A stretch of 64,000 bases of DNA, taken from Rubellimicrobium rubrum (GTDB taxonomy: Bacteria; Pseudomonadota; Alphaproteobacteria; Rhodobacterales; Rhodobacteraceae). The notes under the pieces are model-generated. The model was not told the DNA's origin and made no database searches. It was given only the letters and a program-made list of their open reading frames with translations. The stretch spans positions 310,001 through 374,000 of the forward strand of contig NZ_VDFU01000001.1 of assembly GCF_006152115.1 (NCBI RefSeq). The letters run 5' to 3'. Of the stretch, positions 1-64,000 are shown one piece after another. A program made the translations under genes and the position numbers. Position 1 is the first letter of the stretch. Each line of letters opens with the position of its first letter.

Positions 1-1098
1 GAACTTGCCCACGATCCGGGGCCTTACGTCCGCCCGCCAGTTGAAGAGCTGCTGCTTTATCTGGTGCTCGATGATCTCGCGCCGTTCCTCGACGACCAGC
101 ACCTCCTCGAGGCCCTTGGAGAAGTCGCGGATCCCCTCGGGTTCGAGAGGCCAAGGCATGCGGACCTTGTAGATGCGGACGCCGATGCGGTGCAACTCCC
201 GCTCTGCCAAGCCCAACTCTTGAAGGGCCTGTCCCACATCCTCGTAGGCCTTGCCCGAGGCCACGATGCCGAAACGCGCGCCCGGCGTATCAAAGGTCAC
301 TTCGTCGACCCGGTTGGCGCGGGCAAAAGCGCGGGCCGCGTACCCCTTGTGCTCCTGAAGGCGTTCGTCTTGGACGAGCGGGGGGTCAGGCCAGCGGATG
401 TTGAGCCCGCCCTGCGGAACATGGAAGTCTGGCAGCACGAATTCGCGCCGTTCCTGCGCAAGGTCCACGACGGCGGTGGTTTCCACGGTTTCGGAGATGA
501 CCTTGAAGCCGACCCAGCAGCCCGAATACCGCGACATGGCGATGCCGAGGAGGCCCAGTCCAAGGAACTCGTGCACCGAGGAGGGATACAGGACCGGCAT
601 GATCGCCGAAATGAAGGCGTGGTCCGACTGATGCGGGATCGAGGACGACTTGGCCGTGTGGTCGTCCCCCGCGATGGCGAGGACGCCGCCATGCCGAGAG
701 GTTCCGGCGGCGTTGGCGTGCTTGAACACGTCACCCGAGCGGTCCACCCCCGGCCCCTTGCCGTACCAAAGGCCAAGCACGCCGTCCTTGTTGGCCTTCC
801 GCGACAGCGGTACCTGCTGGCTGCCCCAGACGGCAGTGGCGGCAAGGTCCTCGTTCAGTCCGGGCTGAAAGGTGATGTCCAGCGGATCGAGGAAGCGGCG
901 CGCTGCCAGAAGTTGCTGGTCATAGCCGCCCAGGGGTGAGCCCCGGTAGCCCGAGATGAAGGTGGCGGTGCAGAGCCCTGCCGCACGGTCGCGCCGCATC
1001 TGGGCCATGGGCAGACGCACAAGCGCCTGGGTTCCTGTCAAGAAGACCCGGCCGTCCTCGGCGCGATACTTGTCATCGAGCGTGATGGCGGCGGTCAT
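1..1098 (-). CDS. Indolepyruvate ferredoxin oxidoreductase family protein, N-terminal part (cut by window edge)
   Basis: The minus strand is open from an ATG at 1098 to the window edge (366 codons, no stop). The N-terminus reads MTAAITLDDKYRAEDG and then shows the thiamine-diphosphate-enzyme features of the IorA/IorB fusion family: ALVRLPMAQMRRD, SGYRGSPLGGYD, PGLNEDLAATAVWGSQQ, GKGPGVDRSGD and GDDHTAKSSSIPHQS. Family members of about 1150 residues convert aryl pyruvates such as indolepyruvate to aryl-acetyl-CoA using ferredoxin, so roughly two thirds of the protein lies outside the window. The long plus-strand open frame over 64-939 is its shadow. The neighbouring FAD oxidoreductase and amino-acid binding protein fit amino-acid breakdown. 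Family assignment is confident; the exact 2-oxoacid substrate is inferred. Confidence 0.9.
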   Translation of the reverse strand, partial: MTAAITLDDKYRAEDGRVFLTGTQALVRLPMAQMRRDRAAGLCTATFISGYRGSPLGGYDQQLLAARRFLDPLDITFQPGLNEDLAATAVWGSQQVPLSRKANKDGVLGLWYGKGPGVDRSGDVFKHANAAGTSRHGGVLAIAGDDHTAKSSSIPHQSDHAFISAIMPVLYPSSVHEFLGLGLLGIAMSRYSGCWVGFKVISETVETTAVVDLAQERREFVLPDFHVPQGGLNIRWPDPPLVQDERLQEHKGYAARAFARANRVDEVTFDTPGARFGIVASGKAYEDVGQALQELGLAERELHRIGVRIYKVRMPWPLEPEGIRDFSKGLEEVLVVEERREIIEHQIKQQLFNWRADVRPRIVGKF

Positions 1099-1359
1099 CG
1101 ACGCCTCGGGGGCGCCACGTCGCGACACCTGCGGCAACTTCGTGCCATGCGGGCCTTCCCTCCCACCCGGCGGCGGAGCCAGCCGGATCCCTCAAGGGTA
1201 AAACGCCCAAGGAATAGGCAGGTTCCTCTGGCTCCGGGATCGTGACGCCACGGCATGAGGCTTGGTGGATCTAGGGGTCCAGGCAGATCTCGGAACCCTT
1301 GATCCCGGCCAGTCGCGCAGGCATGAAGCCGGACCGGCATCGGCGACAGGAGCACGGCA

Positions 1360-2433
1360 ATGCCAACGGGTCCCGAAGTGATCGTAGTGGGCGGTGGAAT
1401 CATTGGCGCCTCCGTCGCGTGGCATCTCGTGCGGGGCGGTGCACGGGTGACCATCGTCGAGGGAGGCGAGACAGGCGGCTTGGCCACGCCCAGATCCTGG
1501 GCCTGGATCAACGCGAGTTGGGGCCACCCAGAGGACTACGTCCGCCTCCGCATGCAGTCCATGGAGGACTGGCGGCGTCTCGATGGGATCGTTCCAGGAC
1601 TGGAGGTCGACTGGTGCGGTGGGCTCGTCTGGGACCTGGCCGACGACGAGCTTCGGGCCTTTGTAGCCGAGCGGCAGGCGCAGGGCTACGACATCCGCCT
1701 CGTAGACGGGGCCGAGGCCGCCGCGTTGGAGCCCGCGCTCGCCAGGCCGCCAGCGCTCGCGGCCCACTCCCCCGCCGAAGGTGCCATCGAGCCTCTGGAA
1801 GCGACCCGGAGCATCCTGGACGATGCGGAGCGGCGTGGAGCCACCCTGGCCGTAGGCCAGCCTGTCGACCGTCTCCTGACGACTGGCGGTGATGTCGTGG
1901 GCGTGCAGCTTGCGGACGGGAGCAAGATCGGCGCGGATCGGGTGGTTCTGGCTGCCGGAACGGCGACCGTGCAATTGGCTGCGCAGGTCGGCGCCGATGT
2001 GCCGGTGGATGATCCGGCGGGCCTCCTCGTCTCCACAGAAGCCGTGCCGCCCCTCCTGAATGGTCTGGTAGTCGGGCCGGGGCTGGAATTGCGCCAACTC
2101 CGGGACGGGCGCCTCCTGGGCTCGGGCCACTATGCGGGAAGCGATCCGGGCACCGACCCCGACGCTGTCGCGGCGGATCTCCTCCAGGCCATCCGGAACG
2201 GGGTAAAGGGCGGGGATAGCCTGCGCATGCACAGCTACACCATCGGTCATCGTCCGGTGCCGCGCGACGGCCTACCCATCGTGGGTTCCGTCGCGCCGGG
2301 GTTGCATGTGGCGGTGACCCATTCGGGCGTGACCCTCGCCCCCGTGATCGGCCGGACCGTGGCAGAGGAGATCCTGAGGGGGCGCCGCGACCCGATCATC
2401 GCCCCCTTCGGGCCGGAGCGGTTCGCAACCTGA
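1360..2433 (+). CDS. FAD-dependent oxidoreductase, DAO family
   Basis: A 357-residue flavoprotein. The dinucleotide-binding Rossmann motif lies at the N-terminus (VIVVGGGIIGASVAWHL, about residues 7-23), followed by the acidic residue that closes the second beta strand (VTIVEGG). The C-terminus has the family's second FAD segment (HRPVPRDGLPIVGS, then a HSGVTLAPVIG loop). DAO-family enzymes oxidise amine or imino-acid substrates (glycine oxidase, D-amino-acid dehydrogenase, sarcosine oxidase); the sequence does not single one out. An AGGAG-type ribosome site precedes the ATG. It faces away from the indolepyruvate oxidoreductase gene and converges on an amino-acid binding protein, with a strong hairpin between them. 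Function is specific to family level only. Confidence 0.85.
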   Translation: MPTGPEVIVVGGGIIGASVAWHLVRGGARVTIVEGGETGGLATPRSWAWINASWGHPEDYVRLRMQSMEDWRRLDGIVPGLEVDWCGGLVWDLADDELRAFVAERQAQGYDIRLVDGAEAAALEPALARPPALAAHSPAEGAIEPLEATRSILDDAERRGATLAVGQPVDRLLTTGGDVVGVQLADGSKIGADRVVLAAGTATVQLAAQVGADVPVDDPAGLLVSTEAVPPLLNGLVVGPGLELRQLRDGRLLGSGHYAGSDPGTDPDAVAADLLQAIRNGVKGGDSLRMHSYTIGHRPVPRDGLPIVGSVAPGLHVAVTHSGVTLAPVIGRTVAEEILRGRRDPIIAPFGPERFAT

Positions 2434-2439
2434 TCGGAT

Positions 2440-2463
2440 GGGCGGGGCTGTGCAGCCCCGCCC
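2440..2463. terminator. Bidirectional terminator-like hairpin
   Basis: GGGCGGGGCTG at 2440-2450 pairs perfectly with CAGCCCCGCCC at 2453-2463 across a two-base loop. It sits 6 bases after the plus-strand oxidoreductase stop and 10 bases beyond the minus-strand binding-protein stop, so it can end both convergent transcripts. There is no clear T-run. Confidence 0.65.
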
Positions 2464-2472
2464 TCGCACGGA

Positions 2473-3195
2473 TCAGTAGCTCGGGGCCCCTTCGCCGAAC
2501 CATTTGGCGAGAAGCGCGTTCAGCGAGCCGTCCTGCTTCATGGCCGTGATGGCGTCGTCGAAGGTCTGCTTGAGCTCCTGGTCGCTTTCGCGAACACCCA
2601 TGCCGATGCCGCCGCCGAGCGGGACCGGCTCGCCGATGAAGGTGAGCTCGCCCCCGGAGGCCTCGACAATCGGCGCGAGGTAGTCGGTGTCGCCGAAGGC
2701 CGCATCCGCCTCGCCGCTGCGGACGGCGGCGATGGTCTCGTCCTGAGTCGCGAACTCAAGGAGCGTGGCCCCAGATTCAGCCACAAAGCTCGCCTGGAGC
2801 GTGGTGGATTGCGCCGCGACCGTCGCGGCCGTCACGTCGATGTCGGCTGACAGGCCGATATAGCTCGACGGGGTAGGCGGAATGTAATCCTGTGTGAAGT
2901 CGATGACCTCGTCGCGCTCCGGCGTGATGCTCATGCCGGCCAGAATCGTGTCGTAGTTGCCCGATGCGAGGTTGGGGATGATGGAGTCCCACTCGTTCGT
3001 GACCCACTCGCAGGTGAGCTGGGCGCGGACGCAGAGCTCGTTCCCAAGCTCGATCTCGAAGCCATCGACCTCGCCCTGGTCATTGATGAAGTTGTAGGGG
3101 GGGTAGCCGCCTTCGGTCCCCAAGCGGACCACGTCCTGGGCGACCGCACCGCCAGCGGCGAGCGCCAAGGCCGAGGCGAGGCAAAGCTTTCTCAT
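2473..3195 (-). CDS. Amino-acid ABC transporter periplasmic binding protein (SBP family 3)
   Basis: A 240-residue secreted solute-binding protein. The N-terminus MRKLCLASALALAAGGAVAQ is a Sec signal peptide ending near AVA-Q. The mature part carries the family-3 signature: VRLGTEGGYPPYNFIND at the start, then GFEIELGNELC, the WDSIIPNLASGNYDTILAGMS segment, ITPERDEVIDFTQDY, and the late GEADAAFGDTDYL. These bind polar amino acids or opines for an ABC importer. A GTG at 3201 is also in frame, but a GGAG site spaced about 8 bases from the ATG at 3195 favours the ATG. No permease or ATPase gene lies beside it, so it is an orphan here. Ligand unknown. Confidence 0.9.
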   Translation of the reverse strand: MRKLCLASALALAAGGAVAQDVVRLGTEGGYPPYNFINDQGEVDGFEIELGNELCVRAQLTCEWVTNEWDSIIPNLASGNYDTILAGMSITPERDEVIDFTQDYIPPTPSSYIGLSADIDVTAATVAAQSTTLQASFVAESGATLLEFATQDETIAAVRSGEADAAFGDTDYLAPIVEASGGELTFIGEPVPLGGGIGMGVRESDQELKQTFDDAITAMKQDGSLNALLAKWFGEGAPSY

Positions 3196-3313
3196 CGTCA
3201 CGTCTCCGGGTTCGTTGCGCTCTCCATCAGAACGGCAACGCCAGCGGACCTCAAGGGTTCACCCGAGATGGGCGCCAGTAACCCTGCGTGTCGGGCCAGG
3301 TTGTCCCGTGCGG

Positions 3314-3916
3314 TCAGGTCAGCACCTCATAATGCGCCTCGACCGGGCGGCAGTCCGCGCCATTGATGGGTATCATGTCCTGCGGGCAGGCGGACATTGC
3401 CACGACGCAGTCCATCACGGCTCTCAGCACGACAGCATCACCGGGCTTGCTCAGCGGCTCGCCCCAGGTGATCCGGCCATCGGGGGCCACCGGGATGTTC
3501 ATCCACAAATTCAGCGGCGATGGACACTCGTCAGAGCGGAGGCCGATCTGGCGCAGGGCGGCATGCAGGTTGTCCGTGCAGTTGTCGTGATAGTCCCGAC
3601 AGCCCAGAAGAGCGTAGCGATGCACGTCGCAAGCGGCGATCACCGTGTCGTGGCGGCCAGGCGACGTGTCCTCCTCCAGAATGAGGATCGGACGGCGGCG
3701 GTTGGTGAAAAGCGGCTCGCCCCGGACCGGGAAGATGCTCCCCAAGGTAGCATGCAGGTGCTCCATCGACATGAACTCGCCCATGTCCGCGGCATTGAAG
3801 CACCAGGTGTCCACGACCTGCGTGCCATGCGTGTTGACGATCCGGATCGCCTGCCCCGCCTGCAGACGAACCGCCCGCCCTTGCCGGGCCGGGATGACCT
3901 GAAGTACGTTCGTCAT
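3314..3916 (-). CDS. DUF1989 / urea-carboxylase-associated family protein
   Basis: A 200-residue cytosolic protein of the DUF1989 family, whose members often sit beside urea carboxylase or purine and amine degradation genes. Recognisable segments are IPARQGRAVRLQAGQ, NTHGTQVVDTWCF (about residues 29-41), SMEHLHATLGSIFPV, RRPILILEEDTSPGRHDT, the Cys/Asp/His-rich ACDVHRYALLGCRDYHDNC, and PLNLWMNIPV. The conserved Cys and His residues are thought to bind a metal. A strong AAGGAGAG site precedes the ATG at 3916. It is co-oriented with the amino-acid binding protein downstream, about 120 bases away, and may be cotranscribed. Biochemical role not established. Confidence 0.85.
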   Translation of the reverse strand: MTNVLQVIPARQGRAVRLQAGQAIRIVNTHGTQVVDTWCFNAADMGEFMSMEHLHATLGSIFPVRGEPLFTNRRRPILILEEDTSPGRHDTVIAACDVHRYALLGCRDYHDNCTDNLHAALRQIGLRSDECPSPLNLWMNIPVAPDGRITWGEPLSKPGDAVVLRAVMDCVVAMSACPQDMIPINGADCRPVEAHYEVLT

Positions 3917-4326
3917 GCCCTGCTCTCCTTCTGCTGGCCTTCGGCACTGTCGGCGGGTGGCCTGCCTTGGGTCAAGTCCGGGTGGCCTTCACCTTGCCGC
4001 GGTCATGGGCGGGGTTGCCGCAACAGGGGCGCCGACGCCTCGGGAATGGGCCGGATGGAAACCGGCCCGGCCATCGCGGTTACCCGAACCGGTCCGGGAC
4101 TCAGCCAAGTGCCGCCGAACTCAGGGCGTCAGGGCCGTTGCAGCCTTGGCACGGCCGCCTGTCGGCAGGGTTCCCCGCTCCTGCGGGAGATGCCCGACTT
4201 GAAATCCACTGCAGCGCAGCAGACCTCTGGTCCAACCAGGCGACGGTCGCCCAAGGCCCGACCGCCTTTGTCGGCATGCCCTTCGGTGCCGCATCGACCG
4301 TCCGTCAAAGACAAGGAACCCGAACC
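3917..4326. other. Intergenic region between divergent genes
   Basis: This stretch of 410 bases separates the DUF1989 gene (minus) from the lyase-like gene (plus). A reading frame continuous with the downstream gene runs through it from 3967, but its composition (Arg/Pro/Gly-rich, no recognisable domain) and the ribosome site just before 4327 argue that it is untranslated. It presumably carries both promoters; no clear -35/-10 pair was found. Confidence 0.4.
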
Positions 4327-5031
4327 GTGAAGATCAAAGACATCTCCTATCCCGGCATGGCGGGCTACATCCAGGTCGCCGCGACCGAGGACGACGACAC
4401 GCAGGGCCGGTACCAGCGTGGCGTCTTCTTCGGGCGGCAGGCCGAGCGCTTCGAACTGCGCGCCGGCGACCATTGGCAGGGGCCTCGCTCATCGGATGCG
4501 AGGAAGAACCGCGAACGGGTGGAGTTCCGCGACGAGACGATGGTCCGGGTGTCGCGCCGGGCAGACTGGTTCCGGCAGTCGTGGGATATTCTGATCCACT
4601 CCGCCGAATATACGGAGATGTCGCCCAAGCAGACCCATGGGCAGGTCTTCGACGAGAAGAACCGCTATCCCATCCTGTTCATGCGCCGAGAGAACGGCGT
4701 GCAGGAGATCCTGGTCAATTCCAAGTACAAGGACGGTCCGGCCGGGGTGCGGCTGCCCGTGCCGTTCGTCGTGAATGCCTGGAACTGGTACGCACTCGAT
4801 GTTCTGCCGCGTCCCGGCGAGAACGCAGCGGCCTTCCGGCTGTCGCATAACGGCGTGCTGGTGGCAGAGATGACGAACATCTCGCTTATCGAGGATGACG
4901 CCGACTACCTGTATTGGAAGCACGGCGTCTATCGGTCGGGCATGGAGGCCTGGGACGAAGCCAACCCCGGCGTCCGCGCGCCGACGCTGGTGTCCTACTA
5001 CTCCCGCGTGGCTCGGGTCGAGCTTTACTGA
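4327..5031 (+). CDS. Polysaccharide-lyase-like protein (heparin lyase / alginate lyase-type jelly roll)
   Basis: A 234-residue protein if translation starts at GTG 4327, which has an AAGGAA site about 8 bases upstream; an in-frame ATG at 4276 lacks one. Features resembling polysaccharide lyases of the heparin lyase I / PL7 jelly-roll type are RERVEFRDE, the Lys/Gln/His segment SPKQTHGQVF, a WNWYALDV strand, and the late DYLYWKHGVYRSG segment, which resembles the YFKxGxY catalytic strand of these enzymes. No signal peptide is visible from either start, odd for an enzyme acting on extracellular polymers. It stands alone between divergent genes. Fold assignment is moderate; activity and substrate are inferred. 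Confidence 0.5.
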   Translation: MKIKDISYPGMAGYIQVAATEDDDTQGRYQRGVFFGRQAERFELRAGDHWQGPRSSDARKNRERVEFRDETMVRVSRRADWFRQSWDILIHSAEYTEMSPKQTHGQVFDEKNRYPILFMRRENGVQEILVNSKYKDGPAGVRLPVPFVVNAWNWYALDVLPRPGENAAAFRLSHNGVLVAEMTNISLIEDDADYLYWKHGVYRSGMEAWDEANPGVRAPTLVSYYSRVARVELY

Positions 5032-5219
5032 GGCAACATCACGCTCGGGCTAGCCGGGGCAGTCGTCTCTCCCCTCCACCTGTTTACGGGCGCAGGATGA
5101 ATTGGTCGTCCCCAGCGCGGAGTGGGCGATCTCGGGTCCGTGATCGTTCCACCCCTGTTCCAACTCTGTCATGACGGACCCAAGCCGACTATCGTGCCCC
5201 GAGTCTCGAGGAGCCGCGC

Positions 5220-6344
5220 TTGTCCTTTCGCTTCATCCACACGGCCGACTGGCAGGTCGGCAAACCCTTCGCCCATGTCGCGGGCGACTCGGGAGCCGAG
5301 TTGCGGAGCCAGCGGATCAGGACGGTTCAGCGCATCGCCGAACTCGCGACCCGCAAAGGCGTCGATGCAGTGCTTGTGGCAGGGGACGCCTTCGACAGCA
5401 ACGAAGTGGCGGACAAGACCATCTATCGCACGGTCGAGGCGCTCAAGCCGTTTGGCGGCACTTGGGTCTTCCTGCCGGGCAACCATGATGCGGCCTTGGC
5501 ACACAGCGTGTGGACGCGGGCCAGGACCATGGGCCTGCCGTCGAACATCGTGATCGCCGACCGGCCCGAGCCCATCGACCGCTGGGACGGCCGCGCGACC
5601 GTGCTGCCCGCGCCTCTCCGCCGGCGCCGCGAGGTCGTGGACCAGACCGACTGGTTCGACGACGCCCCCTCGCCCGACGGGAGCTGCCGGATCGGCCTGG
5701 CCCACGGCAGCGTCGCGGGACGGCTTCCCGACAAGGGCGACTCGGCCAACGAGATCCGCGATGATCGGGCCGAACGGGCGCGGCTCTGTTATCTCGCCTT
5801 GGGCGACTGGCATGGGGCGCTCCGAATTGCGCCGCGCACCTGGTACGCAGGAGCCCCCGAGCCTGACCGCCACAAGGCCAATGACGCTGGGAACGTGCAT
5901 CTCGTGGCCATCGACGGTTTGGGCGCCCCCGAACGGATCGAAACGATTCCCGTCGGCCACTTCGCCTGGACCCGGCTGTCGGTGGAACTCCTGGGCCGCT
6001 GCGACAAGGCGATCCAGGCGCTCGAGTCGCTGGAGGCCGACCCCCGCGCCTGCGTGGTTGCGCTCAGTCTGAGGGGCAGCGTGACCCTGTCGGAACGCAA
6101 CCGGCTCGAACGGGCGCTGGCACAGTGGGAGGCACGGCTCCATCACCTCGACGTGGACATGAGCGGCCTTGTGGATGACCCGTCGGCGGATGACCTGGAC
6201 GCCCTGGACACGGCGGGGTTCGTGCGCCTTGCCGTGGATCGCCTCCGGGCCAAGGCGCAGGACCCGGCCGACCCCGAACAGGCCGCGGCGCGGATGGCGC
6301 TTCGCATGATCTACCTCGACCACCTCCGCAATCGGGAGGGCTGA
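5220..6344 (+). CDS. DNA repair exonuclease of the SbcD/YhaO metallophosphoesterase type
   Basis: A 374-residue calcineurin-like phosphoesterase, predicted to be the nuclease half of an SbcCD-like pair. Metal-binding motifs in order are HTADWQVGK (residues 7-15), VAGDAFDSNE, LPGNHDAAL, GLAHGSVAG and ALGDWHG. Motif I carries DWQ in place of the usual DxH. The start is TTG at 5220, chosen because a GAGGAG site lies 6 bases upstream and the beta strand of motif I begins immediately. It ends 3 bases before the AAA ATPase gene, so the two are almost certainly translationally coupled. Members process DNA ends and hairpins in repair. The pairing resembles Bacillus YhaO/YhaN more than Escherichia coli SbcDC. 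Confidence 0.88.
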   Translation: MSFRFIHTADWQVGKPFAHVAGDSGAELRSQRIRTVQRIAELATRKGVDAVLVAGDAFDSNEVADKTIYRTVEALKPFGGTWVFLPGNHDAALAHSVWTRARTMGLPSNIVIADRPEPIDRWDGRATVLPAPLRRRREVVDQTDWFDDAPSPDGSCRIGLAHGSVAGRLPDKGDSANEIRDDRAERARLCYLALGDWHGALRIAPRTWYAGAPEPDRHKANDAGNVHLVAIDGLGAPERIETIPVGHFAWTRLSVELLGRCDKAIQALESLEADPRACVVALSLRGSVTLSERNRLERALAQWEARLHHLDVDMSGLVDDPSADDLDALDTAGFVRLAVDRLRAKAQDPADPEQAAARMALRMIYLDHLRNREG

Positions 6345-6347
6345 GCG

Positions 6348-8981
6348 ATGCAGCTGCGGCGGATCGAGGTGCGGGACTTCCGCAAGCTCCAGCATGTCGT
6401 GGTGGAGGATCTCCGGGACGGGCTCAACGTCGTGGTGGGCGACAACGAGGCAGGGAAGTCCACCCTGCTCGCCGCCCTGCGCACGGTGCTGTTCGAACGC
6501 CATCGGATCGGCGGCAAGGTGGCGCAGGGCATGATGCCCTTCGGCCAGACCGTCCGACCCGAAATCCGGCTCGACTTCGACCTGGGCGGCGAACGGTGGC
6601 GGCTCCGCAAGGCCTTCTGCCAGAAGCCGGAAGCCGAGCTGGAAGGCTCGCGCGAGCGCCTGACCGGCGATGCGGTCGAAGAACGGCTGGCCGAGCTCCT
6701 GGGCTTCACGCCGCCGGGCGCGGGCGGCTCCAAGCCCGCCGAGCACCAAGGGGCCTACGGGCTCCTTTGGGTCCAGCAGGGCACCGCGCACGAGTCGCTG
6801 GGCGTGGGTGCGGGGCGCGACTCCATCGCCTCGGCGCTGGAGACCGAGGTCGGGCAGGTGCTTGGCGGGGAACGCGGACGCGCGCTACTGTCGGCCGCCG
6901 AAAAGCGACGGCAGGACTTCTGGACGAAGTTGGACAAGCCACGGGGGGCCTGGAAGGACCTGCGAGACGAGGTGGAGGCGCTGGAGACCGAACGGGCTGA
7001 GTTGGTCCGCCGCTTCGAGGCTCATGACGGCAAGGTGAGCGAACTGGCGTCGCGGCAGGACGCCCTGGCCCGCCATGCCCATGAGGACTCGTTGGGCCAG
7101 GCCCAGCGAGATCTGGGCGCGGCGCGGAGGGCCATGGCCGAGGCGGAGCGCCTCGACCAGGGTCTGCGCGAGGCAGAAACCCGGGGCAAGCTGGCCAGTG
7201 CGGCGCGCGATGCGGCCCTGGACCGCCGGAATGCGCGACTGGCGCTGATCCGCCGCGCCGAGGAGGCAGCCCGCGCCTGGAACCACGCCCAGGTGGAGAG
7301 TCGAAGCGTGGCTGGCCTCCTTGCCGCGCAGGCAGCCGCGTCTGAAAAACAAGCGCAGCGCTTGCGCGGGCTTCGGGAGGAGCTGGTCAGCGCTGGAGCG
7401 CAGGTGGGCCATCTGGAGCAGGCTCTCCGTCGCGGACGGGCCCGAGAGGACTTGCGCCGGTTGGAAACGCAGCTGTCCGGAGCCGAGGAAGCCGACCGTC
7501 TTCGGCGCGAGGCCCTGAACGTGGTGCGGTCGATCCGCATCACGCCTGCAACCCTGCGCGAGATCGAGGGATTGCAGCAGAGGCTCGACCGCGCGACGGC
7601 GCAGCGGCAGGCCGCCAGCGTACGGATCGACTTCACGCCCGAGCAGGGCCGCAGAGCTCAGGTCGATGGCAGGGCGCATGATCCGGCGACACCTGTCTGG
7701 CTGTCGCAGGACAGTGACCTGACGCTTGAGGGCTATGGACGCCTGCGCGTCCACCCAGGCGGTGGGGCGCGTGACCTGGTCCAGCAGTCCGAAGAAGCCG
7801 AGCGCGTCCTCATGGAACGCCTGCATGCCGACGGCGTGGCCGATCTGGCCCAGGCGCGGTCCGAACTTCAGCGCAGGCTTGCCGGCGAGCAGGAGGCCCA
7901 AGCCCAGCTGCGCCTTATCGAGGCCTTGGCCCCCCAGGGACTTGATGCTCTGCGGCAGGAGGTGGAAAGCCAGCGTGCGCTTCTCGCGCAGCCCAACGCC
8001 GATCCGAACTTATCGACAAAGGCAAGCAGCGAAGCGGCGCTGGACGCGGCCCGGCTAACGCAGCGGTCGGCGTCCCAGGCGGTCGAAGCGGCAGAAGCCG
8101 AAGCGGGGCAAGCCGAAGCCACACGGGTCGCGACGGATCGGGAGCTTGCGACCTTGGAAGGACGTGCAGCCGGACTTGCGCGGGACAACGAGGCGCTGGC
8201 TCGTGAACTGATCGAGGTCAGAAGCGCGGCGGCTGACGAGGCGCTGGACCGGGTCTTGGGCCAGGCCGAAGCCGAGCTCCGCGAGGCCCAAGCCGAGGTC
8301 GCGCGGGCTCGCGCCGCCCTGGACGCCTCGGACCCCGAGATCGTGCGCTTGGAGTTGCGCCGCGCCGAGAAGGCGGAGGAAGCGATCCGCGCCGACATCG
8401 ACCGGCTGACCCGCGGGAAGCGCGATCTGGAGGTCGAACTGAGCGCCCTGGGACGGGAAGGCGTTGGCGAGGCGCTAGCGGAGGCGGAAGGCAAGCTTGA
8501 ACTCAGGCGCAGGCAACTGCTGGAGCGTGGGCACGAGGCTGAAGCATCGCGCCTGCTGCATGAGGCGCTGACAGGCGCTCAACGGGAGAGCAAGGACCGC
8601 TGGCTCGGCCCCGTGAGGGAGCGCGTGCGGCCGTATCTTCGTATCCTTCAGCCCGACGCGGACGTGGTGTTGAACGAGACGACGCTCGAGATCGAAGGCT
8701 TTCGCCGCGGCGATCGCGAGGAAGCCTTCCACGATCTCAGCATCGGCGCACGGGAGCAGGTTGCCGTCATCACACGGCTGGCTCTGGCCGACATCCTGCG
8801 CGGCTCGAACCGGCCATCGGCGGTGATCCTGGACGACGCGCTGGTCAACACCGACGAGGGGCGGCTCGCCCGGATGCATCTCGTGCTCCATAAGGCGGCC
8901 GAGAACCTGCAGGTGCTGGTCCTGACCTGCCGCGAGCGCGATTTCCGGCAACTCGGAGCGCCAGTGACGCGCATCCGCTAG
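6348..8981 (+). CDS. AAA family ATPase, SbcC/YhaN-like coiled-coil DNA repair protein
   Basis: An 877-residue SMC-like ATPase. The N-terminal head begins MQLRRIEVRDFRKL and carries Walker A GDNEAGKST (about residues 31-39). A long Ala/Glu/Arg/Leu-rich coiled coil occupies roughly residues 190-760, interrupted near residues 440-480 by a non-helical insert (PVWLSQDSDLTLEGYG region). The C-terminal head has the signature-like LSIGAREQVAVITRLALAD and Walker B PSAVILDDALVNTDEGR. The absence of a CxxC zinc hook in the middle of the coil separates it from classical SbcC/Rad50. It follows the nuclease gene by 3 bases and presumably tethers DNA and drives ATP-dependent end processing with it. A hairpin at the stop codon (8981-9010) may end the transcript. 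Confidence 0.88.
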   Translation: MQLRRIEVRDFRKLQHVVVEDLRDGLNVVVGDNEAGKSTLLAALRTVLFERHRIGGKVAQGMMPFGQTVRPEIRLDFDLGGERWRLRKAFCQKPEAELEGSRERLTGDAVEERLAELLGFTPPGAGGSKPAEHQGAYGLLWVQQGTAHESLGVGAGRDSIASALETEVGQVLGGERGRALLSAAEKRRQDFWTKLDKPRGAWKDLRDEVEALETERAELVRRFEAHDGKVSELASRQDALARHAHEDSLGQAQRDLGAARRAMAEAERLDQGLREAETRGKLASAARDAALDRRNARLALIRRAEEAARAWNHAQVESRSVAGLLAAQAAASEKQAQRLRGLREELVSAGAQVGHLEQALRRGRAREDLRRLETQLSGAEEADRLRREALNVVRSIRITPATLREIEGLQQRLDRATAQRQAASVRIDFTPEQGRRAQVDGRAHDPATPVWLSQDSDLTLEGYGRLRVHPGGGARDLVQQSEEAERVLMERLHADGVADLAQARSELQRRLAGEQEAQAQLRLIEALAPQGLDALRQEVESQRALLAQPNADPNLSTKASSEAALDAARLTQRSASQAVEAAEAEAGQAEATRVATDRELATLEGRAAGLARDNEALARELIEVRSAAADEALDRVLGQAEAELREAQAEVARARAALDASDPEIVRLELRRAEKAEEAIRADIDRLTRGKRDLEVELSALGREGVGEALAEAEGKLELRRRQLLERGHEAEASRLLHEALTGAQRESKDRWLGPVRERVRPYLRILQPDADVVLNETTLEIEGFRRGDREEAFHDLSIGAREQVAVITRLALADILRGSNRPSAVILDDALVNTDEGRLARMHLVLHKAAENLQVLVLTCRERDFRQLGAPVTRIR

Positions 8982-9336
8982 GCCACGGCGCGATCAAAAA
9001 GCGCCTGGCCGGATCGATTGGGCGTCTCCTCAGCCGGTTCGCCCGGCCCGGTTACTCGTCCGTTCGATCTGCCCCTGCTCCGCGATGCTCGGCAGATGGC
9101 CAGGAAAACCCATCCTTCAGGTTCCCGATGGTCGATCGGGCCACGTTGCATCGCTCGATCATGGGTCGCCCGAGCCAATTGGACTTTGGTTCAACGTTCG
9201 ACGATCCCCTCCAAATGAGGGTAGCAGCATTCCGACCCGGCAGGCAAATCTTTGCCTGTCCCGTGCTTGAACGACATGGATCCATAAATCCACCGAGATC
9301 AGGACGGCGGGCAGGTGCTCTAATGGGGGTTTAGTA
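8982..9336. other. Intergenic region upstream of the RTX gene
   Basis: This gap of 355 bases holds an imperfect stem at 8981-9010 (GGCCA-GGCGC against GCGCC-TGGCC, one bulge) immediately after the ATPase gene, and the 18-bp palindrome listed separately at 9241-9258. Only short meaningless frames are present. The RTX promoter should lie here. Confidence 0.5.
9241..9258. promoter_or_regulatory. 18-bp palindrome upstream of the RTX gene, candidate operator
   Basis: CAGGCAAA and TTTGCCTG form a perfect inverted repeat around TC, extended imperfectly by one or two bases on each side. It ends 78 bases before the RTX start codon. Its size and symmetry suit a dimeric helix-turn-helix regulator, and a LuxR-type regulator is encoded just downstream of the RTX gene. 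No T-run follows, so it is less likely to be a terminator. Operator function is inferred. Confidence 0.35.
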
Positions 9337-11334
9337 ATGCCAATCAATTTTAATGCCATTCCCGGTCCTATCGCGGCCGGCACGGCGGACTCGGACCTGA
9401 TCGATCTCAACAAGCCCCGTTGGTCGGGCGTTGATCGCGCCAAGGGCTTTGCCGAGAACGACACCATTATCGGCAACAACAACGCTAATGCCATTCTCGG
9501 CATGGCTGGAGCCGACTTCATTGTTGGCTTGGGCGGCGACGACCTGCTGAGCGGCGGCGCCGGCAATGACGCCATCGACGGCGGCCTTGGCAATGACCAG
9601 ATCGATCTGGGCAGCGGCCACGACGCAGCCAGCGGGGGCGCCGGAGACGATGTCGTCGAGGGCGGACTCGGAAACGACCTGATCTTCGGCGGATCCGGGG
9701 ACGACTCCCTGTCCGGTGACGAAGGGGCCGACGCGATCGCGGGCGGCAGCGGCGACGACTTCATCGCCGGTGGGTCCGGCAACGACTGCCTGGCCGGTCA
9801 GGCCGGCGAGGACGCCATCCGCGGTGGCACGGGCGACGATGACATCACCGGCGGCGCGGGCGACGACGACCTTCGGGGCGAAGACGGCAACGACGTCATT
9901 GCCGGCAACGCCGGTCAGGACTTCATCTCGGGCGGCTTGGGTGACGACGTCCTCGTGGGCGGCGGCGCTCATGACGCGCTCTATGGCGGTAGCGGCAACG
10001 ACGACCTGTTCGGCGGGTCCGAGGCTGACTTCCTGCAGGGCGGCAATGGCGACGACGCCATCGTGGGCGGGACCGGCAACGACAACATCCGCGGCGGGGC
10101 CGACGACGACGAGCTGTTCGGCAACAGCGGGGACGACCGGATCGTCGGCAACGACAACGAAGACTGCATCGAAGGCGGCGCCGGCGACGACTCCATCTGG
10201 GGCGACAACGACGACGGGCAGGCCTCCGAAGGGAACGCGTCGGATGAGATCGACGGCGGAACCGGGAACGACACCATCTACGCCGGCGAGGATGCCGACG
10301 AGGTGGATGGCGGCGCGGGCAACGACGTGATCTCGGGCGGCACGGGCGACGACCTGCTCGGCGGCAACTCGGGCGATGACTCGGTCTACGGCGATGCGGG
10401 CACGGACCGGATCACCGGAGGCACGGGCGACGATATGGTCCGCGGCGGCGACGGCACCGATTACGTCGAAGGCAACGCGGGCAGCGACACGGTCTGCGGC
10501 GACGCCGGGGACGACTACTTGCGCGGCGGTGATGACAATGACCTCGTCCGTGGCGGCACCGGCAACGACCAGCTCGAAGGCAATGCCGGCAACGACAACC
10601 TCGCCGGCCAGGATGGCGCGGACCTCGTGCTGGGGAACGAGGGCAACGACGTCCTCACCGGCGGACTTGGTATGGACGTGCTGGTTGGTGGCACCGGGAA
10701 TGACGCCCTGTTCGGCAACAAGCACTCGGACATCCTGATCGGCGGCCAAGGCGACGACACCCTCACCGGCGGCGGCGACGCGGACGAATTCGTCTTCGGC
10801 TATGTCCTGGACGGCGTGGCCATTCCGAGCTTCGGCGATGACACCGTCACCGACTTCGATGTGGACAATGGCGACAGCATCGTCTTCCACACCGTCTTCG
10901 AGGGACAGCTGAGCGCCGTCATCGACGGGGACGATGTAGTCATCACGGCGGCCGGCGGCGGCACCGTGCGGATTGAGGACTTGGTCAACGAACTGGATGG
11001 CCTCGACATCTTTGCCGGTGGCGGCATTCCGGGCGGCAGCTCGGGTGGCACCAGCCTGATCGACTTCCTGACCGACGACGGCGAAGGCAAGGGCATCATC
11101 GAGTTCGAGGACGTGGCCGTCACGCCCGTCGACTGGCAGATCCCCACCCCGAGTGTGGACTGCGAGGAGCCCGAGCAGCCCGATGAGGTCTGCGTGGTCG
11201 ATCTGGAAGGCCGCTTCGGCGACACGCTGATCTTTGCGGAAGAGGACGTCTTCGCCGGTGCCGCGATCGACACCGACAGCAACGTCTACATCAGCAATGG
11301 CGACCTTTACATCGATCTGCAGTCCGATCTCTGA
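9337..11334 (+). CDS. RTX repeat calcium-binding protein, type I secretion substrate
   Basis: A 665-residue, strongly acidic Asp/Gly-rich protein. After about 45 residues it consists almost entirely of hemolysin-type nonapeptide repeats (GGxGxDxLx) to about residue 480; examples are GGAGNDAIDGG, GGSGDDSLSG and GGTGNDQLEG. These fold into Ca-binding parallel beta rolls after export. The tail has the usual post-repeat segment (DEFVFGY, then DDTVTDFDVDNGDSIVF) and about 100 further residues ending LYIDLQSDL, an acidic hydrophobic terminus suiting an uncleaved type I signal. There is no Sec signal peptide and no enzymatic domain, so a surface or matrix role is likelier than a toxin or protease. 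A G-rich stretch precedes the ATG. Its exporter is encoded 1.6 kb downstream. The long minus-strand open frame over it reflects repetitive GAC codons. Confidence 0.93.
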   Translation: MPINFNAIPGPIAAGTADSDLIDLNKPRWSGVDRAKGFAENDTIIGNNNANAILGMAGADFIVGLGGDDLLSGGAGNDAIDGGLGNDQIDLGSGHDAASGGAGDDVVEGGLGNDLIFGGSGDDSLSGDEGADAIAGGSGDDFIAGGSGNDCLAGQAGEDAIRGGTGDDDITGGAGDDDLRGEDGNDVIAGNAGQDFISGGLGDDVLVGGGAHDALYGGSGNDDLFGGSEADFLQGGNGDDAIVGGTGNDNIRGGADDDELFGNSGDDRIVGNDNEDCIEGGAGDDSIWGDNDDGQASEGNASDEIDGGTGNDTIYAGEDADEVDGGAGNDVISGGTGDDLLGGNSGDDSVYGDAGTDRITGGTGDDMVRGGDGTDYVEGNAGSDTVCGDAGDDYLRGGDDNDLVRGGTGNDQLEGNAGNDNLAGQDGADLVLGNEGNDVLTGGLGMDVLVGGTGNDALFGNKHSDILIGGQGDDTLTGGGDADEFVFGYVLDGVAIPSFGDDTVTDFDVDNGDSIVFHTVFEGQLSAVIDGDDVVITAAGGGTVRIEDLVNELDGLDIFAGGGIPGGSSGGTSLIDFLTDDGEGKGIIEFEDVAVTPVDWQIPTPSVDCEEPEQPDEVCVVDLEGRFGDTLIFAEEDVFAGAAIDTDSNVYISNGDLYIDLQSDL

Positions 11335-11369
11335 TCAGGCCGCCTGCCCCTGATCGCACACGACCACAT

Positions 11370-11398
11370 CGCCGCCCCAGCAACGGGGCGGCGTTTTT
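11370..11398 (+). terminator. Rho-independent terminator of the RTX gene
   Basis: CGCCGCCCC at 11370-11378 pairs perfectly with GGGGCGGCG at 11385-11393 across a six-base loop and is followed directly by TTTTT. It lies 36 bases after the RTX stop and separates the substrate gene from its regulator and exporter. Confidence 0.85.
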
Positions 11399-11737
11399 CT
11401 CTTCCGGTCAAGGCCAATAGAGACAGAACTAAGGCAATTCAGTGGCAGCAAGCGTCTGCGCACTGGCCTAGCGGGTGAAGCATCGAGCCCTGTGGGAACC
11501 CCTAACGACCAGTGGGTGCTTGGATGACCGGTCGTGGATAAGGGCTGGTTCAATGAGGACTTATCAAAGATCAGCCGAGGCGGGGCGCCTCCCGGCCTTT
11601 GCGGCCTCCAACGTATGGCAAACCCGACTTGGGCAACATTCTGCCTGAATTGTACCCAAACAGGGGCAGAAGTGTGACCGACATGGCGCGACCTTGGGCT
11701 CGCTTGCTGTTCAGGTCACGCAACAAGGAACCTCTTG
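11399..11737. other. Intergenic region upstream of the LuxR-type regulator
   Basis: These 339 bases carry no supportable gene. An inverted repeat, TTCTGCC at 11639-11645 against GGCAGAA at 11665-11671, lies about 70 bases before the regulator start and could be an operator. An AAGGAA ribosome site is at 11725-11730. Confidence 0.4.
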
Positions 11738-12907
11738 ATGGTTGCCATCCCCGCTACGAACGAGGTTTTTCAGCACAAGGACGCAGAACTCCTGGCCCAA
11801 GCGGCCAAGCTTCCCTTCGCCGCCATCGGGTCCGTTTCACCCGGTCAGCAAGGGTACATCAAGCTTAGGTTTGGCATCGGGCTTCCTCTTGAGAACCGGA
11901 CGACGCAGATCCCCACGGGCGAGATCGCAGCCTTGGTGAAACGGCTGGTCGCCGCCTCGGCCGCAGCGGAGCGGGACCGCGCCGATCCGGAGATCATACT
12001 GGAGCCTGTCGAAGATTCGGACAGGACGCTGGCCTGGCTCAAATCCGACCGTTGTCTGATCGCCGCGTGGTTTCCTCTCCTGGGAACCACTCCCTTTGTG
12101 ACCCTGGTCGGCCCTGCAGTCGGAGCAACCTTTCCGCGCTGGCAACGCGAGTTGGCCCGCCTGACGCTGATGCAGGAAAGCGAGCGGATGGCCGGAGCCC
12201 AAAGCACGGCACCGGAACGGGACATCCTCGATGCCATCCTGAACCGCCTGACCATCCCCATCGCTCTCGTGGATCGGAACGGCCGATCCGTCTATGCCAA
12301 CTCCGCGGCCGACCGGGAGTTTGGATCCGGTGGCATCCTGACCCTTCATGAAGGCCGCATCGTGGCCCGATCGGCAGAGGTGGGTAAACGGCTTCAGCAA
12401 GCTGTCCGGGCAGCCACGGACGGCGGGGCCCGCCGGTCACATGTCGTGCTGCTTTCCGGCGATGACGAGGAAAGCCGGCTCCCGCAAAGAGCCGTCGTGG
12501 TGACCCCGGTGCCAGCCCTGCGCGATCTGGCGTTGGTCGTCTGCGCGAACCGGCCCCAGGATGGTGCGACGCTCAAGATGATGCTGTCCGAACTGGGGCT
12601 GACCCCGACCGAGCAGCGCTTGGCCTCGCGCCTCATCCATGGGGACTGCCTGGACGACGCGGCCGAGCAGATCAACGTGAAGCTGTCCACCGCGCGCAGC
12701 TACCTGCGCAGCATCTTCGACAAGACGGGGGCGTCGCGGCAAAGCCAGCTGGTCGCCATGGCGCTTTCCCTGACGCCCCCTACCACGCTTTCGGAGTCGC
12801 CCGATTGTAATGGGGCTAAACCCTCGCGAATTACCGCGAGGACCGGAATGGAACAACCCATGATGATGAGCGGCGATCAGCCCCGGCGTTTCCTTCAGCA
12901 AGGCTGA
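11738..12907 (+). CDS. LuxR-type helix-turn-helix transcriptional regulator
   Basis: A 389-residue regulator with an AAGGAA site 7 bases before the ATG. Roughly residues 155-260 look like a PAS-type sensor (DAILNRLTIPIALVDRNGRSVYAN, typical of the PAS entry strand). About residues 290-350 form a LuxR/GerE-type DNA-binding domain: LGLTPTEQRLASRLIHGDCLDDAAEQ, the recognition helix region KLSTARSYLRSIFDKTGASRQSQL, then an aliphatic end. Residues beyond about 355 form an extra low-complexity tail. The N-terminal 140 residues are not recognised. Position between the RTX gene and its exporter suggests it controls RTX production or export; this is inference from context. Confidence 0.85.
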   Translation: MVAIPATNEVFQHKDAELLAQAAKLPFAAIGSVSPGQQGYIKLRFGIGLPLENRTTQIPTGEIAALVKRLVAASAAAERDRADPEIILEPVEDSDRTLAWLKSDRCLIAAWFPLLGTTPFVTLVGPAVGATFPRWQRELARLTLMQESERMAGAQSTAPERDILDAILNRLTIPIALVDRNGRSVYANSAADREFGSGGILTLHEGRIVARSAEVGKRLQQAVRAATDGGARRSHVVLLSGDDEESRLPQRAVVVTPVPALRDLALVVCANRPQDGATLKMMLSELGLTPTEQRLASRLIHGDCLDDAAEQINVKLSTARSYLRSIFDKTGASRQSQLVAMALSLTPPTTLSESPDCNGAKPSRITARTGMEQPMMMSGDQPRRFLQQG

Positions 12908-12975
12908 TCGCCTGCTCACTGCAATTCATCGATCCCTCTCCATTTCCCGAACGCCCCATTCCAGGAGTTTTTCGA

Positions 12976-14721
12976 ATGTTCCGGAAATCAGAGTCAACGG
13001 TCTTATCCGGCAGCGAGGAACTGCGCGCCACGCTCCGGCAAAGCCGCGGTCTGTTTTGGCTTGTTGCCCTGTTCAGCGTTTTCGTCAACGCGCTCGTCCT
13101 TACCGGCCCCCTTTACATGATGAACGTGTATGACCGGGTGCTGGGATCGCGGTCGATCGAGACGCTGGTCGCTCTGACGGGCATCGCAGCATTCCTGTAC
13201 GGGATCATGGCCCTGCTCGACGTCGTGCGCGGACGCGTCCTGAGCCGGATCGCCTCGCGGTTCGAGGCCATGCTGTCCGAACGGACCTTCGTGGCCGCGT
13301 TGCGCGCCAACTCCATGGGTCGCAGCCGAAAGGAAGCCGCCAGCGCGCTCAGGGATTTGGAAGCGGTCCGTCGCCTCATCGGCTCGCCGGTCGTATCGGC
13401 GCTGTTCGACCTGCCCTTCGCGCCGCTGTTCTTCGTGGCGATCATGCTGTTCCATCCCTGGATGGGCCTTCTGGCCGTTGGGGGCGCTGTGATGCTCCTC
13501 GGGCTCGCCGTGCTCAATCAGACCATGTCCCGCAAGCCGCTCGCCGATGCGACGGCGGCCGCCATGAAGGCCGAGGCTGCAGGCAACCAGATACGGCAGG
13601 AATCCGACCTTGTGCATTCCCTTGGGATGCGCGGAGCCGCCGTGGATCGCTGGCGCGCGGCGCGCGACCGATCCCTCCGCACCAGCGCCGTGGCAGGCGA
13701 GGTCAGCAGCAGCATAAACGCGCTGATCAAGGCGTTCCGGCTGTTCCTGCAGTCCGCCATGCTGGGCCTTGGGGCCTATCTCGTGTTGCACGACAATCTG
13801 ACGCCGGGCGTGATGATGGCGGGCTCGATCCTGCTCGGGCGGGCGTTGGCGCCCATCGAACTGGTCGTCAGCCAGTCCGCCGTCCTCCAGCGGGCCCGCG
13901 AGGGCTGGGGCAACCTGGCCACGCTGTTCGACGCCGCTCCGTCCGAAGCGCTGCGAACCGCCCTGCCCCGCCCCAAGGGCCGCCTAGAGGTCGAGCAGGT
14001 GACGGTTATCCCCCCGGGGGAGCAGGCGGCGGTGCTGCGGATGATCAGCTTCTCGGTGGAGCCGGGCCAAGCGGTCGGGGTGGTGGGCACCTCGGGCGCA
14101 GGCAAGTCGACGCTGGCCCGGGCCCTGACGGGGACGTGGCGTCCTGCCGCGGGCAAGATCCGCCTCAATGGGGCTGCGCTGGACCAGTACGATGCCGACG
14201 TGCTTGGCCACTATGTCGGGTACCTGCCCCAGCAGGTGACCCTGTTCGAAGGCACCATCAAGGAGAACATCGCCCGCCTTTCGCCCGAGCCGGACGACGC
14301 TCTCGTGGTGCGGGCGGCGCAGCGGGCTGGGGCCCACGAGATGATCCTCGGGCTGCCCCAGGGGTATGACACACGAATCACGGTTGGCGGCGGCCGCCTT
14401 TCGGGGGGGCAGATCCAGCGCATCGGCTTGGCGCGGGCCCTGTACGGCGACCCTGTCCTGCTGATCCTGGACGAGCCCAATTCCAATCTCGACAATGACG
14501 GCTCCGCCGCGCTCAACGGAGCGATCCGTACCATGAAGGCGGAAGGGGCCTGCGTCCTCATCATGGCGCATCGTCCCGCTGCGCTTCGCGAGTGCGACCT
14601 GATCCTGATGCTCGACAAGGGCGCGCGCCGCGCCTTTGGTCCGCGCGACGAGGTGATGCGCGAGCTGGTCGTCAACCACACCGACGTCCTGCGGGCCAGC
14701 GGGACAGGAGGACTCTCATGA
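12976..14721 (+). CDS. Type I secretion system permease/ATPase (PrtD family)
   Basis: A 581-residue inner-membrane ABC exporter. The N-terminal half carries the transmembrane domain (first helix [20 protein letters not shown], about residues 25-45, then the [13 protein letters not shown] loop typical of PrtD/HasD). The nucleotide-binding domain begins near residue 335 with Walker [10 protein letters not shown] (about 373-381), signature [15 protein letters not shown], Walker [13 protein letters not shown] and the H-loop MAHRP. CAGGAG precedes the ATG. It overlaps the adaptor gene by 4 bases (ATGA). With the adaptor and a TolC-like outer-membrane channel, which is not in this window, it should export the RTX protein encoded at 9337-11334. 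Confidence 0.95.
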
Positions 14722-16127
14722 CCGTCGTTCCCAATCCAGGCCGGGGCGACTTTACGCCCCCTCGCCCGATTGCGCCGCCACGATCCCTGCCGGTTCACCG
14801 GCCGCCCACCCGGCCGCAGCGCCAGCCAGCCGAGATCAAGCGGGACTGGCCGGTGCGCGGCCCTGCCCTGGCCGGCCTCCTCGCCTTGGGACTGTTGCTG
14901 GGCGGCTTCGGCAGTTGGTCCGTGATGGCCGACATCAGTGGCGCGGTAGTCGCGAGCGGCCGCATGGAGGTGGAGCGGAACCGGCAGGTCGTGCAGCATC
15001 CGGATGGCGGGGTCGTGGCCGAGATCGCCGTTCGCGAAGGCGACGGGGTCGAAGCGGGCGATCTGCTGATCCGACTCGACTCCGACGAGATCCGCTCCGA
15101 GCTGTCCATCGTCGAGGGTCAGCTGTTCGAGATCCTTGCCCGTCGCGCCCGGTCCGAGGCCGAACGGGACTCGGCCCGCGAGATCGCATTCCCCGACATT
15201 CTGGCGCGGAGCGACAACCCGGTTGCTGCCGAACTCATGGAGGGCCAGCGGCGCCTGCACGAGGCGCGCATGGAATCCGAGACCTGGCAACGCGAGCAGT
15301 TGCACCGTCAGCGGGATCAGCTGGAAAGCCAGATACAGGGGATCGAGGCGCAGCGGGCCGCCTTGGAGCGCCAGCAGGCCCTTATCGACGACGAGGTCGC
15401 CAATCAGGAGTTGCTGCTCAGCCAGGGCCTGACCCAAAACGCGCGCGTCCTGGCTCTCCGCCGCGAGCAGGCGAGCCTTGCCGGCCGGATCGGCGAGGCG
15501 GCCGCCATGACGGCCGAAACGAGGAACCGGATCATCGAGCTCGACATCGAGGTCCGCCGGTTGGAGACGGTCCGCCGAGAGGAGGCGATCTCCTATTTGC
15601 GGGATCTTCAGTTCAACGAGATCGAGCTGACCGAGCGTCGGTCGATGCTCATGTCCCGGCTCGACAATCTCGAGATCCGGGCGTCGGTCTCTGGCGTTGT
15701 TCATGGCATGACGGTCTTTGCGCCTCGGTCGGTGCTCCAGCCGGCCGAAGCCGTCCTGTACATCGTCCCTCAGGATCGCCCCCTGGTCATCACGGCCCAG
15801 GTGCCGCCCCGCGATGTCGATCAGGTCCATGTCGGCCAGGAGGTGGTGCTCCGGTTTCCGAGCTTCGACAAGCGCAGCACGCCCGAGTTGTTCGGCCATG
15901 TCGTGCAGGTGTCCGCCGATGCCTTCGCCGACGAGGCCTCGGGAACCACCTACTACCGCACGGAGGTCGCCCTGAACGACGGCGAGGTTCAGCGGCTGGA
16001 TCCAGACATGCATATTCTTCCGGGCATGCCCGTCGAGGCCTTTATCGCGACGCAGACGCGCAGCCCCCTGAGCTATCTCACGAAGCCCTTCACGGATTAC
16101 CTGGTTCGGGTGTTCCGCGACTCCTGA
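14718..16127 (+). CDS. HlyD family type I secretion periplasmic adaptor
   Basis: A 469-residue membrane-fusion protein. A Pro/Arg-rich cytoplasmic stretch of about 50 residues precedes one transmembrane helix ([20 protein letters not shown]). Then come the first lipoyl half-motif ([19 protein letters not shown]), a long coiled-coil hairpin (about residues 150-320, Glu/Arg/Gln-rich), the second lipoyl half ([20 protein letters not shown]) and a beta-barrel domain ending [20 protein letters not shown]. The start overlaps the exporter stop as ATGA and has a GGAGGA site. It links the exporter to an outer-membrane TolC-type channel. Confidence 0.95.
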
Positions 16128-16473
16128 GCCCTCGACCGCGGCCCTCGCCAAGCCTGGCCATCCGCTGTCAGCAGGAGGGGCTCTCGGATCAGAGGACCGG
16201 GATGGCGCCGACTCGAACGCCCTGAGAAGCCCCGGAATCCATAGACGGTCATCGGGCCGCTGCGGCAAGGGGAGCCGTTGGCTCCCCAGGCTGGCTGGCC
16301 CGGTGTGCTGGATTGGGCTGTGACGACCGGCGTTCACCTTCTGCCAGGGGCGGGCAGTCCTGCGAGGGGCTCCTAGACCGTTGGGACTGACCGCCTGCGA
16401 TGAGGTCGGATCTGGACATGTGGGGCGGATGCAGCCGTCGCCTCAGCCCTCGGAGCTAGAAAGGGACTATTCG
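16128..16473. other. Intergenic region with a perfect hairpin after the secretion genes
   Basis: These 346 bases carry no supportable gene. GGGGAGCC at 16269-16276 pairs perfectly with GGCTCCCC at 16280-16287 over a three-base loop; without a T-run it is a possible factor-assisted terminator or processing stem. A tRNA-like T-arm resemblance near 16205-16225 on the minus strand does not extend to a tRNA. Confidence 0.4.
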
Positions 16474-17457
16474 ATGCATCCCGCCCAGTCGTCGATCACC
16501 CGTCGCGCCGCTCTCACGGCTGGCGCAGGCCTCCTTGCGGCTCCGGTTCTTGCGCAGCCTGTCTGCGACCTTGGTCTGCCCGGTCATGTGGAGGGTCCGC
16601 ATGTCTGGCGAGACTATGACCAGGACGAGCTTGATGCGGCGTATAACCAGGAGTTCTACCAGCCCCATACCGAGGCGGTGAATTCGCGCCTCTCGGCGCT
16701 CAGCTTCGATCTGCGCGTCCGGCGGGGCTACCCGGAGCGCGTGGCCTATGGCGAGGGCGCGGACGAGGCCATGGACATCTACAAGGCACCACAGGCAGGC
16801 GGGCCCGTCTTCGTCTTCTTGCATGGCGGGATCTGGCTCTATCTGGACGCCAGCCTGGCGGGGTTCGCGGCCGAGATGTTCCTGGACCGAGGAGCGCATT
16901 TCATCGCGCTCGACTTCTCGCCCGTGAATGAACTCGGCGGTGACCTGGGCCGGATGGCCGATCAGGTGCAGCGCGGTATCGCTTGGGTGGCGCGGAACGC
17001 CGCAACCTTCGGAGGCGACCCGTCGCGGATCTTCATCGGGGGGCACTCCTCGGGCGGGCACTTGGCAGGCGTGGCCATGACGACCGACTGGAGAGAGTTC
17101 GGATTGCCCTCGGACGCCGTGAAGGGCGGGCTCCTCATGAGCGGGATCTACGACCTGGAGCCTGTCCGGCTGTCCTGGCGAAAGGCCTACATCGCCTTCA
17201 CCGACGCGATGGTGGACGCCATGAGCCCGCAGCGCCATCTCGACCGGATCAACGCGCCGGTGGTGGTCTCCCACGGCACCCTGGAAACGCCCGAGTTCCA
17301 GCGCCAGGCCCAAGATTTCGCCAACGCGCTCAAGGCCGCCGGCAAGCCCGTGCAGCTCGTTGTGGGACGTGACTACTTTCACCAGGACATGTGGGAGACG
17401 CTGGGCAACCCCTATGGCCCGAACGGCCGCGCGGCGCTCGCATTGATGGGGCTCTAG
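16474..17457 (+). CDS. Exported alpha/beta hydrolase (BD-FAE / kynurenine formamidase-like)
   Basis: A 327-residue protein starting at an ATG preceded by AAAGGGA; upstream in-frame codons lack a site. The N-terminus has a twin-arginine-like signal (TRRAALTAGAGLLAAPVLAQ). The hydrolase core has the oxyanion segment FVFLHGGIWLYLD and the nucleophile elbow FIGGHSSGGHLAGVA, with the Ser in GHSSGG. The catalytic Asp and His are probably in the APVVVSHGTLETPEF and DYFHQDMWE regions. The family includes kynurenine formamidase, carbamate hydrolases and feruloyl esterases; export argues against kynurenine formamidase itself. It is flanked by large gaps and looks monocistronic. Substrate unknown. Confidence 0.85.
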   Translation: MHPAQSSITRRAALTAGAGLLAAPVLAQPVCDLGLPGHVEGPHVWRDYDQDELDAAYNQEFYQPHTEAVNSRLSALSFDLRVRRGYPERVAYGEGADEAMDIYKAPQAGGPVFVFLHGGIWLYLDASLAGFAAEMFLDRGAHFIALDFSPVNELGGDLGRMADQVQRGIAWVARNAATFGGDPSRIFIGGHSSGGHLAGVAMTTDWREFGLPSDAVKGGLLMSGIYDLEPVRLSWRKAYIAFTDAMVDAMSPQRHLDRINAPVVVSHGTLETPEFQRQAQDFANALKAAGKPVQLVVGRDYFHQDMWETLGNPYGPNGRAALALMGL

Positions 17458-18053
17458 CCTCGCTGCAACGCAGACCCGTCCTAGTCAGTGTCGTCCGATC
17501 GTGCCGTAGGCTTGGCCGAACCGTGCACGGGTCGAACCTTTCCACACGCTCGAGTCGCAGCAGCGAAGCAGCCCGGCCCATACAGCAAAGAAGTGGCTCA
17601 TCCCTCCATTTGAGGTTATTTGCGGGCTTTAGGCCGCTTCATCCTGTTCTTGGCCATCGGAGGCTCACCGCTCCCCCGGGCGAAGGAGCATGGAGCGCGG
17701 GCTTCAGTGCGCTCTTCCGGTGGCCACCCTTGCCGTCTGACTGCCTCAGAGGGTCAGGAGCCTCGAGCCGGACGGGGACGAAGATCCATGGTCCTGGCAC
17801 GTCAAGGCAAGGCTCAAGGGCCAAGCTTCCCCAAAATGGAAACGACAGCCCGGTCGCAAGCATCGGACACGACTGCAGCCAGCAGGACCGCGCCAGCAGT
17901 CATCGAAGCAGGTCGCGATTGCAGATCTGGCGCCCGCAACGGCAGGCCGATTGCTGTTGCCTGACTTGCCTGCTTGGGCGATGATCAACCCTGAAAATGG
18001 GGTCCCACTGGATTAAGCTTTGCGTTGCCTCTCTCTACTGAGGGTTGAGTTAC
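17458..18053. other. Intergenic region without a recognisable gene
   Basis: Across these 596 bases the open frames on both strands are short, Arg/Ser/Pro-rich and show no family motif. No repeat of the IS6-associated family was found. The promoter of the polyprenyl-sugar genes should lie at its right end, where GAGGG precedes ATG 18054. Confidence 0.35.
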
Positions 18054-19526
18054 ATGGCGTATATGGTTGGCTTTGACGTTTCCCCGGCACTAAGTTCGCC
18101 CGAAAGCAATGATCCCGGCATTCTGGTCGTCGATCTGGACGGCACTCTGACTCGATCAGACCTCCTCTACGAGACATTCTGGACTGCACTGTCAAAGCAT
18201 TGGGGCAATGTGATTCCGGTGTGCCGCGCCCTGATGGGCGGCAAAGCCCATCTCAAGCGCCAGTTGTTCGAACTCAGCGCATTCAGCGTCAAATCCTTGC
18301 CGTACAACGAGGATGTCGTCTCCTACATCCAACGCTGGCGCCAGCGTGGCGGGCGCACGGCCCTGGTATCGGCTTCGGATCAGGCCGTGGTGGCGGCGGT
18401 GGCGGCGCATCTCGGCCTGTTCGATGAAGTCCACGGCTCTGATGGGATCACCAACCTCAAAGGTCCGCAAAAGGCCGACTTCCTGGTGAGGCGCTTTCCT
18501 CAGGGCTTCACCTACATGGGCGATACCCATGCCGATTACGCCATATGGCAACGGGCCACGCGCGCCGTCACCGTGGACGCGCCCGACACCCTGCGACGGA
18601 GGGTCGAGGATCTGACCTGTGAGGCCGAGCACCTCCGCACGCGGGGTAGCCATGCCCGTCCGCTCGTCAGGGCTCTACGGCCGCATCAGTGGGTCAAGAA
18701 TGTCCTGGTCTTTCTGCCCATGCTGGCAGCCCACCAGTTCGACCTCGTCACGATCGGGCAGGCCCTACTGGCGGCCGTCGCGTTCAGCCTGATCGCGTCA
18801 AGCGTATACATCCTGAACGATCTTCTGGATCTCGCCTCGGACCGGGCGCATCCCAGAAAGCGGGCACGGCCCTTCGCATCGGGAGCGCTGCCGCTCTTCT
18901 ACGGAACGCTCCTCGCTCCGGGGTTGCTGGTGGCTGGGTTGGCGATCTCGCTCGTTCTCGGGTGGACCTTCGTCCTTGTCATGCTGGGCTATTACGTCAC
19001 GACCGTCCTTTATTCCTTCGATCTCAAGCGACGGATCGTCATCGACATCTGCGTGTTGGCAGGTCTCTACACGTTGCGGATCATCGCGGGGGCCGTCGCG
19101 ACCGGCATACCTCTTTCGATGTGGCTCCTCGGCTTCTCGATCTTCTTCTTCTTCGCTTTGGCAGCGATGAAGCGGCAGGCCGAACTCGTCAGCGGCGCCG
19201 CGTCGGGCGAGGTCAAGGCGCATGGTCGCGGCTACACCGTCGGCGACCTGCCATTCGTGGCGAACATGGCCGTGTCGTCGGGCTATGTCTCGGTCCTCAT
19301 CCTGGCTTTTTACCTCGAATCCGATGACGTGCAGGTTCTCTACTCCACGCCGTCCGTGCTTTCGGGGGTTTGCCTCGTCCTCCTCTACTGGCTGAGCCGC
19401 ATGGTCATGGTGACCCATCGGGGCTGGATGCATGACGACCCCGTGGTATTCGCGGCCCGCGACCCGAACAGCCTGGCCTGCGCCGGGATCATCGTCGCCT
19501 GCGCGGTCCTGGGGACGATGCTGTGA
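18054..19526 (+). CDS. HAD phosphatase-UbiA prenyltransferase fusion (decaprenyl-phosphate phosphoribosyltransferase-like)
   Basis: A 490-residue two-domain protein. Residues about 20-200 are a HAD hydrolase: motif I VVDLDGTLTRSD, motif II LVSASD, a Lys in KGPQKADF and motif IV GDTHADYAIW. Residues about 215-490 are a polytopic UbiA-type transferase that begins ALRPHQWVKNVLVF and has the first Asp-rich motif NDLLDLASDRAHPRKRARP and the second region LYSFDLKRRIVIDI. UbiA members of this subgroup move phosphoribose from PRPP to a polyprenyl phosphate (compare mycobacterial Rv3806c); the fused phosphatase could then remove the 5-phosphate. GAGGG lies 9 bases before ATG 18054; a TTG at 18045 is too close to that site. 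The next gene overlaps the stop. Confidence 0.88.
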   Translation: MAYMVGFDVSPALSSPESNDPGILVVDLDGTLTRSDLLYETFWTALSKHWGNVIPVCRALMGGKAHLKRQLFELSAFSVKSLPYNEDVVSYIQRWRQRGGRTALVSASDQAVVAAVAAHLGLFDEVHGSDGITNLKGPQKADFLVRRFPQGFTYMGDTHADYAIWQRATRAVTVDAPDTLRRRVEDLTCEAEHLRTRGSHARPLVRALRPHQWVKNVLVFLPMLAAHQFDLVTIGQALLAAVAFSLIASSVYILNDLLDLASDRAHPRKRARPFASGALPLFYGTLLAPGLLVAGLAISLVLGWTFVLVMLGYYVTTVLYSFDLKRRIVIDICVLAGLYTLRIIAGAVATGIPLSMWLLGFSIFFFFALAAMKRQAELVSGAASGEVKAHGRGYTVGDLPFVANMAVSSGYVSVLILAFYLESDDVQVLYSTPSVLSGVCLVLLYWLSRMVMVTHRGWMHDDPVVFAARDPNSLACAGIIVACAVLGTML

Positions 19527-20767
19527 CGCAGCGCCTGCAGGATCCTCTTCTGGCGATCCTTGTCCTGGGGCTTTTGCTCAGGCTGGCTTGGGCCCTGCTG
19601 ATCCCAGTGGAGCCGGTGTCCGACAGCGCCGCTTATGACACGCTGGCCCGCAACATCGTGGAGCATGGAGTCTTCGGCTTCCGTCCCGACGAGCCAAGTG
19701 CCTATTGGGCTGTCGGCGCGTCAGCGTTGGCGGCTGCGACCTACACGATCCTGGGCGACAGCTATTGGGGCATCGTGACGCTGAACATCGTCGCGGCGCT
19801 AGTCACCGCGGCTTTCGTCGAACGGCTCGGCACTCGATACTTCGGGCGGATCGCGGGTCTTTGCGCCGCCTGCACGATTGCGCTGTGGCCGAACCTGATC
19901 CTGTTCACCACCATCCTGTCGAGCGAACTCTACTTCATCCTGTTCACCGTGGCCGGGCTATGGTTCTGGAGCCGAGGTGATGAAACTCGATGGACGGATA
20001 TCGTTCTGGCTGGGGTTTGCTGGGCGGCAGCCTGCTACATGCGGCCGATCATCCTGCTGTTTCCAGTGGCGCTCCTGATCTCGGCAATTCCGGGTGGACC
20101 GAGGCGGTTCCTGCGGGCTGGGGCGAACTGCGCCGTGGCCATGGCGGTGATCCTGGCCCTCGTGGCGCCTTGGACATACCGGAATTTTCAGGTTTTCGGG
20201 GAGCCGGTCCTGATGTCCACCAATTTCGGGGCCAACTTCTGGATGGGGAACAACCCCGAAAGCGAGGGGGACTACATGCCGCTCCCGGCCTGGACGGAGG
20301 GGATGGGAGAGGTCGAGCGGTCCGACGCCCTGCTGGAACAGGCCAAGAACCACATTCGCTCCGAGCCAGGCACCTTCGTGCGCCGCACGATCGAGAAGGC
20401 GTTGCTCATGCACTCCTGGGAGAGCATCGGCGTGGCTTGGAACGAGCCGGGCATCACGTCCCGGCTCGGCGCGGCGGCTCTCCTGCCCCTCAAGCTCTTG
20501 CTGACCGGCTACTGGTTCGTCGTCCTGGGCCTTGCCTTGGCGGGTTTTGTCATGCTGCTCTCCCGGGAGGGTGTTCGCGGGCTCTTCCACCCCGTTGTCG
20601 CGGGTTGGGCCTACTTCACGGCAATTCATGCCATCGTTGTTGCCGGGGACCGGTACCATATGCCATCCGTCCCGTTCATGGCCCTACTTGCCGGGCTAGC
20701 CCTGGCGCAATTGGCCACTCGGCCGGCCGTCACCCGATTTCGAGCCTTCGGAGGCCTAAGCCGATGA
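19523..20767 (+). CDS. GT39/ArnT-like integral membrane glycosyltransferase
   Basis: A 414-residue polytopic protein starting at GTG 19523, overlapping the preceding stop by four bases. It has about 9-11 hydrophobic segments. The first periplasmic loop has the family's Asp-containing motif in VEPVSDSAAYDTLARNIVEHG, and a second part of that loop is FRPDEPSAYWAVG. Enzymes of this fold use polyprenyl-phosphate-linked sugars to glycosylate lipids, polymers or proteins on the outer face of the inner membrane. Coupling to the HAD-UbiA gene suggests the donor is the lipid-linked pentose made there. It overlaps the following small membrane protein as ATGA. Acceptor unknown. Confidence 0.82.
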   Translation: MTQRLQDPLLAILVLGLLLRLAWALLIPVEPVSDSAAYDTLARNIVEHGVFGFRPDEPSAYWAVGASALAAATYTILGDSYWGIVTLNIVAALVTAAFVERLGTRYFGRIAGLCAACTIALWPNLILFTTILSSELYFILFTVAGLWFWSRGDETRWTDIVLAGVCWAAACYMRPIILLFPVALLISAIPGGPRRFLRAGANCAVAMAVILALVAPWTYRNFQVFGEPVLMSTNFGANFWMGNNPESEGDYMPLPAWTEGMGEVERSDALLEQAKNHIRSEPGTFVRRTIEKALLMHSWESIGVAWNEPGITSRLGAAALLPLKLLLTGYWFVVLGLALAGFVMLLSREGVRGLFHPVVAGWAYFTAIHAIVVAGDRYHMPSVPFMALLAGLALAQLATRPAVTRFRAFGGLSR

Positions 20768-21123
20768 CCCATTGGTTCCTCATCCTCATGGCAGCGGCGG
20801 CGAATGTCGTCCTCAACCTGAGCCTCAGGCAGACCGCGAAGGCCTTCACGCCTGGCCAACCGCGCGAGATGCTGGCCAGCGTTCTCCTCTCACCCTGGGT
20901 TTGGATCTCGGTGCTGAGTGGCACGATCCTTATCGGAACCTTCGTGACGGCGATCCGGAGCTTTCCGCTAAGCCTCACCTATACGGCCATCACCGCGACC
21001 GCGATGGTCGCGCTGACCCTGGTCGGGGTGTTGATGGAGTATGAAACCGTCAACTTCGGTCGCGCGGTCGGATTGGCCCTGATCGTCACAGGTCTCGTGG
21101 TTTCGGCGATGGCGACGACCTGA
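20764..21123 (+). CDS. Small EamA/SMR-type membrane protein, ArnE/ArnF-like flippase candidate
   Basis: A 119-residue protein with four predicted transmembrane helices (WFLILMAAAANVVLNLSLRQ; the SVLLSPWVWISVLSG region; the FVTAIRSFPLSLTYTAIT region; AVGLALIVTGLVVSAMA). The LSLTYTAITATAMVALT segment matches the conserved helix of ArnE/ArnF and small multidrug resistance proteins. Its start overlaps the glycosyltransferase stop. In lipid A aminoarabinose modification, ArnE/F flip undecaprenyl-phosphate-sugar; by analogy this one may flip the polyprenyl-phosphate pentose to the periplasmic glycosyltransferase. A drug exporter is an alternative but less likely in this operon. Confidence 0.78.
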   Translation: MTHWFLILMAAAANVVLNLSLRQTAKAFTPGQPREMLASVLLSPWVWISVLSGTILIGTFVTAIRSFPLSLTYTAITATAMVALTLVGVLMEYETVNFGRAVGLALIVTGLVVSAMATT

Positions 21124-21835
21124 GCCGTTGTTTGTAGGTACAATGACCTGTTCGCCTCCAAACCTTCCGGGATTGACCCAGCAGCCTGTTGGGCAAGGCG
21201 CGTCGCTGCGCTCACCGTTGCTTCAAGGCTTGGCCACGACGGTCCAGGCTCGGGCAATCTGCCCGCGAGCCGGCGTGCTGTGATGAAAGCCCCTGAATGG
21301 CCGGCCTACTGCGCTGACGGTATCTTCGTTGCGGCCGTAGTGCCTCCGGGCCTCGCAGAGCTCCCGCTGCCCAGCCTCGGGCAACCTAGCTGGAACAGGA
21401 CAGGGGTAGCGAAGTCGATGGGTGAACGGATCAACCGGCAGCCTCAGGTTCGCCACTGCTGGGCACGAATCGCTTCGCTATCGCTCAGGAACTCCACGAC
21501 TCCAACCTTAGGACTACCCAACGGAGTAGCGGCTGCAGGATCATGCGTTCCTCCATAGGCCGAATATGATTGCCGCGTCCCAAGAAAGCCGGCGCCCCGC
21601 GCGGCAATCGGACCGGATCGCAGCCAGCGGAGGCCGTACATCGGCGCAAGCCCGAACTGGAGCGGAAGACTGAGTGCCACCGCACACCGGTCAGAGGCTT
21701 AACTCCTCGGCAATCATCCGGGGTGCCCCCCGAACGTGGATCCGTCGATCGGGCGGTTTGATGCGGCGTGCGATCAGGTCGGTCCGATCCAGCGCACCGG
21801 GGCTGACTGGGATCTGCAGTGGCCTCTCATGAACG
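21124..21835. other. Intergenic region without a recognisable gene
   Basis: These 712 bases lie between the convergent flippase-like and diguanylate cyclase genes. Several overlapping frames of 60-90 codons exist on both strands but none shows a domain, a good ribosome site or consistent codon preference. It may be decayed coding DNA. No terminator with a T-run was found. Confidence 0.35.
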
Positions 21836-23005
21836 CTACGACACGGCGCGTTGCGGACCAGTTTGACCGAGCGGGTTCTTTGCGCCTCTTTTGTCCTGGT
21901 ACATCCGCTCGTCTGCCAGACGAAGAAGCTCTGAACTTGAGCGCACCTCATCCGGGAAGACGGCAAGGCCGATACTCGCAGAGATCCGGGCCGCGTGGTG
22001 AGGAGGGTCGATCAAGGCGATGGCACAGCGAAGCCGCGCGGTGATCTCTTGATCCTCGCTCTGAAAGGAAAGATCGGGCATGAACAATGCAAACTCGTCT
22101 CCTCCGAGGCGCGCCAGAACGTCCGAGGCGCGGGTGACCGCTTTCAGTCGGTCGGCGACCTCCACCAGTAACCGATCGCCAGCCTCATGACCGAGTTGGT
22201 CGTTGACCGCCTTGAACCCGTCGAGATCAAGGATGAACAAGCCGTGGCGCTGTCCTGGAAGCGGTCCGGCACTCAGCGCCTGTTCCAAAGTGCCGTGCAG
22301 GAACCGGCGGTTTGCAAGACCGGTCAACGGATCATGATCCGCCAAGTAGCTCAACCTGGCGTTGGCTTGCTGTGAGGCCCGCATCTCCCGCGCGGCCAGC
22401 CAAAGAAGGATGCCCATGCTGACAAAGGTCACGGCAGACAGAAAGAGGAACGCCCTTCGGCTCTGGATCAGGGTGGCGGCATAGTCCTGCTCGGACTTCA
22501 GCACATGCGTATGTTCGATCGAGGTCATGAACGCGATCTCGCTCCGCAGCGCGTCCATGATCCGCTTGCCGACACGGTCGAGCATCATCTCTCGTGCGGC
22601 TTCAAAGCCCTGGGTGCGACGGACCGCGATGACCGAGGCAGCCCTTTCCTTCTTCTGGTCCGCAAGCCGGTAGATGGCGGCCATCTCCAGGCGCAGGTGA
22701 GGCTGGCCGGCATAACCCTGGCGCAGGCTCCCGATCGCTCCTGCCAGCCGCAACAGGGCCGCGTCATAGGGCTCAAGGTACTCGTCGAGACCGGTGATGA
22801 CGAAGCCGCGCTGGCCCGACTCGATATCCTGCATGATTGACAGCAGCGTTTTCAGCGAACTGATCCGCTGCTCCGACGCGTCCCGAGCCTGAACCCGCAG
22901 ATCGCCCTCGGCCTGCTCCCTATAGCTGAGCACCAGGGCGCCGATCACGAGCGCCGTCAGGAGGACCATGACACCGGCCCATTTCATGTCCGTACGCCAC
23001 ATCAT
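21836..23005 (-). CDS. Membrane diguanylate cyclase with CHASE3-like sensor and GGDEF domain
   Basis: A 389-residue protein with two transmembrane helices (about residues 8-27 and 186-207) flanking a helical periplasmic domain. The segment SLKTLLSIMQDIESGQRGFVITGLDEYLEPY is typical of CHASE3. The cytoplasmic GGDEF domain begins LSYLADHDPLTGLANRRFL and contains FILDLDGFKAVNDQLGHEAGD and the intact active site LARLGGDEFALF. An RASD four residues-plus-five upstream matches the inhibitory I-site (RxxD-x5-GGDEF). It should make cyclic di-GMP with product inhibition. AGGAAAGG precedes two adjacent ATGs at 23005/23002. An EAL gene lies just upstream in the same orientation. Confidence 0.93.
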   Translation of the reverse strand: MMWRTDMKWAGVMVLLTALVIGALVLSYREQAEGDLRVQARDASEQRISSLKTLLSIMQDIESGQRGFVITGLDEYLEPYDAALLRLAGAIGSLRQGYAGQPHLRLEMAAIYRLADQKKERAASVIAVRRTQGFEAAREMMLDRVGKRIMDALRSEIAFMTSIEHTHVLKSEQDYAATLIQSRRAFLFLSAVTFVSMGILLWLAAREMRASQQANARLSYLADHDPLTGLANRRFLHGTLEQALSAGPLPGQRHGLFILDLDGFKAVNDQLGHEAGDRLLVEVADRLKAVTRASDVLARLGGDEFALFMPDLSFQSEDQEITARLRCAIALIDPPHHAARISASIGLAVFPDEVRSSSELLRLADERMYQDKRGAKNPLGQTGPQRAVS

Positions 23006-23212
23006 GCCCGGCCTTTCCTACTCGTTCTCCGACAGCGAAGCCGACCAGGATGGCCGTCCCGTAAGGGCCCGATCCGAGGTCTTGGACCGGGTCGAAACAG
23101 ATGATCGGCCCCACCCCGCAAGGGACGGCCCGTCTTCGGGTCCCACTGAGCCAATCCACCGCCGTGAAGCTCCCCTGCGGGCCGGAGAACTCGCATCCGG
23201 GCCGAACAAACC

Positions 23213-23977
23213 TCAAGCCACCTGGGCGCTGGGCAACGCCGCCCAGGAAATCGGGGCCGGGGCCCCGATGCGGGGCTTGGCGAACAGGTATCCTTGCATG
23301 TGATCGATCCCGATATCCCTCAGTGTCCGCATCTCGTCTTCGGTTTCAACACCTTCGGCTATGGGGGTGATGGACAAGGCGCGGCAGAGGCCTACCGCGG
23401 CGGCCACGATGGCCTGGCGCGGGCGGTGGGTGTCGATCCCGCGTGTGAGTGCCATGTCGAGCTTGAGGATGTCGGGCTGGAAATCTGCCAGGAGGTTCAA
23501 CCCGGAATATCCTGCCCCGAAGTCGTCCAATGCAGTCACCAGGCCCGAGCGCTTGTAGGTTTCAAGGATGCGGCGAAGATGACCGGCGTCCTCCACCTTC
23601 TCGCCTTCCGTGACTTCCAGGATGATGCGGTTGAGCGGGGTCCCCGTCCGCCGCGCGGCGTCGAGCGTGGTACGCAGGCAATTGGCGGGATCATAGACCG
23701 CGTTGGGCATGAAATTGATGCTGACGGCTGGCAGGCCCAGTTCAAAGGCCAGTTCCACGGCCTTGACCCGGCAGAGCTGATCAAAAGCGAAGCGGTTGGT
23801 TTCGTCCACGCGGCCCAGGATCGTCGCCGCGCCTTCGCCTTGCAGCCCCCTGACCAGCGCTTCATGCGCGAAGACGGTCTGGGTCGAAAGGTCCAGGATC
23901 GGCTGGAACGCCATGGTGAAGTCGAAATCGAGTGGGGTGCGACAGCCTGCGCAGCCTATACCATGCAAGTCGTTCAT
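23213..23977 (-). CDS. EAL-domain cyclic di-GMP phosphodiesterase
   Basis: A 254-residue, nearly pure EAL domain. The catalytic set is present: EALVRG at the signature, Asn in SINFMPNAV, Glu in ILEVTEGE, DDFGAGYSGLN, Lys in DILKLDMAL and Glu in IAEGVETEDE. It should therefore hydrolyse cyclic di-GMP. The N-terminus has a short Cys-containing stretch (GIGCAGCRTP) before the domain. AAGGAGGG precedes the ATG. It is transcribed in the same direction as the diguanylate cyclase, which begins 208 bases downstream, so opposing activities are genetically linked. No membrane segment is present. Confidence 0.93.
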   Translation of the reverse strand: MNDLHGIGCAGCRTPLDFDFTMAFQPILDLSTQTVFAHEALVRGLQGEGAATILGRVDETNRFAFDQLCRVKAVELAFELGLPAVSINFMPNAVYDPANCLRTTLDAARRTGTPLNRIILEVTEGEKVEDAGHLRRILETYKRSGLVTALDDFGAGYSGLNLLADFQPDILKLDMALTRGIDTHRPRQAIVAAAVGLCRALSITPIAEGVETEDEMRTLRDIGIDHMQGYLFAKPRIGAPAPISWAALPSAQVA

Positions 23978-24080
23978 CCGTACCCTCCTTGTCCGGTCCG
24001 GTTGTTACCAGCCGAGACTTGATCCTTCATGAACATGTCCCTGTCGAATGGCCCAAGCCGCACGGATTCGGGCCCGGGGG

Positions 24081-25145
24081 CTAGAGCTGGCTCCGGGACC
24101 GGGGGTCGGCGGCCGCGGCTGACTGTTCCAGCACCTGACGGCGAGAGGCCACGGATCGACGTTTGACGAGCGGGCAGTCGAACTTCATGCGCTGATGACT
24201 CGGGCGCGACTTGGGCAGGCTGACAGGCCTGTGCAATTCCTCGACAGCGTGGCGTGCCATGTCGGCGTGCGGAAGTTCCATGGTGGTAAGCGGCGGGTCG
24301 AGATCGGCCGAGAAGTCTTCGTTGTCGAAGCCGATGATCGACAGGTCTTCGGGAATGCGTAGGCCCGCTTCGGCAGCTGCGGCATAAACCCCGATCGCGG
24401 TACGGTCACAGAAGCAGAATACCGCCGTCGGCGGGTCCCGCAGGTCAAGGAGGTAGTGCAAGCCGTCTCGTCCGCCGCTGATCGTCCAGCCCCCCTTCAC
24501 CACGAGGGCGGGATCATAGGGTACGTCGCGCATGGCGAGCGCCCGGCGATAGCCCTTGAGCCGCTCGCGAGCAGCTTCCACAATCTGATCCCCTCCGATG
24601 AAGCCCACCCGTTGGTGACCGGCATCCAGCAGCGCCAGCGTGGCCGTGATGCCTGCGGCCAAGTCGCCGGGAACAACACTCGGAAACAATGCATCCGACG
24701 TATGGCAGTTGAGCAGGATCGTTGGCCAGGCGGCGAGGCTGGGGGGTGGTTTGACCGCCTGTGTGATGAGGCGCGCGTAGATGACCCCGACGACCGGGAG
24801 CCTCGCCAGCAGATCGATCGCCGCTGCCTCGACGGCCTCATCCTCGCCGGTCGGCAGCATCAAGGCCATGAGACCCAACTCGGCCGCGGCCCCGGCCACC
24901 CCGTCGATCAGCCCCCCGACATGCTGCGACGAGGACGCTTCGTTGATCAGCATGGCTATCAGGGGCCGACGCCCGCGATCGGGGTTCACGCGGCGGTAGT
25001 TGATCTCCTCGGCCTTGGCCAGGACCGCCTCGCGGGTGGCGGCCGAGATGCGGGTTCCAGGCGCGTTGTTCAGGACCAGGGACACGGTCGCCTGGGAAAC
25101 ACCACACGCCCGGGCAATGTCGGTCATGGTGGGCTTCTTCGGCAC
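24081..25145 (-). CDS. LacI family transcriptional regulator of the adjacent sugar ABC operon
   Basis: A 354-residue regulator. The N-terminal LacI helix-turn-helix is clear (MTDIARACGVSQATVSLVLNNAPGTRISAATRE), followed by the hinge region (NYRRVNPDRGRRP) and a periplasmic-binding-protein-like sugar domain with FIGGDQIVEAARERLKGY and AVFCFCDRTAIGVY. Start is GTG 25145; ATG 25127, directly before the helix-turn-helix, is also possible. It is divergent from the ABC transporter genes, with about 120 bases between, the classic layout of a local repressor. The inducer should be the imported sugar. Confidence 0.92.
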   Translation of the reverse strand: MPKKPTMTDIARACGVSQATVSLVLNNAPGTRISAATREAVLAKAEEINYRRVNPDRGRRPLIAMLINEASSSQHVGGLIDGVAGAAAELGLMALMLPTGEDEAVEAAAIDLLARLPVVGVIYARLITQAVKPPPSLAAWPTILLNCHTSDALFPSVVPGDLAAGITATLALLDAGHQRVGFIGGDQIVEAARERLKGYRRALAMRDVPYDPALVVKGGWTISGGRDGLHYLLDLRDPPTAVFCFCDRTAIGVYAAAAEAGLRIPEDLSIIGFDNEDFSADLDPPLTTMELPHADMARHAVEELHRPVSLPKSRPSHQRMKFDCPLVKRRSVASRRQVLEQSAAAADPRSRSQL

Positions 25146-25189
25146 GGCACTTGGCTTTTCGCTTGTTGATCGCTCGGATCATACACTCC

Positions 25190-25218
25190 TTGACATGCTG
25201 TTCAACATCAATAATAAA
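25190..25218 (+). promoter_or_regulatory. Probable sigma-70 promoter of the sugar ABC operon
   Basis: A consensus TTGACA at 25190-25195 is followed after 17 bases by AATAAA at 25213-25218 (four of six matches to TATAAT). This A/T-rich stretch stands out from the surrounding GC-rich DNA and lies 48 bases before the ATP-binding gene. A LacI-type operator probably overlaps it; no unambiguous palindrome was identified. Confidence 0.45.
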
Positions 25219-25265
25219 CGCTCAAAAATATAACTGATCATTGCCCGACCCGAGGAGGAGACGTG

Positions 25266-26359
<1,094 letters not shown>

Positions 26360-26363
<4 letters not shown>

Positions 26364-27298
26364 CGGCCGCCACCCAGACCCGCGTCCTCCCTGTCGCCGA
26401 GCCTCGGACCAAGGTGCCCCAAAGCCCCGCCAAGCGCCGCGATTGGCTGACCGCGCTCTTGTTCCTCGCGCCCTTCCTCGTGGTCTACCTCGTTCTTCTG
26501 GTCTACCCGCTGTTCCTGGGAATCTGGATCAGCTTCCGTGACTGGGATCTGATGGGCGGCGACTATGGCTGGATCGGGACTTTGAACTACCAGGATCTTT
26601 GGTCCGACCCGGTCTTCTGGCGCGCAGCCGGCAACACGCTGAAGTTTGCGGCCATGACCGTGCCGTCGATGACGCTGGTCGCGCTTCTTCTGGCGCTCGC
26701 GGTGCAGGGGCCCGGGCGCATCCGGGCAGTCTGCCGTTCGATCTTCTTCCTGTCCTCGGTCTTCTCGGTCACCGTGGTGACGCTGGTGTGGGCGATGGTC
26801 CTGTCCCCCGACCGCGGCTTGATCGCACCCGTGGTTCAGTTCTTCGGGGGCACTCCCTTCAACTTCCTGGGCAGTCCGACCTGGGCCATGCCTGCAATCG
26901 TCGTAACCACGCTCTGGTGGGGCGTAGGGCTCCCCATGGCGCTGTTTCTAGCCTCGCTCGGCTCAATCCCGAAGGAACTCTACGAGGCGGCCGAGCTCGA
27001 CCACGCCTCGCGCTGGTCGGTGTTCTGGCGGATCACCCTGCCCTCGATCCGCCATACGGTGGTTCTCGTCGTGGTGCTCCAGATCGTGGCGCAGCTCCAA
27101 ATCTTTGGCCAGCCCTTCCTGATGACTCAGGGCGGTCCCGCCAACTCCACACGCACCCTCGTCCAGTACATCTACGAAACATCGTTCCGCGATTGGCTGG
27201 TGGGCTACGGCGCGGCCATGGCGATGGTGCTCTTCGTGCTGATGATGATCTTCTCCATGCTCCAGCTCTGGCTGGGCCGCCAAGGGGACGACCAATGA
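26360..27298 (+). CDS. Sugar ABC transporter permease 1 (UgpA/MalF type)
   Basis: A 312-residue inner-membrane protein with about six transmembrane helices; the first is LTALLFLAPFLVVYLVLLVYP. The ATPase-contacting EAA loop reads PKELYEAAELDHASRWSVFWRITLPSIR. Its start overlaps the ATPase stop as ATGA and its own stop overlaps the second permease start in the same way, so expression is tightly coupled. Together with the second permease it forms the channel for the sugar delivered by the binding protein at 28197-29522. Confidence 0.93.
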
Positions 27299-28137
27299 CC
27301 GCCGCGCGCACGGGCTGGGCCCTTTGGGGCGACCGCCTCCTCCTGGCCATCACGATCATCGTTGCGGCCCTCTGGCTTCTGCCGGTCATTTGGGTGGTGA
27401 CCATGTCGCTCAAGCCCAATGCGGAGCTCATGCGCTCCACCTGGGGCTTCATCCCCTACCCCTTCACCATCGAGAACTACACGAACCTCATCCAGCTCGC
27501 GACCGTGCCGCGCTGGCTCGTCAACAGCCTGATCGTCGCCATCGGCATGACGCTGCTCGTGCTGACCGTGTCCTCTCTGGCGGGCTATGCCTTCGCCCGC
27601 CTGCAGTTCCCGTTCAAGCGCACGATCTTTGCCCTGATGATCGCCGGTCTGATGATCCCCGAGCAGGCGGTCTTCCTGCCTCTGCACCAGATGTTCGCGG
27701 ACTGGGGCATCCACAACACGCATGCGGCCCTTGTGATGCCGCGCGTCGCGGTTCCCATTGGCGTGTTCCTGATGATGCAGTTCTTCCGCGCCGTCCCGCG
27801 CGAACTGGAGGAGGCCGCAGAACTCGATCATGCGTCGCGCTTCACGATCTTCTTCAGGATCATGCTGCCGTTGTCGGTTCCGGCGCTGACGACGCTGGGC
27901 TTGTTCACCTTCATCCACGCCTGGAACGACTTCCTGTGGCCGCTCGTTTCGGCCACGGACGCTGACATGTACACCGTCACGGTGGGTCTGGCCTCGATTC
28001 AAGGCAACTTTGCGATGTCCGAGGGGTTGGGTTCGGTGATGGCGTCGGCGGTGTTCGCCTCCCTGCCCATCGTGCTTCTGTTCCTGATCTTCCAGCGTTT
28101 CATCGTGGCGGGCGTCGCAATGAGCGCCGGCAAGTGA
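27295..28137 (+). CDS. Sugar ABC transporter permease 2 (UgpE/MalG type)
   Basis: A 280-residue inner-membrane protein with six predicted helices, starting at ATG 27295 inside the preceding stop. The EAA loop is PRELEEAAELDHASRFTIFFRIMLPLS. The periplasmic-side NYTNLIQLATVPRWLVNSLIVA segment is typical of the MalG/UgpE branch. A longer upstream frame exists but overlaps permease 1 throughout and has no start signal. Confidence 0.93.
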   Translation: MTAARTGWALWGDRLLLAITIIVAALWLLPVIWVVTMSLKPNAELMRSTWGFIPYPFTIENYTNLIQLATVPRWLVNSLIVAIGMTLLVLTVSSLAGYAFARLQFPFKRTIFALMIAGLMIPEQAVFLPLHQMFADWGIHNTHAALVMPRVAVPIGVFLMMQFFRAVPRELEEAAELDHASRFTIFFRIMLPLSVPALTTLGLFTFIHAWNDFLWPLVSATDADMYTVTVGLASIQGNFAMSEGLGSVMASAVFASLPIVLLFLIFQRFIVAGVAMSAGK

Positions 28138-28196
28138 TCAACCCTCCCCGCCGGCAAGGCAGGGCCCCATTGAACCGCATCGACACGGAGGATAAG

Positions 28197-29522
28197 ATGC
28201 ATCACCAGAAGGCCCTCGCGGGCCTCGCCCTGACTACCGCCCTAACGGCCGGGGGCGCGCAGGCGGCCGATATCCAGCTCATGCGCTTCTTCGGCGATTG
28301 CCAGAACGAGTACGGCAGCGTCAACGACGCATCCCAGGCCAACGGCGAATGCGGGATCATCACCGCGCTCGTGAACGAGTTCAACGCGACCAACGAAGGC
28401 GGCCATACCGTCACGGTGCAGACCGCCGACTGGGGCGCCTACTACGACCTGCTCACCGCCACCTACCAGACAGGCAACATCCCGGACGTGGCGGTCATGC
28501 ACTCCTCGGTGATGCCCGACTTCGTGAGCCGCAACCTGCTCACCCCGCTGGGGCCGCTGTTCGAGCAGGCTGGCATCGACACCGCCGACTTCGTTCCCGC
28601 CGCGCTCCAGAACGCCAGCGCGAACGACGAGGTCTATGCCCTGCCCTTCGATCTCCATGCGCTGCTGTTCCACATCAACATGGACCTGATGAGCCAGGCG
28701 GGCTTCGTGAACGAGGATGGCACCCCGCGCCTGCCCACCTCGGCCGAAGAGTTCATCACGATGGGCAAGCAGTTCGAGGAAGCCACCGGCCAGAACTTCA
28801 TCGCCACCGAGTCGCAGTCGGCCGAAGGCATGATGGTGCGCTTCTTCCAGTCGCTCGTGTGGCAGCAGGGCGCGACCACGCTCTCGGACGACGGCACCTC
28901 CGCCAACCTCACCGGGCCCGAGGCGCTGGCTGCAGCCACGTTCGTCAAGCAGATCTACGACGAAGGGCTGGCCGACACCGGCCTCGACTACGCGGGCGCC
29001 GAGCAGGCTTTCCTGAACGGCCAAGCCGGCATCATCATCAACGGCACCTGGGTCGTGGACGCTTACAACGCCCAAGCCGAAAGCGGCAGCGTGCCCCTGA
29101 AGTCCTACGTGGCGACCAACGTCCCTGCCCTGATGGGCGAGGATGCGGTCTGGGCCGACAGCCACATGTGGGTGATCCCGGCGGACGAGAGCCGTCCGCA
29201 GGAGGAGCTCGACGCCGCCGTGGCCTTCCTGACGTTCCTCAACGACAACAACTTCGAATGGTCACGGACCGGCCACCTGTCCGTGCGCCAGTCGGTTCTC
29301 GACAGCCCCGAATTCGCAGCGCTGCCGCACCGGACCGCAATCGCGAACACGTCGCAGATCGCCCACGCCGTTCCCACCACCCAGAACCAGCGCGCGATCT
29401 ACAACGCCATCATGTCCGAGTTCAACTCGATGTGGCTGGCCGGAGCCGAGCCTCAGGCCGCCTTGGACGGGGCCCAGTCGCAGGTCGAGCGCATCCTGCG
29501 CCGCGCCAACCGGGGAGGCTGA
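28197..29522 (+). CDS. Sugar ABC transporter substrate-binding protein (SBP family 1)
   Basis: A 441-residue periplasmic protein. ATG 28197 has a GGAGG site 7 bases upstream and opens a signal peptide (KALAGLALTTALTAGGAQAAD). The mature part is an extracellular sugar-binding fold: ITALVNEFNATNEGGHTVTV, then YYDLLTATYQTGNIPDVAVMHSS, a Trp/Tyr-rich binding region and FLNGQAGIIINGTWVVDAYN. It is last in the ABC operon, followed by a strong hairpin, and a GH2 glycosidase begins 176 bases further on, suggesting that an oligosaccharide is imported and then cut. Confidence 0.92.
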   Translation: MHHQKALAGLALTTALTAGGAQAADIQLMRFFGDCQNEYGSVNDASQANGECGIITALVNEFNATNEGGHTVTVQTADWGAYYDLLTATYQTGNIPDVAVMHSSVMPDFVSRNLLTPLGPLFEQAGIDTADFVPAALQNASANDEVYALPFDLHALLFHINMDLMSQAGFVNEDGTPRLPTSAEEFITMGKQFEEATGQNFIATESQSAEGMMVRFFQSLVWQQGATTLSDDGTSANLTGPEALAAATFVKQIYDEGLADTGLDYAGAEQAFLNGQAGIIINGTWVVDAYNAQAESGSVPLKSYVATNVPALMGEDAVWADSHMWVIPADESRPQEELDAAVAFLTFLNDNNFEWSRTGHLSVRQSVLDSPEFAALPHRTAIANTSQIAHAVPTTQNQRAIYNAIMSEFNSMWLAGAEPQAALDGAQSQVERILRRANRGG

Positions 29523-29535
29523 CGCCTCGCCTCAC

Positions 29536-29566
29536 CGGCCCCGGGGTCTTCTGCGCCCCGGGGCCG
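29536..29566 (+). terminator. Hairpin after the binding-protein gene
   Basis: CGGCCCCGGGG at 29536-29546 pairs perfectly with CCCCGGGGCCG at 29556-29566 over a nine-base loop, 14 bases after the stop. No T-run follows. It may end most transcripts or protect the abundant binding-protein mRNA while some transcription reads into the glycosidase gene. Confidence 0.6.
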
Positions 29567-29698
29567 ACACCATTTGCGTGAGCCTCTCGGGGTGTCGCGC
29601 CACTTCCCAAGACACCGCGTCATGGTGCGACGATCCGCCTGCCCCGCTTTGGGGCGACGACTAACTAAGCCAGCGCTCTACCCTCCCGAGGACTGCCG

Positions 29699-32467
29699 AT
29701 GAACGTCACTGCCTCCATCCCCCTGTCAGCCGCGACCGCCCTCCGGTCGGACCTTTCTCTCGACGGCATGTGGGAGTTTCGGCACGAGTCCGACGCAGCC
29801 TGGCGCGAGGTCCCTGTCCCGGCGCCCTGGCAGATCCTGCCCGGCCTTCATTGGAGCTTTGGCCGCGCCAGCTACCGCCGACGGTTCCCGTTGCCGGACG
29901 GCTGGCGCGATCGGGAGGTCGCCTTGCACTTCGGCGCCGTGAGCGAGTTGGCCACAGTACGCGTCAACGGCCGCGAGATCGGCCGCCATGAGGGCGGCTA
30001 CCTTCCCTTCGATCTGGTGATCCCCACCGACCTTCTTGAGAATGACAATCTCCTCGAGGTGGATGCCGTCCTCCCCGACGCCCGCGACCTGGAGCCGGGA
30101 CTGAACTTCGCCGAGATCCCCCATGGCAAGCAGAGCTGGTATGGCCCGCAGGGCGGCATCTGGCAGTCGGTCCGCGTCGTCGCGCGCCACGCCACTCATA
30201 TCCGCTCGCTCCGGCTCGACCCCCACTGGCCAGAGGGCCGTCTCGAGCTGCAGCTGGCCCTGTCGCGGCCGTTCCAGGGGATGGTCGCCATCGAGGTGAT
30301 CGACCCCGCCGGGCAGGCGCTCCACAGCGAGACGCTGCATCTCGACGCCGACCGACTGTCCCACGCCATGACACTTCCGGCCATCGTGCCCTGGTCCCCC
30401 GACAGCCCCGCCCTTTACACCTTCCGCGCCACGTTGCGCGCCGGCGACGAGGCCATGGACTCCTGTGAGGAACGCTTCGGCTTCCGCCGCTTCGAGTCGC
30501 GCAACGGCATCTTCTACCTCAACGACCAGCCCTTCTACATGCGCGGCGCGCTGGACCAGGACTACTATCCCGACGGCTTCGGCACGCCGCCGTCCCTGGA
30601 ACTGCTTGAGGATCAGGTCCGCAAGGCCAAGGCCATGGGTCTCAACCTCCTGCGTTGCCACATCAAGGTTCCCGACCCCCGCTACTACGAGGTGGCCGAC
30701 CGTCTCGGCATCCTGATCTGGACCGAGATCCCGAACATCGAGACCTTCACGCCCCAGTCGGCCCCCCGCCTGCAGGCGACGATGGAAGGCATCCTGGCCC
30801 GCGACCGCAACCACCCCTCCATCGTGATCTGGACCCTCATCAACGAGGACTGGGGCACCCGCCTGCGCGAGGTAGCGGAGCAGCGGACCTGGCTCGTGGA
30901 GATGTTCGACTGGCTCAAGGCCGAGGACCCTCTGCGCCTGGTTGTGGACAACTCCGCCTGCTTCCCGAACTACCACGTGAAGACGGACATCAACGACTTC
31001 CACTACTATCGGACGGCGCTGGACCGTCGTGAGGAGTGGGAGGCCCTGTCCCGCGAGTTCGCTGGCGCGGCCGACTGGACGTTCTCCCACCAGCCCGAGG
31101 CTCAGTGGACGAAGCAGGAGCCGCTCGTCGTGTCCGAGTTCGGCGTTTGGGGCCTGCCCGATCCTGCGCTGCTCAAGGAGGCCGACGGCCGCGACCCCTG
31201 GTGGACGGCCTACGGCGCGACCTGGGCCGTGGGCGTGGCCCTGCCTCTCGGCATCGAGATGCGTTTCGAGGAGTTGGGCCTCGACCAGGTGTTCGGCAGC
31301 TTCACACAGTTCATCGAGAAGGTGCAATGGCACCAGTTCATGAACCTGAAGTTCGAGATCGAGGACATCCGCTCGCACGCGCCGATCGCGGGCTACGTGG
31401 TGACCGAGTTCACCGATGTTCACTGGGAAGGCAACGGGCTCCTCGACATGGCCCGGAACCCCCGCGTCTTCGCCAAGGCCCTGACCCACGTGAACACCGA
31501 CGTGGTGATCGCCCCGGGCCTGCGCCACCACGCCGCGCGCGCCGGGCAGGACATCCACCTCGATCTCAAGGTGGCCACCGGTGGCGAAAGCCTGCCCGAC
31601 GGTGTTCATCTCGAGTGGCGCCTGAACGACGATAGCGGCACGGTGGCCCTGCCTCAGACTGGGGCGATGGAGGTCACCGGCGCGAGCCTCACGCTCCGGG
31701 CACCACGGGTCAGTGCCCCTGAGATGGCAGCCATCGAATTCCGGGTTCTTGCACCTGATGGCCGCATGATCGCCGAGAACCGCGAGGCGTTGTCCCTCCA
31801 CTCCGAACGGTCGGGCCCCGCCCGCCAGGTCCGCTTCCGCACCGACCGCCCGCTGGTCGGCGAACGGCTCCTCGTCCTCGGTCACAAGGAGGTCGAGGCC
31901 GAGGACGCCGAACTCTTCGTGACGGACATGCTCGACGGCCCTCGCATCGAGGCCATCCACGCCGGGGCGCATTACCTCCAGATCGTCGATCAAGGTCAGC
32001 GGCGGCTGCGCGACGACACCTCACCGCGCGATGGGCCCATGACCATCCAGATCGAGGACGCGCCCGGCGGCACCCGGTCCGAGGCATACTTCAGCTTTCC
32101 CGGCTATGCGCTCCAGAACCGCCACAACACGATCTGGCGGGGCGACTGGGTAGGCAATTTCCCCTGGCTCCGGCGCGACGGCGTGTTCGGTCACCTCCCC
32201 GGCGGCCCGCTCCTCGACCTTGGCTTCGCCCGCGTCATCCCGCACCAGGTCCTCACCCACCAGCGGTCCTGGGAGTTCCGGGGCCGGGTCCATGCCGGGA
32301 CGGTCGTGGGGTGGGTTCACCGCCCGGCCGCCTTCGTCATCGAAAAGCGGCTCGGGCGTGGCAAGCTCGTCATCTCGACTTTCCGCCTCATGCGCGACCC
32401 TTTCGACGCGGATCCAACCGCGACAGCGCTTTGGGACGGTCTCATCGACCTGGCCTTGCGGCCCTGA
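29699..32467 (+). CDS. Glycoside hydrolase family 2 enzyme (beta-galactosidase / beta-glucuronidase-like)
   Basis: A 922-residue enzyme. An N-terminal jelly-roll sugar-binding domain (LDGMWEFRHESDAAWREVPVPAPW, about residues 20-160) is followed by an Ig-like domain and the TIM barrel. The barrel entry is FGFRRFESRNGIFYLNDQPF. The acid/base is Glu383 in TLINEDWG and the nucleophile is Glu480 in VVSEFGVWG. Beyond about residue 610 there are further beta domains and a C-terminal region (about 720-922) resembling a glutamine-amidotransferase/ThuA-like fold (HNTIWRGDWVGNFPWLRRDG, GRGKLVISTFRL). No signal peptide, so it should act in the cytoplasm on imported sugar. GAGGA precedes the ATG. Exact linkage specificity is not readable. 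Confidence 0.88.
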   Translation: MNVTASIPLSAATALRSDLSLDGMWEFRHESDAAWREVPVPAPWQILPGLHWSFGRASYRRRFPLPDGWRDREVALHFGAVSELATVRVNGREIGRHEGGYLPFDLVIPTDLLENDNLLEVDAVLPDARDLEPGLNFAEIPHGKQSWYGPQGGIWQSVRVVARHATHIRSLRLDPHWPEGRLELQLALSRPFQGMVAIEVIDPAGQALHSETLHLDADRLSHAMTLPAIVPWSPDSPALYTFRATLRAGDEAMDSCEERFGFRRFESRNGIFYLNDQPFYMRGALDQDYYPDGFGTPPSLELLEDQVRKAKAMGLNLLRCHIKVPDPRYYEVADRLGILIWTEIPNIETFTPQSAPRLQATMEGILARDRNHPSIVIWTLINEDWGTRLREVAEQRTWLVEMFDWLKAEDPLRLVVDNSACFPNYHVKTDINDFHYYRTALDRREEWEALSREFAGAADWTFSHQPEAQWTKQEPLVVSEFGVWGLPDPALLKEADGRDPWWTAYGATWAVGVALPLGIEMRFEELGLDQVFGSFTQFIEKVQWHQFMNLKFEIEDIRSHAPIAGYVVTEFTDVHWEGNGLLDMARNPRVFAKALTHVNTDVVIAPGLRHHAARAGQDIHLDLKVATGGESLPDGVHLEWRLNDDSGTVALPQTGAMEVTGASLTLRAPRVSAPEMAAIEFRVLAPDGRMIAENREALSLHSERSGPARQVRFRTDRPLVGERLLVLGHKEVEAEDAELFVTDMLDGPRIEAIHAGAHYLQIVDQGQRRLRDDTSPRDGPMTIQIEDAPGGTRSEAYFSFPGYALQNRHNTIWRGDWVGNFPWLRRDGVFGHLPGGPLLDLGFARVIPHQVLTHQRSWEFRGRVHAGTVVGWVHRPAAFVIEKRLGRGKLVISTFRLMRDPFDADPTATALWDGLIDLALRP

Positions 32468-32476
32468 AGGCAACAG

Positions 32477-32511
32477 CCCTGCCGCTCGATCATTCGCATC
32501 GAGCGGCAGGG
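32477..32511. terminator. Long perfect hairpin between convergent genes
   Basis: CCCTGCCGCTCGAT at 32477-32490 pairs perfectly with ATCGAGCGGCAGGG at 32498-32511 around a seven-base loop. It lies 10 bases after the GH2 stop and 135 bases beyond the stop of the convergent receptor gene. There is no T-run on either side, so a strong structured terminator is inferred. Confidence 0.6.
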
Positions 32512-32646
32512 AGCCGGAAATGTTTGAGAACCTGATAACGGGCGCCCGAGCCGTCGCTTGTTGGCTCGCCCGTCGGGGCCGCACGCATCGGGTCGCCCTC
32601 GACTGGCGACCCGCCGGGACCTTAGTGATCGATTCCCGCCGACGGC

Positions 32647-34734
32647 CTACCAGCTGTATGTCAGGCGGGCCCGGACCTCTCGACCGTCATTGTAGTAGGC
32701 GTTGTTCGTGAAGGTATCGACCGACGCGATCTCACGCTGGTCAAAGAGGTTCGACACGTTCAGGGCCAGCGCCACATCCTGAGTGACCTGATAGCTCACC
32801 GCCGCATCGACGACGGCTATACCTTCGATTTCAATGGTGTTGGCATTGTCAGAGAAGCTCGGGCCCGTGTAGCGCAGTCCGCCTCCGACCGTCAGATCGC
32901 CCCGCGCGCCTTCGCCCGGCACCGTGTAGTCGGCCCAAAGCGAGGCAGTGTGCTCGGGCACGAGCATGGGGCGATTGCCCTCGTTCCCGGCCGTGCCGTT
33001 CTCCACGATCTCGGCATCCCAGTAGGCATAGGCGGCCGTCAGGCTGAGCCCCTGCCCCATCGCCCACTTGCCTTCGACCTCGGCTCCCCGAACCCGCGTC
33101 TCGCCGACCTGCTCGTAGACCGCGGGCGCGACCTGCGTGACGAGGTTGGTCTGGGCGAGGTCGAAGAGAGAGGCCGTAAGCAGCGCGTTGCCACCCAGGG
33201 GGCGATACTTGGCGCCGACCTCGTACTGCGTCCCTTCCTGCGGCTCCACGCCCGTCGCGAGAAGGCCGCGGTCATAGGAGCCGGTGGGCTGGAAGGACTC
33301 GGAGTAGTTGCCATAGAGCGAGAGGTCCGGCGTGGCCTTGTAGGTCAGGCCCGCACGCGAGGTGAAGGCCTCGTCCTCGAAGTCCGTCGTCGCGCCGGGC
33401 GGGCCTGTCTCGGTGGTCACCATGTCATAGCGGCTGCCCAGCGTCAGAATCCAGCGGTCCGCAACGGTCAACTCCTCCTGCAGGAAGACGCCGGTGTTTT
33501 CCTTGTTCATCACCTGGTCCGCCGCATAGGTGATGGTCACGCAGGAGCGGCCGCAGAAGACGGGGTTCTCTGGATCGATGCCGGTGGCGGTTCCGATGTT
33601 GAAGGTTTCGGACACGTCCTCGTTGACGTAGTCCAGGCCGACCAGGGTCCGCGACCGCACGCGGCCCAGGGTGGCGTCGTACTGGAGCTGGTTGTTGATC
33701 GCAAAGCGCTCGAGCTCGCCATAGACGGCATAGGCCGAGCGGGGCGTGGCGGCGGTCGGCCCAGCGCCGTAGATGGACTCGTAGGTGAGGTCGAGCGTCG
33801 TGTAGCGCGCCGTCTGGCGGAAGGTCAGGCTCTCGCTGAAGCGGTGCGAGGCGTCCCAGCCCAGGTTGACCTCTTCCCGGTCCATGGCATTGAACCCGGG
33901 TTCGCCCAGGAAGGTATCGAAATCGATATCAGAGCCGACAGGGATGGCATGGCCGGGGTTCCCGTCACGCTTGCTGTAATCGGCGAGCAGGGTGATCTCG
34001 GTCGCGTTGCTCGGCTTCCAGGTCAACGCCGGGGCGACATACACGCGGTCATCCTCCGTGTACTCCGCCCCGTTATCGCCATCCTGCGACAGGGCCGTGA
34101 GCCGATAGGTCCACTCGCCCGCCGCGTCGAGAGGCCGGCCGACGTCGAGGCCGAACTCCAGATGCTCGGGGCCCACGGCCACGGTGGACTCGCCAAAGGG
34201 CTGGTCCTGCGGTCGCTTGGTGATCGCGTTGACGAGCCCGCCCGGCGTGTTGAGCCCGAACAGCGTCGAGGTCGAGCCTTTCAGCACCTCGATCCGCTGC
34301 AAACCGAAGGGCTCCAGCTTGCCGCCAGTGAAGTTCGTGGTTCCAGAAGGCAGGCCGTCCCGATAGGTGCCCAGCCCCGCCTGATAGAATCCGCGAATGC
34401 GCACGTAGTCGTACCGGTCGTCGCTGCCATATTCATCGGTGCTGACGCTGGAGGTGTAGGACAGAGCGTCCGTCGTGTCCTCGACGTCGCGGCGTTCGAG
34501 CTCGGCCTCGGTGACGACCGACACGGCGGCGGGCACGTCGATGACCGGCGTATCGGTCCGGCTCGCGGTGGCCGTCCGGGTGGCCACCACGGTTCCGTCC
34601 GGCCCGATCGCGCCCTCAAGCTCGAACCGCACAGTTCCAAGATCGAGGGGGTTCTCCGCTTCCTGCGCCAGGAGCGGGATCGGCAGGATGGCGCAGGCCG
34701 TGCAGAGCAACGTCCGCAGCATGGCTGCGCTCAT
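32647..34734 (-). CDS. TonB-dependent siderophore-type outer-membrane receptor
   Basis: A 695-residue outer-membrane protein. From MSAAMLRTLLCTACAILPIP it has a signal peptide cut after LLA-Q; a start at 34794 would add 20 residues, and no candidate has a good ribosome site. The plug domain follows (TPVIDVPAAVSVVTEAELERRD, YVRIRGFYQAGLGTYRDGL, RIEVLKGSTSTLFGLNTPGGLVNAITKRP). The rest is a 22-strand barrel of siderophore-receptor type ending in the aromatic LTYSW. It probably imports ferric siderophores, though its position among sugar genes leaves a glycan ligand possible. No TonB/ExbBD genes are nearby. Confidence 0.88.
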   Translation of the reverse strand: MSAAMLRTLLCTACAILPIPLLAQEAENPLDLGTVRFELEGAIGPDGTVVATRTATASRTDTPVIDVPAAVSVVTEAELERRDVEDTTDALSYTSSVSTDEYGSDDRYDYVRIRGFYQAGLGTYRDGLPSGTTNFTGGKLEPFGLQRIEVLKGSTSTLFGLNTPGGLVNAITKRPQDQPFGESTVAVGPEHLEFGLDVGRPLDAAGEWTYRLTALSQDGDNGAEYTEDDRVYVAPALTWKPSNATEITLLADYSKRDGNPGHAIPVGSDIDFDTFLGEPGFNAMDREEVNLGWDASHRFSESLTFRQTARYTTLDLTYESIYGAGPTAATPRSAYAVYGELERFAINNQLQYDATLGRVRSRTLVGLDYVNEDVSETFNIGTATGIDPENPVFCGRSCVTITYAADQVMNKENTGVFLQEELTVADRWILTLGSRYDMVTTETGPPGATTDFEDEAFTSRAGLTYKATPDLSLYGNYSESFQPTGSYDRGLLATGVEPQEGTQYEVGAKYRPLGGNALLTASLFDLAQTNLVTQVAPAVYEQVGETRVRGAEVEGKWAMGQGLSLTAAYAYWDAEIVENGTAGNEGNRPMLVPEHTASLWADYTVPGEGARGDLTVGGGLRYTGPSFSDNANTIEIEGIAVVDAAVSYQVTQDVALALNVSNLFDQREIASVDTFTNNAYYNDGREVRARLTYSW

Positions 34735-35048
34735 GGCTGGACGCGGCGTGGGGAAAGCAGGGACGAGCGAAGTTCGATGGAAAACAGGCATCATGCACCA
34801 GTCCAGAGTCAAAATGTGGAGGAGTTGGCTGGACCATCGCGACCGAACTCGCGGAGATCTTGCTGTCCGGCCCTGCCTAAGGCCCGGCCGGATGATGGTC
34901 AAACTGGATTGATCCCCGGCTCGGCCCCGCCAGGCAATTACTGTGGCAAGCCTGCCGTGACAGGCTCTCGGGTACACGAACCGCACCTTGCATGCGGGAC
35001 TGCCCGCATCAGAGAGACGTCTCCGGTGACAGAGGGAAGGCGGATTCC
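34735..35048. other. Upstream region of the receptor gene
   Basis: These 314 bases lie between the receptor gene and an IS481-type remnant. They should contain the receptor promoter. No convincing Fur box (a 19-bp GATAATGATAATCATTATC-like palindrome) is visible. Confidence 0.35.
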
Positions 35049-35345
35049 ATGAGCAAAGACCAGCGGGAGATCCGCCGCAAGGTGCGCATACTGCAGTACG
35101 CAAAGCTGTCCTGAGACGTCAGGGGGACGGCATCAGCGCGGCCAGCCTCTACCGGTGACGGCAAGCCTACACAGCCAAGGGTGAGGCCGGCTTGCTAAGC
35201 AAACGGTCGGTGTCACACTACCGTCCCAGCACGATCTCCGACGAGGTTGTGGAGGAAGTCCTACGCCTGAGCAGCGCGTACCACCTCAACCCCATGCGCA
35301 TCGTCTGGGTCACTGGCCCGCTACGACCTCCAAGGCCTCTGCCTT
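35049..35345 (+). pseudogene. IS481-family transposase remnant (N-terminal part, broken)
   Basis: ATG 35049 opens MSKDQREIRRKVRILQYAKLS and then meets a stop. Continuing in a shifted frame gives DGISAASLYR-stop-RQAYTAKGEAGLLSKR, where a Trp codon of the usual YRW motif has become TGA. Then come ISDEVVEEVLRLSSAYHLNPMRIVW and a second shift (LARYDL). The order matches the helix-turn-helix half of IS481-type transposases (EIRRKLRVL ... FYRWR ... GEAGL ... YHLGPMRIVWY). The DDE catalytic domain is absent. It is inert debris beside the receptor gene. Confidence 0.75.
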
Positions 35346-35464
35346 GGACTAGGACTTCAAGGCCCCTTCTGCTGAGCGCGTGGCTGGACACGGTCATGTT
35401 GTCCTCCCACGCGCTCCCTCGGTGCTCCTGCCGGCAGCAACGAGGCTCGGTCGGCGGTAGAAGG

Positions 35465-36763
35465 CTACTCCACGATCGCCTGGTAGATCAGGGCACGCAG
35501 CTTGCCATGGTCATCGACATCCATCGTCTCTTCGCCGAGTTGGGTGAAGTAGGTCACCACCATCTCCTCTTCCGGATCGACCCAATAGGTCGAGTGATAT
35601 GCACCACCCCAGCGGAACTCGCCCTCGTTGACCGGGACCCCGAGCGTTCCCGGGTCGAGCACCACCTCGAAGCCATAGCCGAACCCCGCGCCCGGTTCGA
35701 ACTCGATGCCGCCGAGGTGGTCGGTCGTCATCAGCGTCACCGTCATGGGCGCCAGGATGCGTTCGCCGCCTGGCGCAACGCCGCCTTGCCGCAGCATCTC
35801 AAGAAAGGCCGCATAGTCGTGCGCCGTCGATACCAGCCCCGCGCCGCCCGAGAAGGTGACGTTCGGTCCGTCGCCCACGACATAATCGCCTTGGTCCCAC
35901 ATCGCGCCGACATCAGGAGCGGGCGTCAGGCCCTCCTCGGTCATCTCATAAACCGTGGCGAGCCGGTTGGCCTTGGCTTCGGGCAGGAAGAAGTGAGTAT
36001 CGGTCATTCCGATCGGGTCGAAGAAACGGTCCTGGAAAAACGCGTCGAGCGGCTGGCCCGACACGACCTCGATCAACGCGCCCAGGATGTCGGTGTTGCT
36101 GCCGTAGATGTACTCGGTGCCGGGCTGGGCGATCATCGGCAGGTCGGCCATCCGTCTGACGATCTCGCGGATGGGCTCATCGTCGCTGGCGAAGTACCAG
36201 CCGGTGATGCCGGCCTCCTGCCAAGCCTCGTCGGTCACTCCGTTGATCCAGGCGCCGTAGGGAATGCCCGAGGTGTGGGTCAGCAGATCGCGGATCGTGA
36301 TCGGCCGCTTGGCCGGTATCTCGTAGTAGCCGCCCTCCTCGTCCTCGACTGCGACCGTCGTTTCCATCCATTCCGGCATGTACTTGCCCACCGGATCGTC
36401 GACGAGCAGCTTGCCCTCCTCTTGGAGGAGCAGAACGCCCGCCGAAGTGATGGCCTTGGTCTGGGACGCGATGCGGAAGATCGTGTCCGTCGTCATGGGC
36501 GTCTGCGATCCGACGTCCTGATGACCGAAGGCCCGGCTGTAGGCGATCCGACCATCCTTGGCGACGAGGATCACCATGCCGGGCAGGACACCCTCATCGA
36601 CATAGGCCTGCATCACCGCTGTCAGTCGTTCGAGCCGCTCTGCGGACAGGCCAAGTTGGTCCGGCGACGCCTCGGCCCAGTGATCGGCCTGAGCGGCCGG
36701 TGCCAGGAGAGCCGAGAGCGCGGTCGCTGCGAGTAGGTGCTTCGGGATGGTGATGAACGGCAT
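35465..36763 (-). CDS. Exported serine hydrolase, class C beta-lactamase-like family
   Basis: A 432-residue protein with a signal peptide (LLAATALSALLAPAAQAD). The beta-lactamase/transpeptidase fold shows the nucleophile motif Ser100-Gln-Thr-Lys103 in FRIASQTKAI, the helix LLTHTSGIPYG, the second motif region in PGTEYIYGSNTDILG (Tyr-Gly-Ser rather than Tyr-x-Asn) and the third region FRWGGAYHSTYWVDP, which lacks a Lys-Thr-Gly. This pattern is common in esterases and peptidases of the EstB/serine-hydrolase group rather than in true beta-lactamases. AAAGGAGG precedes the ATG. It stands alone between a transposase remnant and a long gap. Substrate unknown. Confidence 0.88.
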   Translation of the reverse strand: MPFITIPKHLLAATALSALLAPAAQADHWAEASPDQLGLSAERLERLTAVMQAYVDEGVLPGMVILVAKDGRIAYSRAFGHQDVGSQTPMTTDTIFRIASQTKAITSAGVLLLQEEGKLLVDDPVGKYMPEWMETTVAVEDEEGGYYEIPAKRPITIRDLLTHTSGIPYGAWINGVTDEAWQEAGITGWYFASDDEPIREIVRRMADLPMIAQPGTEYIYGSNTDILGALIEVVSGQPLDAFFQDRFFDPIGMTDTHFFLPEAKANRLATVYEMTEEGLTPAPDVGAMWDQGDYVVGDGPNVTFSGGAGLVSTAHDYAAFLEMLRQGGVAPGGERILAPMTVTLMTTDHLGGIEFEPGAGFGYGFEVVLDPGTLGVPVNEGEFRWGGAYHSTYWVDPEEEMVVTYFTQLGEETMDVDDHGKLRALIYQAIVE

Positions 36764-37189
36764 GGTTCATCCTCCTTTGACGTTTCTGGTGTGCCGTCGC
36801 CCTGACGCAGGCCGGCAAGGATGAAGCTGTAGGATTGTATGCCCGCCGTAAACGCACAATCTGACCGTGTTCACCCTGACCCGGAGCCTCTTCGATAGCC
36901 AAGGCCGATCCGGGTAGTCCTCTCGGCGATCGAGACCACCGCCTCCGCGTCATGAAAGATGTTGCGGCCCTGATCCAATGGGACTGGCCGGTCCGGGGAG
37001 TCCTGGCCGCCGCCAGTTCCTACCGGAGCCTCTCGACCGCCACGCCTACGCCCTTGTTCATATCGGCCCAGGCCCCGGTGGCGTCAGGACCCGTGCTACA
37101 CCAATCTGCACGAGCCATTCAGTGGGGGCCGGCCAAAGAAGCCCAGCCGCGCTGGGCCTGCCCGGGACCGTTTGTTCCGTACCTGGAGA
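36764..37189. other. Intergenic region between the serine hydrolase and an IS6 remnant
   Basis: These 426 bases carry no supportable gene; frames are short and Arg/Pro-rich. Its left part should hold the serine hydrolase promoter. Its right part may include unrecognisable IS6 sequence. Confidence 0.3.
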
Positions 37190-37571
37190 CAAGCGCTTCC
37201 GGCACTCCGCCTTCGTCGCCCACCGCCCATCAGAGGGTGTGCTGGACCCCGTTCATCCTTACGAACACCCCCGTCCAAGTGCCAGCGGGAGGAACGCATC
37301 CAACTCAATCGCCTCTTGCGGGTCTCGGCCGCGACGATCGGCCCGAACCTTTGTAGCCAGGACCGGACCGTCTCAGGGCTGACGTCTCTGCCGCGCTCAT
37401 GCAGCAGGTCCTTGTCGTTCCGGAGCGACGGCGGGAACCGCACGTACAGCAGTACCGGCAGTCGGATCACCTCAGATATTGTTTTGAAACACCGAAGCGG
37501 TCTGCGTTGACTTATGCCGCGGAGAGTAGCGGGTCCCCTGCCCCACTCAAGCCAAGGCCTTTTGACACTAT
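37190..37571 (-). mobile_element. IS6-family transposase remnant, copy 1
   Basis: On the minus strand from 37515, RRPLRCFKTISEVIRLPV, LLYVRFPPSLRNDKDLLHERG, VSPETVRSWLQRFGPIVAAE and SSRWHLDGGV match the N-terminal half of IS6 transposases. A frameshift near 37245 moves the WRAV-DEGEVLEALV segment to another frame (WAVGDEGGVPEALVS), after which similarity stops. The right end reads AAGGCCTTTTGACACTATT, matching the end shared by the other copies. Catalytic DDE residues beyond the first Asp are lost. Confidence 0.75.
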
Positions 37572-37647
37572 TAGAAGACATTCGGCTCGCTGCGACGCAT
37601 TCATGGTCCGACAGCTTGTCGACGTCATCTGCGTAGGGAGGAATGCT

Positions 37648-38403
37648 GTGCCAGTTCAACTCTTCGATCTGACGGGGCGCAGAGCCTTGGTAACCGGGTC
37701 GTCACAGGGTATCGGTTTTGCACTGGCGCGAGGGCTGGCGGAAGCTGGCGCTTCGGTGGTCCTGAACGGACGCGATCCTGCGCGGCTATCTGCGGCAGCG
37801 GCGCAGATCCCCGGAGCAGCCTCGCTCCTTTTCGACGCCACCGATCACACGGAAGTCCGGCAGGCCGTGGACAGCTTTGAGCGCGCGACCGGACCGATCG
37901 ACATCTTGGTCAACAATGCCGGAATGCAGCACCGGGCGCCCCTCGAAGAGTTCCCGGCCGACGCTTTCGAACGGCTGTTGCAGACCAATATCGCGAGCGT
38001 ATTTCATGTCGGTCAGGCCGTTGCACGCCACATGATTGCGCGCGGTCGTGGCAAGATCATCAACATCGCGTCCGTCCAGACTGCCCTCGCCCGGCCAGGG
38101 ATCGCACCCTACACCGCAACCAAAGGCGCGGTCGGCAATCTAACCATGGGAATGGCCACCGATTGGGCGAAGCATGGCCTGAACTGCAACGCGATTGCGC
38201 CAGGCTACTTCGATACTCCGCTCAATGCCGCCTTGGTGGCCGATCCCGACTTCTCCGCATGGCTCGAGAGGAGGACCCCCGCAGGCCGCTGGGGCCGTGT
38301 CGAAGAACTGGTTGGGGCCTGCATCTTTCTGGCTTCAGACGCCGCAAGCTTCGTGAACGGGCACGTTCTTTACGTGGATGGCGGGATCACAGCGTCACTA
38401 TGA
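37648..38403 (+). CDS. SDR family oxidoreductase, gluconate 5-dehydrogenase-like
   Basis: A 251-residue classical short-chain dehydrogenase. The start is GTG 37648 with GGGAGG 7 bases upstream; an in-frame extension overlaps the IS6 remnant and is not credible. Features: LFDLTGRRALVTGSSQGIGF (cofactor TGxxxGxG), LVNNAG (NNAG), the catalytic Ser in INIASVQTALARPG, YTATKGAVGN (YxxxK) and the C-terminal LYVDGG. The N-terminal LFDLTG and the overall pattern resemble gluconate 5-dehydrogenases (IdnO), suggesting sugar-acid metabolism. IS6 remnants flank it on both sides, so promoter context may have been altered. Confidence 0.85.
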   Translation: MPVQLFDLTGRRALVTGSSQGIGFALARGLAEAGASVVLNGRDPARLSAAAAQIPGAASLLFDATDHTEVRQAVDSFERATGPIDILVNNAGMQHRAPLEEFPADAFERLLQTNIASVFHVGQAVARHMIARGRGKIINIASVQTALARPGIAPYTATKGAVGNLTMGMATDWAKHGLNCNAIAPGYFDTPLNAALVADPDFSAWLERRTPAGRWGRVEELVGACIFLASDAASFVNGHVLYVDGGITASL

Positions 38404-38469
38404 CGGCCCGCATCGTGCTCATGGCAACTGAAGGCACCATTTGGCGGTTGCATCGGCGCACCTCCCTGT

Positions 38470-38850
38470 CCTTTCGCCTGGGAACAACGGCCTCCAGCGC
38501 CCCAGACGGTGTGCCGGACACCACTCACCTGCACGCACACCTCGTCCAAATGCCAGCGCCAGCGTCAAGACTTCGTGCTGCCCACCCCCTTCTTGCGCAT
38601 CTCGGCCGCGAGCATCGGCGCGAAGCGCAACCACCAGATCCGCACCGTCCCGTGGCTCACCTCGATCCCGCTCCTGCGGAGAAGGTCCTCCACGTTCCGC
38701 ATGGGGAGCGGAAAGCGAACGTAGAGCATCAAGGTCAGCCGCGTGCTCTTGGGGGCTGATGCGGAGATGCCGGAACGGACGGCGCTGGGCCGTTGCCGCC
38801 AGGCGGGGCAGAGCCTCAGCCCGACTGAACCTGCATCGCTCCGACACACC
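38470..38850 (-). mobile_element. IS6-family transposase remnant, copy 2
   Basis: Minus-strand fragments in two frames are QRRPFRHLRISPQEH, then LTLMLYVRFPLPMRNVEDLLR, VSHGTVRIWWLRFAPMLAAEM, and after another shift WRWHLDEVCVQVSGVRHTVW. They are the N-terminal half of the same transposase as the other copies, with two frameshifts and no C-terminal half. It lies between two SDR genes. Confidence 0.75.
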
Positions 38851-38951
38851 TCCGCGTCTTCACCTTCCCCCAGGCGAGGCGTCCCTGCCCTCTTGGCCCG
38901 CCGCGCTCGCGGCCTAGCTGCCGACCCGACGTCGCGCTGAGAGGAGCCGCC

Positions 38952-39938
38952 ATGACCGACCTGTCCCATGCCTCTGTCGTGATCACCGGCGCCTCCTCCG
39001 GCATCGGCCGCGCCACCGCCCGAGCTTTTGCCCAAAGAGGCGCGCGCCTCACCCTTGCCGCCCGGCGCGGCGACGTGCTGGAAGAGGCCGCGCGTGAGTG
39101 CCGCGCCCTGGGCGGCGACGCCGTCGTGGCGCCTACCGATGTCACCGACCCCGAAGCCGTCCGGGCGCTGGCACGCGCCGCCCAGGACAGGTGGGGGCGT
39201 ATCGATGTGTGGGTGAACAACGCCGGCGTGGGTGCGGTCGGCCGCTTTGACGCGGTGCCGCTCGACCTCCACCGGCAGGTCATCGAGGTGAACCTCATGG
39301 GTGCGCTCTACGGCGCCCATGCCGTGATCCCGGTGTTCCGGCGGCAGGGTGCGGGCGTCCTGGTCAACAACGTATCCATGGGCGCCTGGGCGCCCATGCC
39401 CTTTGCCGCGGCCTACACGGCGTCCAAGTTCGGCCTGCGCGGCCTTGCCGCCAGCCTCCGCCAGGAACTGGCGGAGCACCCCCGCATCCATGTCTGCGGT
39501 GTCTTTCCATCCATGATCGACACCCCCGGCATCCAGCACGGCGCCAACCTGTCCGGCCGCAACGTCGATCCCGGCCCCTACCTTTACGCACCCGAGCGCG
39601 TGGCCGAGGCCATTGTCGGCGTCGCCCTCCACCCCCGAGCCGAGGTGGCGGTGGGTTTCCCCGCGGGCTGGGCACGCTTCGGCTACGGCGTGGCACCTCT
39701 ACCGACCGAGGCCGCCATCGGCTTCGTGGCCCGGCGCGCTATGGACCGCGCTTCCCGGGCACCCCTGCGGGAGGGGGCGCTCCGGCACCCCATCCCCGAC
39801 GGAACGCACGCGAGCGGCGGCTGGCTCGACCGCCCCGGCACGGTGGAGGCAGGACGTGCCAACACCGTCGTGCTCGGCGCCGCTGCCCTGGGCCTCGGCG
39901 CTCTGGCCCTGAGCCTCGCGCGCCGTCGCCGGGCCTAG
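38952..39938 (+). CDS. SDR family oxidoreductase with C-terminal membrane helix
   Basis: A 328-residue short-chain dehydrogenase with the TGASSGIGRATA cofactor loop, VWVNNAG, the Ser-containing NNVSMGAWAPMP and YTASKFGLRGLAASLR (YxxxK). After the roughly 250-residue catalytic domain there is an extension ending in a hydrophobic helix (VVLGAAALGLGALALSLARRRRA), so the protein is probably tail-anchored in the inner membrane. AGGAG lies before the ATG. This architecture is common among uncharacterised SDRs of alphaproteobacteria. Substrate unknown. Confidence 0.88.
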   Translation: MTDLSHASVVITGASSGIGRATARAFAQRGARLTLAARRGDVLEEAARECRALGGDAVVAPTDVTDPEAVRALARAAQDRWGRIDVWVNNAGVGAVGRFDAVPLDLHRQVIEVNLMGALYGAHAVIPVFRRQGAGVLVNNVSMGAWAPMPFAAAYTASKFGLRGLAASLRQELAEHPRIHVCGVFPSMIDTPGIQHGANLSGRNVDPGPYLYAPERVAEAIVGVALHPRAEVAVGFPAGWARFGYGVAPLPTEAAIGFVARRAMDRASRAPLREGALRHPIPDGTHASGGWLDRPGTVEAGRANTVVLGAAALGLGALALSLARRRRA

Positions 39939-39970
39939 GCTCGTCACCGCTGTCAGGTCTGGAGAGGGTA

Positions 39971-40128
39971 CTGTCAGAGGAAACAGACTTGCGGCGGCCC
40001 TTGTCGTCCTGACCCGCTGTCGTCCGGACACGGGATCAGAGTTTCTCGGGTCAAAGCCAAGATGAGTGACAAGAGGCAGGTCGACCAAGCGCTCTTGGAC
40101 CTCGACACGCCGGTTTGCTTTGACAATG
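39971..40128. repeat. ~158-bp repeat with inverted ends, copy A (beside IS6 copy 3)
   Basis: Begins CTGTCAGAGGAAACAGACTTG-like (first 20 bases at 39971-39990) and ends GGTTTGCTTTGACAATGC. Interior landmarks shared with the other copies are a CTGTCGTCCGG segment, GGGATCAGAGTTTCTCGG, TCAAAGCCAAG and a GACC-AGCGCT segment. The ends are imperfect inverted repeats. It abuts the 3-prime end of an IS6 transposase remnant. Confidence 0.65.
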
Positions 40129-40879
40129 CAGTTGCCGCCACTCGGCACGAGCGCCGGTGCGGCCCTGCTTGCAAGCAGGGCGGCTGGGGAGGCTCCGACC
40201 TGAACTGAGTTGGTTGCAAACCGAGGAGTGGACGGCGGCAAACGTCCGGAGACCGTGTAGACGCCGGAAGCGCTGCATCACTCTCTTCTAGCCATCGGAA
40301 GAGCTGATGGGAGTTCTCAACCCGGTTGCTCTCCCAACGACTAGTGAGTTGCCGCCCGCGGCGCCGATCTCCTTGAGAACGGCTCCATGAAAGCGATGCC
40401 CATCCGTCAGGAGTTCCTCAAGTCGCCCATTCCGCTTCATCGTCTTGCGCAGAACGTCAGGGCAGCCTTCTTGTCCCGCGTCTTGGGCACGAACGCACCC
40501 AGCACCTCGCCTTCGTCTCCACCGCTCGCCAGAGATAGTGCTGGACCCCGTTCACCTTCACGAACACCTCGTCCAAGTGCCAGCGCCAGCGGAAGGAGCG
40601 CAGCCCACTCGCGCGCTTCTTTCGGTTCTTAGTCGCGAACACATGGCCGCATCTCAACCACCAGAACTGCACCGTCTCGTGGCTTACCTCGATGCTGCGC
40701 TGATGCAGAAGGTCGTCGAACTTGCCCAATGGAAGCGGAAGCTGGAAGCGAATAGAGCATGACCGCTTGGCGGACCACCTCTGACTAGGTCTTGAAGCAG
40801 CGAAACGAGTTGCGCTGGGTCGTGCCGGATAGGCATGCGAGGTTCCTGCCCTGTTCAAGACAAGTTCTTCTGACACTGC
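40129..40879 (-). mobile_element. IS6-family transposase remnant, copy 3 (near full length, frameshifted)
   Basis: The most complete copy. Reading on the minus strand: QRNSFRCFKT (then a stop), SEVVRQAVMLYS, KFDDLLHQRSIEVSHETVQFWW, WRWHLDEVFVKVNGVQHYLWRAV, a frameshift, GEVLGAFVPKTRDKKAA, LRKTMKRNGRLEELLTDG, NRVENSHQLFRWLEES, and MQRFRRLHGLRTFAAVHSSV near the end, closing with AEWRQL at about 40130. The right end AAGTTCTTCTGACACTGC is an inverted match to the far end of the adjoining repeat (GTACTGTCAGAGGAAA), so the element may span 39968-40879. Several shifts and a stop make it inactive. No target duplication was found. Confidence 0.8.
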
Positions 40880-40988
40880 TCGATTGAGAGCTCCCGTTCT
40901 ACGGTCGCAATCTGCCTCGGCGGATGCCCCCACTTGACGCTGGTCCGCCTGACACCGCCCGTCAGGATAGGCACTGCGAACTGGCCTT

Positions 40989-43457
40989 CTAGCTTTCAGA
41001 GATCGGCCGTCTCGTTTCCAGACCAAAGAGGTCGTTGGCGCAGCGCAGGACCGGGGGCCCCGTGAGCGCGATCAGGTCGAACTGCCGATCGCTCCGCACG
41101 TCGATGGTGCGGCGCTCACCAGGGAGAAGCGTGATGAGCATTTCGTCGGCCTCCGCCTCCGGGTCGAGCCGGTCGGCGAAGAAACACAGATCCTTGAGCA
41201 GGGTGCGCGCCTCGATCTCCACGAGGCAGCCGGCCTGGTGTCGGTGGAGCGTGACGGAGAAGTCGGGCGGCGGGAGCGCGAGGTGCACGTCCTCCGCAAA
41301 GTAATGGGTTGCCGTGCAGTCCCCCATCGTGGCGACGATCAGTTCGCGCGCAGAGTCGCCGGGCGTCGCGATCTCGGGCGGGATGGGCAACTCCTCGGCC
41401 GTGAAACGGTCCACGCACAGTCGCCAGTGACGATGCTCGGCCAGCACAGTGCCGTCGAAGCTCAGGCGACGCAGGTGGACGGGCACGCGCCAGAACATTG
41501 GGGCGTCGTTGATCGCCACGGCGGCCAAGCCATCCCCGCGCGGCTGGATGGTCAGGAGGTGGGGCGCGAAGATCCGACGCAGCGCGTACCAAAGCGGTTT
41601 TCGCTGCCCCCGGCTGTCGATGGCGGACCAGGACGTGACCGGCCAACAGTCGTTAAGTTGCCAGACAATCGCGCCCATGCAGCGGGGGCGGTGGGAGCGC
41701 CAGTGCTCGACGGCCAAGGCGATGGCGCGTGCCTGATTGAGCTGGGTGACAAAGTGCCAGTCGTCCATCGAGGATGGTCGCGGCAAGTGCCCGTCGAGCC
41801 CCCGCAGGAGCTTGTCGTTGCCGTTGGTCGCCTTCTGGTGGTGCAGCACGCCCGAGGAATCCGGCGACAGGGGGCCGCGCACGGAGGCGGACAGTGTGGC
41901 CCAGGTCGGCGGGGCCTGCCAGCCGAACTCGGACACGAGGCGCGGAACGCTGTCGCCGTAATGCTCGTAACCTTTCTCGTTCCAGACGTCCCAGACATGG
42001 GTGCAGCCGTGGTCCGGATCGTTGGGGTGGATGTCCATGGAGCCTGAATAAGGGCTGCCAGCCCAGTAGGCGCGGGCGGGGTCCAGTTCGGCCACGAGAC
42101 GCGGCAGGAGGTCGAGGTAGTAGCCCAAGCCCCAGCTGAGATCGCCGAGCGGTTCCCTCCAGCCCCAGTCGAACCAGCCCCAGATGTTTTCGTTGTTGCC
42201 GTTCCAGATCGCGAGCGAGGCATGAGGCATGAGGCGGACGATGTTGTCCCGGGCCTCGGCCTCGATCTCGGCAGGGAGTTCACCCTCCTCCGGATAGGCT
42301 GCGCAGGCAAAGAGGAAGTCCTGCCAGACGAGGATGCCCGCCTCGTCGCAGGCGTCGTAAAAGGCGTCCGTCTCGTAGATGCCACCGCCCCAGACGCGAA
42401 GAAGGTTGATGTTGGCCGCCTTGGCCTGCGCGACGCGGGTGCGGTAGCGCTCAGGCGAGACTCTGGGCAGAAAGATATCGTCTGGGATCCAGTTGGCGCC
42501 GCGAACCCAAACCGGGACCTCGTTCACCACGAGGGCAAAGGCGGAACCATGGACGTCGGGCGAGGTATCCAGGCGAATGGAGCGGAAGCCGACGCGGCGG
42601 GTCCACTGATCAAGCTGCACCTGAGAGGAAGTGAGGCGCACGGACAGACCATAGAGGGGTTGGTCGCCGAGACCGTGCGGCCACCAGAGCTGGGGGTCTG
42701 CGACCAAGAGAACGAGGCGCGCCCGGCCAGTCGCGGGATCGACCACGGCCCGGGCAGTCACTCCGGCCACCCCGGCCTCGACCGTAAGGGGGACGTCCGG
42801 GTCGAGGAGTTCGACGACGACATCGATCTCTACCGTCCCCTGCCCTCCAGCAAGGCTGACGGTCGGGCGGACCTCGCTGAGACGCGCGACGGACCAGCTC
42901 TCAAGCCGGACAGGCTTCCAGATGCCTGCGGTGACGACGGTCGGCCCCCAGTCCCAGCCGAAGTTGCAGGCCATCTTGCGCGTGAGGTTCGCCGGGCCCG
43001 GGTAGTTGGCGGGTCGCGGCGCGACCTGCTTCGCGAGGTCCTTGCCCTCGGCCCAGGCCGAGCGAAACGCGACCTCGAGCCGGTTTGCCCCCTCGCGCAG
43101 ATGAGGCGTGATGTCGAGCCGGTAGATCCGGTTCATGTTGCGCGTCTCGCCGAGACTGTGCCCGTTCAGCGTGACCGTGGCAAAGGTGTCGAGCCCTTCA
43201 AACACGAGATCCACGCGGGGATCGTGGCCCGCCCAGTCGAACGTCGTCCGATAGGTCCAGTCCTGCCGACCAACCCAGTCCTGTGCGATCTCGTTGCTGT
43301 CGAGGAACGGATCGGGCAGGAGCCCAGCCGCCAGCAGGTCCATATGGACGACACCCGGAACCTCGGCCGGGATGGAGTCTGGCAGACCGGGAGGCAGGGA
43401 CGGCCCCGTACCGCGCAGGACCCATTCCGTTGGGAGAGCATGGCTGGTGAGGGGCAT
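40989..43457 (-). CDS. Beta-mannosidase, glycoside hydrolase family 2
   Basis: An 822-residue enzyme from ATG 43457 (a 50-residue in-frame extension has no motif). The N-terminal domain has VPGVVHMDLLAAGLLPDPF and DWTYRTTFDW, typical of beta-mannosidases, then NFGWDWGPTVVTAGIWKPV. The barrel carries LLRVWGGGIYETDAFYDACD, acid/base Glu423 in WNGNNENIWGW and nucleophile Glu510 in LVSEFGWQAPP; the WQLNDCWPVTSWS segment near residue 635 is also family-typical. No signal peptide, so it should trim cytoplasmic beta-mannosides. It is isolated, with IS6-derived DNA on both sides and no transporter adjacent. It may serve the sugar importer at 25-29 kb. Confidence 0.92.
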   Translation of the reverse strand: MPLTSHALPTEWVLRGTGPSLPPGLPDSIPAEVPGVVHMDLLAAGLLPDPFLDSNEIAQDWVGRQDWTYRTTFDWAGHDPRVDLVFEGLDTFATVTLNGHSLGETRNMNRIYRLDITPHLREGANRLEVAFRSAWAEGKDLAKQVAPRPANYPGPANLTRKMACNFGWDWGPTVVTAGIWKPVRLESWSVARLSEVRPTVSLAGGQGTVEIDVVVELLDPDVPLTVEAGVAGVTARAVVDPATGRARLVLLVADPQLWWPHGLGDQPLYGLSVRLTSSQVQLDQWTRRVGFRSIRLDTSPDVHGSAFALVVNEVPVWVRGANWIPDDIFLPRVSPERYRTRVAQAKAANINLLRVWGGGIYETDAFYDACDEAGILVWQDFLFACAAYPEEGELPAEIEAEARDNIVRLMPHASLAIWNGNNENIWGWFDWGWREPLGDLSWGLGYYLDLLPRLVAELDPARAYWAGSPYSGSMDIHPNDPDHGCTHVWDVWNEKGYEHYGDSVPRLVSEFGWQAPPTWATLSASVRGPLSPDSSGVLHHQKATNGNDKLLRGLDGHLPRPSSMDDWHFVTQLNQARAIALAVEHWRSHRPRCMGAIVWQLNDCWPVTSWSAIDSRGQRKPLWYALRRIFAPHLLTIQPRGDGLAAVAINDAPMFWRVPVHLRRLSFDGTVLAEHRHWRLCVDRFTAEELPIPPEIATPGDSARELIVATMGDCTATHYFAEDVHLALPPPDFSVTLHRHQAGCLVEIEARTLLKDLCFFADRLDPEAEADEMLITLLPGERRTIDVRSDRQFDLIALTGPPVLRCANDLFGLETRRPISES

Positions 43458-43682
43458 GCAAGCATCCGTACTGGAGGTGCTACTATCGCTCGATACGGCG
43501 CTGTCATGCCCGGATGGCGCCGGTGACCACAAGAACTGATTTGGTGGCGTGGATTCAAAGCCATCGCGCGACGGCTCGACATACCAAAGTCGAGGATATG
43601 CTGCCATGTGCCGAGGACGGACACGTTGCCGGATGCAGTCGCCTCAGGCCCCATGGTCGGAGTCGGACCAATGCGACCGGCA

Positions 43683-43839
43683 CTGTCCAAGAGAACCGCC
43701 TGGATCGACCCCTACCGCCCCGCCCCGTTCTTGTCTGGTCACAGGACCAGCGTTTCATGGCTCGAAGCCAAGACGACGAGTGGAAACCGGCCGGGCGAGC
43801 GCTGCGGATGCCCAGCAGGTCGATTTCCTCTGACAATGC
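43683..43839. repeat. ~158-bp repeat with inverted ends, copy B (no full IS6 beside it)
   Basis: Starts CTGTCCAAGAGAACC and ends GATTTCCTCTGACAATGCC. Shared interior landmarks are CGTTTCATGGCTCGAAGCCAAG and GGCCGGGCGAGCGCTGCGG. To its right only a very short piece resembling the transposase C-terminus (WWRRLA on the minus strand) remains. Confidence 0.6.
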
Positions 43840-44485
43840 CAGCCGACGCCACCAAGGGTCAGGCTCTGGAACCGCTTTGGTATCGTACTCGGTCAGCTGA
43901 TTCATACTGCCCGACTTTGGCGGGCGGGATGAGTGAACAGTTCCGTCTGACGGGTAAGCAGGTCGAGCGGCGTAAGTCGCATCTTCCCGAGGCGCGCGGC
44001 AGGGATCCTCACCCCGATTACTGATTGGCCCGCTGTCTCCACGAGTTCCCGCAGCCCAAGAGGCCAGTCTGTCGGAGTCTTGGCGCCTTGCCAGCCGAAC
44101 CTTGGAAGGTTCAGGTTCCGAGTGGAAGTGGCGGGAGCAGGCTGCCATACTAGCGGCCTGCCCGGCTACCAACCCACTCGTCACCGCCGACCCGTGTCAA
44201 GCGCGGCTACACCTGGAAGTCTTCCCGAGTTGCTCCGATCAACGTTGAATGAGCTGCGTTGGGCCTGCTCGAGGCATGAAATGCCTGCGCTCAAGCCAAG
44301 GAGCGCCACAGCGTGCCAAGCTGCCAAAGCAGTCGTGGACGGCGCCGCAGAGGGGTGCCTGTCGGCTCTGTGGACGCGAGCGCCTCGGGCTTGGCAGGCG
44401 GAGTGCGGGTGAAGGCTCCACACTTTTAAGGTCGCGCCGATGAAGGCTCTCGGGCAGCTAGGAACAGGAGCCCCATTTCACTATC
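43840..44485. other. Intergenic region without a recognisable gene
   Basis: These 646 bases lie between the repeat and the DUF1194 gene. Frames of 60-110 codons exist on both strands but show no domain and no ribosome site. It is probably relic DNA associated with transposition. Confidence 0.3.
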
Positions 44486-45232
44486 TCAGCTCGGCGACTG
44501 CAGCCCAGTCGCGGAGCCCTCTCCGACGATAGGCATGCCCAACTCGCGCAGCAGCTTCACCTTCATCGCCCGCTCGTAGTCCTCGTAATCTTCCGCCACG
44601 ATCCAGAAAGCGCCGGGGCCATGCAGGACATGAGCGTCGAACCAAGCCACAAGATCGATCTCTTCAGGCGGGATGTGCTTGATCCGCAGCCTGTCGACGA
44701 TGAGCGCATTCACCGTGACATCGTCGAACAAGGGGGTGCGGTAAAGAACCTCTGGTCTGACGCCCTCGTTGTTCTCTCCGTCTCCTGAGATGTCCACCGT
44801 CTGCGCCGCACAAGGCGGACCGCTGCTCAGGACTCCCGCAGCATAGACGAGTGCGGTGCCAAGGCCCGTGGTCCCGGCCGGCTTCTGGCGGCTCTCCCCG
44901 ACCTCCTCCCCTATGCCAAGAGCGGCTGCGACACGGACGAGGTCCTCCTCGGTGTCGATGATCTGCCAGCCTGGGGTGAGATCCATCTGATAGGACGGGC
45001 TCGACCACTCGAACGCAAAAAGCGCGACCGGCTCACCAGTGAGAAAGGCCCGGATGACCTCCGGTGCCAAGAGGGCCCGAGCCAAGCCGTCCCGCTGGAG
45101 CCGGTCCTCGACTGCATCCACCGAAGATGACACGTCCAGAGCCAGCACAAGGGCGAGCCGGCAATCCTGCGCCATGACCGGAAAGGTCAGCCCCAGCAGG
45201 GTCACTAAGCTCCAAGGTGCAACCGCAGCCAT
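44486..45232 (-). CDS. Secreted DUF1194 protein (von Willebrand A-like)
   Basis: A 248-residue exported protein with signal peptide PWSLVTLLGLTFPVMAQ. The VWA-like fold opens LALVLALDVSSSVDAVED with an intact metal-site motif Asp33-Val-Ser-Ser-Ser37, continues with VALFAFEWSS, GTTGLGTALVYAAGVL and VDISGDGENNEG, and ends GPGAFWIVAEDYEDYERAMK. DUF1194 proteins are common in Rhodobacteraceae; their role is unknown. It is not cotranscribed with any neighbour visible here. Confidence 0.9.
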   Translation of the reverse strand: MAAVAPWSLVTLLGLTFPVMAQDCRLALVLALDVSSSVDAVEDRLQRDGLARALLAPEVIRAFLTGEPVALFAFEWSSPSYQMDLTPGWQIIDTEEDLVRVAAALGIGEEVGESRQKPAGTTGLGTALVYAAGVLSSGPPCAAQTVDISGDGENNEGVRPEVLYRTPLFDDVTVNALIVDRLRIKHIPPEEIDLVAWFDAHVLHGPGAFWIVAEDYEDYERAMKVKLLRELGMPIVGEGSATGLQSPS

Positions 45233-45641
45233 ACCCGACCTTCGGTGAGTGCTCCCAGTTGTAGCACGAGGAGCCCCGTAGGCAGCAGTATAAGCAAACG
45301 GGCCCGAGCCTGGCAGGACCAGATAGTTGGTGGGTTTTCGTAGGGTCCGAGTGGTGAGGAAGGAGGTGCGAGCCTCCGTCAGTGCTCCGAACGGTGCCGT
45401 CCTTGATCCTTACGCCATGACGACAGCCCGATGTGACTCGTGCACTCTGTTGGATGGGAACTGTAAGCTCTCTACGGGGCGGACCTTTGCTGACTGGATC
45501 AGCAATAAATCCTCGAAACTTCGCCTAAGCGGATGAACGACATGAGGCTCCGTTCAAGCCTAATCGTCCGAGCAACACCTTTGGCCGCGCACTTCCTCGT
45601 TGCTCGCAGTTTCCCTGTAAACCGCTGCAACCCACCTCTGC
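45233..45641. other. Intergenic region before IS6 copy 4
   Basis: These 409 bases hold the presumed DUF1194 promoter on the left. On the right, the frame of the IS6 remnant reads on to 45525 without transposase similarity. Nothing else is recognisable. Confidence 0.3.
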
Positions 45642-46098
45642 TGGACGCCCGTGCCGTTCCATCATTTTCTTAAGGCAGATCAGGGCCGCCTTCCTGTCCA
45701 GTGCCGTAAAGACAAACGCTTCCAGCACCTCGCCCTCGTGGTCCACCGCGCGCCAGAGGTGGTGCTGTAAGCCGTTGATCTTCACGATTACCTCGTCGAG
45801 GTGCCAGCGCCAGCTAGAGGTGCGCATTCCGCTCACCCGCCTGCGCCGGATCTCGACTGCGAACATCGGGCCAAACCGCTGCCACCAGAACCGCACGGTT
45901 TCGTGGCTGACCTCAATCCCGCGCTCATGCAGCAGATCCTCCACGTTCCTGAGCGACAACGGAAAGCGCAGATCCAGCATCGCCGCCAAGCGGATCACCT
46001 CGGGCGAGGTCTTGAGGCACCGAAACGGGCTGCGCTGGGTCATGCTGGAGAGGGCAGTGGGACCCCCCGCCCGGCTCCACAATTTTCCTCTGACACTG
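45642..46098 (-). mobile_element. IS6-family transposase remnant, copy 4 (3-prime truncated)
   Basis: ATG 46043 opens MTQRSPFRCLKTSPEVIRL and an unbroken transposase N-terminal half follows: LRFPLSLRNVEDLLHERG, VSHETVRFWWQRFGPMFAVE, WRWHLDEVIVKINGLQHHLW and a DEGEVLEAFV-like segment, ending LKKMMERHGRP near 45642. Beyond that the frame stays open to 45525 but no longer resembles IS6, so the second and third catalytic acids are missing. The outer end AATTTTCCTCTGACACTGC is at 46080-46098. It lies 200 bases upstream of the ribose-type ABC operon. Confidence 0.82.
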
Positions 46099-46297
46099 CT
46101 TGTGGGGATGGTGGACGACGAATTTTGTCGCTTTCGCGAAGCCCTCGGAAGAGTATCGTGATCTAGGTTTCCGAAGCCAAACTGCCGCGCGGTTCTGCCA
46201 GATCGCTCGAAAAGGGCCGACTGCAGCACCTGGCATTCGGGGCCGTTCCCGTAGGGGCCGTTAGAGCCCAAGGGTCCACCAGAGGAGGAGAACCACC

Positions 46298-47245
46298 ATG
46301 CTGAGACGGATTTTCTTGGGAGCGGGGGCGATGTTGGCCCTTGTATCTGGAGCAACGGGCGCACTTGCGCAGGAGGAAGGTGCCAGGACCTTCTACTGGA
46401 TCTCGCATGGGGCGCCAGCCGACCCCGTCTGGACCTACTTTCTGCAGGGCGCGGAGCAGTGGGCTACGGATACCGGCCATTCAGTGAACACCTCCTTCCA
46501 TTCGGGCGATGTACCCTCTCATCAGGAGGCCGTACGTGCGGCCATCGCCGCAGGCGCCGACGGCATCTGCTCGACGAGCCCCGACCCGGGCTCGCTGGTT
46601 GATGTAGTTGCCGAAGCGCGCGCCGCAGACATCCCGATCGTCAACTTCAACACGTCCGACGAGGCACCGGACTGGAACGCCTATGTAGGTGGCGACCTGC
46701 TATCGATCGGCCGGCAGTGGGCGCAGTACCTCGTGGACAATCAACTTGTGCAGGAGGGCGACTTCGTCTGGATGCCTGTCGAGGTTCCTGGCGCATCCTA
46801 TGGCGTGGAGGAAGAGCGGGGCATCGCCGAGGTCTTCGAGCCCCTGGGCATCACCTGGGAGGTGACCGACGCCACGCTCGACCAAGCCGAGATCATCACT
46901 CGTATGACCGACTATCTGACGGCGAACCGGGAGCGCATCTCGGCCATAATCGGCCTCGGGGACTTGGTGACCGGCTCGGTCCAGCGGGTCTTCGACCAAG
47001 CGGGGATCCCGGCTGGCGAGATCCCGGTCGTAGGCTGGGGCAACAGTCTCGACACCACGCAGGCGGTGATGGACGGCTACGTCAACGCTGCCATGTGGCA
47101 GGACCCGCAGGCTACCTCTTACATGTGCCTGTCGTCCCTCCTCATGGAGTCCTCGGGCATTCCGATCGGCTTCGACGTCCTTACCGGCGCGCTCTACGAG
47201 GCCGAGACGGCGCAGCTTTACCACGGAATCATGGGCGGCCAGTGA
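46298..47245 (+). CDS. Ribose/inositol-type ABC transporter substrate-binding protein (MocB-like position)
   Basis: A 315-residue periplasmic binding protein. GGAGGAG precedes the ATG. The signal peptide is GAGAMLALVSGATGALAQ. The mature fold is the ribose/galactose type (Peripla_BP_4): FYWISHGAPADPVWTYFLQGAEQ, DVPSHQEAVRAAIAAGADGI, an ADIPIVNFNTSDEA strand, and the C-terminal GLGDLVTGSVQRVFDQAG. The ligand is probably a monosaccharide, cyclitol or derivative. First gene of a three-gene importer; the moc-like enzymes nearby suggest a methylated cyclitol or sugar. Confidence 0.9.
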   Translation: MLRRIFLGAGAMLALVSGATGALAQEEGARTFYWISHGAPADPVWTYFLQGAEQWATDTGHSVNTSFHSGDVPSHQEAVRAAIAAGADGICSTSPDPGSLVDVVAEARAADIPIVNFNTSDEAPDWNAYVGGDLLSIGRQWAQYLVDNQLVQEGDFVWMPVEVPGASYGVEEERGIAEVFEPLGITWEVTDATLDQAEIITRMTDYLTANRERISAIIGLGDLVTGSVQRVFDQAGIPAGEIPVVGWGNSLDTTQAVMDGYVNAAMWQDPQATSYMCLSSLLMESSGIPIGFDVLTGALYEAETAQLYHGIMGGQ

Positions 47246-47308
47246 CGGCGGCTCCGGCCTGCGCCCCCTCGGGCACGGGCCTTTCCTCCCTTTTCCCCGG
47301 TGTCGACC

Positions 47309-48352
47309 ATGGCCAACTCAACCTCTGCGCTGCCGGCTCATCCACCCCGGCCAGGCGCGCTCCGTGCGTTCGTCTCCAAGCCTGAGTTCGGGCCGCTGGT
47401 GCTATTGGTGGGGATGATCGTCGTCTTCACCTCGATCAACCCCGCTTTCCTGTCGCTGACCAACATCGGCAACGCCCTGACCTTCACGGTCGAGCTGGGC
47501 TTTATTGCGCTCGCCATGACCCTCCTCATGACGGCGGGCGAGTTCGACCTGTCCGTGGGTTCGGTCTTTGGCTTCGCCCCGGTCGTGATGTGGACGCTGG
47601 TCAACACCGGAACTATGCCGCTTGGGCTGGCTTTCTTGGTGGCGCTTCTGCTTGCGCTGGGCATCGGCCTGATCAGCGGGCTCTTCGTCACGCGTCTCGC
47701 CATCCCCTCGTTCCTGGTCACACTGGGGATGCTCCTCGTCGTGCGTGGCACGGCGCTCTGGCTCACAGATGGCTTCCCCCAGCGCACTTGGAACGCCGGC
47801 GAGCAATGGCTCGCGCAGGTTCTCGTGGGCGAGATTTGCATGGGGGGCGAAGGCGTAGGCTGCGCCGGCGGCCTTCGCATCTACATGAGCCTGATCTGGT
47901 TCGCCATCATCGCCGTTGCCTTTCACTACCTTCTGACCGGAACGCGCTTCGGTAACTGGATCCAGGCCACAGGCGGCAATCCTGGCGCGGCGCGTAACCG
48001 CGGCGTCAAGACCGGTCGCGTCAAGATCATCCTGTTCATGCTCTCGGCCTTGTTGGCCGCCTTCGCGGGAGCCATCTCATCAATCCGTGTCTCGGCCGCA
48101 AATCCGAACTCGGGGACGGGCTACGAGCTCGAGGTCATCGCGATGGTAGTCATCGGGGGCACCGTGCTGACCGGCGGGCGCGGCACCATCGTTGGCACGG
48201 TCCTAGGCGTTCTGATCCTCCGTCTGATGCGCAACGGGATCGTCATGATCGGGGTCCCGGGCCTCGCCTACAACATCTTCATCGGCGCTATCATCCTGGG
48301 GATGATGGCGCTCCATTCCGGCCTTGAGCGCCGGCACAACCCGGGGACCTGA
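47309..48352 (+). CDS. Ribose-type ABC transporter permease (RbsC/FrcC family)
   Basis: A 347-residue inner-membrane protein with about 8-10 helices. Typical segments are NIGNALTFTVELGFIALAMTL, LMTAGEFDLSVGSVFG (the conserved G-x-IDLSVGS loop with Phe-Asp), RLAIPSFLVTLGMLLVVRGTAL and AMVVIGGTVLTGGRGTIVGT. ATG 47309 is preferred over GTG 47300; neither has a strong ribosome site. The ATPase gene begins 2 bases after its stop. Confidence 0.92.
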   Translation: MANSTSALPAHPPRPGALRAFVSKPEFGPLVLLVGMIVVFTSINPAFLSLTNIGNALTFTVELGFIALAMTLLMTAGEFDLSVGSVFGFAPVVMWTLVNTGTMPLGLAFLVALLLALGIGLISGLFVTRLAIPSFLVTLGMLLVVRGTALWLTDGFPQRTWNAGEQWLAQVLVGEICMGGEGVGCAGGLRIYMSLIWFAIIAVAFHYLLTGTRFGNWIQATGGNPGAARNRGVKTGRVKIILFMLSALLAAFAGAISSIRVSAANPNSGTGYELEVIAMVVIGGTVLTGGRGTIVGTVLGVLILRLMRNGIVMIGVPGLAYNIFIGAIILGMMALHSGLERRHNPGT

Positions 48353-48354
48353 CC

Positions 48355-49122
48355 ATGGCCGGAGCCAACGGCGACATCCTCGTAGACATGCGGAACATTG
48401 AGAAGTCCTACGGCGGCGTTCACGCGCTCCGGGGCGTTAACTTGTCCATCCGACGTGGAGAGATCGTGGGGCTCTTGGGCGATAATGGTGCCGGCAAATC
48501 CACCCTGATCAAGGTACTCTCCGGCGCCGTCCCCTATACGAGCGGCGAGATCGTCATCAAGGGCCGCCCTGTACGGATGCGCTCAACCCTCGACGCTATC
48601 GCCAATGGCATCGAGACGATCTATCAAGACTCAGCGCTGGTCCCGCAGCTCTCCATCGCACGCAACCTGTTTTTGGGGCGCGAACTGCGCAAGGGCCCAC
48701 GCTTTCTCGATCGCCTGGACCTCGATCGAATGAACGGGGTCGCGGCCGAGCTCTTGCGCCGAGTGGGCATCTCCAAGAACATTCCGCCCACGACTCCGAT
48801 CGGTTCGCTGTCCGGGGGAGAGCGTCAGGCTGTGGCAATCGCCCGCGCCATGTACTTCGAGAGCGACCTCATCATCCTCGACGAGCCGACCAACAATCTC
48901 GGCGTGGCCGAGACGCAGGGGGTCCTCCGCTTCGTGCGCGAAGCGAGGGACACCGGCCACAGTTGCGTCTTCATTGCTCACAATATTCATCATGTCTTCC
49001 AAGTGGTAGACCGAATTGTGGTCATGCGCCGAGGCACCATCGTATCGGATGATCTCTCGCCCCGGACGTCCTCTATCCAGGAAGTCGAGGACATCATCAC
49101 TGGCGAGCCTGTCGCAGCATAA
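48355..49122 (+). CDS. Single-domain sugar ABC ATP-binding protein (FrcA-like)
   Basis: A 255-residue ATPase with Walker A GDNGAGKST (about residues 42-50), the Q-loop IYQDSALVPQLS, signature LSGGERQAVAIARAM, Walker B LIILDEPTNNLG and the H-loop AHNIHH. It has a single nucleotide-binding domain, unlike the double-domain RbsA, and so resembles the FrcA branch used for fructose, ribose or mannose. It closes the importer operon. Confidence 0.93.
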   Translation: MAGANGDILVDMRNIEKSYGGVHALRGVNLSIRRGEIVGLLGDNGAGKSTLIKVLSGAVPYTSGEIVIKGRPVRMRSTLDAIANGIETIYQDSALVPQLSIARNLFLGRELRKGPRFLDRLDLDRMNGVAAELLRRVGISKNIPPTTPIGSLSGGERQAVAIARAMYFESDLIILDEPTNNLGVAETQGVLRFVREARDTGHSCVFIAHNIHHVFQVVDRIVVMRRGTIVSDDLSPRTSSIQEVEDIITGEPVAA

Positions 49123-49420
49123 CTCGCACAGCCTTGGCCCGCGCAGTTCGCTCCGCTTTCGACCAATGGTCGGGTCTTCTCAATGAACACGCTGTTCAGG
49201 ATGAGAACTGCGAGGTCGCGCCGATTAGCTTTACGGCTATGCCGCCCTGGACAGCGCGTTTGGAGGCGACACTCGGCGGTATTTCCTTGTGTGCGCCTTC
49301 CTGGAGAAATGATGCTCGCTCAAACATACAGAGCTGGCAGCGACGTGAACGGGGAAGGTCGGAATCGCCTGGGTCGGGACGAACGGTTCGCGGGAAGCAG
49401 CACTTTAGGTCGGCAGGACC

Positions 49421-49735
49421 TCAGTCCACCTGCACGAGCACGCGCCCGCCCTCGGCGCGGGCCGGATAGGTCCGCAGGTTCACGCAGACGGGCGCACGCT
49501 TGGCCTGCCCGGTGCGATAGTCGAACTGCCCGTTGTGCTTGGGGCACTCGATCACGTAGTCCATGACGAGGCCGCCCGCGAGATGGACGTTCTCGTGAGT
49601 GCACAGACCGTCCGTGCAGAAGAACTCGCCATCCGGGCTGTGGTAGAGCGCATAGGTCTTGCCCCCGTGATCCCAGCGCATCACGTCCTCTTCGTCGATC
49701 TCGTCCACCGCGACGGCGTCGATCCATTGGGTCAT
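49421..49735 (-). CDS. mocE: Rieske-type [2Fe-2S] ferredoxin, MocE-like
   Basis: A 104-residue Rieske protein. The ATG at 49735 follows a GGAG-type site; an upstream in-frame extension overlaps the regulator gene and lacks motifs. The cluster ligands are Cys45 and His47 in LCTHENVHL and Cys64 and His67 in IECPKHNGQFD. MocE-type ferredoxins pass electrons to the MocD membrane oxygenase in rhizopine degradation; a MocD homologue is encoded at 54637-55782, on the other strand. It lies 70 bases downstream of the LacI-type gene in the same orientation and may be cotranscribed. The electron source (a MocF-like reductase) is not in the window. Confidence 0.88.
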   Translation of the reverse strand: MTQWIDAVAVDEIDEEDVMRWDHGGKTYALYHSPDGEFFCTDGLCTHENVHLAGGLVMDYVIECPKHNGQFDYRTGQAKRAPVCVNLRTYPARAEGGRVLVQVD

Positions 49736-49805
49736 CGTATGCTCCTTTGTTTGGCGTGAAGAAAAGCGCTGCGCCACCGACTCGGCACAGCGTCCGGTGC
49801 GTTGG

Positions 49806-50840
49806 TCAGTCCTCGGGCAGGTTTTCACGGAAGACGACTTGAAGGCGGGGGGCCACGACTGCGTATGACTCCTGCCGGGCGGCCATGGTCAGTGCGTTGA
49901 GCGCCTCGCGCGCCTCGACCCGGGGGTTCTGGTCGATAACGGCATCCAGCACCCCTTCGAGCAGAAGCCGCTTGTTTCCCTCAGTCGCCTCGTGCCCGAT
50001 CAGCACCACGCGACGCGAGAGGTCACGCTCGCCAAGAGCCCGGGCGATGCCGGGGTTGCCAGCACCGGCGTTATAAATGGCCGCAAGGTCGGGATGGACG
50101 TTCAGAAGAGCCTGCGTTTCGGCATGCGCCCGGTCGGGATCATCCATGCTTTCGCATTGCGCCACGACCTGGACTCCAGGAAAATCCTCGGCCAGCACGG
50201 ATCGGAAGCCCATTTCGCGTTCCTCGTGGCCGCGGTAGAACCGTGAGCCCGCGAAGAATGCCACCTTGGGGGCGTCGCGGCCCACTAGGAAACGGCCCAG
50301 GATGTAGCCCGCCAGCCGCCCCGCCTGTCGGTTGTCGACGCCGATGTAGGCGACCCGCGGCACAGTCAGGACATCCGAAACCAGGGTCGCCACCTTGACC
50401 CCGCGCTGCGCCAGACGACGCAACCCTTCGCGGACAAGTGGATGATCCAGTGCTACAAGCCCGAGCCCGTCGAGTCCGGCTGGTACCTGATCGAGGTGGC
50501 GGGCGAGGCTACTGGGGTTGAAACCCTCGATCGTCTCGATCCGGACGTCCAACTCGGGGCGTGCGGCGGCCTGCGCCTCGATCTGTCGTCTTAGCGCGGC
50601 GATGAAAGCATTATTGCCTGCAGGCAGCAGGAAGCTGAAGCGAAGACGGCCTAGCTGGCTCTCCGCCACAGTGGGCGCTTCGACCTCCGACAGGTAGCCC
50701 AGGCGCTTCGCCGTGGTGAGGACGAGGTCGCGTGTTCGGGGATGGACGCCCTGCCGATTGTTGATGACTCGATCAACGGTGGCCGAAGACAGCCCAGTCT
50801 CCCGCACGAGATCCGACAAGGTGGGACGAAGCGGAGCCAT
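49806..50840 (-). CDS. LacI family transcriptional regulator of the moc-like locus
   Basis: A 344-residue regulator with an N-terminal helix-turn-helix (PTLSDLVRETGLSSATVDRVINNRQGVHPRTRD) and a ribose-type sensing domain (FSFLLPAGNNAFIAALRRQIEAQ, IGVDNRQAGRLAGYILG, YNAGAGNPGIARAL, VLIGHEATEGN). It is divergent from the MocA-like operon with about 500 bases between, and its downstream partner is the Rieske gene. It probably represses both the importer and catabolic genes until the substrate appears. This resembles the LacI regulators of inositol and rhizopine loci in role; the ligand is not known. Confidence 0.92.
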   Translation of the reverse strand: MAPLRPTLSDLVRETGLSSATVDRVINNRQGVHPRTRDLVLTTAKRLGYLSEVEAPTVAESQLGRLRFSFLLPAGNNAFIAALRRQIEAQAAARPELDVRIETIEGFNPSSLARHLDQVPAGLDGLGLVALDHPLVREGLRRLAQRGVKVATLVSDVLTVPRVAYIGVDNRQAGRLAGYILGRFLVGRDAPKVAFFAGSRFYRGHEEREMGFRSVLAEDFPGVQVVAQCESMDDPDRAHAETQALLNVHPDLAAIYNAGAGNPGIARALGERDLSRRVVLIGHEATEGNKRLLLEGVLDAVIDQNPRVEAREALNALTMAARQESYAVVAPRLQVVFRENLPED

Positions 50841-51345
50841 AGCGAAAACGACCTAACAAAGCCTCAGGGCAGGGTGTGGGAACAAATGCTCCTGGCCTAC
50901 CAACATGAAAAAACAATCATCTGTCTAGCCGGCCCCCAAGAAGGCTGCAGTCCTGCATGATGGCTTCTGATCTAATCTGATGACTATGTCGGCGAGATGT
51001 CAAGGCTCGGCGGCCGGGGATCAGGCTACCCATGTCAGCAATAGCAGTGGCGTTCTGCATTGGCTTAGCCGCCCAGCATCTACAGCGGCGTCTAGACCAC
51101 CCAAGCGGCGATCTTGCAGGAAATGATTGACAGCGGCCTTTGCTCATCAGAAAACATCATCCGAGATGAGGAGGCATCTCAGCTGCGGGTCGCGCTGGGC
51201 GGACGCAGGCCCGGGCCGGCATGGTTCGCCACCAGCCCCCGGCGCTGCGCAGGGCCAAGGATCGTCTGCGGCATTGACGGCCCAGCGCCGCGGCCCTCGA
51301 CGGGACAGGCCGGCCCGCCGTCCGGGTAACGTGAGGAGGAGAGGC
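50841..51345. promoter_or_regulatory. Divergent regulatory region of the moc-like locus
   Basis: These 505 bases hold no credible gene. TTGACA at 51127-51132 is a possible -35, with a poor -10 near 51150. GAGATG at 51163-51168 and CATCTC at 51175-51180 form an inverted repeat that could be a regulator site. GAGGAGGAGAGG directly before 51346 is a very strong ribosome site for the dehydrogenase gene. Confidence 0.4.
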
Positions 51346-52437
51346 ATGAGAAGCGCGACGGACTTCGCTCCGGACCCCGAGGTCCGCAGCCGGCAGTTCC
51401 GCATCGGCTGCATCGGCGCGGGCATGATCATGGCTGACTGCCACCTCGCTGCCTACAGGCAAGCGGGCTTCCCGGTCGCGGCGATTGCCTCGCGCACCGA
51501 AGCCCGCGCCCAAGGCGTCGCGGATCGCTGGGGCATCCCCAAGGTCGTGCCCACGCCCGAGGCCCTGATCGAGGACCCCGAGGTCGAGATCCTCGACATC
51601 GCCTATCCGCCCGACCAGCAACCCGCACTGATCCGCCATGCGCTGCGCCAGCCGCACATTCGGGGCATTCTCGCTCAGAAGCCGCTGGCGCTGACGCTGG
51701 CCGAAGCCATCGCGCTGCGGGACGAGGCCGCCGCCGCGGGCAAGATCCTGAGCGTCAATCAGAACATGCGCTACGACCAGTCGATGCGCGTGCTGAAGCA
51801 GATCCTCGACCGGGGCGACCTGGGCGAGGTCGTCTTCGCCCAGATCGACATGCACGCGATCCCGCACTGGCAGACCTTCCTCGAGGACTACGACCGCCTG
51901 ACCCTCGCCAACATGAGCGTCCATCACCTCGACGCGCTGCGCTTCCTGTTCGGCGACCCCGACGAGATCACGACCGTCGCCCGCAAGGACCCGCGGACCC
52001 GGTTCGAGCATGGCGACGGCATCACTGTCTCGACGCTGCGCTTCCCGTCGGGAGCGCTGGCGCTGAGCCTGGAGGACGTGTGGTCCGGCCCGCGCGAGAA
52101 GGGCTACAAGGACGACCAGCACATCACCTGGCGCGTGGAAGGGATCGAGGGCGTCGCCAAGGGCAGCATCGGCTGGCCCACGGGCGCGGCCTCGACGCTC
52201 ACCTACGCCTCGCGCAAGGCCACCGGCGGCGAATGGGTCACGCCCAGCTGGGACACGATGTGGTTCCCGCACGCCTTCGTAGGGGTGATGGAGCAGCTTC
52301 AGCACGCCATCGCTACCGGCACGCCGCCCGCGCTGTCCGTGGAGGACAACGTCCGGACCATGGCGCTCATCGAGGCCGGCTATCGCTCCATCGCCGAAGG
52401 GCGGACCGTGCGGCTCGACGAGATCAGCATCCGATAA
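51346..52437 (+). CDS. Gfo/Idh/MocA family dehydrogenase (MocA-like)
   Basis: A 363-residue NAD(P)-dependent oxidoreductase. The Rossmann domain starts FRIGCIGAGMIMADCHLAAY (about residues 18-37) and continues DIAYPPDQQPALIRHAL. The usual EKP motif reads Gln111-Lys-Pro in ILAQKPLALT. The C-terminal substrate domain has the His-containing MSVHHLDALRFLFG. Family members oxidise inositols, sugars and inosamines; MocA acts in rhizopine catabolism. GAGGAGGAGAGG fixes the start. It leads a run of five genes on the plus strand with short gaps or overlaps (26 to about 55 bases, one 4-base overlap). Confidence 0.9.
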   Translation: MRSATDFAPDPEVRSRQFRIGCIGAGMIMADCHLAAYRQAGFPVAAIASRTEARAQGVADRWGIPKVVPTPEALIEDPEVEILDIAYPPDQQPALIRHALRQPHIRGILAQKPLALTLAEAIALRDEAAAAGKILSVNQNMRYDQSMRVLKQILDRGDLGEVVFAQIDMHAIPHWQTFLEDYDRLTLANMSVHHLDALRFLFGDPDEITTVARKDPRTRFEHGDGITVSTLRFPSGALALSLEDVWSGPREKGYKDDQHITWRVEGIEGVAKGSIGWPTGAASTLTYASRKATGGEWVTPSWDTMWFPHAFVGVMEQLQHAIATGTPPALSVEDNVRTMALIEAGYRSIAEGRTVRLDEISIR

Positions 52438-52462
52438 GACCGACCAGGGGAGGAACGTCACC

Positions 52463-53374
52463 ATGCTGCAGACCGGGATCTTCACGGGGTACTTCCCCTA
52501 CGGCCTGGAAGAGACGGCGAAGCGCATCCGCAGCCACGGCTTCAACACCGTCCAGCTCGACCTGCACTTCAAGGACATCGACCTGAGCCACGGGCAAATC
52601 ACGCCCGACAAGGCCAAGCGCGTGCGCGACACCTTTCGCGACAACGACCTGCCGATTTCCTGCATCTCGGGCTACACGAACATCATCCACCCGGACGAAG
52701 GCCATCGGACCCAGAATGTCGAGCGGCTGAAAGAGATCATCCGCAACGCCCGCCTGTTCGGCACGCCCTACGTCATCTCCGAGACGGGAACCTACAACAC
52801 CGAATCCGAATGGATGTCGGACCCTAAGAACCGGACCGAGGAAGGCTTCGAGACCTGCCGCAAGGTGATAGCCGAGCTCGCGCAGGAGGCTTACGACCAC
52901 GGGTCGATGTTCCTGCTGGAAACATACGTGAATAATGTAGTTGGCTCGGTCGAAGAAACGGTGCGGATGTTCGCGCAGGTGGACCATCCGGGCCTCGGGC
53001 TGCTGATGGACCCCACGAACTACTTCGAGGACCACAACATCGACCAGATGGACCGCGTCCTGAACCAGGTCTTCGACACGCTGGCCGACAAGATCAAGAT
53101 TGCGCACGCCAAGGACGTGGCCCGCGCGCAGGACACGACCGAAAAGCACGCCGATATCGGCGACGACGACGCGCTAGCCTCGCACACCTTCCGGGGCGTG
53201 GGCGCCATCGCGCTCGACGCGCCGGGGATGGGGGTCCTGAACTACGACCTCTACCTGAAGCGGCTGAGCGAGAAACACCCGAACATCCCGATCATCATCG
53301 AGCATCTCGACGAGGCCGACGTGCCCCGGTCGAAGAAGTTCCTTGAGGACAAGATGCGGGTCCAGGGCCTGTGA
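52463..53374 (+). CDS. Sugar phosphate isomerase/epimerase (xylose isomerase-like TIM barrel; MocC/IolE-like)
   Basis: A 303-residue TIM-barrel protein. GGGGAGGAA lies before the ATG. Probable metal ligands are Glu in MFLLETYVNNV, Asp in GLLMDPTNYFE, the KIAHAKDV strand and Glu in IIIEHLDEAD. The family holds isomerases, epimerases and inosose dehydratases, among them MocC and IolE. The neighbouring dehydrogenase would supply a keto-sugar or inosose, the usual substrate class. Confidence 0.9.
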   Translation: MLQTGIFTGYFPYGLEETAKRIRSHGFNTVQLDLHFKDIDLSHGQITPDKAKRVRDTFRDNDLPISCISGYTNIIHPDEGHRTQNVERLKEIIRNARLFGTPYVISETGTYNTESEWMSDPKNRTEEGFETCRKVIAELAQEAYDHGSMFLLETYVNNVVGSVEETVRMFAQVDHPGLGLLMDPTNYFEDHNIDQMDRVLNQVFDTLADKIKIAHAKDVARAQDTTEKHADIGDDDALASHTFRGVGAIALDAPGMGVLNYDLYLKRLSEKHPNIPIIIEHLDEADVPRSKKFLEDKMRVQGL

Positions 53375-53380
53375 CGATCC

Positions 53381-53405
53381 CGGGCCGCCTGCCACGGGCG
53401 GCCCG
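53381..53405 (+). other. Intra-operon hairpin
   Basis: CGGGCCGCC at 53381-53389 pairs perfectly with GGCGGCCCG at 53397-53405 in the gap between the isomerase and DUF4432 genes. With no T-run and more genes following, it may be a partial terminator or mRNA-stabilising stem. Confidence 0.4.
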
Positions 53406-53428
53406 CCCCCAACACCTGCGAGATCCCG

Positions 53429-54640
53429 ATGCCTGACCTTTACGGCCGCACCCTGTCCCGACGCGATCTGGCCGCCTATACCGGGTCACTGTCGGCCTAC
53501 GGCGGCGTGCGGCTGTTCACGCTGGGCGACGGGGCCGAGCGGGGCGTGCGGATGCTGGAGTTCCGGACGGGGACGGGCTTGCGCTTCACCGTCGCACTTG
53601 ACCGCGCGATGGACATCGTGGAGGTCGAGCACAAGGGCCGGTCCATCGGCTGGCACTCCCCCGCCGGGTTGCGCCACCCCGGCCTGCACGACCCCGAGGG
53701 CGAGCAGGGGCTGGCCTTCGCGCGCTCCTTCACGGGGTTCCTCGTGACCTGCGGACTCGACCACATCCTCGGGCCCGAGGAGGTCCCGGCCGACAGCTAC
53801 AACTACCCCGGCAAGACGACCATCCGCCATGTCCTCCACGGGCGCGTCACAGCCATCCCCGCGCGGCTCATCGGCTACGGCGAGCGGTGGGAGGGTAATC
53901 GCTGCATCCTCTGGGCCGAGGGGGTCGTGAGGCAGTCTGCCGTCTTCGGCGAGAACCTGCACCTTCATCGCCATATCGAAGCCGACTTGGGGGGTGACGA
54001 GATCCGCCTTTCTGACCGCGTGGTGAACGAAGGCTTCCTCAGGACGCCGCACATGTTCTTCTACCACGTCAACGTGGGGCACCCGGTGCTGGAGGAGGGC
54101 AGCCGCTACCTCGCGCCGATCCGCGACGTGGTCTGGGCCGCCCATGCCGCTCGCTACCGCGACCAGGGCGTGGGCTACAGGACCGCCCCGGCCCCCATTC
54201 TCGATTTCGTGGAACAGGTCTGGCAGCACGAGATGGCGGCCGACCCCGCTGGCGAGGTGCCGGTGGCCCTGGTCAACGACCGCCTCGGGTTCGGGATCGA
54301 GGTCGCGACGCGCAAGGACCAGCTTCCCTGCGCCTACCAGTGGCAGAACTTCCAGGCGGGCAGCTATGCCCTTGGGATCGAGCCCTCCACGCACCATGTC
54401 CTGGGCGACAACGCCGCGCGCGAGCGGGGCGAGATGATCTGGCTCGGCCCCCAGGAGGCCCGCGACTATCAGGCCCGCTTCCGCGTCCTCGACGGCGCGC
54501 AGGCCATCGCCGCCACCGAGGCGCGCATCACCGCCATCGCCGCCCAGCCCGACCACAACTTCCCCGAGCCCTCGGGGCGCTTCCGTCCCCTTCGCCCCAC
54601 GACGCCCCAAGACCTCACGACAGAGGAGGTTCCCTCATGA
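53429..54640 (+). CDS. DUF4432 / aldose 1-epimerase-like family protein
   Basis: A 403-residue protein of the galactose-mutarotase superfamily. Recognisable segments are GVRMLEFRTGTGLRFTV, ALDRAMDIVEVEHKGRSIGW, HSPAGLRHPG, FLVTCGLDHILGPEE, SYNYPGKTTIRHVLHGRV, DRVVNEGFLRTPHMFFYHVN and PCAYQWQNFQAGSYALGIEPS. The fold binds sugars and interconverts anomers; the precise function of DUF4432 members is unsettled. It overlaps the desaturase-like gene by four bases. Its presence suggests the substrate or an intermediate passes through a cyclic sugar form. Confidence 0.85.
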   Translation: MPDLYGRTLSRRDLAAYTGSLSAYGGVRLFTLGDGAERGVRMLEFRTGTGLRFTVALDRAMDIVEVEHKGRSIGWHSPAGLRHPGLHDPEGEQGLAFARSFTGFLVTCGLDHILGPEEVPADSYNYPGKTTIRHVLHGRVTAIPARLIGYGERWEGNRCILWAEGVVRQSAVFGENLHLHRHIEADLGGDEIRLSDRVVNEGFLRTPHMFFYHVNVGHPVLEEGSRYLAPIRDVVWAAHAARYRDQGVGYRTAPAPILDFVEQVWQHEMAADPAGEVPVALVNDRLGFGIEVATRKDQLPCAYQWQNFQAGSYALGIEPSTHHVLGDNAARERGEMIWLGPQEARDYQARFRVLDGAQAIAATEARITAIAAQPDHNFPEPSGRFRPLRPTTPQDLTTEEVPS

Positions 54641-55782
54641 CCAGCATTCCGTCCCCCACCCCGCCCCGCTCTCACCGCCCGCTGTCCGATTATGCCCTGA
54701 CGGGGGACGCCTCCCGCCGGGCGGTCGAGATGGGACTTTCGGCGGCCGAGTGGTACCACACCGAAGTGCCGCGCAAGGTCATGAAGGAGTTGATGACCCG
54801 CACCGACGGCCCGGCGATCCGCGACACGGCGATCTGGATCGTGCTGCACATCCTGACCGCCGCGGGGGGCATCTACTTCTGGGGCACCCTCTGGTGCGTC
54901 CCCTTCTGGATCGCCTACGGCGTCCTCTACGGCTCGGCCTGCGACTCGCGCTGGCACGAATGCGGACACGGCACGGCCTTTCGCACGGGCTGGATGAACG
55001 ACGCGGTTTATCACATCGCCAGCTTCCAGGTGATGCGGAACCCGGTGAACTGGCGCTGGAGCCACGCGCGCCACCACACCGACACCATCATCGTCGGCCG
55101 CGACGCCGAGATCGCTTGGATGCACCCCGTCCGCTTAAGCCTCAAGGCGCTGGCCTATGTGGGCATCGTCGACGCCTGGCAGTCCTTCAAGGTCATCTGG
55201 CGCAACGCGCGCGGCGAGATCACTGGCGAGGAGAAGGACTACATCCCCGAAACCGAATGGCCCAAGGTCATCTACTGGGCGCGCGTCCACATGACGATCT
55301 ATGGTCTCACCGCGCTCGTGGCCCTGGGGATGCTCCTGGGCGGGATGGGGTGGAAGTCGATCATCCCCTTCATGGTGATCGGCCTGCCGCGCCTTTTCGG
55401 CTGCTGGCACATGGTGATGACCGGCCTCCTCCAGCACGGCGGGCTGGCCGAGGACGTGCTCGACCACCGGCTTAACAGCCGGACGGTCTATATGAACCCG
55501 ATCAGCCGCTGGATTTATTGGAACATGAACTACCACGTGGAGCACCACATGTTCCCCATGGTGCCCTACCACGCGCTGCCCCGCCTCCACGAGATCATCA
55601 AGCACGACCTGCCCACGCCGAACCCCTCGATCTGGGCGGCCTACCGCGAGATGTTCGGGGCCGTCATGCGCCAGCGCCGCGAGCCCGGCTACTACCTCCA
55701 GCGCGAGTTGCCGCCCACCGCGCGGCCTTACAAGGTCGAGCTTCATGACGCCCGCGCAGTGCCCGAGCGCGCACCGGCCTGA
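54637..55782 (+). CDS. mocD: Membrane fatty-acid-desaturase-type oxygenase, MocD-like
   Basis: A 381-residue di-iron membrane enzyme. Its ATG lies inside the preceding stop with an AGAGGAGG site. The three His boxes are intact: HECGH (107-111), HARHH (143-147) and HVEHH (300-304). Hydrophobic segments are near residues 64-100 and 220-265. Unlike lipid desaturases, MocD-type members work with a Rieske ferredoxin (MocE) and are implicated in oxidative removal of the O-methyl group of rhizopine. A MocE homologue lies 5 kb away, so the pair is available. Demethylation is inferred from that precedent; a hydroxylase or ordinary desaturase remains possible. Confidence 0.88.
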   Translation: MTSIPSPTPPRSHRPLSDYALTGDASRRAVEMGLSAAEWYHTEVPRKVMKELMTRTDGPAIRDTAIWIVLHILTAAGGIYFWGTLWCVPFWIAYGVLYGSACDSRWHECGHGTAFRTGWMNDAVYHIASFQVMRNPVNWRWSHARHHTDTIIVGRDAEIAWMHPVRLSLKALAYVGIVDAWQSFKVIWRNARGEITGEEKDYIPETEWPKVIYWARVHMTIYGLTALVALGMLLGGMGWKSIIPFMVIGLPRLFGCWHMVMTGLLQHGGLAEDVLDHRLNSRTVYMNPISRWIYWNMNYHVEHHMFPMVPYHALPRLHEIIKHDLPTPNPSIWAAYREMFGAVMRQRREPGYYLQRELPPTARPYKVELHDARAVPERAPA

Positions 55783-55797
55783 CCCCCCTCGGACCTC

Positions 55798-56631
55798 ATG
55801 GGACAGATGATGCGAAGAAAGCCGACCGTCGCCGACCTCCGGGCCCTCAAGGGGCGGCGCCAGCTCACCATGTTGCGCTACTTCAGCCTGGAGGAGGCCG
55901 GGGCCGCCGAACAGGCGGGGATCGACATCGCCTCGGTCCCGCCCGAGATCGCGGCCGATCCTCGCCACCGCGAGGTGGCACCCAGCATCTTCACCATGAC
56001 CGGTCTCACGCATCTGGAGGCCGGCACGCCCGAGGACTATCTTCGCTGGTCGGGCGACGCGCTCCAGAAAGGCGCAGATGCCATCTATTGCTCGGGCAGC
56101 CTGCGGACGGTCGAGTACCTCGCCAGGGAGCACATCCCCGTAGTGGGCCACGTGGGCCTCGTCCCCTCGCGCGCGACCTGGACGGGCGGCTTCAAGGCCG
56201 TGGGCAAGACGGCCGAGGCGGCGCTGCGCCTCCTTGATGAGGTCAGGGCCTACGAAAGCGCTGGCACCTTTGCGGTGGAGATCGAGGTCGTGCCAGTCGA
56301 GGTCGCGACCGCCATCAGCGAGCGCGTAGGGATCCTCCTGTGGTCGATGGGCGCTGGCCCGGGCTGCGACGCACAATACCTCTTCGCCAACGACATCCTG
56401 GGCACCACCGAGGGCCACGTCCCCCGTCACGCCAAGCCGTACCGTGACTTCCGCGCCGAGTACGCCCGCCTGCAAGCCGAGCGCGTTGCCGCCTTCCGTG
56501 AGTTCATCGCTGACGTGGAAAGCGGCGCCTATCCCGAGGACCGGCATATCGTCCGCCTGCCCGACGACGAGATCGAGGCCTTCATGAACGGACTCGAGGA
56601 AAGGACAGTAGATGCAGATGCCGCAGGCTGA
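55798..56631 (+). CDS. Divergent ketopantoate hydroxymethyltransferase (PanB)-like protein
   Basis: A 277-residue TIM-barrel protein similar to PanB along its length: KPTVADLRALKGRRQLTML at the start, then IPVVGHVGLVP, GGFKAVGKTAEAALRLLDEV, FAVEIEVVPVEVA, the GAGPGCDAQYL signature and ADVESGAYPEDRH near the end. The usual metal-site GDSLGM loop is replaced by SVPPEIAADPRH, and the Asp-Met-Pro strand is changed, while the catalytic Glu in EIEVVP is kept. It is therefore unlikely to be ordinary PanB. Last in the moc-like run, 15 bases after the oxygenase gene; capture or transfer of a one-carbon unit is an attractive but unproven role. Start choice among 55798, 55807 and 55810 is uncertain. Confidence 0.82.
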   Translation: MGQMMRRKPTVADLRALKGRRQLTMLRYFSLEEAGAAEQAGIDIASVPPEIAADPRHREVAPSIFTMTGLTHLEAGTPEDYLRWSGDALQKGADAIYCSGSLRTVEYLAREHIPVVGHVGLVPSRATWTGGFKAVGKTAEAALRLLDEVRAYESAGTFAVEIEVVPVEVATAISERVGILLWSMGAGPGCDAQYLFANDILGTTEGHVPRHAKPYRDFRAEYARLQAERVAAFREFIADVESGAYPEDRHIVRLPDDEIEAFMNGLEERTVDADAAG

Positions 56632-56759
56632 GAGGGCCTCGGGCGCGCGTCCGACCCCGTGGGTCCCGGGCCCTTCCCGCCCTGCGCCGCCTCGCGGGGG
56701 TGCTGTCAGACGGATGCGAACTTTGTCTCGCTTTCGACGGGTGTGCTCTGTCTGATGCG

Positions 56760-56990
56760 GCACAGCGCGCCCGCCACTGAGCAAGTGCGGCGGTCCGACT
56801 GGCCTTGTAGGTGTCTCGGCTGGAAAGGTCCCGGTCGGCCGCGAAGTGGTTGAGGACAGAAGAGTGAACTGAGACGAACTTCCGCAGCGTTTTCATTCTG
56901 CGGAACCGAAACATTGCGCGCTCACGCCGTCGAAATGGTTGGGGGAGGTTCTCGGCCCGGTTGTTGAGCCAGCGTCCGGTGATGCTCTAG
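56760..56990 (-). mobile_element. IS6-family transposase remnant, copy 5 (C-terminal part)
   Basis: The minus strand reads TGRWLNNRAENLPQPFRRRE, RAMFRFRRMKTLRKFVSVHS, SVLNHFAADRDLSSRDTY and ALAQWRARCA, the C-terminal end of an IS6 transposase with the conserved NNRAEN and RRRER region containing the last catalytic Glu. The N-terminal half is absent. CTGTCAGACGG at 56704 may mark the element's outer end. Between this and the PanB-like stop lie about 130 bases without a gene. Confidence 0.8.
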
Positions 56991-57119
56991 CCGGTCACAG
57001 GGGAACTCAGCCCGCTTACGAAACGTAGAACATCGCTCTGTTTGGCCCTCTGCGCAGGAGGCCAGGAACTTGAGGTGCTCTCAGGTGGTTAGCAGGCCGT
57101 CACCGAGACGGGAGCGAGT

Positions 57120-58175
57120 ATGGCAGAGTTTGAACCCAGTGCGACGGTCCGCCTGACGTTCGACAGCCAAGCCTCCACTCCCGGGGTCAAGGGTCCGCAG
57201 CATAACGCCTCCTGCGTCATCCACGCTGACGACACGCTGTTCCTGGCCTGCGACGAAGGCGCCACTCTGGAGCGGCTGCTCCGGCATGGCCAAGGCTTTG
57301 CCGGCCATCGCCGCATCCGACTGGGGGAGCTGATTGATCTGCCGGGCGGGTCGGACAGCGAGATGGACATCGAGGGCCTGTCCATCGAGGGCGACTGGTT
57401 GTGGGTGGTGGGTTCGCAGTCGCTCAAGCGCAAGAAGCTGCACGCGCGCGGACAGGCCGACGTCCCTTTGGCCAAGCTCGCCAGGGTGGACTGGCAGCCC
57501 AACCGGCAGTTCCTGGGCCGCTTCCCTCTCGTGCGGCACGAGGGCGGCCTCTGGCCGGTCGCGCAGGATGGCGAGCGACGGGCGATGCACCTGAAGTTCA
57601 GGGGCCGAGGGCAGCTGCGACGCTGGCTCGCCAAGGACCCTCATCTCGCGCCGTTCCTAGAGATCCCCTCCAAAGAGAACGGGCTTGACGTGGAGGGGAT
57701 TGCCACGCGCGGCGACCGGGTCTGGTTGGGGCTCCGCGGCCCCGTCCTGGGGCGCCGAGCCGTGATCCTGGAGTTGGAGCTACGGCCGACCAGGAAGGGC
57801 CACCTGAAGGCCAGCCGCATTGATGGCCAGGCACGGCTGCGCAAGCACCTCGTCGACACCAACGGCGAGGGCATCCGAGACATGAAGTGGGACGGCGATG
57901 ATCTTCTCCTCATCACCGGCCCGGTGCTTTCGGGCAGGGGCCCTACCTCTATCCGGCGCTTGCCCGGCTTTGCCCGTCAGCTCGAGCGCGGTGTCGTCGG
58001 ACCCGAAGAGGTCACTCTGGCCTGCGACCTGCCCGACCGCGGGGAAGTGGACCATCCCGAAGGGCTCACGAGGTGGGACGGAACGGACTGGCTCGTAGTC
58101 CATGACAGCCCGGACCCCAAGCGGGTCAGCAATGAGCCGCCCTCCTTGGACGCGGAAGTCTGGACGCTGCGGTGA
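57120..58175 (+). CDS. DUF3616 domain protein
   Basis: A 351-residue protein matching DUF3616, an all-beta, propeller-like family of unknown function. Segments are NASCVIHADDTLFLACDEGA, SEMDIEGLSIEGDWLWVVGS, SKENGLDVEGIATRGDRVWLG and VDTNGEGIRDMKWDGDDLLL, the repeated DxEGxxxxGDxLWxxG pattern of propeller blades. GGGAG precedes the ATG. No signal peptide, so probably cytosolic. It is flanked on both sides by IS6-derived sequence and has no operon partner. Confidence 0.87.
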   Translation: MAEFEPSATVRLTFDSQASTPGVKGPQHNASCVIHADDTLFLACDEGATLERLLRHGQGFAGHRRIRLGELIDLPGGSDSEMDIEGLSIEGDWLWVVGSQSLKRKKLHARGQADVPLAKLARVDWQPNRQFLGRFPLVRHEGGLWPVAQDGERRAMHLKFRGRGQLRRWLAKDPHLAPFLEIPSKENGLDVEGIATRGDRVWLGLRGPVLGRRAVILELELRPTRKGHLKASRIDGQARLRKHLVDTNGEGIRDMKWDGDDLLLITGPVLSGRGPTSIRRLPGFARQLERGVVGPEEVTLACDLPDRGEVDHPEGLTRWDGTDWLVVHDSPDPKRVSNEPPSLDAEVWTLR

Positions 58176-58222
58176 GTGGCAACGGCCGGAGCGGTGCGCA
58201 CGAGCCTAGGCGCTGGGAGGCT

Positions 58223-58380
58223 CTGTCAGACTGATCAGTAGAGGCCGGCTCCTCCTGCCCTGCCCTGCGGGCGTCTGGGCATCAGATCAACGTAGCTTGG
58301 CTCAAATCCAAGGGGATCAACTGGGGACCCACCGACCGATCGCTCCGTCTGACTGCCACGCTGGTTTAGTCTGACAATGC
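58223..58380. repeat. ~158-bp repeat with inverted ends, copy C (beside IS6 copy 6)
   Basis: Starts CTGTCAGACTGATCAG and ends GGTTTAGTCTGACAATGC, giving a clear inverted pair CTGTCAGACT / AGTCTGACA. Interior landmarks are CTGCCCTGCGGGCGTCTGG, TTGGCTCAAATCCAAG and CGACCGATCGCTCCG. It abuts an IS6 N-terminal remnant on the right. Confidence 0.7.
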
Positions 58381-58509
58381 CTACTCAAAGTGTCACGGTC
58401 AGGCCGATCACCTCTGGTAAGTTTTGAAGTAACGGAACGGGCTTGGCTTGGTCATGCCCCGAAGTGCAGCTGGCCACCTGCCCGGCTCAAGCCAAGTTTG
58501 GCTGACAGG
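58381..58509 (-). mobile_element. IS6-family remnant, copy 6 (N-terminal scrap and end)
   Basis: Minus-strand MTKPSPFRYFKTYQR corresponds to the transposase N-terminus (MTQRSPFRCLKTSPE in copy 4). The right end reads CAAGTTTGGCTGACAGGG, matching the outer end of the other copies. Nearly the whole transposase is deleted, leaving the element's two ends and the adjoining repeat. Confidence 0.65.
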
Positions 58510-58614
58510 GTCCCGTCTTGGCATGTTCGCACGTCTTTATGGCACCGTCGCCCGCTGCATCCCCCGTTCCGCCAAGCTGACATGTTAGTTGTTGCAGAGG
58601 AGGCAGGAAGAGAA

Positions 58615-59399
58615 ATGACCGACGCCTTTCCCCGTGTGTTCAGATAGGCCAAGCCGGTCATTGCCATGGTTCACCTAGGCGCGCTGCCCGGAGCACCGCT
58701 CTGCGATGAGGCACTAGGGGTGGAAGGGCTGATCGACGGCGCCCGCGCCGACCTCCAGGCGCTCTAGGCCGCCGGCGTCGACGCCGTCATGTTCAGCACC
58801 GGGAACGACCGCCTCTACGGGATGGAGGTGGATACCGCCTCGACCGCCACGATGGCCTATGTCGTCGGCTGCCTGCGGCCCGAGATCACGGCTCCGTTCG
58901 GGGTCAATGTCCTGTGGAATCCAATGGCAACCGTGGCCCTCACCGCCGCTACCGGGGCTGCCTTCGTGCGCGAAATCTTCACCGGCACCTACGCCTCCGC
59001 CATAGGCATTTGCTCCCTGACGCGGGCGAGCCTATGCGCTACCGCAACCGGCTCGCCCGTCGCGACCTCGCCATGCTCTACAATATCTCGGCCGAGTTCG
59101 CGGACAGCCTCGACGGCCGTCCCCCGTCCGACCGCGCCCGCTCCGCCGTTCTCTCCTCGATCCCCGACGCAGTCCTCGTCTCGGGCCAGATCACCGGAGA
59201 GGCCGCGCGGATGGAGGATCTCGAAGCCGTCAAGCGGGTGCTACCGTCCACGGCTGTCCTCGCCAACACCGGCCTTGAGCACGACACCGTGGACGAGGTT
59301 CTGCGCATCGCGGACGGCTGCATGGTGGGTTCCGCGCTCAAGGTCGATGGTCACACCTGGAACGCAGTGGACCCGGAGAGCGTCAAGGCCGCCCGATGA
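58615..59399 (+). pseudogene. BtpA/SgcQ family protein, pseudogene
   Basis: ATG 58615 with an upstream AGGAAG site opens MTDAFPRVFR and meets TAG at 58645. The frame continues AKPVIAMVHLGALPGAPLCDE, a second TAG at 58765, then AAGVDAVMFSTGNDRLYGMEV and PFGVNVLWNPMATVALTAAT. Near 59015 a frameshift moves the rest (DLAMLYNISAEFADSL, VLVSGQITGEAARMEDLE, GCMVGSALKVDG) to the second frame, ending at 59399. The order is that of BtpA/SgcQ TIM-barrel proteins of uncertain function that accompany sugar-uptake operons. Two stops plus a shift make it non-functional. It overlaps the next pseudogene in an ATGA arrangement, so the original operon layout is preserved. Confidence 0.85.
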
Positions 59400-60478
59400 G
59401 CCTCCGCGACGACTTCTCGGCGCGCTGCCTCCTCCCCGCCCTCTCGACCCACGATGAGACCGTCGCAGGTTGGCTTCGCGACCGTCTCTCGGACCTTGGA
59501 CTGTCCTCACGCACGGACCGCCTGGCCAACCTGATCCTGACCCTTCCGGGCGAGCCTGACCGTTCTTCCGTCATGGTTTCTGCCTACATGGATTAGCTCG
59601 GCTTCTTCGTGCGCAAGGTCGAGCCGATGGACTTGTCCGGGTGGAGCGCATGGGCGGCGTGGCCGAGAAGGCGATGCTCGCGGGGGCCGTCCTCCTCTGC
59701 CCGCCCGGCCGCGATCCCGTTCCCGGCGTCATCATGACCAAGGCTCACCACGCGACCCAGCCGGGCGAGAGGTACAGGGTCCCCACCGCCTCCGAGATCT
59801 GCATCGACACCGGCCACGCATCCCGCACCGCCGTCGAGGCCGCCGGCACCCGCATCGGCACCCCGGTCGTCTACCATCCCCGTGTCCCGCCCCTCGCGAA
59901 CGACCGCTTCGCCGGCACCGCCGTGGACGATCGCGCCGGCTGCGCCGTCCTCCTCGACGTGGCCCGCGCTGATGAACCGGCAGGGCGTCCCAACGGTTCA
60001 CCTCGTCTGGTCCGTCCAGGAGGAGTTCAACCTGCGCGGCGCCGTCGTCGCAGCCCAGACCCTCAAGCCCGACGCCGCAATCCAGTTCGACCTCATGCTC
60101 GCCACCGACACGCCCGACATGGCCGACCGGGACGAGATGGCCGTGGGCAGCGGGCCTGGCACGAGCCTTTACTCCTTCCATGGGCGCGGCACCCTGAACG
60201 GCGTGACCCCACACCCTGCCCTCGTCAGCCTGATCGAGGACACCGCCGAGGCCGAGGGGATGCAGCTCCAGCGCTTCGCCCAAGTGGGCGTCCCCACGGA
60301 CCTCTCCTCGGTCCAGATGGTCGGCGAGGACGCCGCCTCCATCGACCTCGGCTTCCCCATGCGACACTCCCACTCGGCGCTGGAGGTTTGCGACCGCCGC
60401 GACCTCAAGTCCCTCTCCCGCCTTCTTGTGGCGGCGCTGGACCGAATCGGACCGGACCTGAAGCTGGAGCGTGGTTGA
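59396..60478 (+). pseudogene. M42 family metallopeptidase (SgcX/FrvX-like), pseudogene
   Basis: MSLRDDFSARCLLPALSTHD opens the frame. The metal-binding segment expected as AHMDELGF reads AYMD followed by TAG at 59594, so a His ligand is replaced and the next Glu codon is a stop. A frameshift near 59637 leads to VERMGGVAEKAMLAGAVLL, AGTAVDDRAGCAVLLDVA (the AxDDRxG metal motif), and a second shift near 59970 to VHLVWSVQEEFNLRGA, the catalytic Glu-Glu, and MRHSHSALEVCDRRDL. Gene order and fold match M42 aminopeptidases found in SgcQ/SgcX-type carbohydrate operons. Clearly inactive. Confidence 0.85.
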
Positions 60479-61895
60479 TGGCGATCACCATGGGCGTCGA
60501 CATCGGCACCTTCGAGTCGAAGGGAGTCCTCGTCGACAACGGCCGCGTCCCGGCCTTGCCGAGCATCGACCGGAAGAGGACTGGCGGGACGCCGTCACCC
60601 ACCTCTGCCGCGCTCTCCTTGCCAAGGTGCCGGGCGCCCAGGTCGAGGCCCTCGCCATCAGTGCCATCGGCCCGTGCTGCCTGCCCGTGGACGAGTCCGG
60701 CTCGCCCCTCCGCACCGGCATCCTCTACGGCGTGGACACCCGCGCCACCGCCGAGATTGCCGAGCTGAATGAGCGGCTCGGCAGGGAATACATCCTCGCC
60801 CTCGCCGGTGCCGCCCTCACCTCCCAGGCCGTAGGCCCCAAGATCCTTTGGCTCCAGCGCAACGAGCCCGGGGTTTGGTCCTGCACGGCGCGGCTGCACA
60901 CCTCGACGAGCTTCATCCTCGAACGCCTGACGGGTGCCTTCGCGATGGACCACTACACCGCCGCGAGCTGGGCGCCCCTTTACGACATGGCGCGCCAAGC
61001 CTGGGCCGCAGACCTCCTAGGTATCCGCGAACCGCCTCAACTGCCCGATCTGGTCCGCCGAGATCGCCGGCTACGTCACTGCCGAGGCCGCCCATGCCAC
61101 TGGCCTGCCTGAAGGCCTCCCCGCCACGACCGGAACCATCGACACGGCCGCTGAGGCGGTCTCGGTCGGCGTCCCCCGCCCGGGCGATCTGATGCTGATG
61201 TATGGCTCCACCGTCTTCGTCATCGAGATCACCTCAGGCCGCGTCACCGACCCGCGACCCTGGACCGCCCCTTGGCTCTTTCCGGGTCAGCATGCTGCCA
61301 TGGCCGGCCTCGCAATCTCTGGCACTCTGACCCAGCGGTTCCGCGAGGTCGTGGCCCCGGGCCTCCATCGCGACACTGCCTTCGAGAGCCTTGCCCGAGA
61401 GGCCGAGACCTTACCACCCGGCGCGCGCGGCCTTCTCTGAATGCCCTACTTGTCGGGCGAGCGGACCCCGATCCATGACCCTATGGCGCGGGGCGTGTTC
61501 TTTGGCCTGAACCTCACCCACACGCGCGGGAACCCTTTCCGCCCCGCCCTTGAAAGCATCTCCGCCGCAACTCGCCAGATCGTAGAGGCCGGGGCGGCTC
61601 CGACCCGTGTCATAGCCGTGGGCGGCGGTACCAAGATGTCGCCTTGGCTCCAAGCTACGTCCGACATGACCGGCCTGCCACAGGAGCCTCGCTGCGTCAC
61701 GCTTGGGGCCGCCTATGAGAATGGTTTTCTCGCCGCCCTCGCCCTTGGCGTGGCGCAGGCTGAGGACATCGACATTTGGAACCCGCCGGAGGGACCGTCG
61801 AACCTCGCGACGTCCCCGCCTACGCGAAGAGCTATCCCCTCTTCCGACGTCTCTACGAGCAGACCAAGGACCTTATGCACGAGTTACCGGCCTGA
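60478..61895 (+). pseudogene. FGGY family carbohydrate kinase, pseudogene
   Basis: MAITMGVDIGTFESKGVLVDN is the ATPase-fold N-terminus. A shift with likely loss of some codons near 60545 leads to GLAEHRPEEDWRDAVTHLCR, ILYGVDTRATAEIAEL and LTGAFAMDHYTAASWAPLYD. Another shift near 61026 leads to EIAGYVTAEAAHATGLPEG. TGA at 61438 interrupts ARGLL-stop-MPYLSGERTP, a highly conserved kinase segment. VIAVGGGTKMSPWLQATSDM and AYENGFLAALALGVA follow, with a last shift near 61797 before AYAKSYPLFRRLYEQTKDL and the stop at 61895. Similar to xylulokinase-like FGGY kinases. It was the third gene of the decayed operon. Confidence 0.85.
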
Positions 61896-62028
61896 CCGTC
61901 AGACAAAGAGGTCCGGCCGTTCCTTCCCCAGCCGCTCCACCTGCGCCACGACCCGCCGCAGTGCTTGGCGTTGGTCATTTCCAGGGCGGTAGGCCGAGAT
62001 CGGAACTGGCACCACCCCTCCTCGCTGC

Positions 62029-62193
62029 AGTGTCAGAGAACATAGACCGAGGCGCCGCCTCAACCGCTCTGCCCTGCTTTCGTTCGGGCACAAGAGACAG
62101 GATCAGGGTTTTTTGGCACGTACCCAATAGGAGTTACCGGAAACAAACTGGCCGAGCGCCTCCGGACGCGACTATGCATACTTCCTCTGATTA
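62029..62193. repeat. ~158-bp repeat with inverted ends, copy D (solo)
   Basis: Starts AGTGTCAGAGAACATAG and ends ATACTTCCTCTGATTACG. Interior landmarks are CTGCCCTGCTTTCGTTCGG, GGATCAGGGTTTTTTGGC and GGCCGAGCGCCTCCGG. No transposase sequence is recognisable within the rest of 61896-62450, where no gene is seen either. Confidence 0.55.
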
Positions 62194-62450
62194 CGAGCTT
62201 CGTCGGGCTTTCTGCTCTTAGGGTACAACCTCTCCCCTGCTGCGGCCGGCTGTGTCCGCCTTGGTGATCTGCTCGCGACAGTAAGGTTTACAGCGCTGGG
62301 CCCGGTCGCGGGCGTGCTGGGTTCCGACCCGATCAGGACCCGGGCGGTTGTTCGGGTGGACGGCCCTCCCAGGCAAGTAAGCTGACCGGGCCCGGGGTGC
62401 GATCTTCGGCAGGGCTGGACTAGACCATCGTTCCCTTTCACAGGTGCGGC

Positions 62451-63089
62451 ATGTACCCCATGCCCTTACCTCATTTGCTTGGCCTAGTCGCCTTGTCGGC
62501 GGTCCTCGGAACACTCGTGCTGGCTGCCCTGGGCTATGCTGGCGGCCTACGCGCGACCACGCGCCTCCTGCCTGTGCTCTTCGCCACACTATTCTTCCTG
62601 GCACTCACCCAGCTGCCCCTTCCCGACCCTTCGCTGTTGACAATCCAGTGCCCCCTCCTGGGCGCTCAGCCTAACTGGGTGCCCTTCTACACGGCCCAAC
62701 AGGTCGTCACGGAGTGGCGAGAGTATTTGGCTCATCCTGACTGGATCCCTCTTCACCTCCTTTCCCTGGGGAGCGGCGAAGTCGAGATTTGGCGTCAGAG
62801 CCGAACCCTAGGCGCATTCCTGTTCGACACTTGGACCTTTTCGGCTGTCATGAACTACCTCGTTTGCATCCCCATTGGGGCATTTCTGCCCAGCCAGCGT
62901 CTGCGCTGGCGTGACACGGTGGTCCTGGGCTTTTTCCTTAGCCTTCTAATCGAGCTGACCCAGCTTACGGCAGCCTGGGGGCACTATCCTTGCGCTTACC
63001 GCAAGTTCGATATGGATGACCTCGTCCTGAACACCTTGGGCGTGACGCTCGGGTTCGCTGTTGCAAGGCGGTGGCTGCGACCAATGTAG
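62451..63089 (+). CDS. VanZ-like family membrane protein
   Basis: A 212-residue inner-membrane protein with four or five hydrophobic segments (LGLVALSAVLGTLVLAALGY; LLPVLFATLFFLALTQL; MNYLVCIPIGAFLPS; VVLGFFLSLLIELTQL). The C-terminal signature of the VanZ family is clear: FLSLLIELTQLTA followed by KFDMDDLVLNTLGVTLGF. VanZ-like proteins have poorly defined roles; the enterococcal prototype affects glycopeptide tolerance. The ribosome site is weak. It stands alone between two copies of the 158-bp repeat family. Confidence 0.85.
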   Translation: MYPMPLPHLLGLVALSAVLGTLVLAALGYAGGLRATTRLLPVLFATLFFLALTQLPLPDPSLLTIQCPLLGAQPNWVPFYTAQQVVTEWREYLAHPDWIPLHLLSLGSGEVEIWRQSRTLGAFLFDTWTFSAVMNYLVCIPIGAFLPSQRLRWRDTVVLGFFLSLLIELTQLTAAWGHYPCAYRKFDMDDLVLNTLGVTLGFAVARRWLRPM

Positions 63090-63115
63090 GTCTCTGGCCT
63101 GCCTCCTGCCGAGCC

Positions 63116-63256
63116 GTGTCAAACCATTCACCAGAGGGCATCCCCCTCCGCCCTGCCCCCATCCGCTTCGACATGCAACCAGCGTCGCTCAGCTCAAAGC
63201 CAAGGTGGGCGCCAAGGGACCAGCCGACCAATCTGGTCCTGAACTGTTGACAGTTC
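63116..63256. repeat. ~158-bp repeat with inverted ends, copy E (shortened, beside IS6 copy 7)
   Basis: Starts GTGTCAAACCATTC and ends AACTGTTGACAGTTC, about 141 bases. Interior landmarks are CCGCCCTGCCCCCATCCG, GCTCAGCTCAAAGCCAAG and GGGACCAGCCGACC. It begins 27 bases after the VanZ-like stop and abuts an IS6 scrap. Confidence 0.6.
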
Positions 63257-63458
63257 TCTGCGACTGGAATTGCAATGCCCCTCTCAAGGAGGAGGTCCTC
63301 GACCTCTTGGACCAATCGAGCGAACCGCAGATAGAGCATCAGCGCCAAATGAATGCTTTCGCGGCTCGCGGAGACGTAGCGGGACCGGGCTGCGCTGGGT
63401 CATTCAAGCACCCTAGGCAGACCTCCTGCCCCGCTCCAACCAAGTTCGTCTGACAGGC
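63257..63458 (-). mobile_element. IS6-family transposase remnant, copy 7
   Basis: Minus-strand LMLYLRFARLVQEVEDLLLERGI matches the N-terminal part of the transposase (compare MLDLRFPLSLRNVEDLLHERG in copy 4) and breaks off at once. The outer end CAAGTTCGTCTGACAGG at 63441-63457 matches the other copies. Between it and the aldo/keto reductase stop about 100 bases carry nothing recognisable. Confidence 0.65.
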
Positions 63459-63555
63459 CCGAGCCGAGATCATGGCCTCAGCGACGCAAGCAGCATCCGC
63501 CAAAGCAGGGCTCGTCTAACTCTTCTGGCCCAGGTAGCACATCGGCACCTGAGTA

Positions 63556-64000
63556 TTAGCCCAGCTTGTAGTTCCGGTTAGCCTCCGGGTCCTCGGTCGA
63601 GAACGGGAATGTTTCGATCTCCTGCCACAGCTCCGCCGGGATCTCGACCGAGGCCCAGCCGAGCGTCTCGGCCACACGTTCGGGCTTGGTGACCCCGACA
63701 ATCGTTGAGGCGATCCTTGGGTCCCGCATCGAGAACTGTAGCGCCGCCGCGCCTACCGGAACGCCGTAGCGGGCGCAGGTGGCTTCGATCCGGCGAACGG
63801 GCTCGAGTTGGGTCTCGCTAGCCACGGTGTAGGCGATCCGGGGCATCACGTCGCTGCCCTTGGCCAGTACGCCGCTCGCATAAGGCGCAGCGTTGAGGAT
63901 CGCGATACCCTTGTCGAAAGCATAGTCGAACATCTCGTCCGCCGACCGGTTCAGGAGCGTGTAGCGGTTGTGACTGATGAGAACGTCAAAAGGCCAGTCC
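63556..64000 (-). CDS. Aldo/keto reductase family protein, C-terminal part (cut by window edge)
   Basis: The minus strand is open from the window edge to a stop at 63556 (about 147 codons). It reads DWPFDVLISHNRYTLLNRSA, then MFDYAFDKGIAILNAAPYASG, TCARYGVPVGAAALQFSMRD and ASTIVGVTKPERVAETLGW, typical of the second half of a TIM-barrel aldo/keto reductase of the aldose dehydrogenase group (L-fucose or D-threo-aldose 1-dehydrogenase-like). The Asp/Tyr/Lys part of the active site lies outside the window. Substrate not determinable. Confidence 0.87.
   Translation of the reverse strand, partial: DWPFDVLISHNRYTLLNRSADEMFDYAFDKGIAILNAAPYASGVLAKGSDVMPRIAYTVASETQLEPVRRIEATCARYGVPVGAAALQFSMRDPRIASTIVGVTKPERVAETLGWASVEIPAELWQEIETFPFSTEDPEANRNYKLG

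Follow-up and report, generated by a model that had tools for sequence, protein, structure and literature searches.

A PanB-like gene at the end of a catabolic island in Rubellimicrobium rubrum is no oddity: judged from the gene neighbourhoods surveyed, it is a recurrent neighbour of predicted demethylating enzymes in many bacteria. The island, at positions 46298-56631 of the window (the whole analysed stretch of 64,000 nucleotides), probably serves to take up a sugar or sugar alcohol bearing a methyl group and to remove that group. The location of the PanB-like gene next to the demethylating enzymes may reflect capture of the released one-carbon unit, which would be a new enzyme function.

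Gene content and organization of the island

Pfam profile searches recovered within 46298-56631 all families that an earlier note on this DNA had named, i.e. a ribose-type importer, a Rieske protein with CxH and CxxH ligands, a LacI regulator, a MocA-like dehydrogenase, a TIM barrel protein, DUF4432, an oxygenase with three His boxes and a PanB-like protein in about 10 kb, with the Rieske and LacI genes on the minus strand:

46298..47245, plus strand, solute-binding protein of a ribose-type ABC importer (Peripla_BP_4, E 2.3e-36)
47300..48352, plus strand, importer permease (BPD_transp_2, E 1.8e-42)
48355..49122, plus strand, ABC ATPase with one nucleotide-binding domain (ABC_tran, E 4.5e-34)
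49421..49735, minus strand, MocE-like Rieske [2Fe-2S] ferredoxin (PF00355, E 1.3e-18)
49806..50840, minus strand, LacI-family regulator with a ribose-binding-type effector domain (LacI and Peripla_BP_4 matches)
51346..52437, plus strand, Gfo/Idh/MocA dehydrogenase, MocA-like (PF01408, GFO_IDH_MocA, E 8.5e-17)
52463..53374, plus strand, xylose-isomerase-like TIM barrel, probably an isomerase, epimerase or lyase (AP_endonuc_2, E 1.6e-28)
53429..54640, plus strand, DUF4432 protein, aldose-1-epimerase-like (PF14486, E 8.2e-95)
54637..55782, plus strand, MocD-like membrane di-iron oxygenase, predicted O-demethylase (FA_desaturase, E 1.6e-31; MocD tree)
55798..56631, plus strand, PanB-like protein of a non-canonical family accompanying oxygenases (Pantoate_transf, E 1.9e-40)

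The importer genes span 46298-49122, and the MocA-like, TIM barrel, DUF4432, MocD-like and PanB-like genes form a five-gene operon on the plus strand (51346-56631). The Rieske gene starts with an ATG at 49735, ends at 49421 and follows the LacI gene by 70 bases on the minus strand; both ligand motifs are readable in its translation, as are the three His boxes in that of the MocD-like gene. A forward-strand location for the Rieske gene was rejected, the two forward ORFs having neither a Pfam nor a plasmid match. The most likely start codon of the MocA-like gene is the ATG at 51346 that follows GGAGGAGAG, rather than the one at 51127, and that of the MocD-like gene lies at 54637, in a 4-base overlap with the DUF4432 stop. 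The gap between the LacI and MocA-like genes contained no promoter-like site and no convincing repeat in a promoter and operator search.

The solute-binding protein matches its counterparts at 86-90% in two loci of the same genus and at 70-71% in R. etli and Kim5, with the PanB-like gene always adjacent in these loci, while the LacI regulator is 80% in the orthologous island L078 of the same genus. Solved structures were set aside as a basis for assigning the substrate, since the matches were weak or generic: the best relative of the MocA-like dehydrogenase was 5uhw (E 6.7e-24), that of the DUF4432 protein was 3ty1, a 'hypothetical aldose 1-epimerase' (E 2.7e-26), the sole one for the TIM barrel was weak (3dx5, AsbF, E 5.5e-4), and the MocD-like protein had none at E 0.1.

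Comparison with rhizopine loci

The island shares several features with the rhizopine locus (mocABC, mocR and mocDEF) of Sinorhizobium, Rhizobium and Phyllobacterium. Its MocD-like (64%), MocE-like (61-64%) and PanB-like (55-59%) proteins have counterparts in five rhizopine-type loci with MocR, and both systems include a MocA-type dehydrogenase and a ribose-type importer. MocDEF reportedly demethylates 3-O-MSI, as Bahar is said to have found in 1998. In contrast to the rhizopine locus, the island has LacI for MocR, lacks MocF, purU and folD, carries DUF4432 and the TIM barrel in place of the annotated rhizopine set, and has its MocE-like gene divergent from the operon. LacI is the sole regulator in the island, which has no protein reaching the MocR model NF052281, whereas the MocR of rhizopine-type locus L037 scores 739 against a cut-off of 650 bits. 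No MocF-like ORF was found in the window; the nearest in the genome (G000:C104) is 43%. The earlier note had placed both DUF4432 and the PanB-like gene outside the rhizopine set. For DUF4432 this agrees with its lack of annotation in four annotated rhizopine-type stretches. The PanB-like gene, which had been taken as a plausible mark of a variant pathway, lies directly after mocDEF in all five rhizopine-type loci examined, which contradicts this inference, and it therefore belongs with the demethylase.

Counterparts of MocA, MocB, MocC, MocD and MocE are what a genuine locus for rhizopine or inosamine catabolism would contain. However, because LacI replaces MocR, MocF is absent and the MocD-like protein falls into a sister subclade outside the 15-row clade (99/100) containing the MocD sequences of rhizopine loci, the island is not a strict rhizopine locus, and we regard this explanation as very improbable. 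The solute-binding protein also stays far below the cut-off of the rhizopine model NF052284 (55.6 against 420 bits), although both solute-binding proteins of L037 miss it as well (39.8 and 138). A lipid desaturase with unrelated neighbours and no demethylation, suggested by the Pfam name FA_desaturase, is more remote still, as the two other FA_desaturases of the genome are separated from the MocD-like protein by very long branches and MocD forms a tight family in same-strand linkage with catabolic genes. The likeness to rhizobial Moc proteins proposed earlier is borne out by identity; of the proposed rhizopine-type demethylating island, the demethylating part is the best reading on MocD/MocE homology and co-occurrence, while the strict rhizopine type is not supported.

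Neighbourhood of PanB-like genes

Of 80 named loci, 77 have MocD or MocE no more than 5 kb from the PanB-like gene, and MocD and the PanB-like gene share a strand in 74 of 74. All of the MocA, TIM barrel, DUF4432, MocD, MocE and three importer homologues were present within 8.5 kb in 20 of the 80, and the genes co-occur widely; because the full gene set recurs, the content of the island is more than chance. MocA, TIM barrel and DUF4432 constitute a conserved module, with all three present in 33/80. In the island itself the PanB-like gene starts at 55798, just after the end of the MocD-like gene at 55782, while the MocE-like gene is 6.1 kb away, beyond 5 kb in the same island. Of 60 surveyed PanB-like loci, 42 (47 counting MocE) have an oxygenase no more than 5 kb away, compared with any of the oxygenases sought in 1 of 20 canonical panB loci, the RO, PhyH and FA_hydroxylase queries themselves being drawn from PanB-like loci. 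By hand tally among 101 genomes, all 17 relatives with a PanB-like gene also carry a MocD homologue. Twelve of 54 members of the PanB-like tree, mostly divergent, had none of the sought oxygenase types within ~9 kb. Plasmid records with any PanB-like match numbered 644, true PanB included, and in 279 the match covered 80% or more of the query.

The converse association is looser. Among the relatives, 12 of 25 MocD genes with at least 50% identity lacked a PanB-like neighbour within 10 kb, and three genomes carrying a MocD of this kind (G008, G027 and G037) had no PanB-like gene at all; MocD/MocE therefore do not depend on the PanB-like protein, and an obligate unit of the two was ruled out. 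The surroundings of ten of these 12 genes, and of a weaker MocD in G032, contained no PanB-like gene, and inspection by eye of their downstream ORFs revealed no obvious replacement.

The PanB-like gene stays constant while its surroundings vary, including MR_MLE and SDR genes (L146/L149), a polyamine-type importer (L167) and MocR/MocB in rhizopine-type loci. FolD or PurU adjoins it in 8 of 140 surveyed loci, and neither does so in the window. In rhizopine-type loci the PanB-like gene is followed by purU, and in that of Phyllobacterium then by folD; purU also follows it in Mesorhizobium, and the order in L091 is PanB-like-folD-purU.

Sequence and predicted structure of the PanB-like protein

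The Pantoate_transf match covers only profile positions 91-258 of 259, the score against the NCBIfam panB model TIGR00222 (106.9 bits) is under the cut-off of 207.55, and a separate canonical panB is present in the genome (C36). In its AlphaFold2 model (pLDDT 81.4, pTM 0.82) the protein has the fold of PanB (ketopantoate hydroxymethyltransferase), with Foldseek ranks 1-28 all occupied by PanB chains (TMt 0.64-0.74). It also resembles PanB in the His118 and Glu163 equivalents, which are retained in 55 of 55 aligned PanB-like rows. In contrast, EcD45 and EcD84, which we take to be the two metal-ligand Asp of PanB (E. coli numbering), are replaced by P49 and G69, and Asp occupies these sites in only 5/55 and 1/55 PanB-like rows compared to 7/7 of PanB. 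The Lys/Glu pair of PanB is likewise lost, while Glu161 and His211 are newly invariant. The PanB-like proteins form a single clade against PanB (100/100), and the type of adjacent oxygenase changes repeatedly on the tree.

According to an excerpt of PMC3082293, a panB-type gene of R. etli failed to complement panB; this gene is almost certainly a member of the PanB-like cassette. A PanB duplicate serving pantothenate synthesis was ruled out by the residues together with this non-complementation. A search of one open-access library found no report of PanB-like function; what it returned on rhizopine and hydroxymethyltransferase concerns serine hydroxymethyltransferase.

Proposed mechanism and alternative explanations

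An island for import, demethylation and catabolism is the best reading because of the MocD/MocE homology, the distance from the other FA_desaturases and the wide co-occurrence. In the full scheme, which is close to an even proposition, gene content, gene order, conservation, the association of PanB-like genes with oxygenases and the loss of metal-ligand residues are observed, while demethylation, tetrahydrofolate as acceptor and the substrate class are inferred. The ribose-type importer would bring in an O-methylated sugar or cyclitol sensed by LacI; an O-methyl aldose is slightly favoured, a cyclitol rather unlikely and any other class improbable. MocD would hydroxylate the O-methyl group with electrons supplied via MocE and a ferredoxin reductase encoded elsewhere, so that the departing methyl would be as oxidised as formaldehyde. 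As a PanB fold minus the keto-acid/metal site with His118 and Glu163 kept, the PanB-like protein would putatively pass the one-carbon unit, either free formaldehyde or a hydroxymethyl hemiacetal, to tetrahydrofolate. The resulting 5,10-methylene-tetrahydrofolate could be converted to formate via FolD and PurU or be used in biosynthesis, while DUF4432 would open or epimerise the demethylated product and the MocA-like and TIM barrel enzymes would degrade it. In favour of the scheme, spontaneous condensation of formaldehyde with tetrahydrofolate was measured as too slow for assimilation (PMC7073904). Against it stand the MocD genes that lack a PanB-like neighbour, the rarity of FolD or PurU beside PanB-like genes and the PanB-like proteins with none of the sought oxygenases nearby.

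The same demethylation island could operate with a folate-free PanB-like protein, acting in hydroxymethyl hemiacetal breakdown or as an aldolase for formaldehyde and a 2-oxo acid, with the one-carbon unit going to general formaldehyde oxidation. The predicted PanB fold, the scarcity of PurU/FolD beside most PanB-like genes and the assignment of PanB-type enzymes to the class II metal aldolases (PMC4814558, in excerpt) are in line with this; however, the two metal-ligand Asp and the Lys/Glu pair are all gone, which speaks against enolate aldol chemistry, and purU and folD do adjoin PanB-like genes in three kinds of context, so that we consider it unlikely. Less probable again is a role on the imported carbon skeleton (e.g. 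retro-aldol cleavage, or taking a hydroxymethyl group off a branched sugar), with MocD/MocE hydroxylating rather than demethylating. Such a role would fit catabolic operons with the dehydrogenase, TIM barrel and DUF4432, but not the constancy of the PanB-like gene while importer, regulator and catabolic enzymes vary among loci, nor its occurrence in rhizopine-type loci, whose substrate 3-O-methyl-scyllo-inosamine bears a methyl ether (PMC6668481, in excerpt).

Two other systems are similar to the proposed island. In porphyran degraders (PMC10033563), a P450 with an adjacent auxiliary gene oxidatively O-demethylates 6-O-methyl-D-galactose, giving formaldehyde, whereas the island has a predicted di-iron membrane enzyme; that auxiliary gene encodes an alcohol dehydrogenase, for which the authors of the study found no role in formaldehyde detoxification. 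Sarcosine oxidase and FolD-PurU on R. etli p42e likewise combine methyl oxidation with tetrahydrofolate-linked one-carbon genes in the same stretch, but by flavoenzyme N-demethylation and with no PanB-like protein.

Implications

How bacteria handle the formaldehyde that arises when sugars and cyclitols are oxidatively O-demethylated has been little described. We tentatively suggest, with considerable doubt, that the PanB-like family is an unrecognised enzyme loading formaldehyde, or the hydroxymethyl of the demethylase product, onto tetrahydrofolate. It would be the folate-linked equivalent of formaldehyde-activating enzyme, derived from PanB by loss of the keto-acid and metal site. Its gene would fill a gap in the rhizopine pathway (mocDEF-PanB-like-purU-folD) and would serve many O-demethylation pathways as a plug-in module. 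If true, this would add genes to a pathway in use for engineered plant-microbe signalling (PMC6668481, PMC10107442) and provide an enzyme for synthetic one-carbon assimilation, and a dedicated PanB-like family would correct pantothenate-enzyme annotations in rhizobia and Rhodobacterales.

Gene content and layout of the island

The island (46298-56631) comprised ten genes, and the gene content described in the earlier note was correct; its gene list was retained, while the strands of the LacI and ferredoxin genes and the starts of MocA and MocD were refined here. The features of the region are as follows:

Within 46298-56631, (+): ribose-type importer (solute-binding protein, permease, ATPase)
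3' of the importer genes, (+): MocA-like, TIM-barrel, DUF4432, MocD-like (membrane di-iron oxygenase) and PanB-like (55798-56631) genes, in this order
Within the island, (-): LacI, then the MocE-like Rieske ferredoxin after 70 bases
40989-43607, (-): glycoside hydrolase family 2 gene, upstream of the island
45525-46364, (-): partial IS240/IS6-type DDE transposase (PF13610), its end adjoining the importer's first gene
58789-61992: BtpA, M42 peptidase and FGGY sugar kinase genes, just downstream of the island

Intergenic spacing from the MocA-like to the PanB-like gene was -4 to 54 bases. The LacI-ferredoxin pair converges on the importer genes and diverges from the catabolic operon. In the stretch just downstream, the BtpA domain and the FGGY domain are each divided between reading frames, and this stretch is a decayed or frame-shifted operon.

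Conservation of the island in named genomes

The island is conserved. The query for a scan of named genomes was an alignment (A1) built from 21 PanB-like sequences, and the best 80 loci of at least 455 relatives were taken, a set thus biased to close relatives and with two loci from some genomes. Among these best 80, MocD was located within 5 kb of PanB-like in 74 (on the same strand in all 74), MocE in 64 and either one in 77, the other three being MAG contigs labelled Actinomycetota; MocA, TIM barrel and DUF4432 were all present in 33, and the full set including importer orthologues in 20, 17 of them titled Mesorhizobium. Importers and catabolic partners differed between PanB-like loci, as in two Rhodobacter MAGs (L146, L149; MR_MLE dehydratase and SDR), L167 (polyamine-type importer) and the R. 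etli-type loci (partner family without Pfam match). Conserved proteins of roughly 350 residues, without Pfam match (L032:15696-16742 and relatives), form a family that occurred in 12 of the best 80 of at least 455, beside PanB-like and the importer where DUF4432 was missing.

Association of PanB-like genes with oxygenases

PanB-like genes are associated with oxygenases. We surveyed 60 loci: the window, six loci on plasmids, and every other place judged to hold a family member (53) in two sets of related genomes, of 101 and 385. Family membership was judged by full-length matching at E 1e-39 or better, a gap setting these matches apart from partial ones, the strongest of which reached 1e-33. 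An oxygenase was encoded within 5 kb in 42 of the 60, and an oxygenase or MocE in 47. The overlapping classes, whose Pfam names were verified on representatives, were MocD (29), FA_hydroxylase (PF04116; 10), Rieske oxygenase (4) and PhyH (4), the queries for the latter three being drawn from PanB-like loci, which favours those classes. Support for Rieske oxygenase and PhyH is thin, as they were the sole class in one (L101) and three loci (L104, L110, L114), respectively. Three loci scored as misses (L066, L077, L105) had an oxygenase farther along, and L091 starts at a contig end. Among 20 hand-picked canonical panB loci of the same genomes, probed with the same queries, one had an oxygenase and none MocE (Fisher p 2e-7, relatedness ignored). 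In the tree, PanB-like proteins formed one clade against PanB (100/100), within which the nearest-oxygenase label switched repeatedly.

The genome of the window carries two further PanB-like loci. At G000:C27:22547-24451 (L079), its third PanB-like gene lies with MocE and a TIM barrel, FA_hydroxylase replacing MocD; a second MocD-MocE-PanB-like cassette (G000:C12:6337-8553; L081, L234) has in-frame stops in MocD and PanB-like and is apparently decayed.

By hand tally, 17 of the 101 relative genomes had PanB-like, and each of these also encoded a homologue of MocD (E of 1e-25 or lower); PanB-like was missing from 7 of the 24 MocD-bearing genomes (p 4e-14, relatedness ignored). Of 25 near-full-length MocD genes with at least 50% identity, 13 had PanB-like within 10 kb and 12 did not; in G008, G027 and G037, which carry such a MocD, no PanB-like gene was found in the genome. 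The dependence runs one way, so that PanB-like looks like an accessory of the oxygenase and not the reverse.

MocD family and rhizopine-type loci

A tree was built from 44 MocD rows together with the genome's two other FA_desaturases; in it the window MocD grouped with same-genus orthologues (86% identity to L078), and the rhizopine MocD rows lay in a separate clade of 15 (99/100). This clade and the 64% identity between the window MocD and rhizopine-locus MocD place the former in the same family but another subclade. Grouping with lipid desaturases, which the earlier note had raised against its reading, was not seen; the two other desaturases lay on very long branches. MocF, the ferredoxin reductase, is missing from the island, and a homologue elsewhere in the genome (43%) may serve MocD/MocE.

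The R. indicum MocR scored 739 bits against the 650 cut-off of the NCBI rhizopine MocR model, and its locus contained mocDEF, then PanB-like, then purU. The same order was observed in Phyllobacterium zundukense, S. meliloti RCAM1115, R. lentis and S. meliloti BL225C, whose MocR proteins were 87-99% identical to that of R. indicum; MocD is unannotated in RCAM1115 and nothing is annotated in BL225C, so that both were located by tblastn, with the BL225C PanB-like match in two pieces. Because rhizopine-type loci carry PanB-like after mocDEF, the earlier reason for regarding it as the mark of a variant pathway falls. Bahar is said to have reported in 1998 that MocDEF demethylate rhizopine. The rhizopine genes described in the consulted part of PMC10107442 are mocDEF, mocR, mocBA and mocC only.

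One-carbon genes near PanB-like

Of the 140 loci of two surveys, which include the best 80 of at least 455, 8 had FolD or PurU encoded no more than 5 kb from PanB-like (L037, L091, L105 and five Mesorhizobium loci). Four rhizopine-type loci fetched through MocR had one of them near it too, and none of the 20 canonical panB control loci did. By tblastn, PanB-like and purU were 43-75 bases apart on the same strand except in L091 (folD 20 bases from PanB-like, then purU), L105 (2.2 kb to purU) and L225. In Phyllobacterium folD is directly 3' of purU, and folD matches in R. indicum and R. lentis were partial or split. PurU is absent from the window. In R. etli p42e, folD-purU share a stretch with a sarcosine oxidase operon, a known style of C1 coupling.

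Residues of the PanB-like protein and proposed pathway

Profile comparison with canonical PanB aligned 239 columns (probability 99.8), and the predicted structure had the PanB fold, with low confidence in loops 122-133 and 204-215. Asp at the two metal-ligand sites was found in 5/55 and 1/55 PanB-like proteins versus 7/7 PanB; in E. coli PanB numbering, the Lys112 position held Tyr in 43 and Met in 11 of the 55, and the His136 and Glu181 equivalents were kept in 55/55. Glu161 and His211 of the PanB-like protein were new and invariant. Within the last 45 kb of R. etli p42e, a PanB-like gene (488817-489632) lies in a LacI-MocD-MocE-MocF cassette. By plasmid, product name and length this is almost certainly RHE_PE00443, the record carrying new locus tags only. 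According to the part of PMC3082293 consulted, RHE_PE00443 is without a detectable metal domain and failed to complement a panB mutant, a result given in that paper without the data.

In L090:7887-12500, a binding protein of glycine-betaine type (OpuAC) is encoded after MocD-MocE-MocF-PanB-like; with such a neighbour, the module may also serve N-demethylation. Among solved structures DUF4432 has a single relative, bearing the name hypothetical aldose 1-epimerase; on this ground a hemiacetal sugar is a likelier substrate of the island than a cyclitol. We infer that this substrate would be taken up by the importer and oxidatively O-demethylated by MocD/MocE, that PanB-like would transfer the C1 unit to THF, and that the DUF4432, MocA-like and TIM-barrel enzymes would act afterwards.
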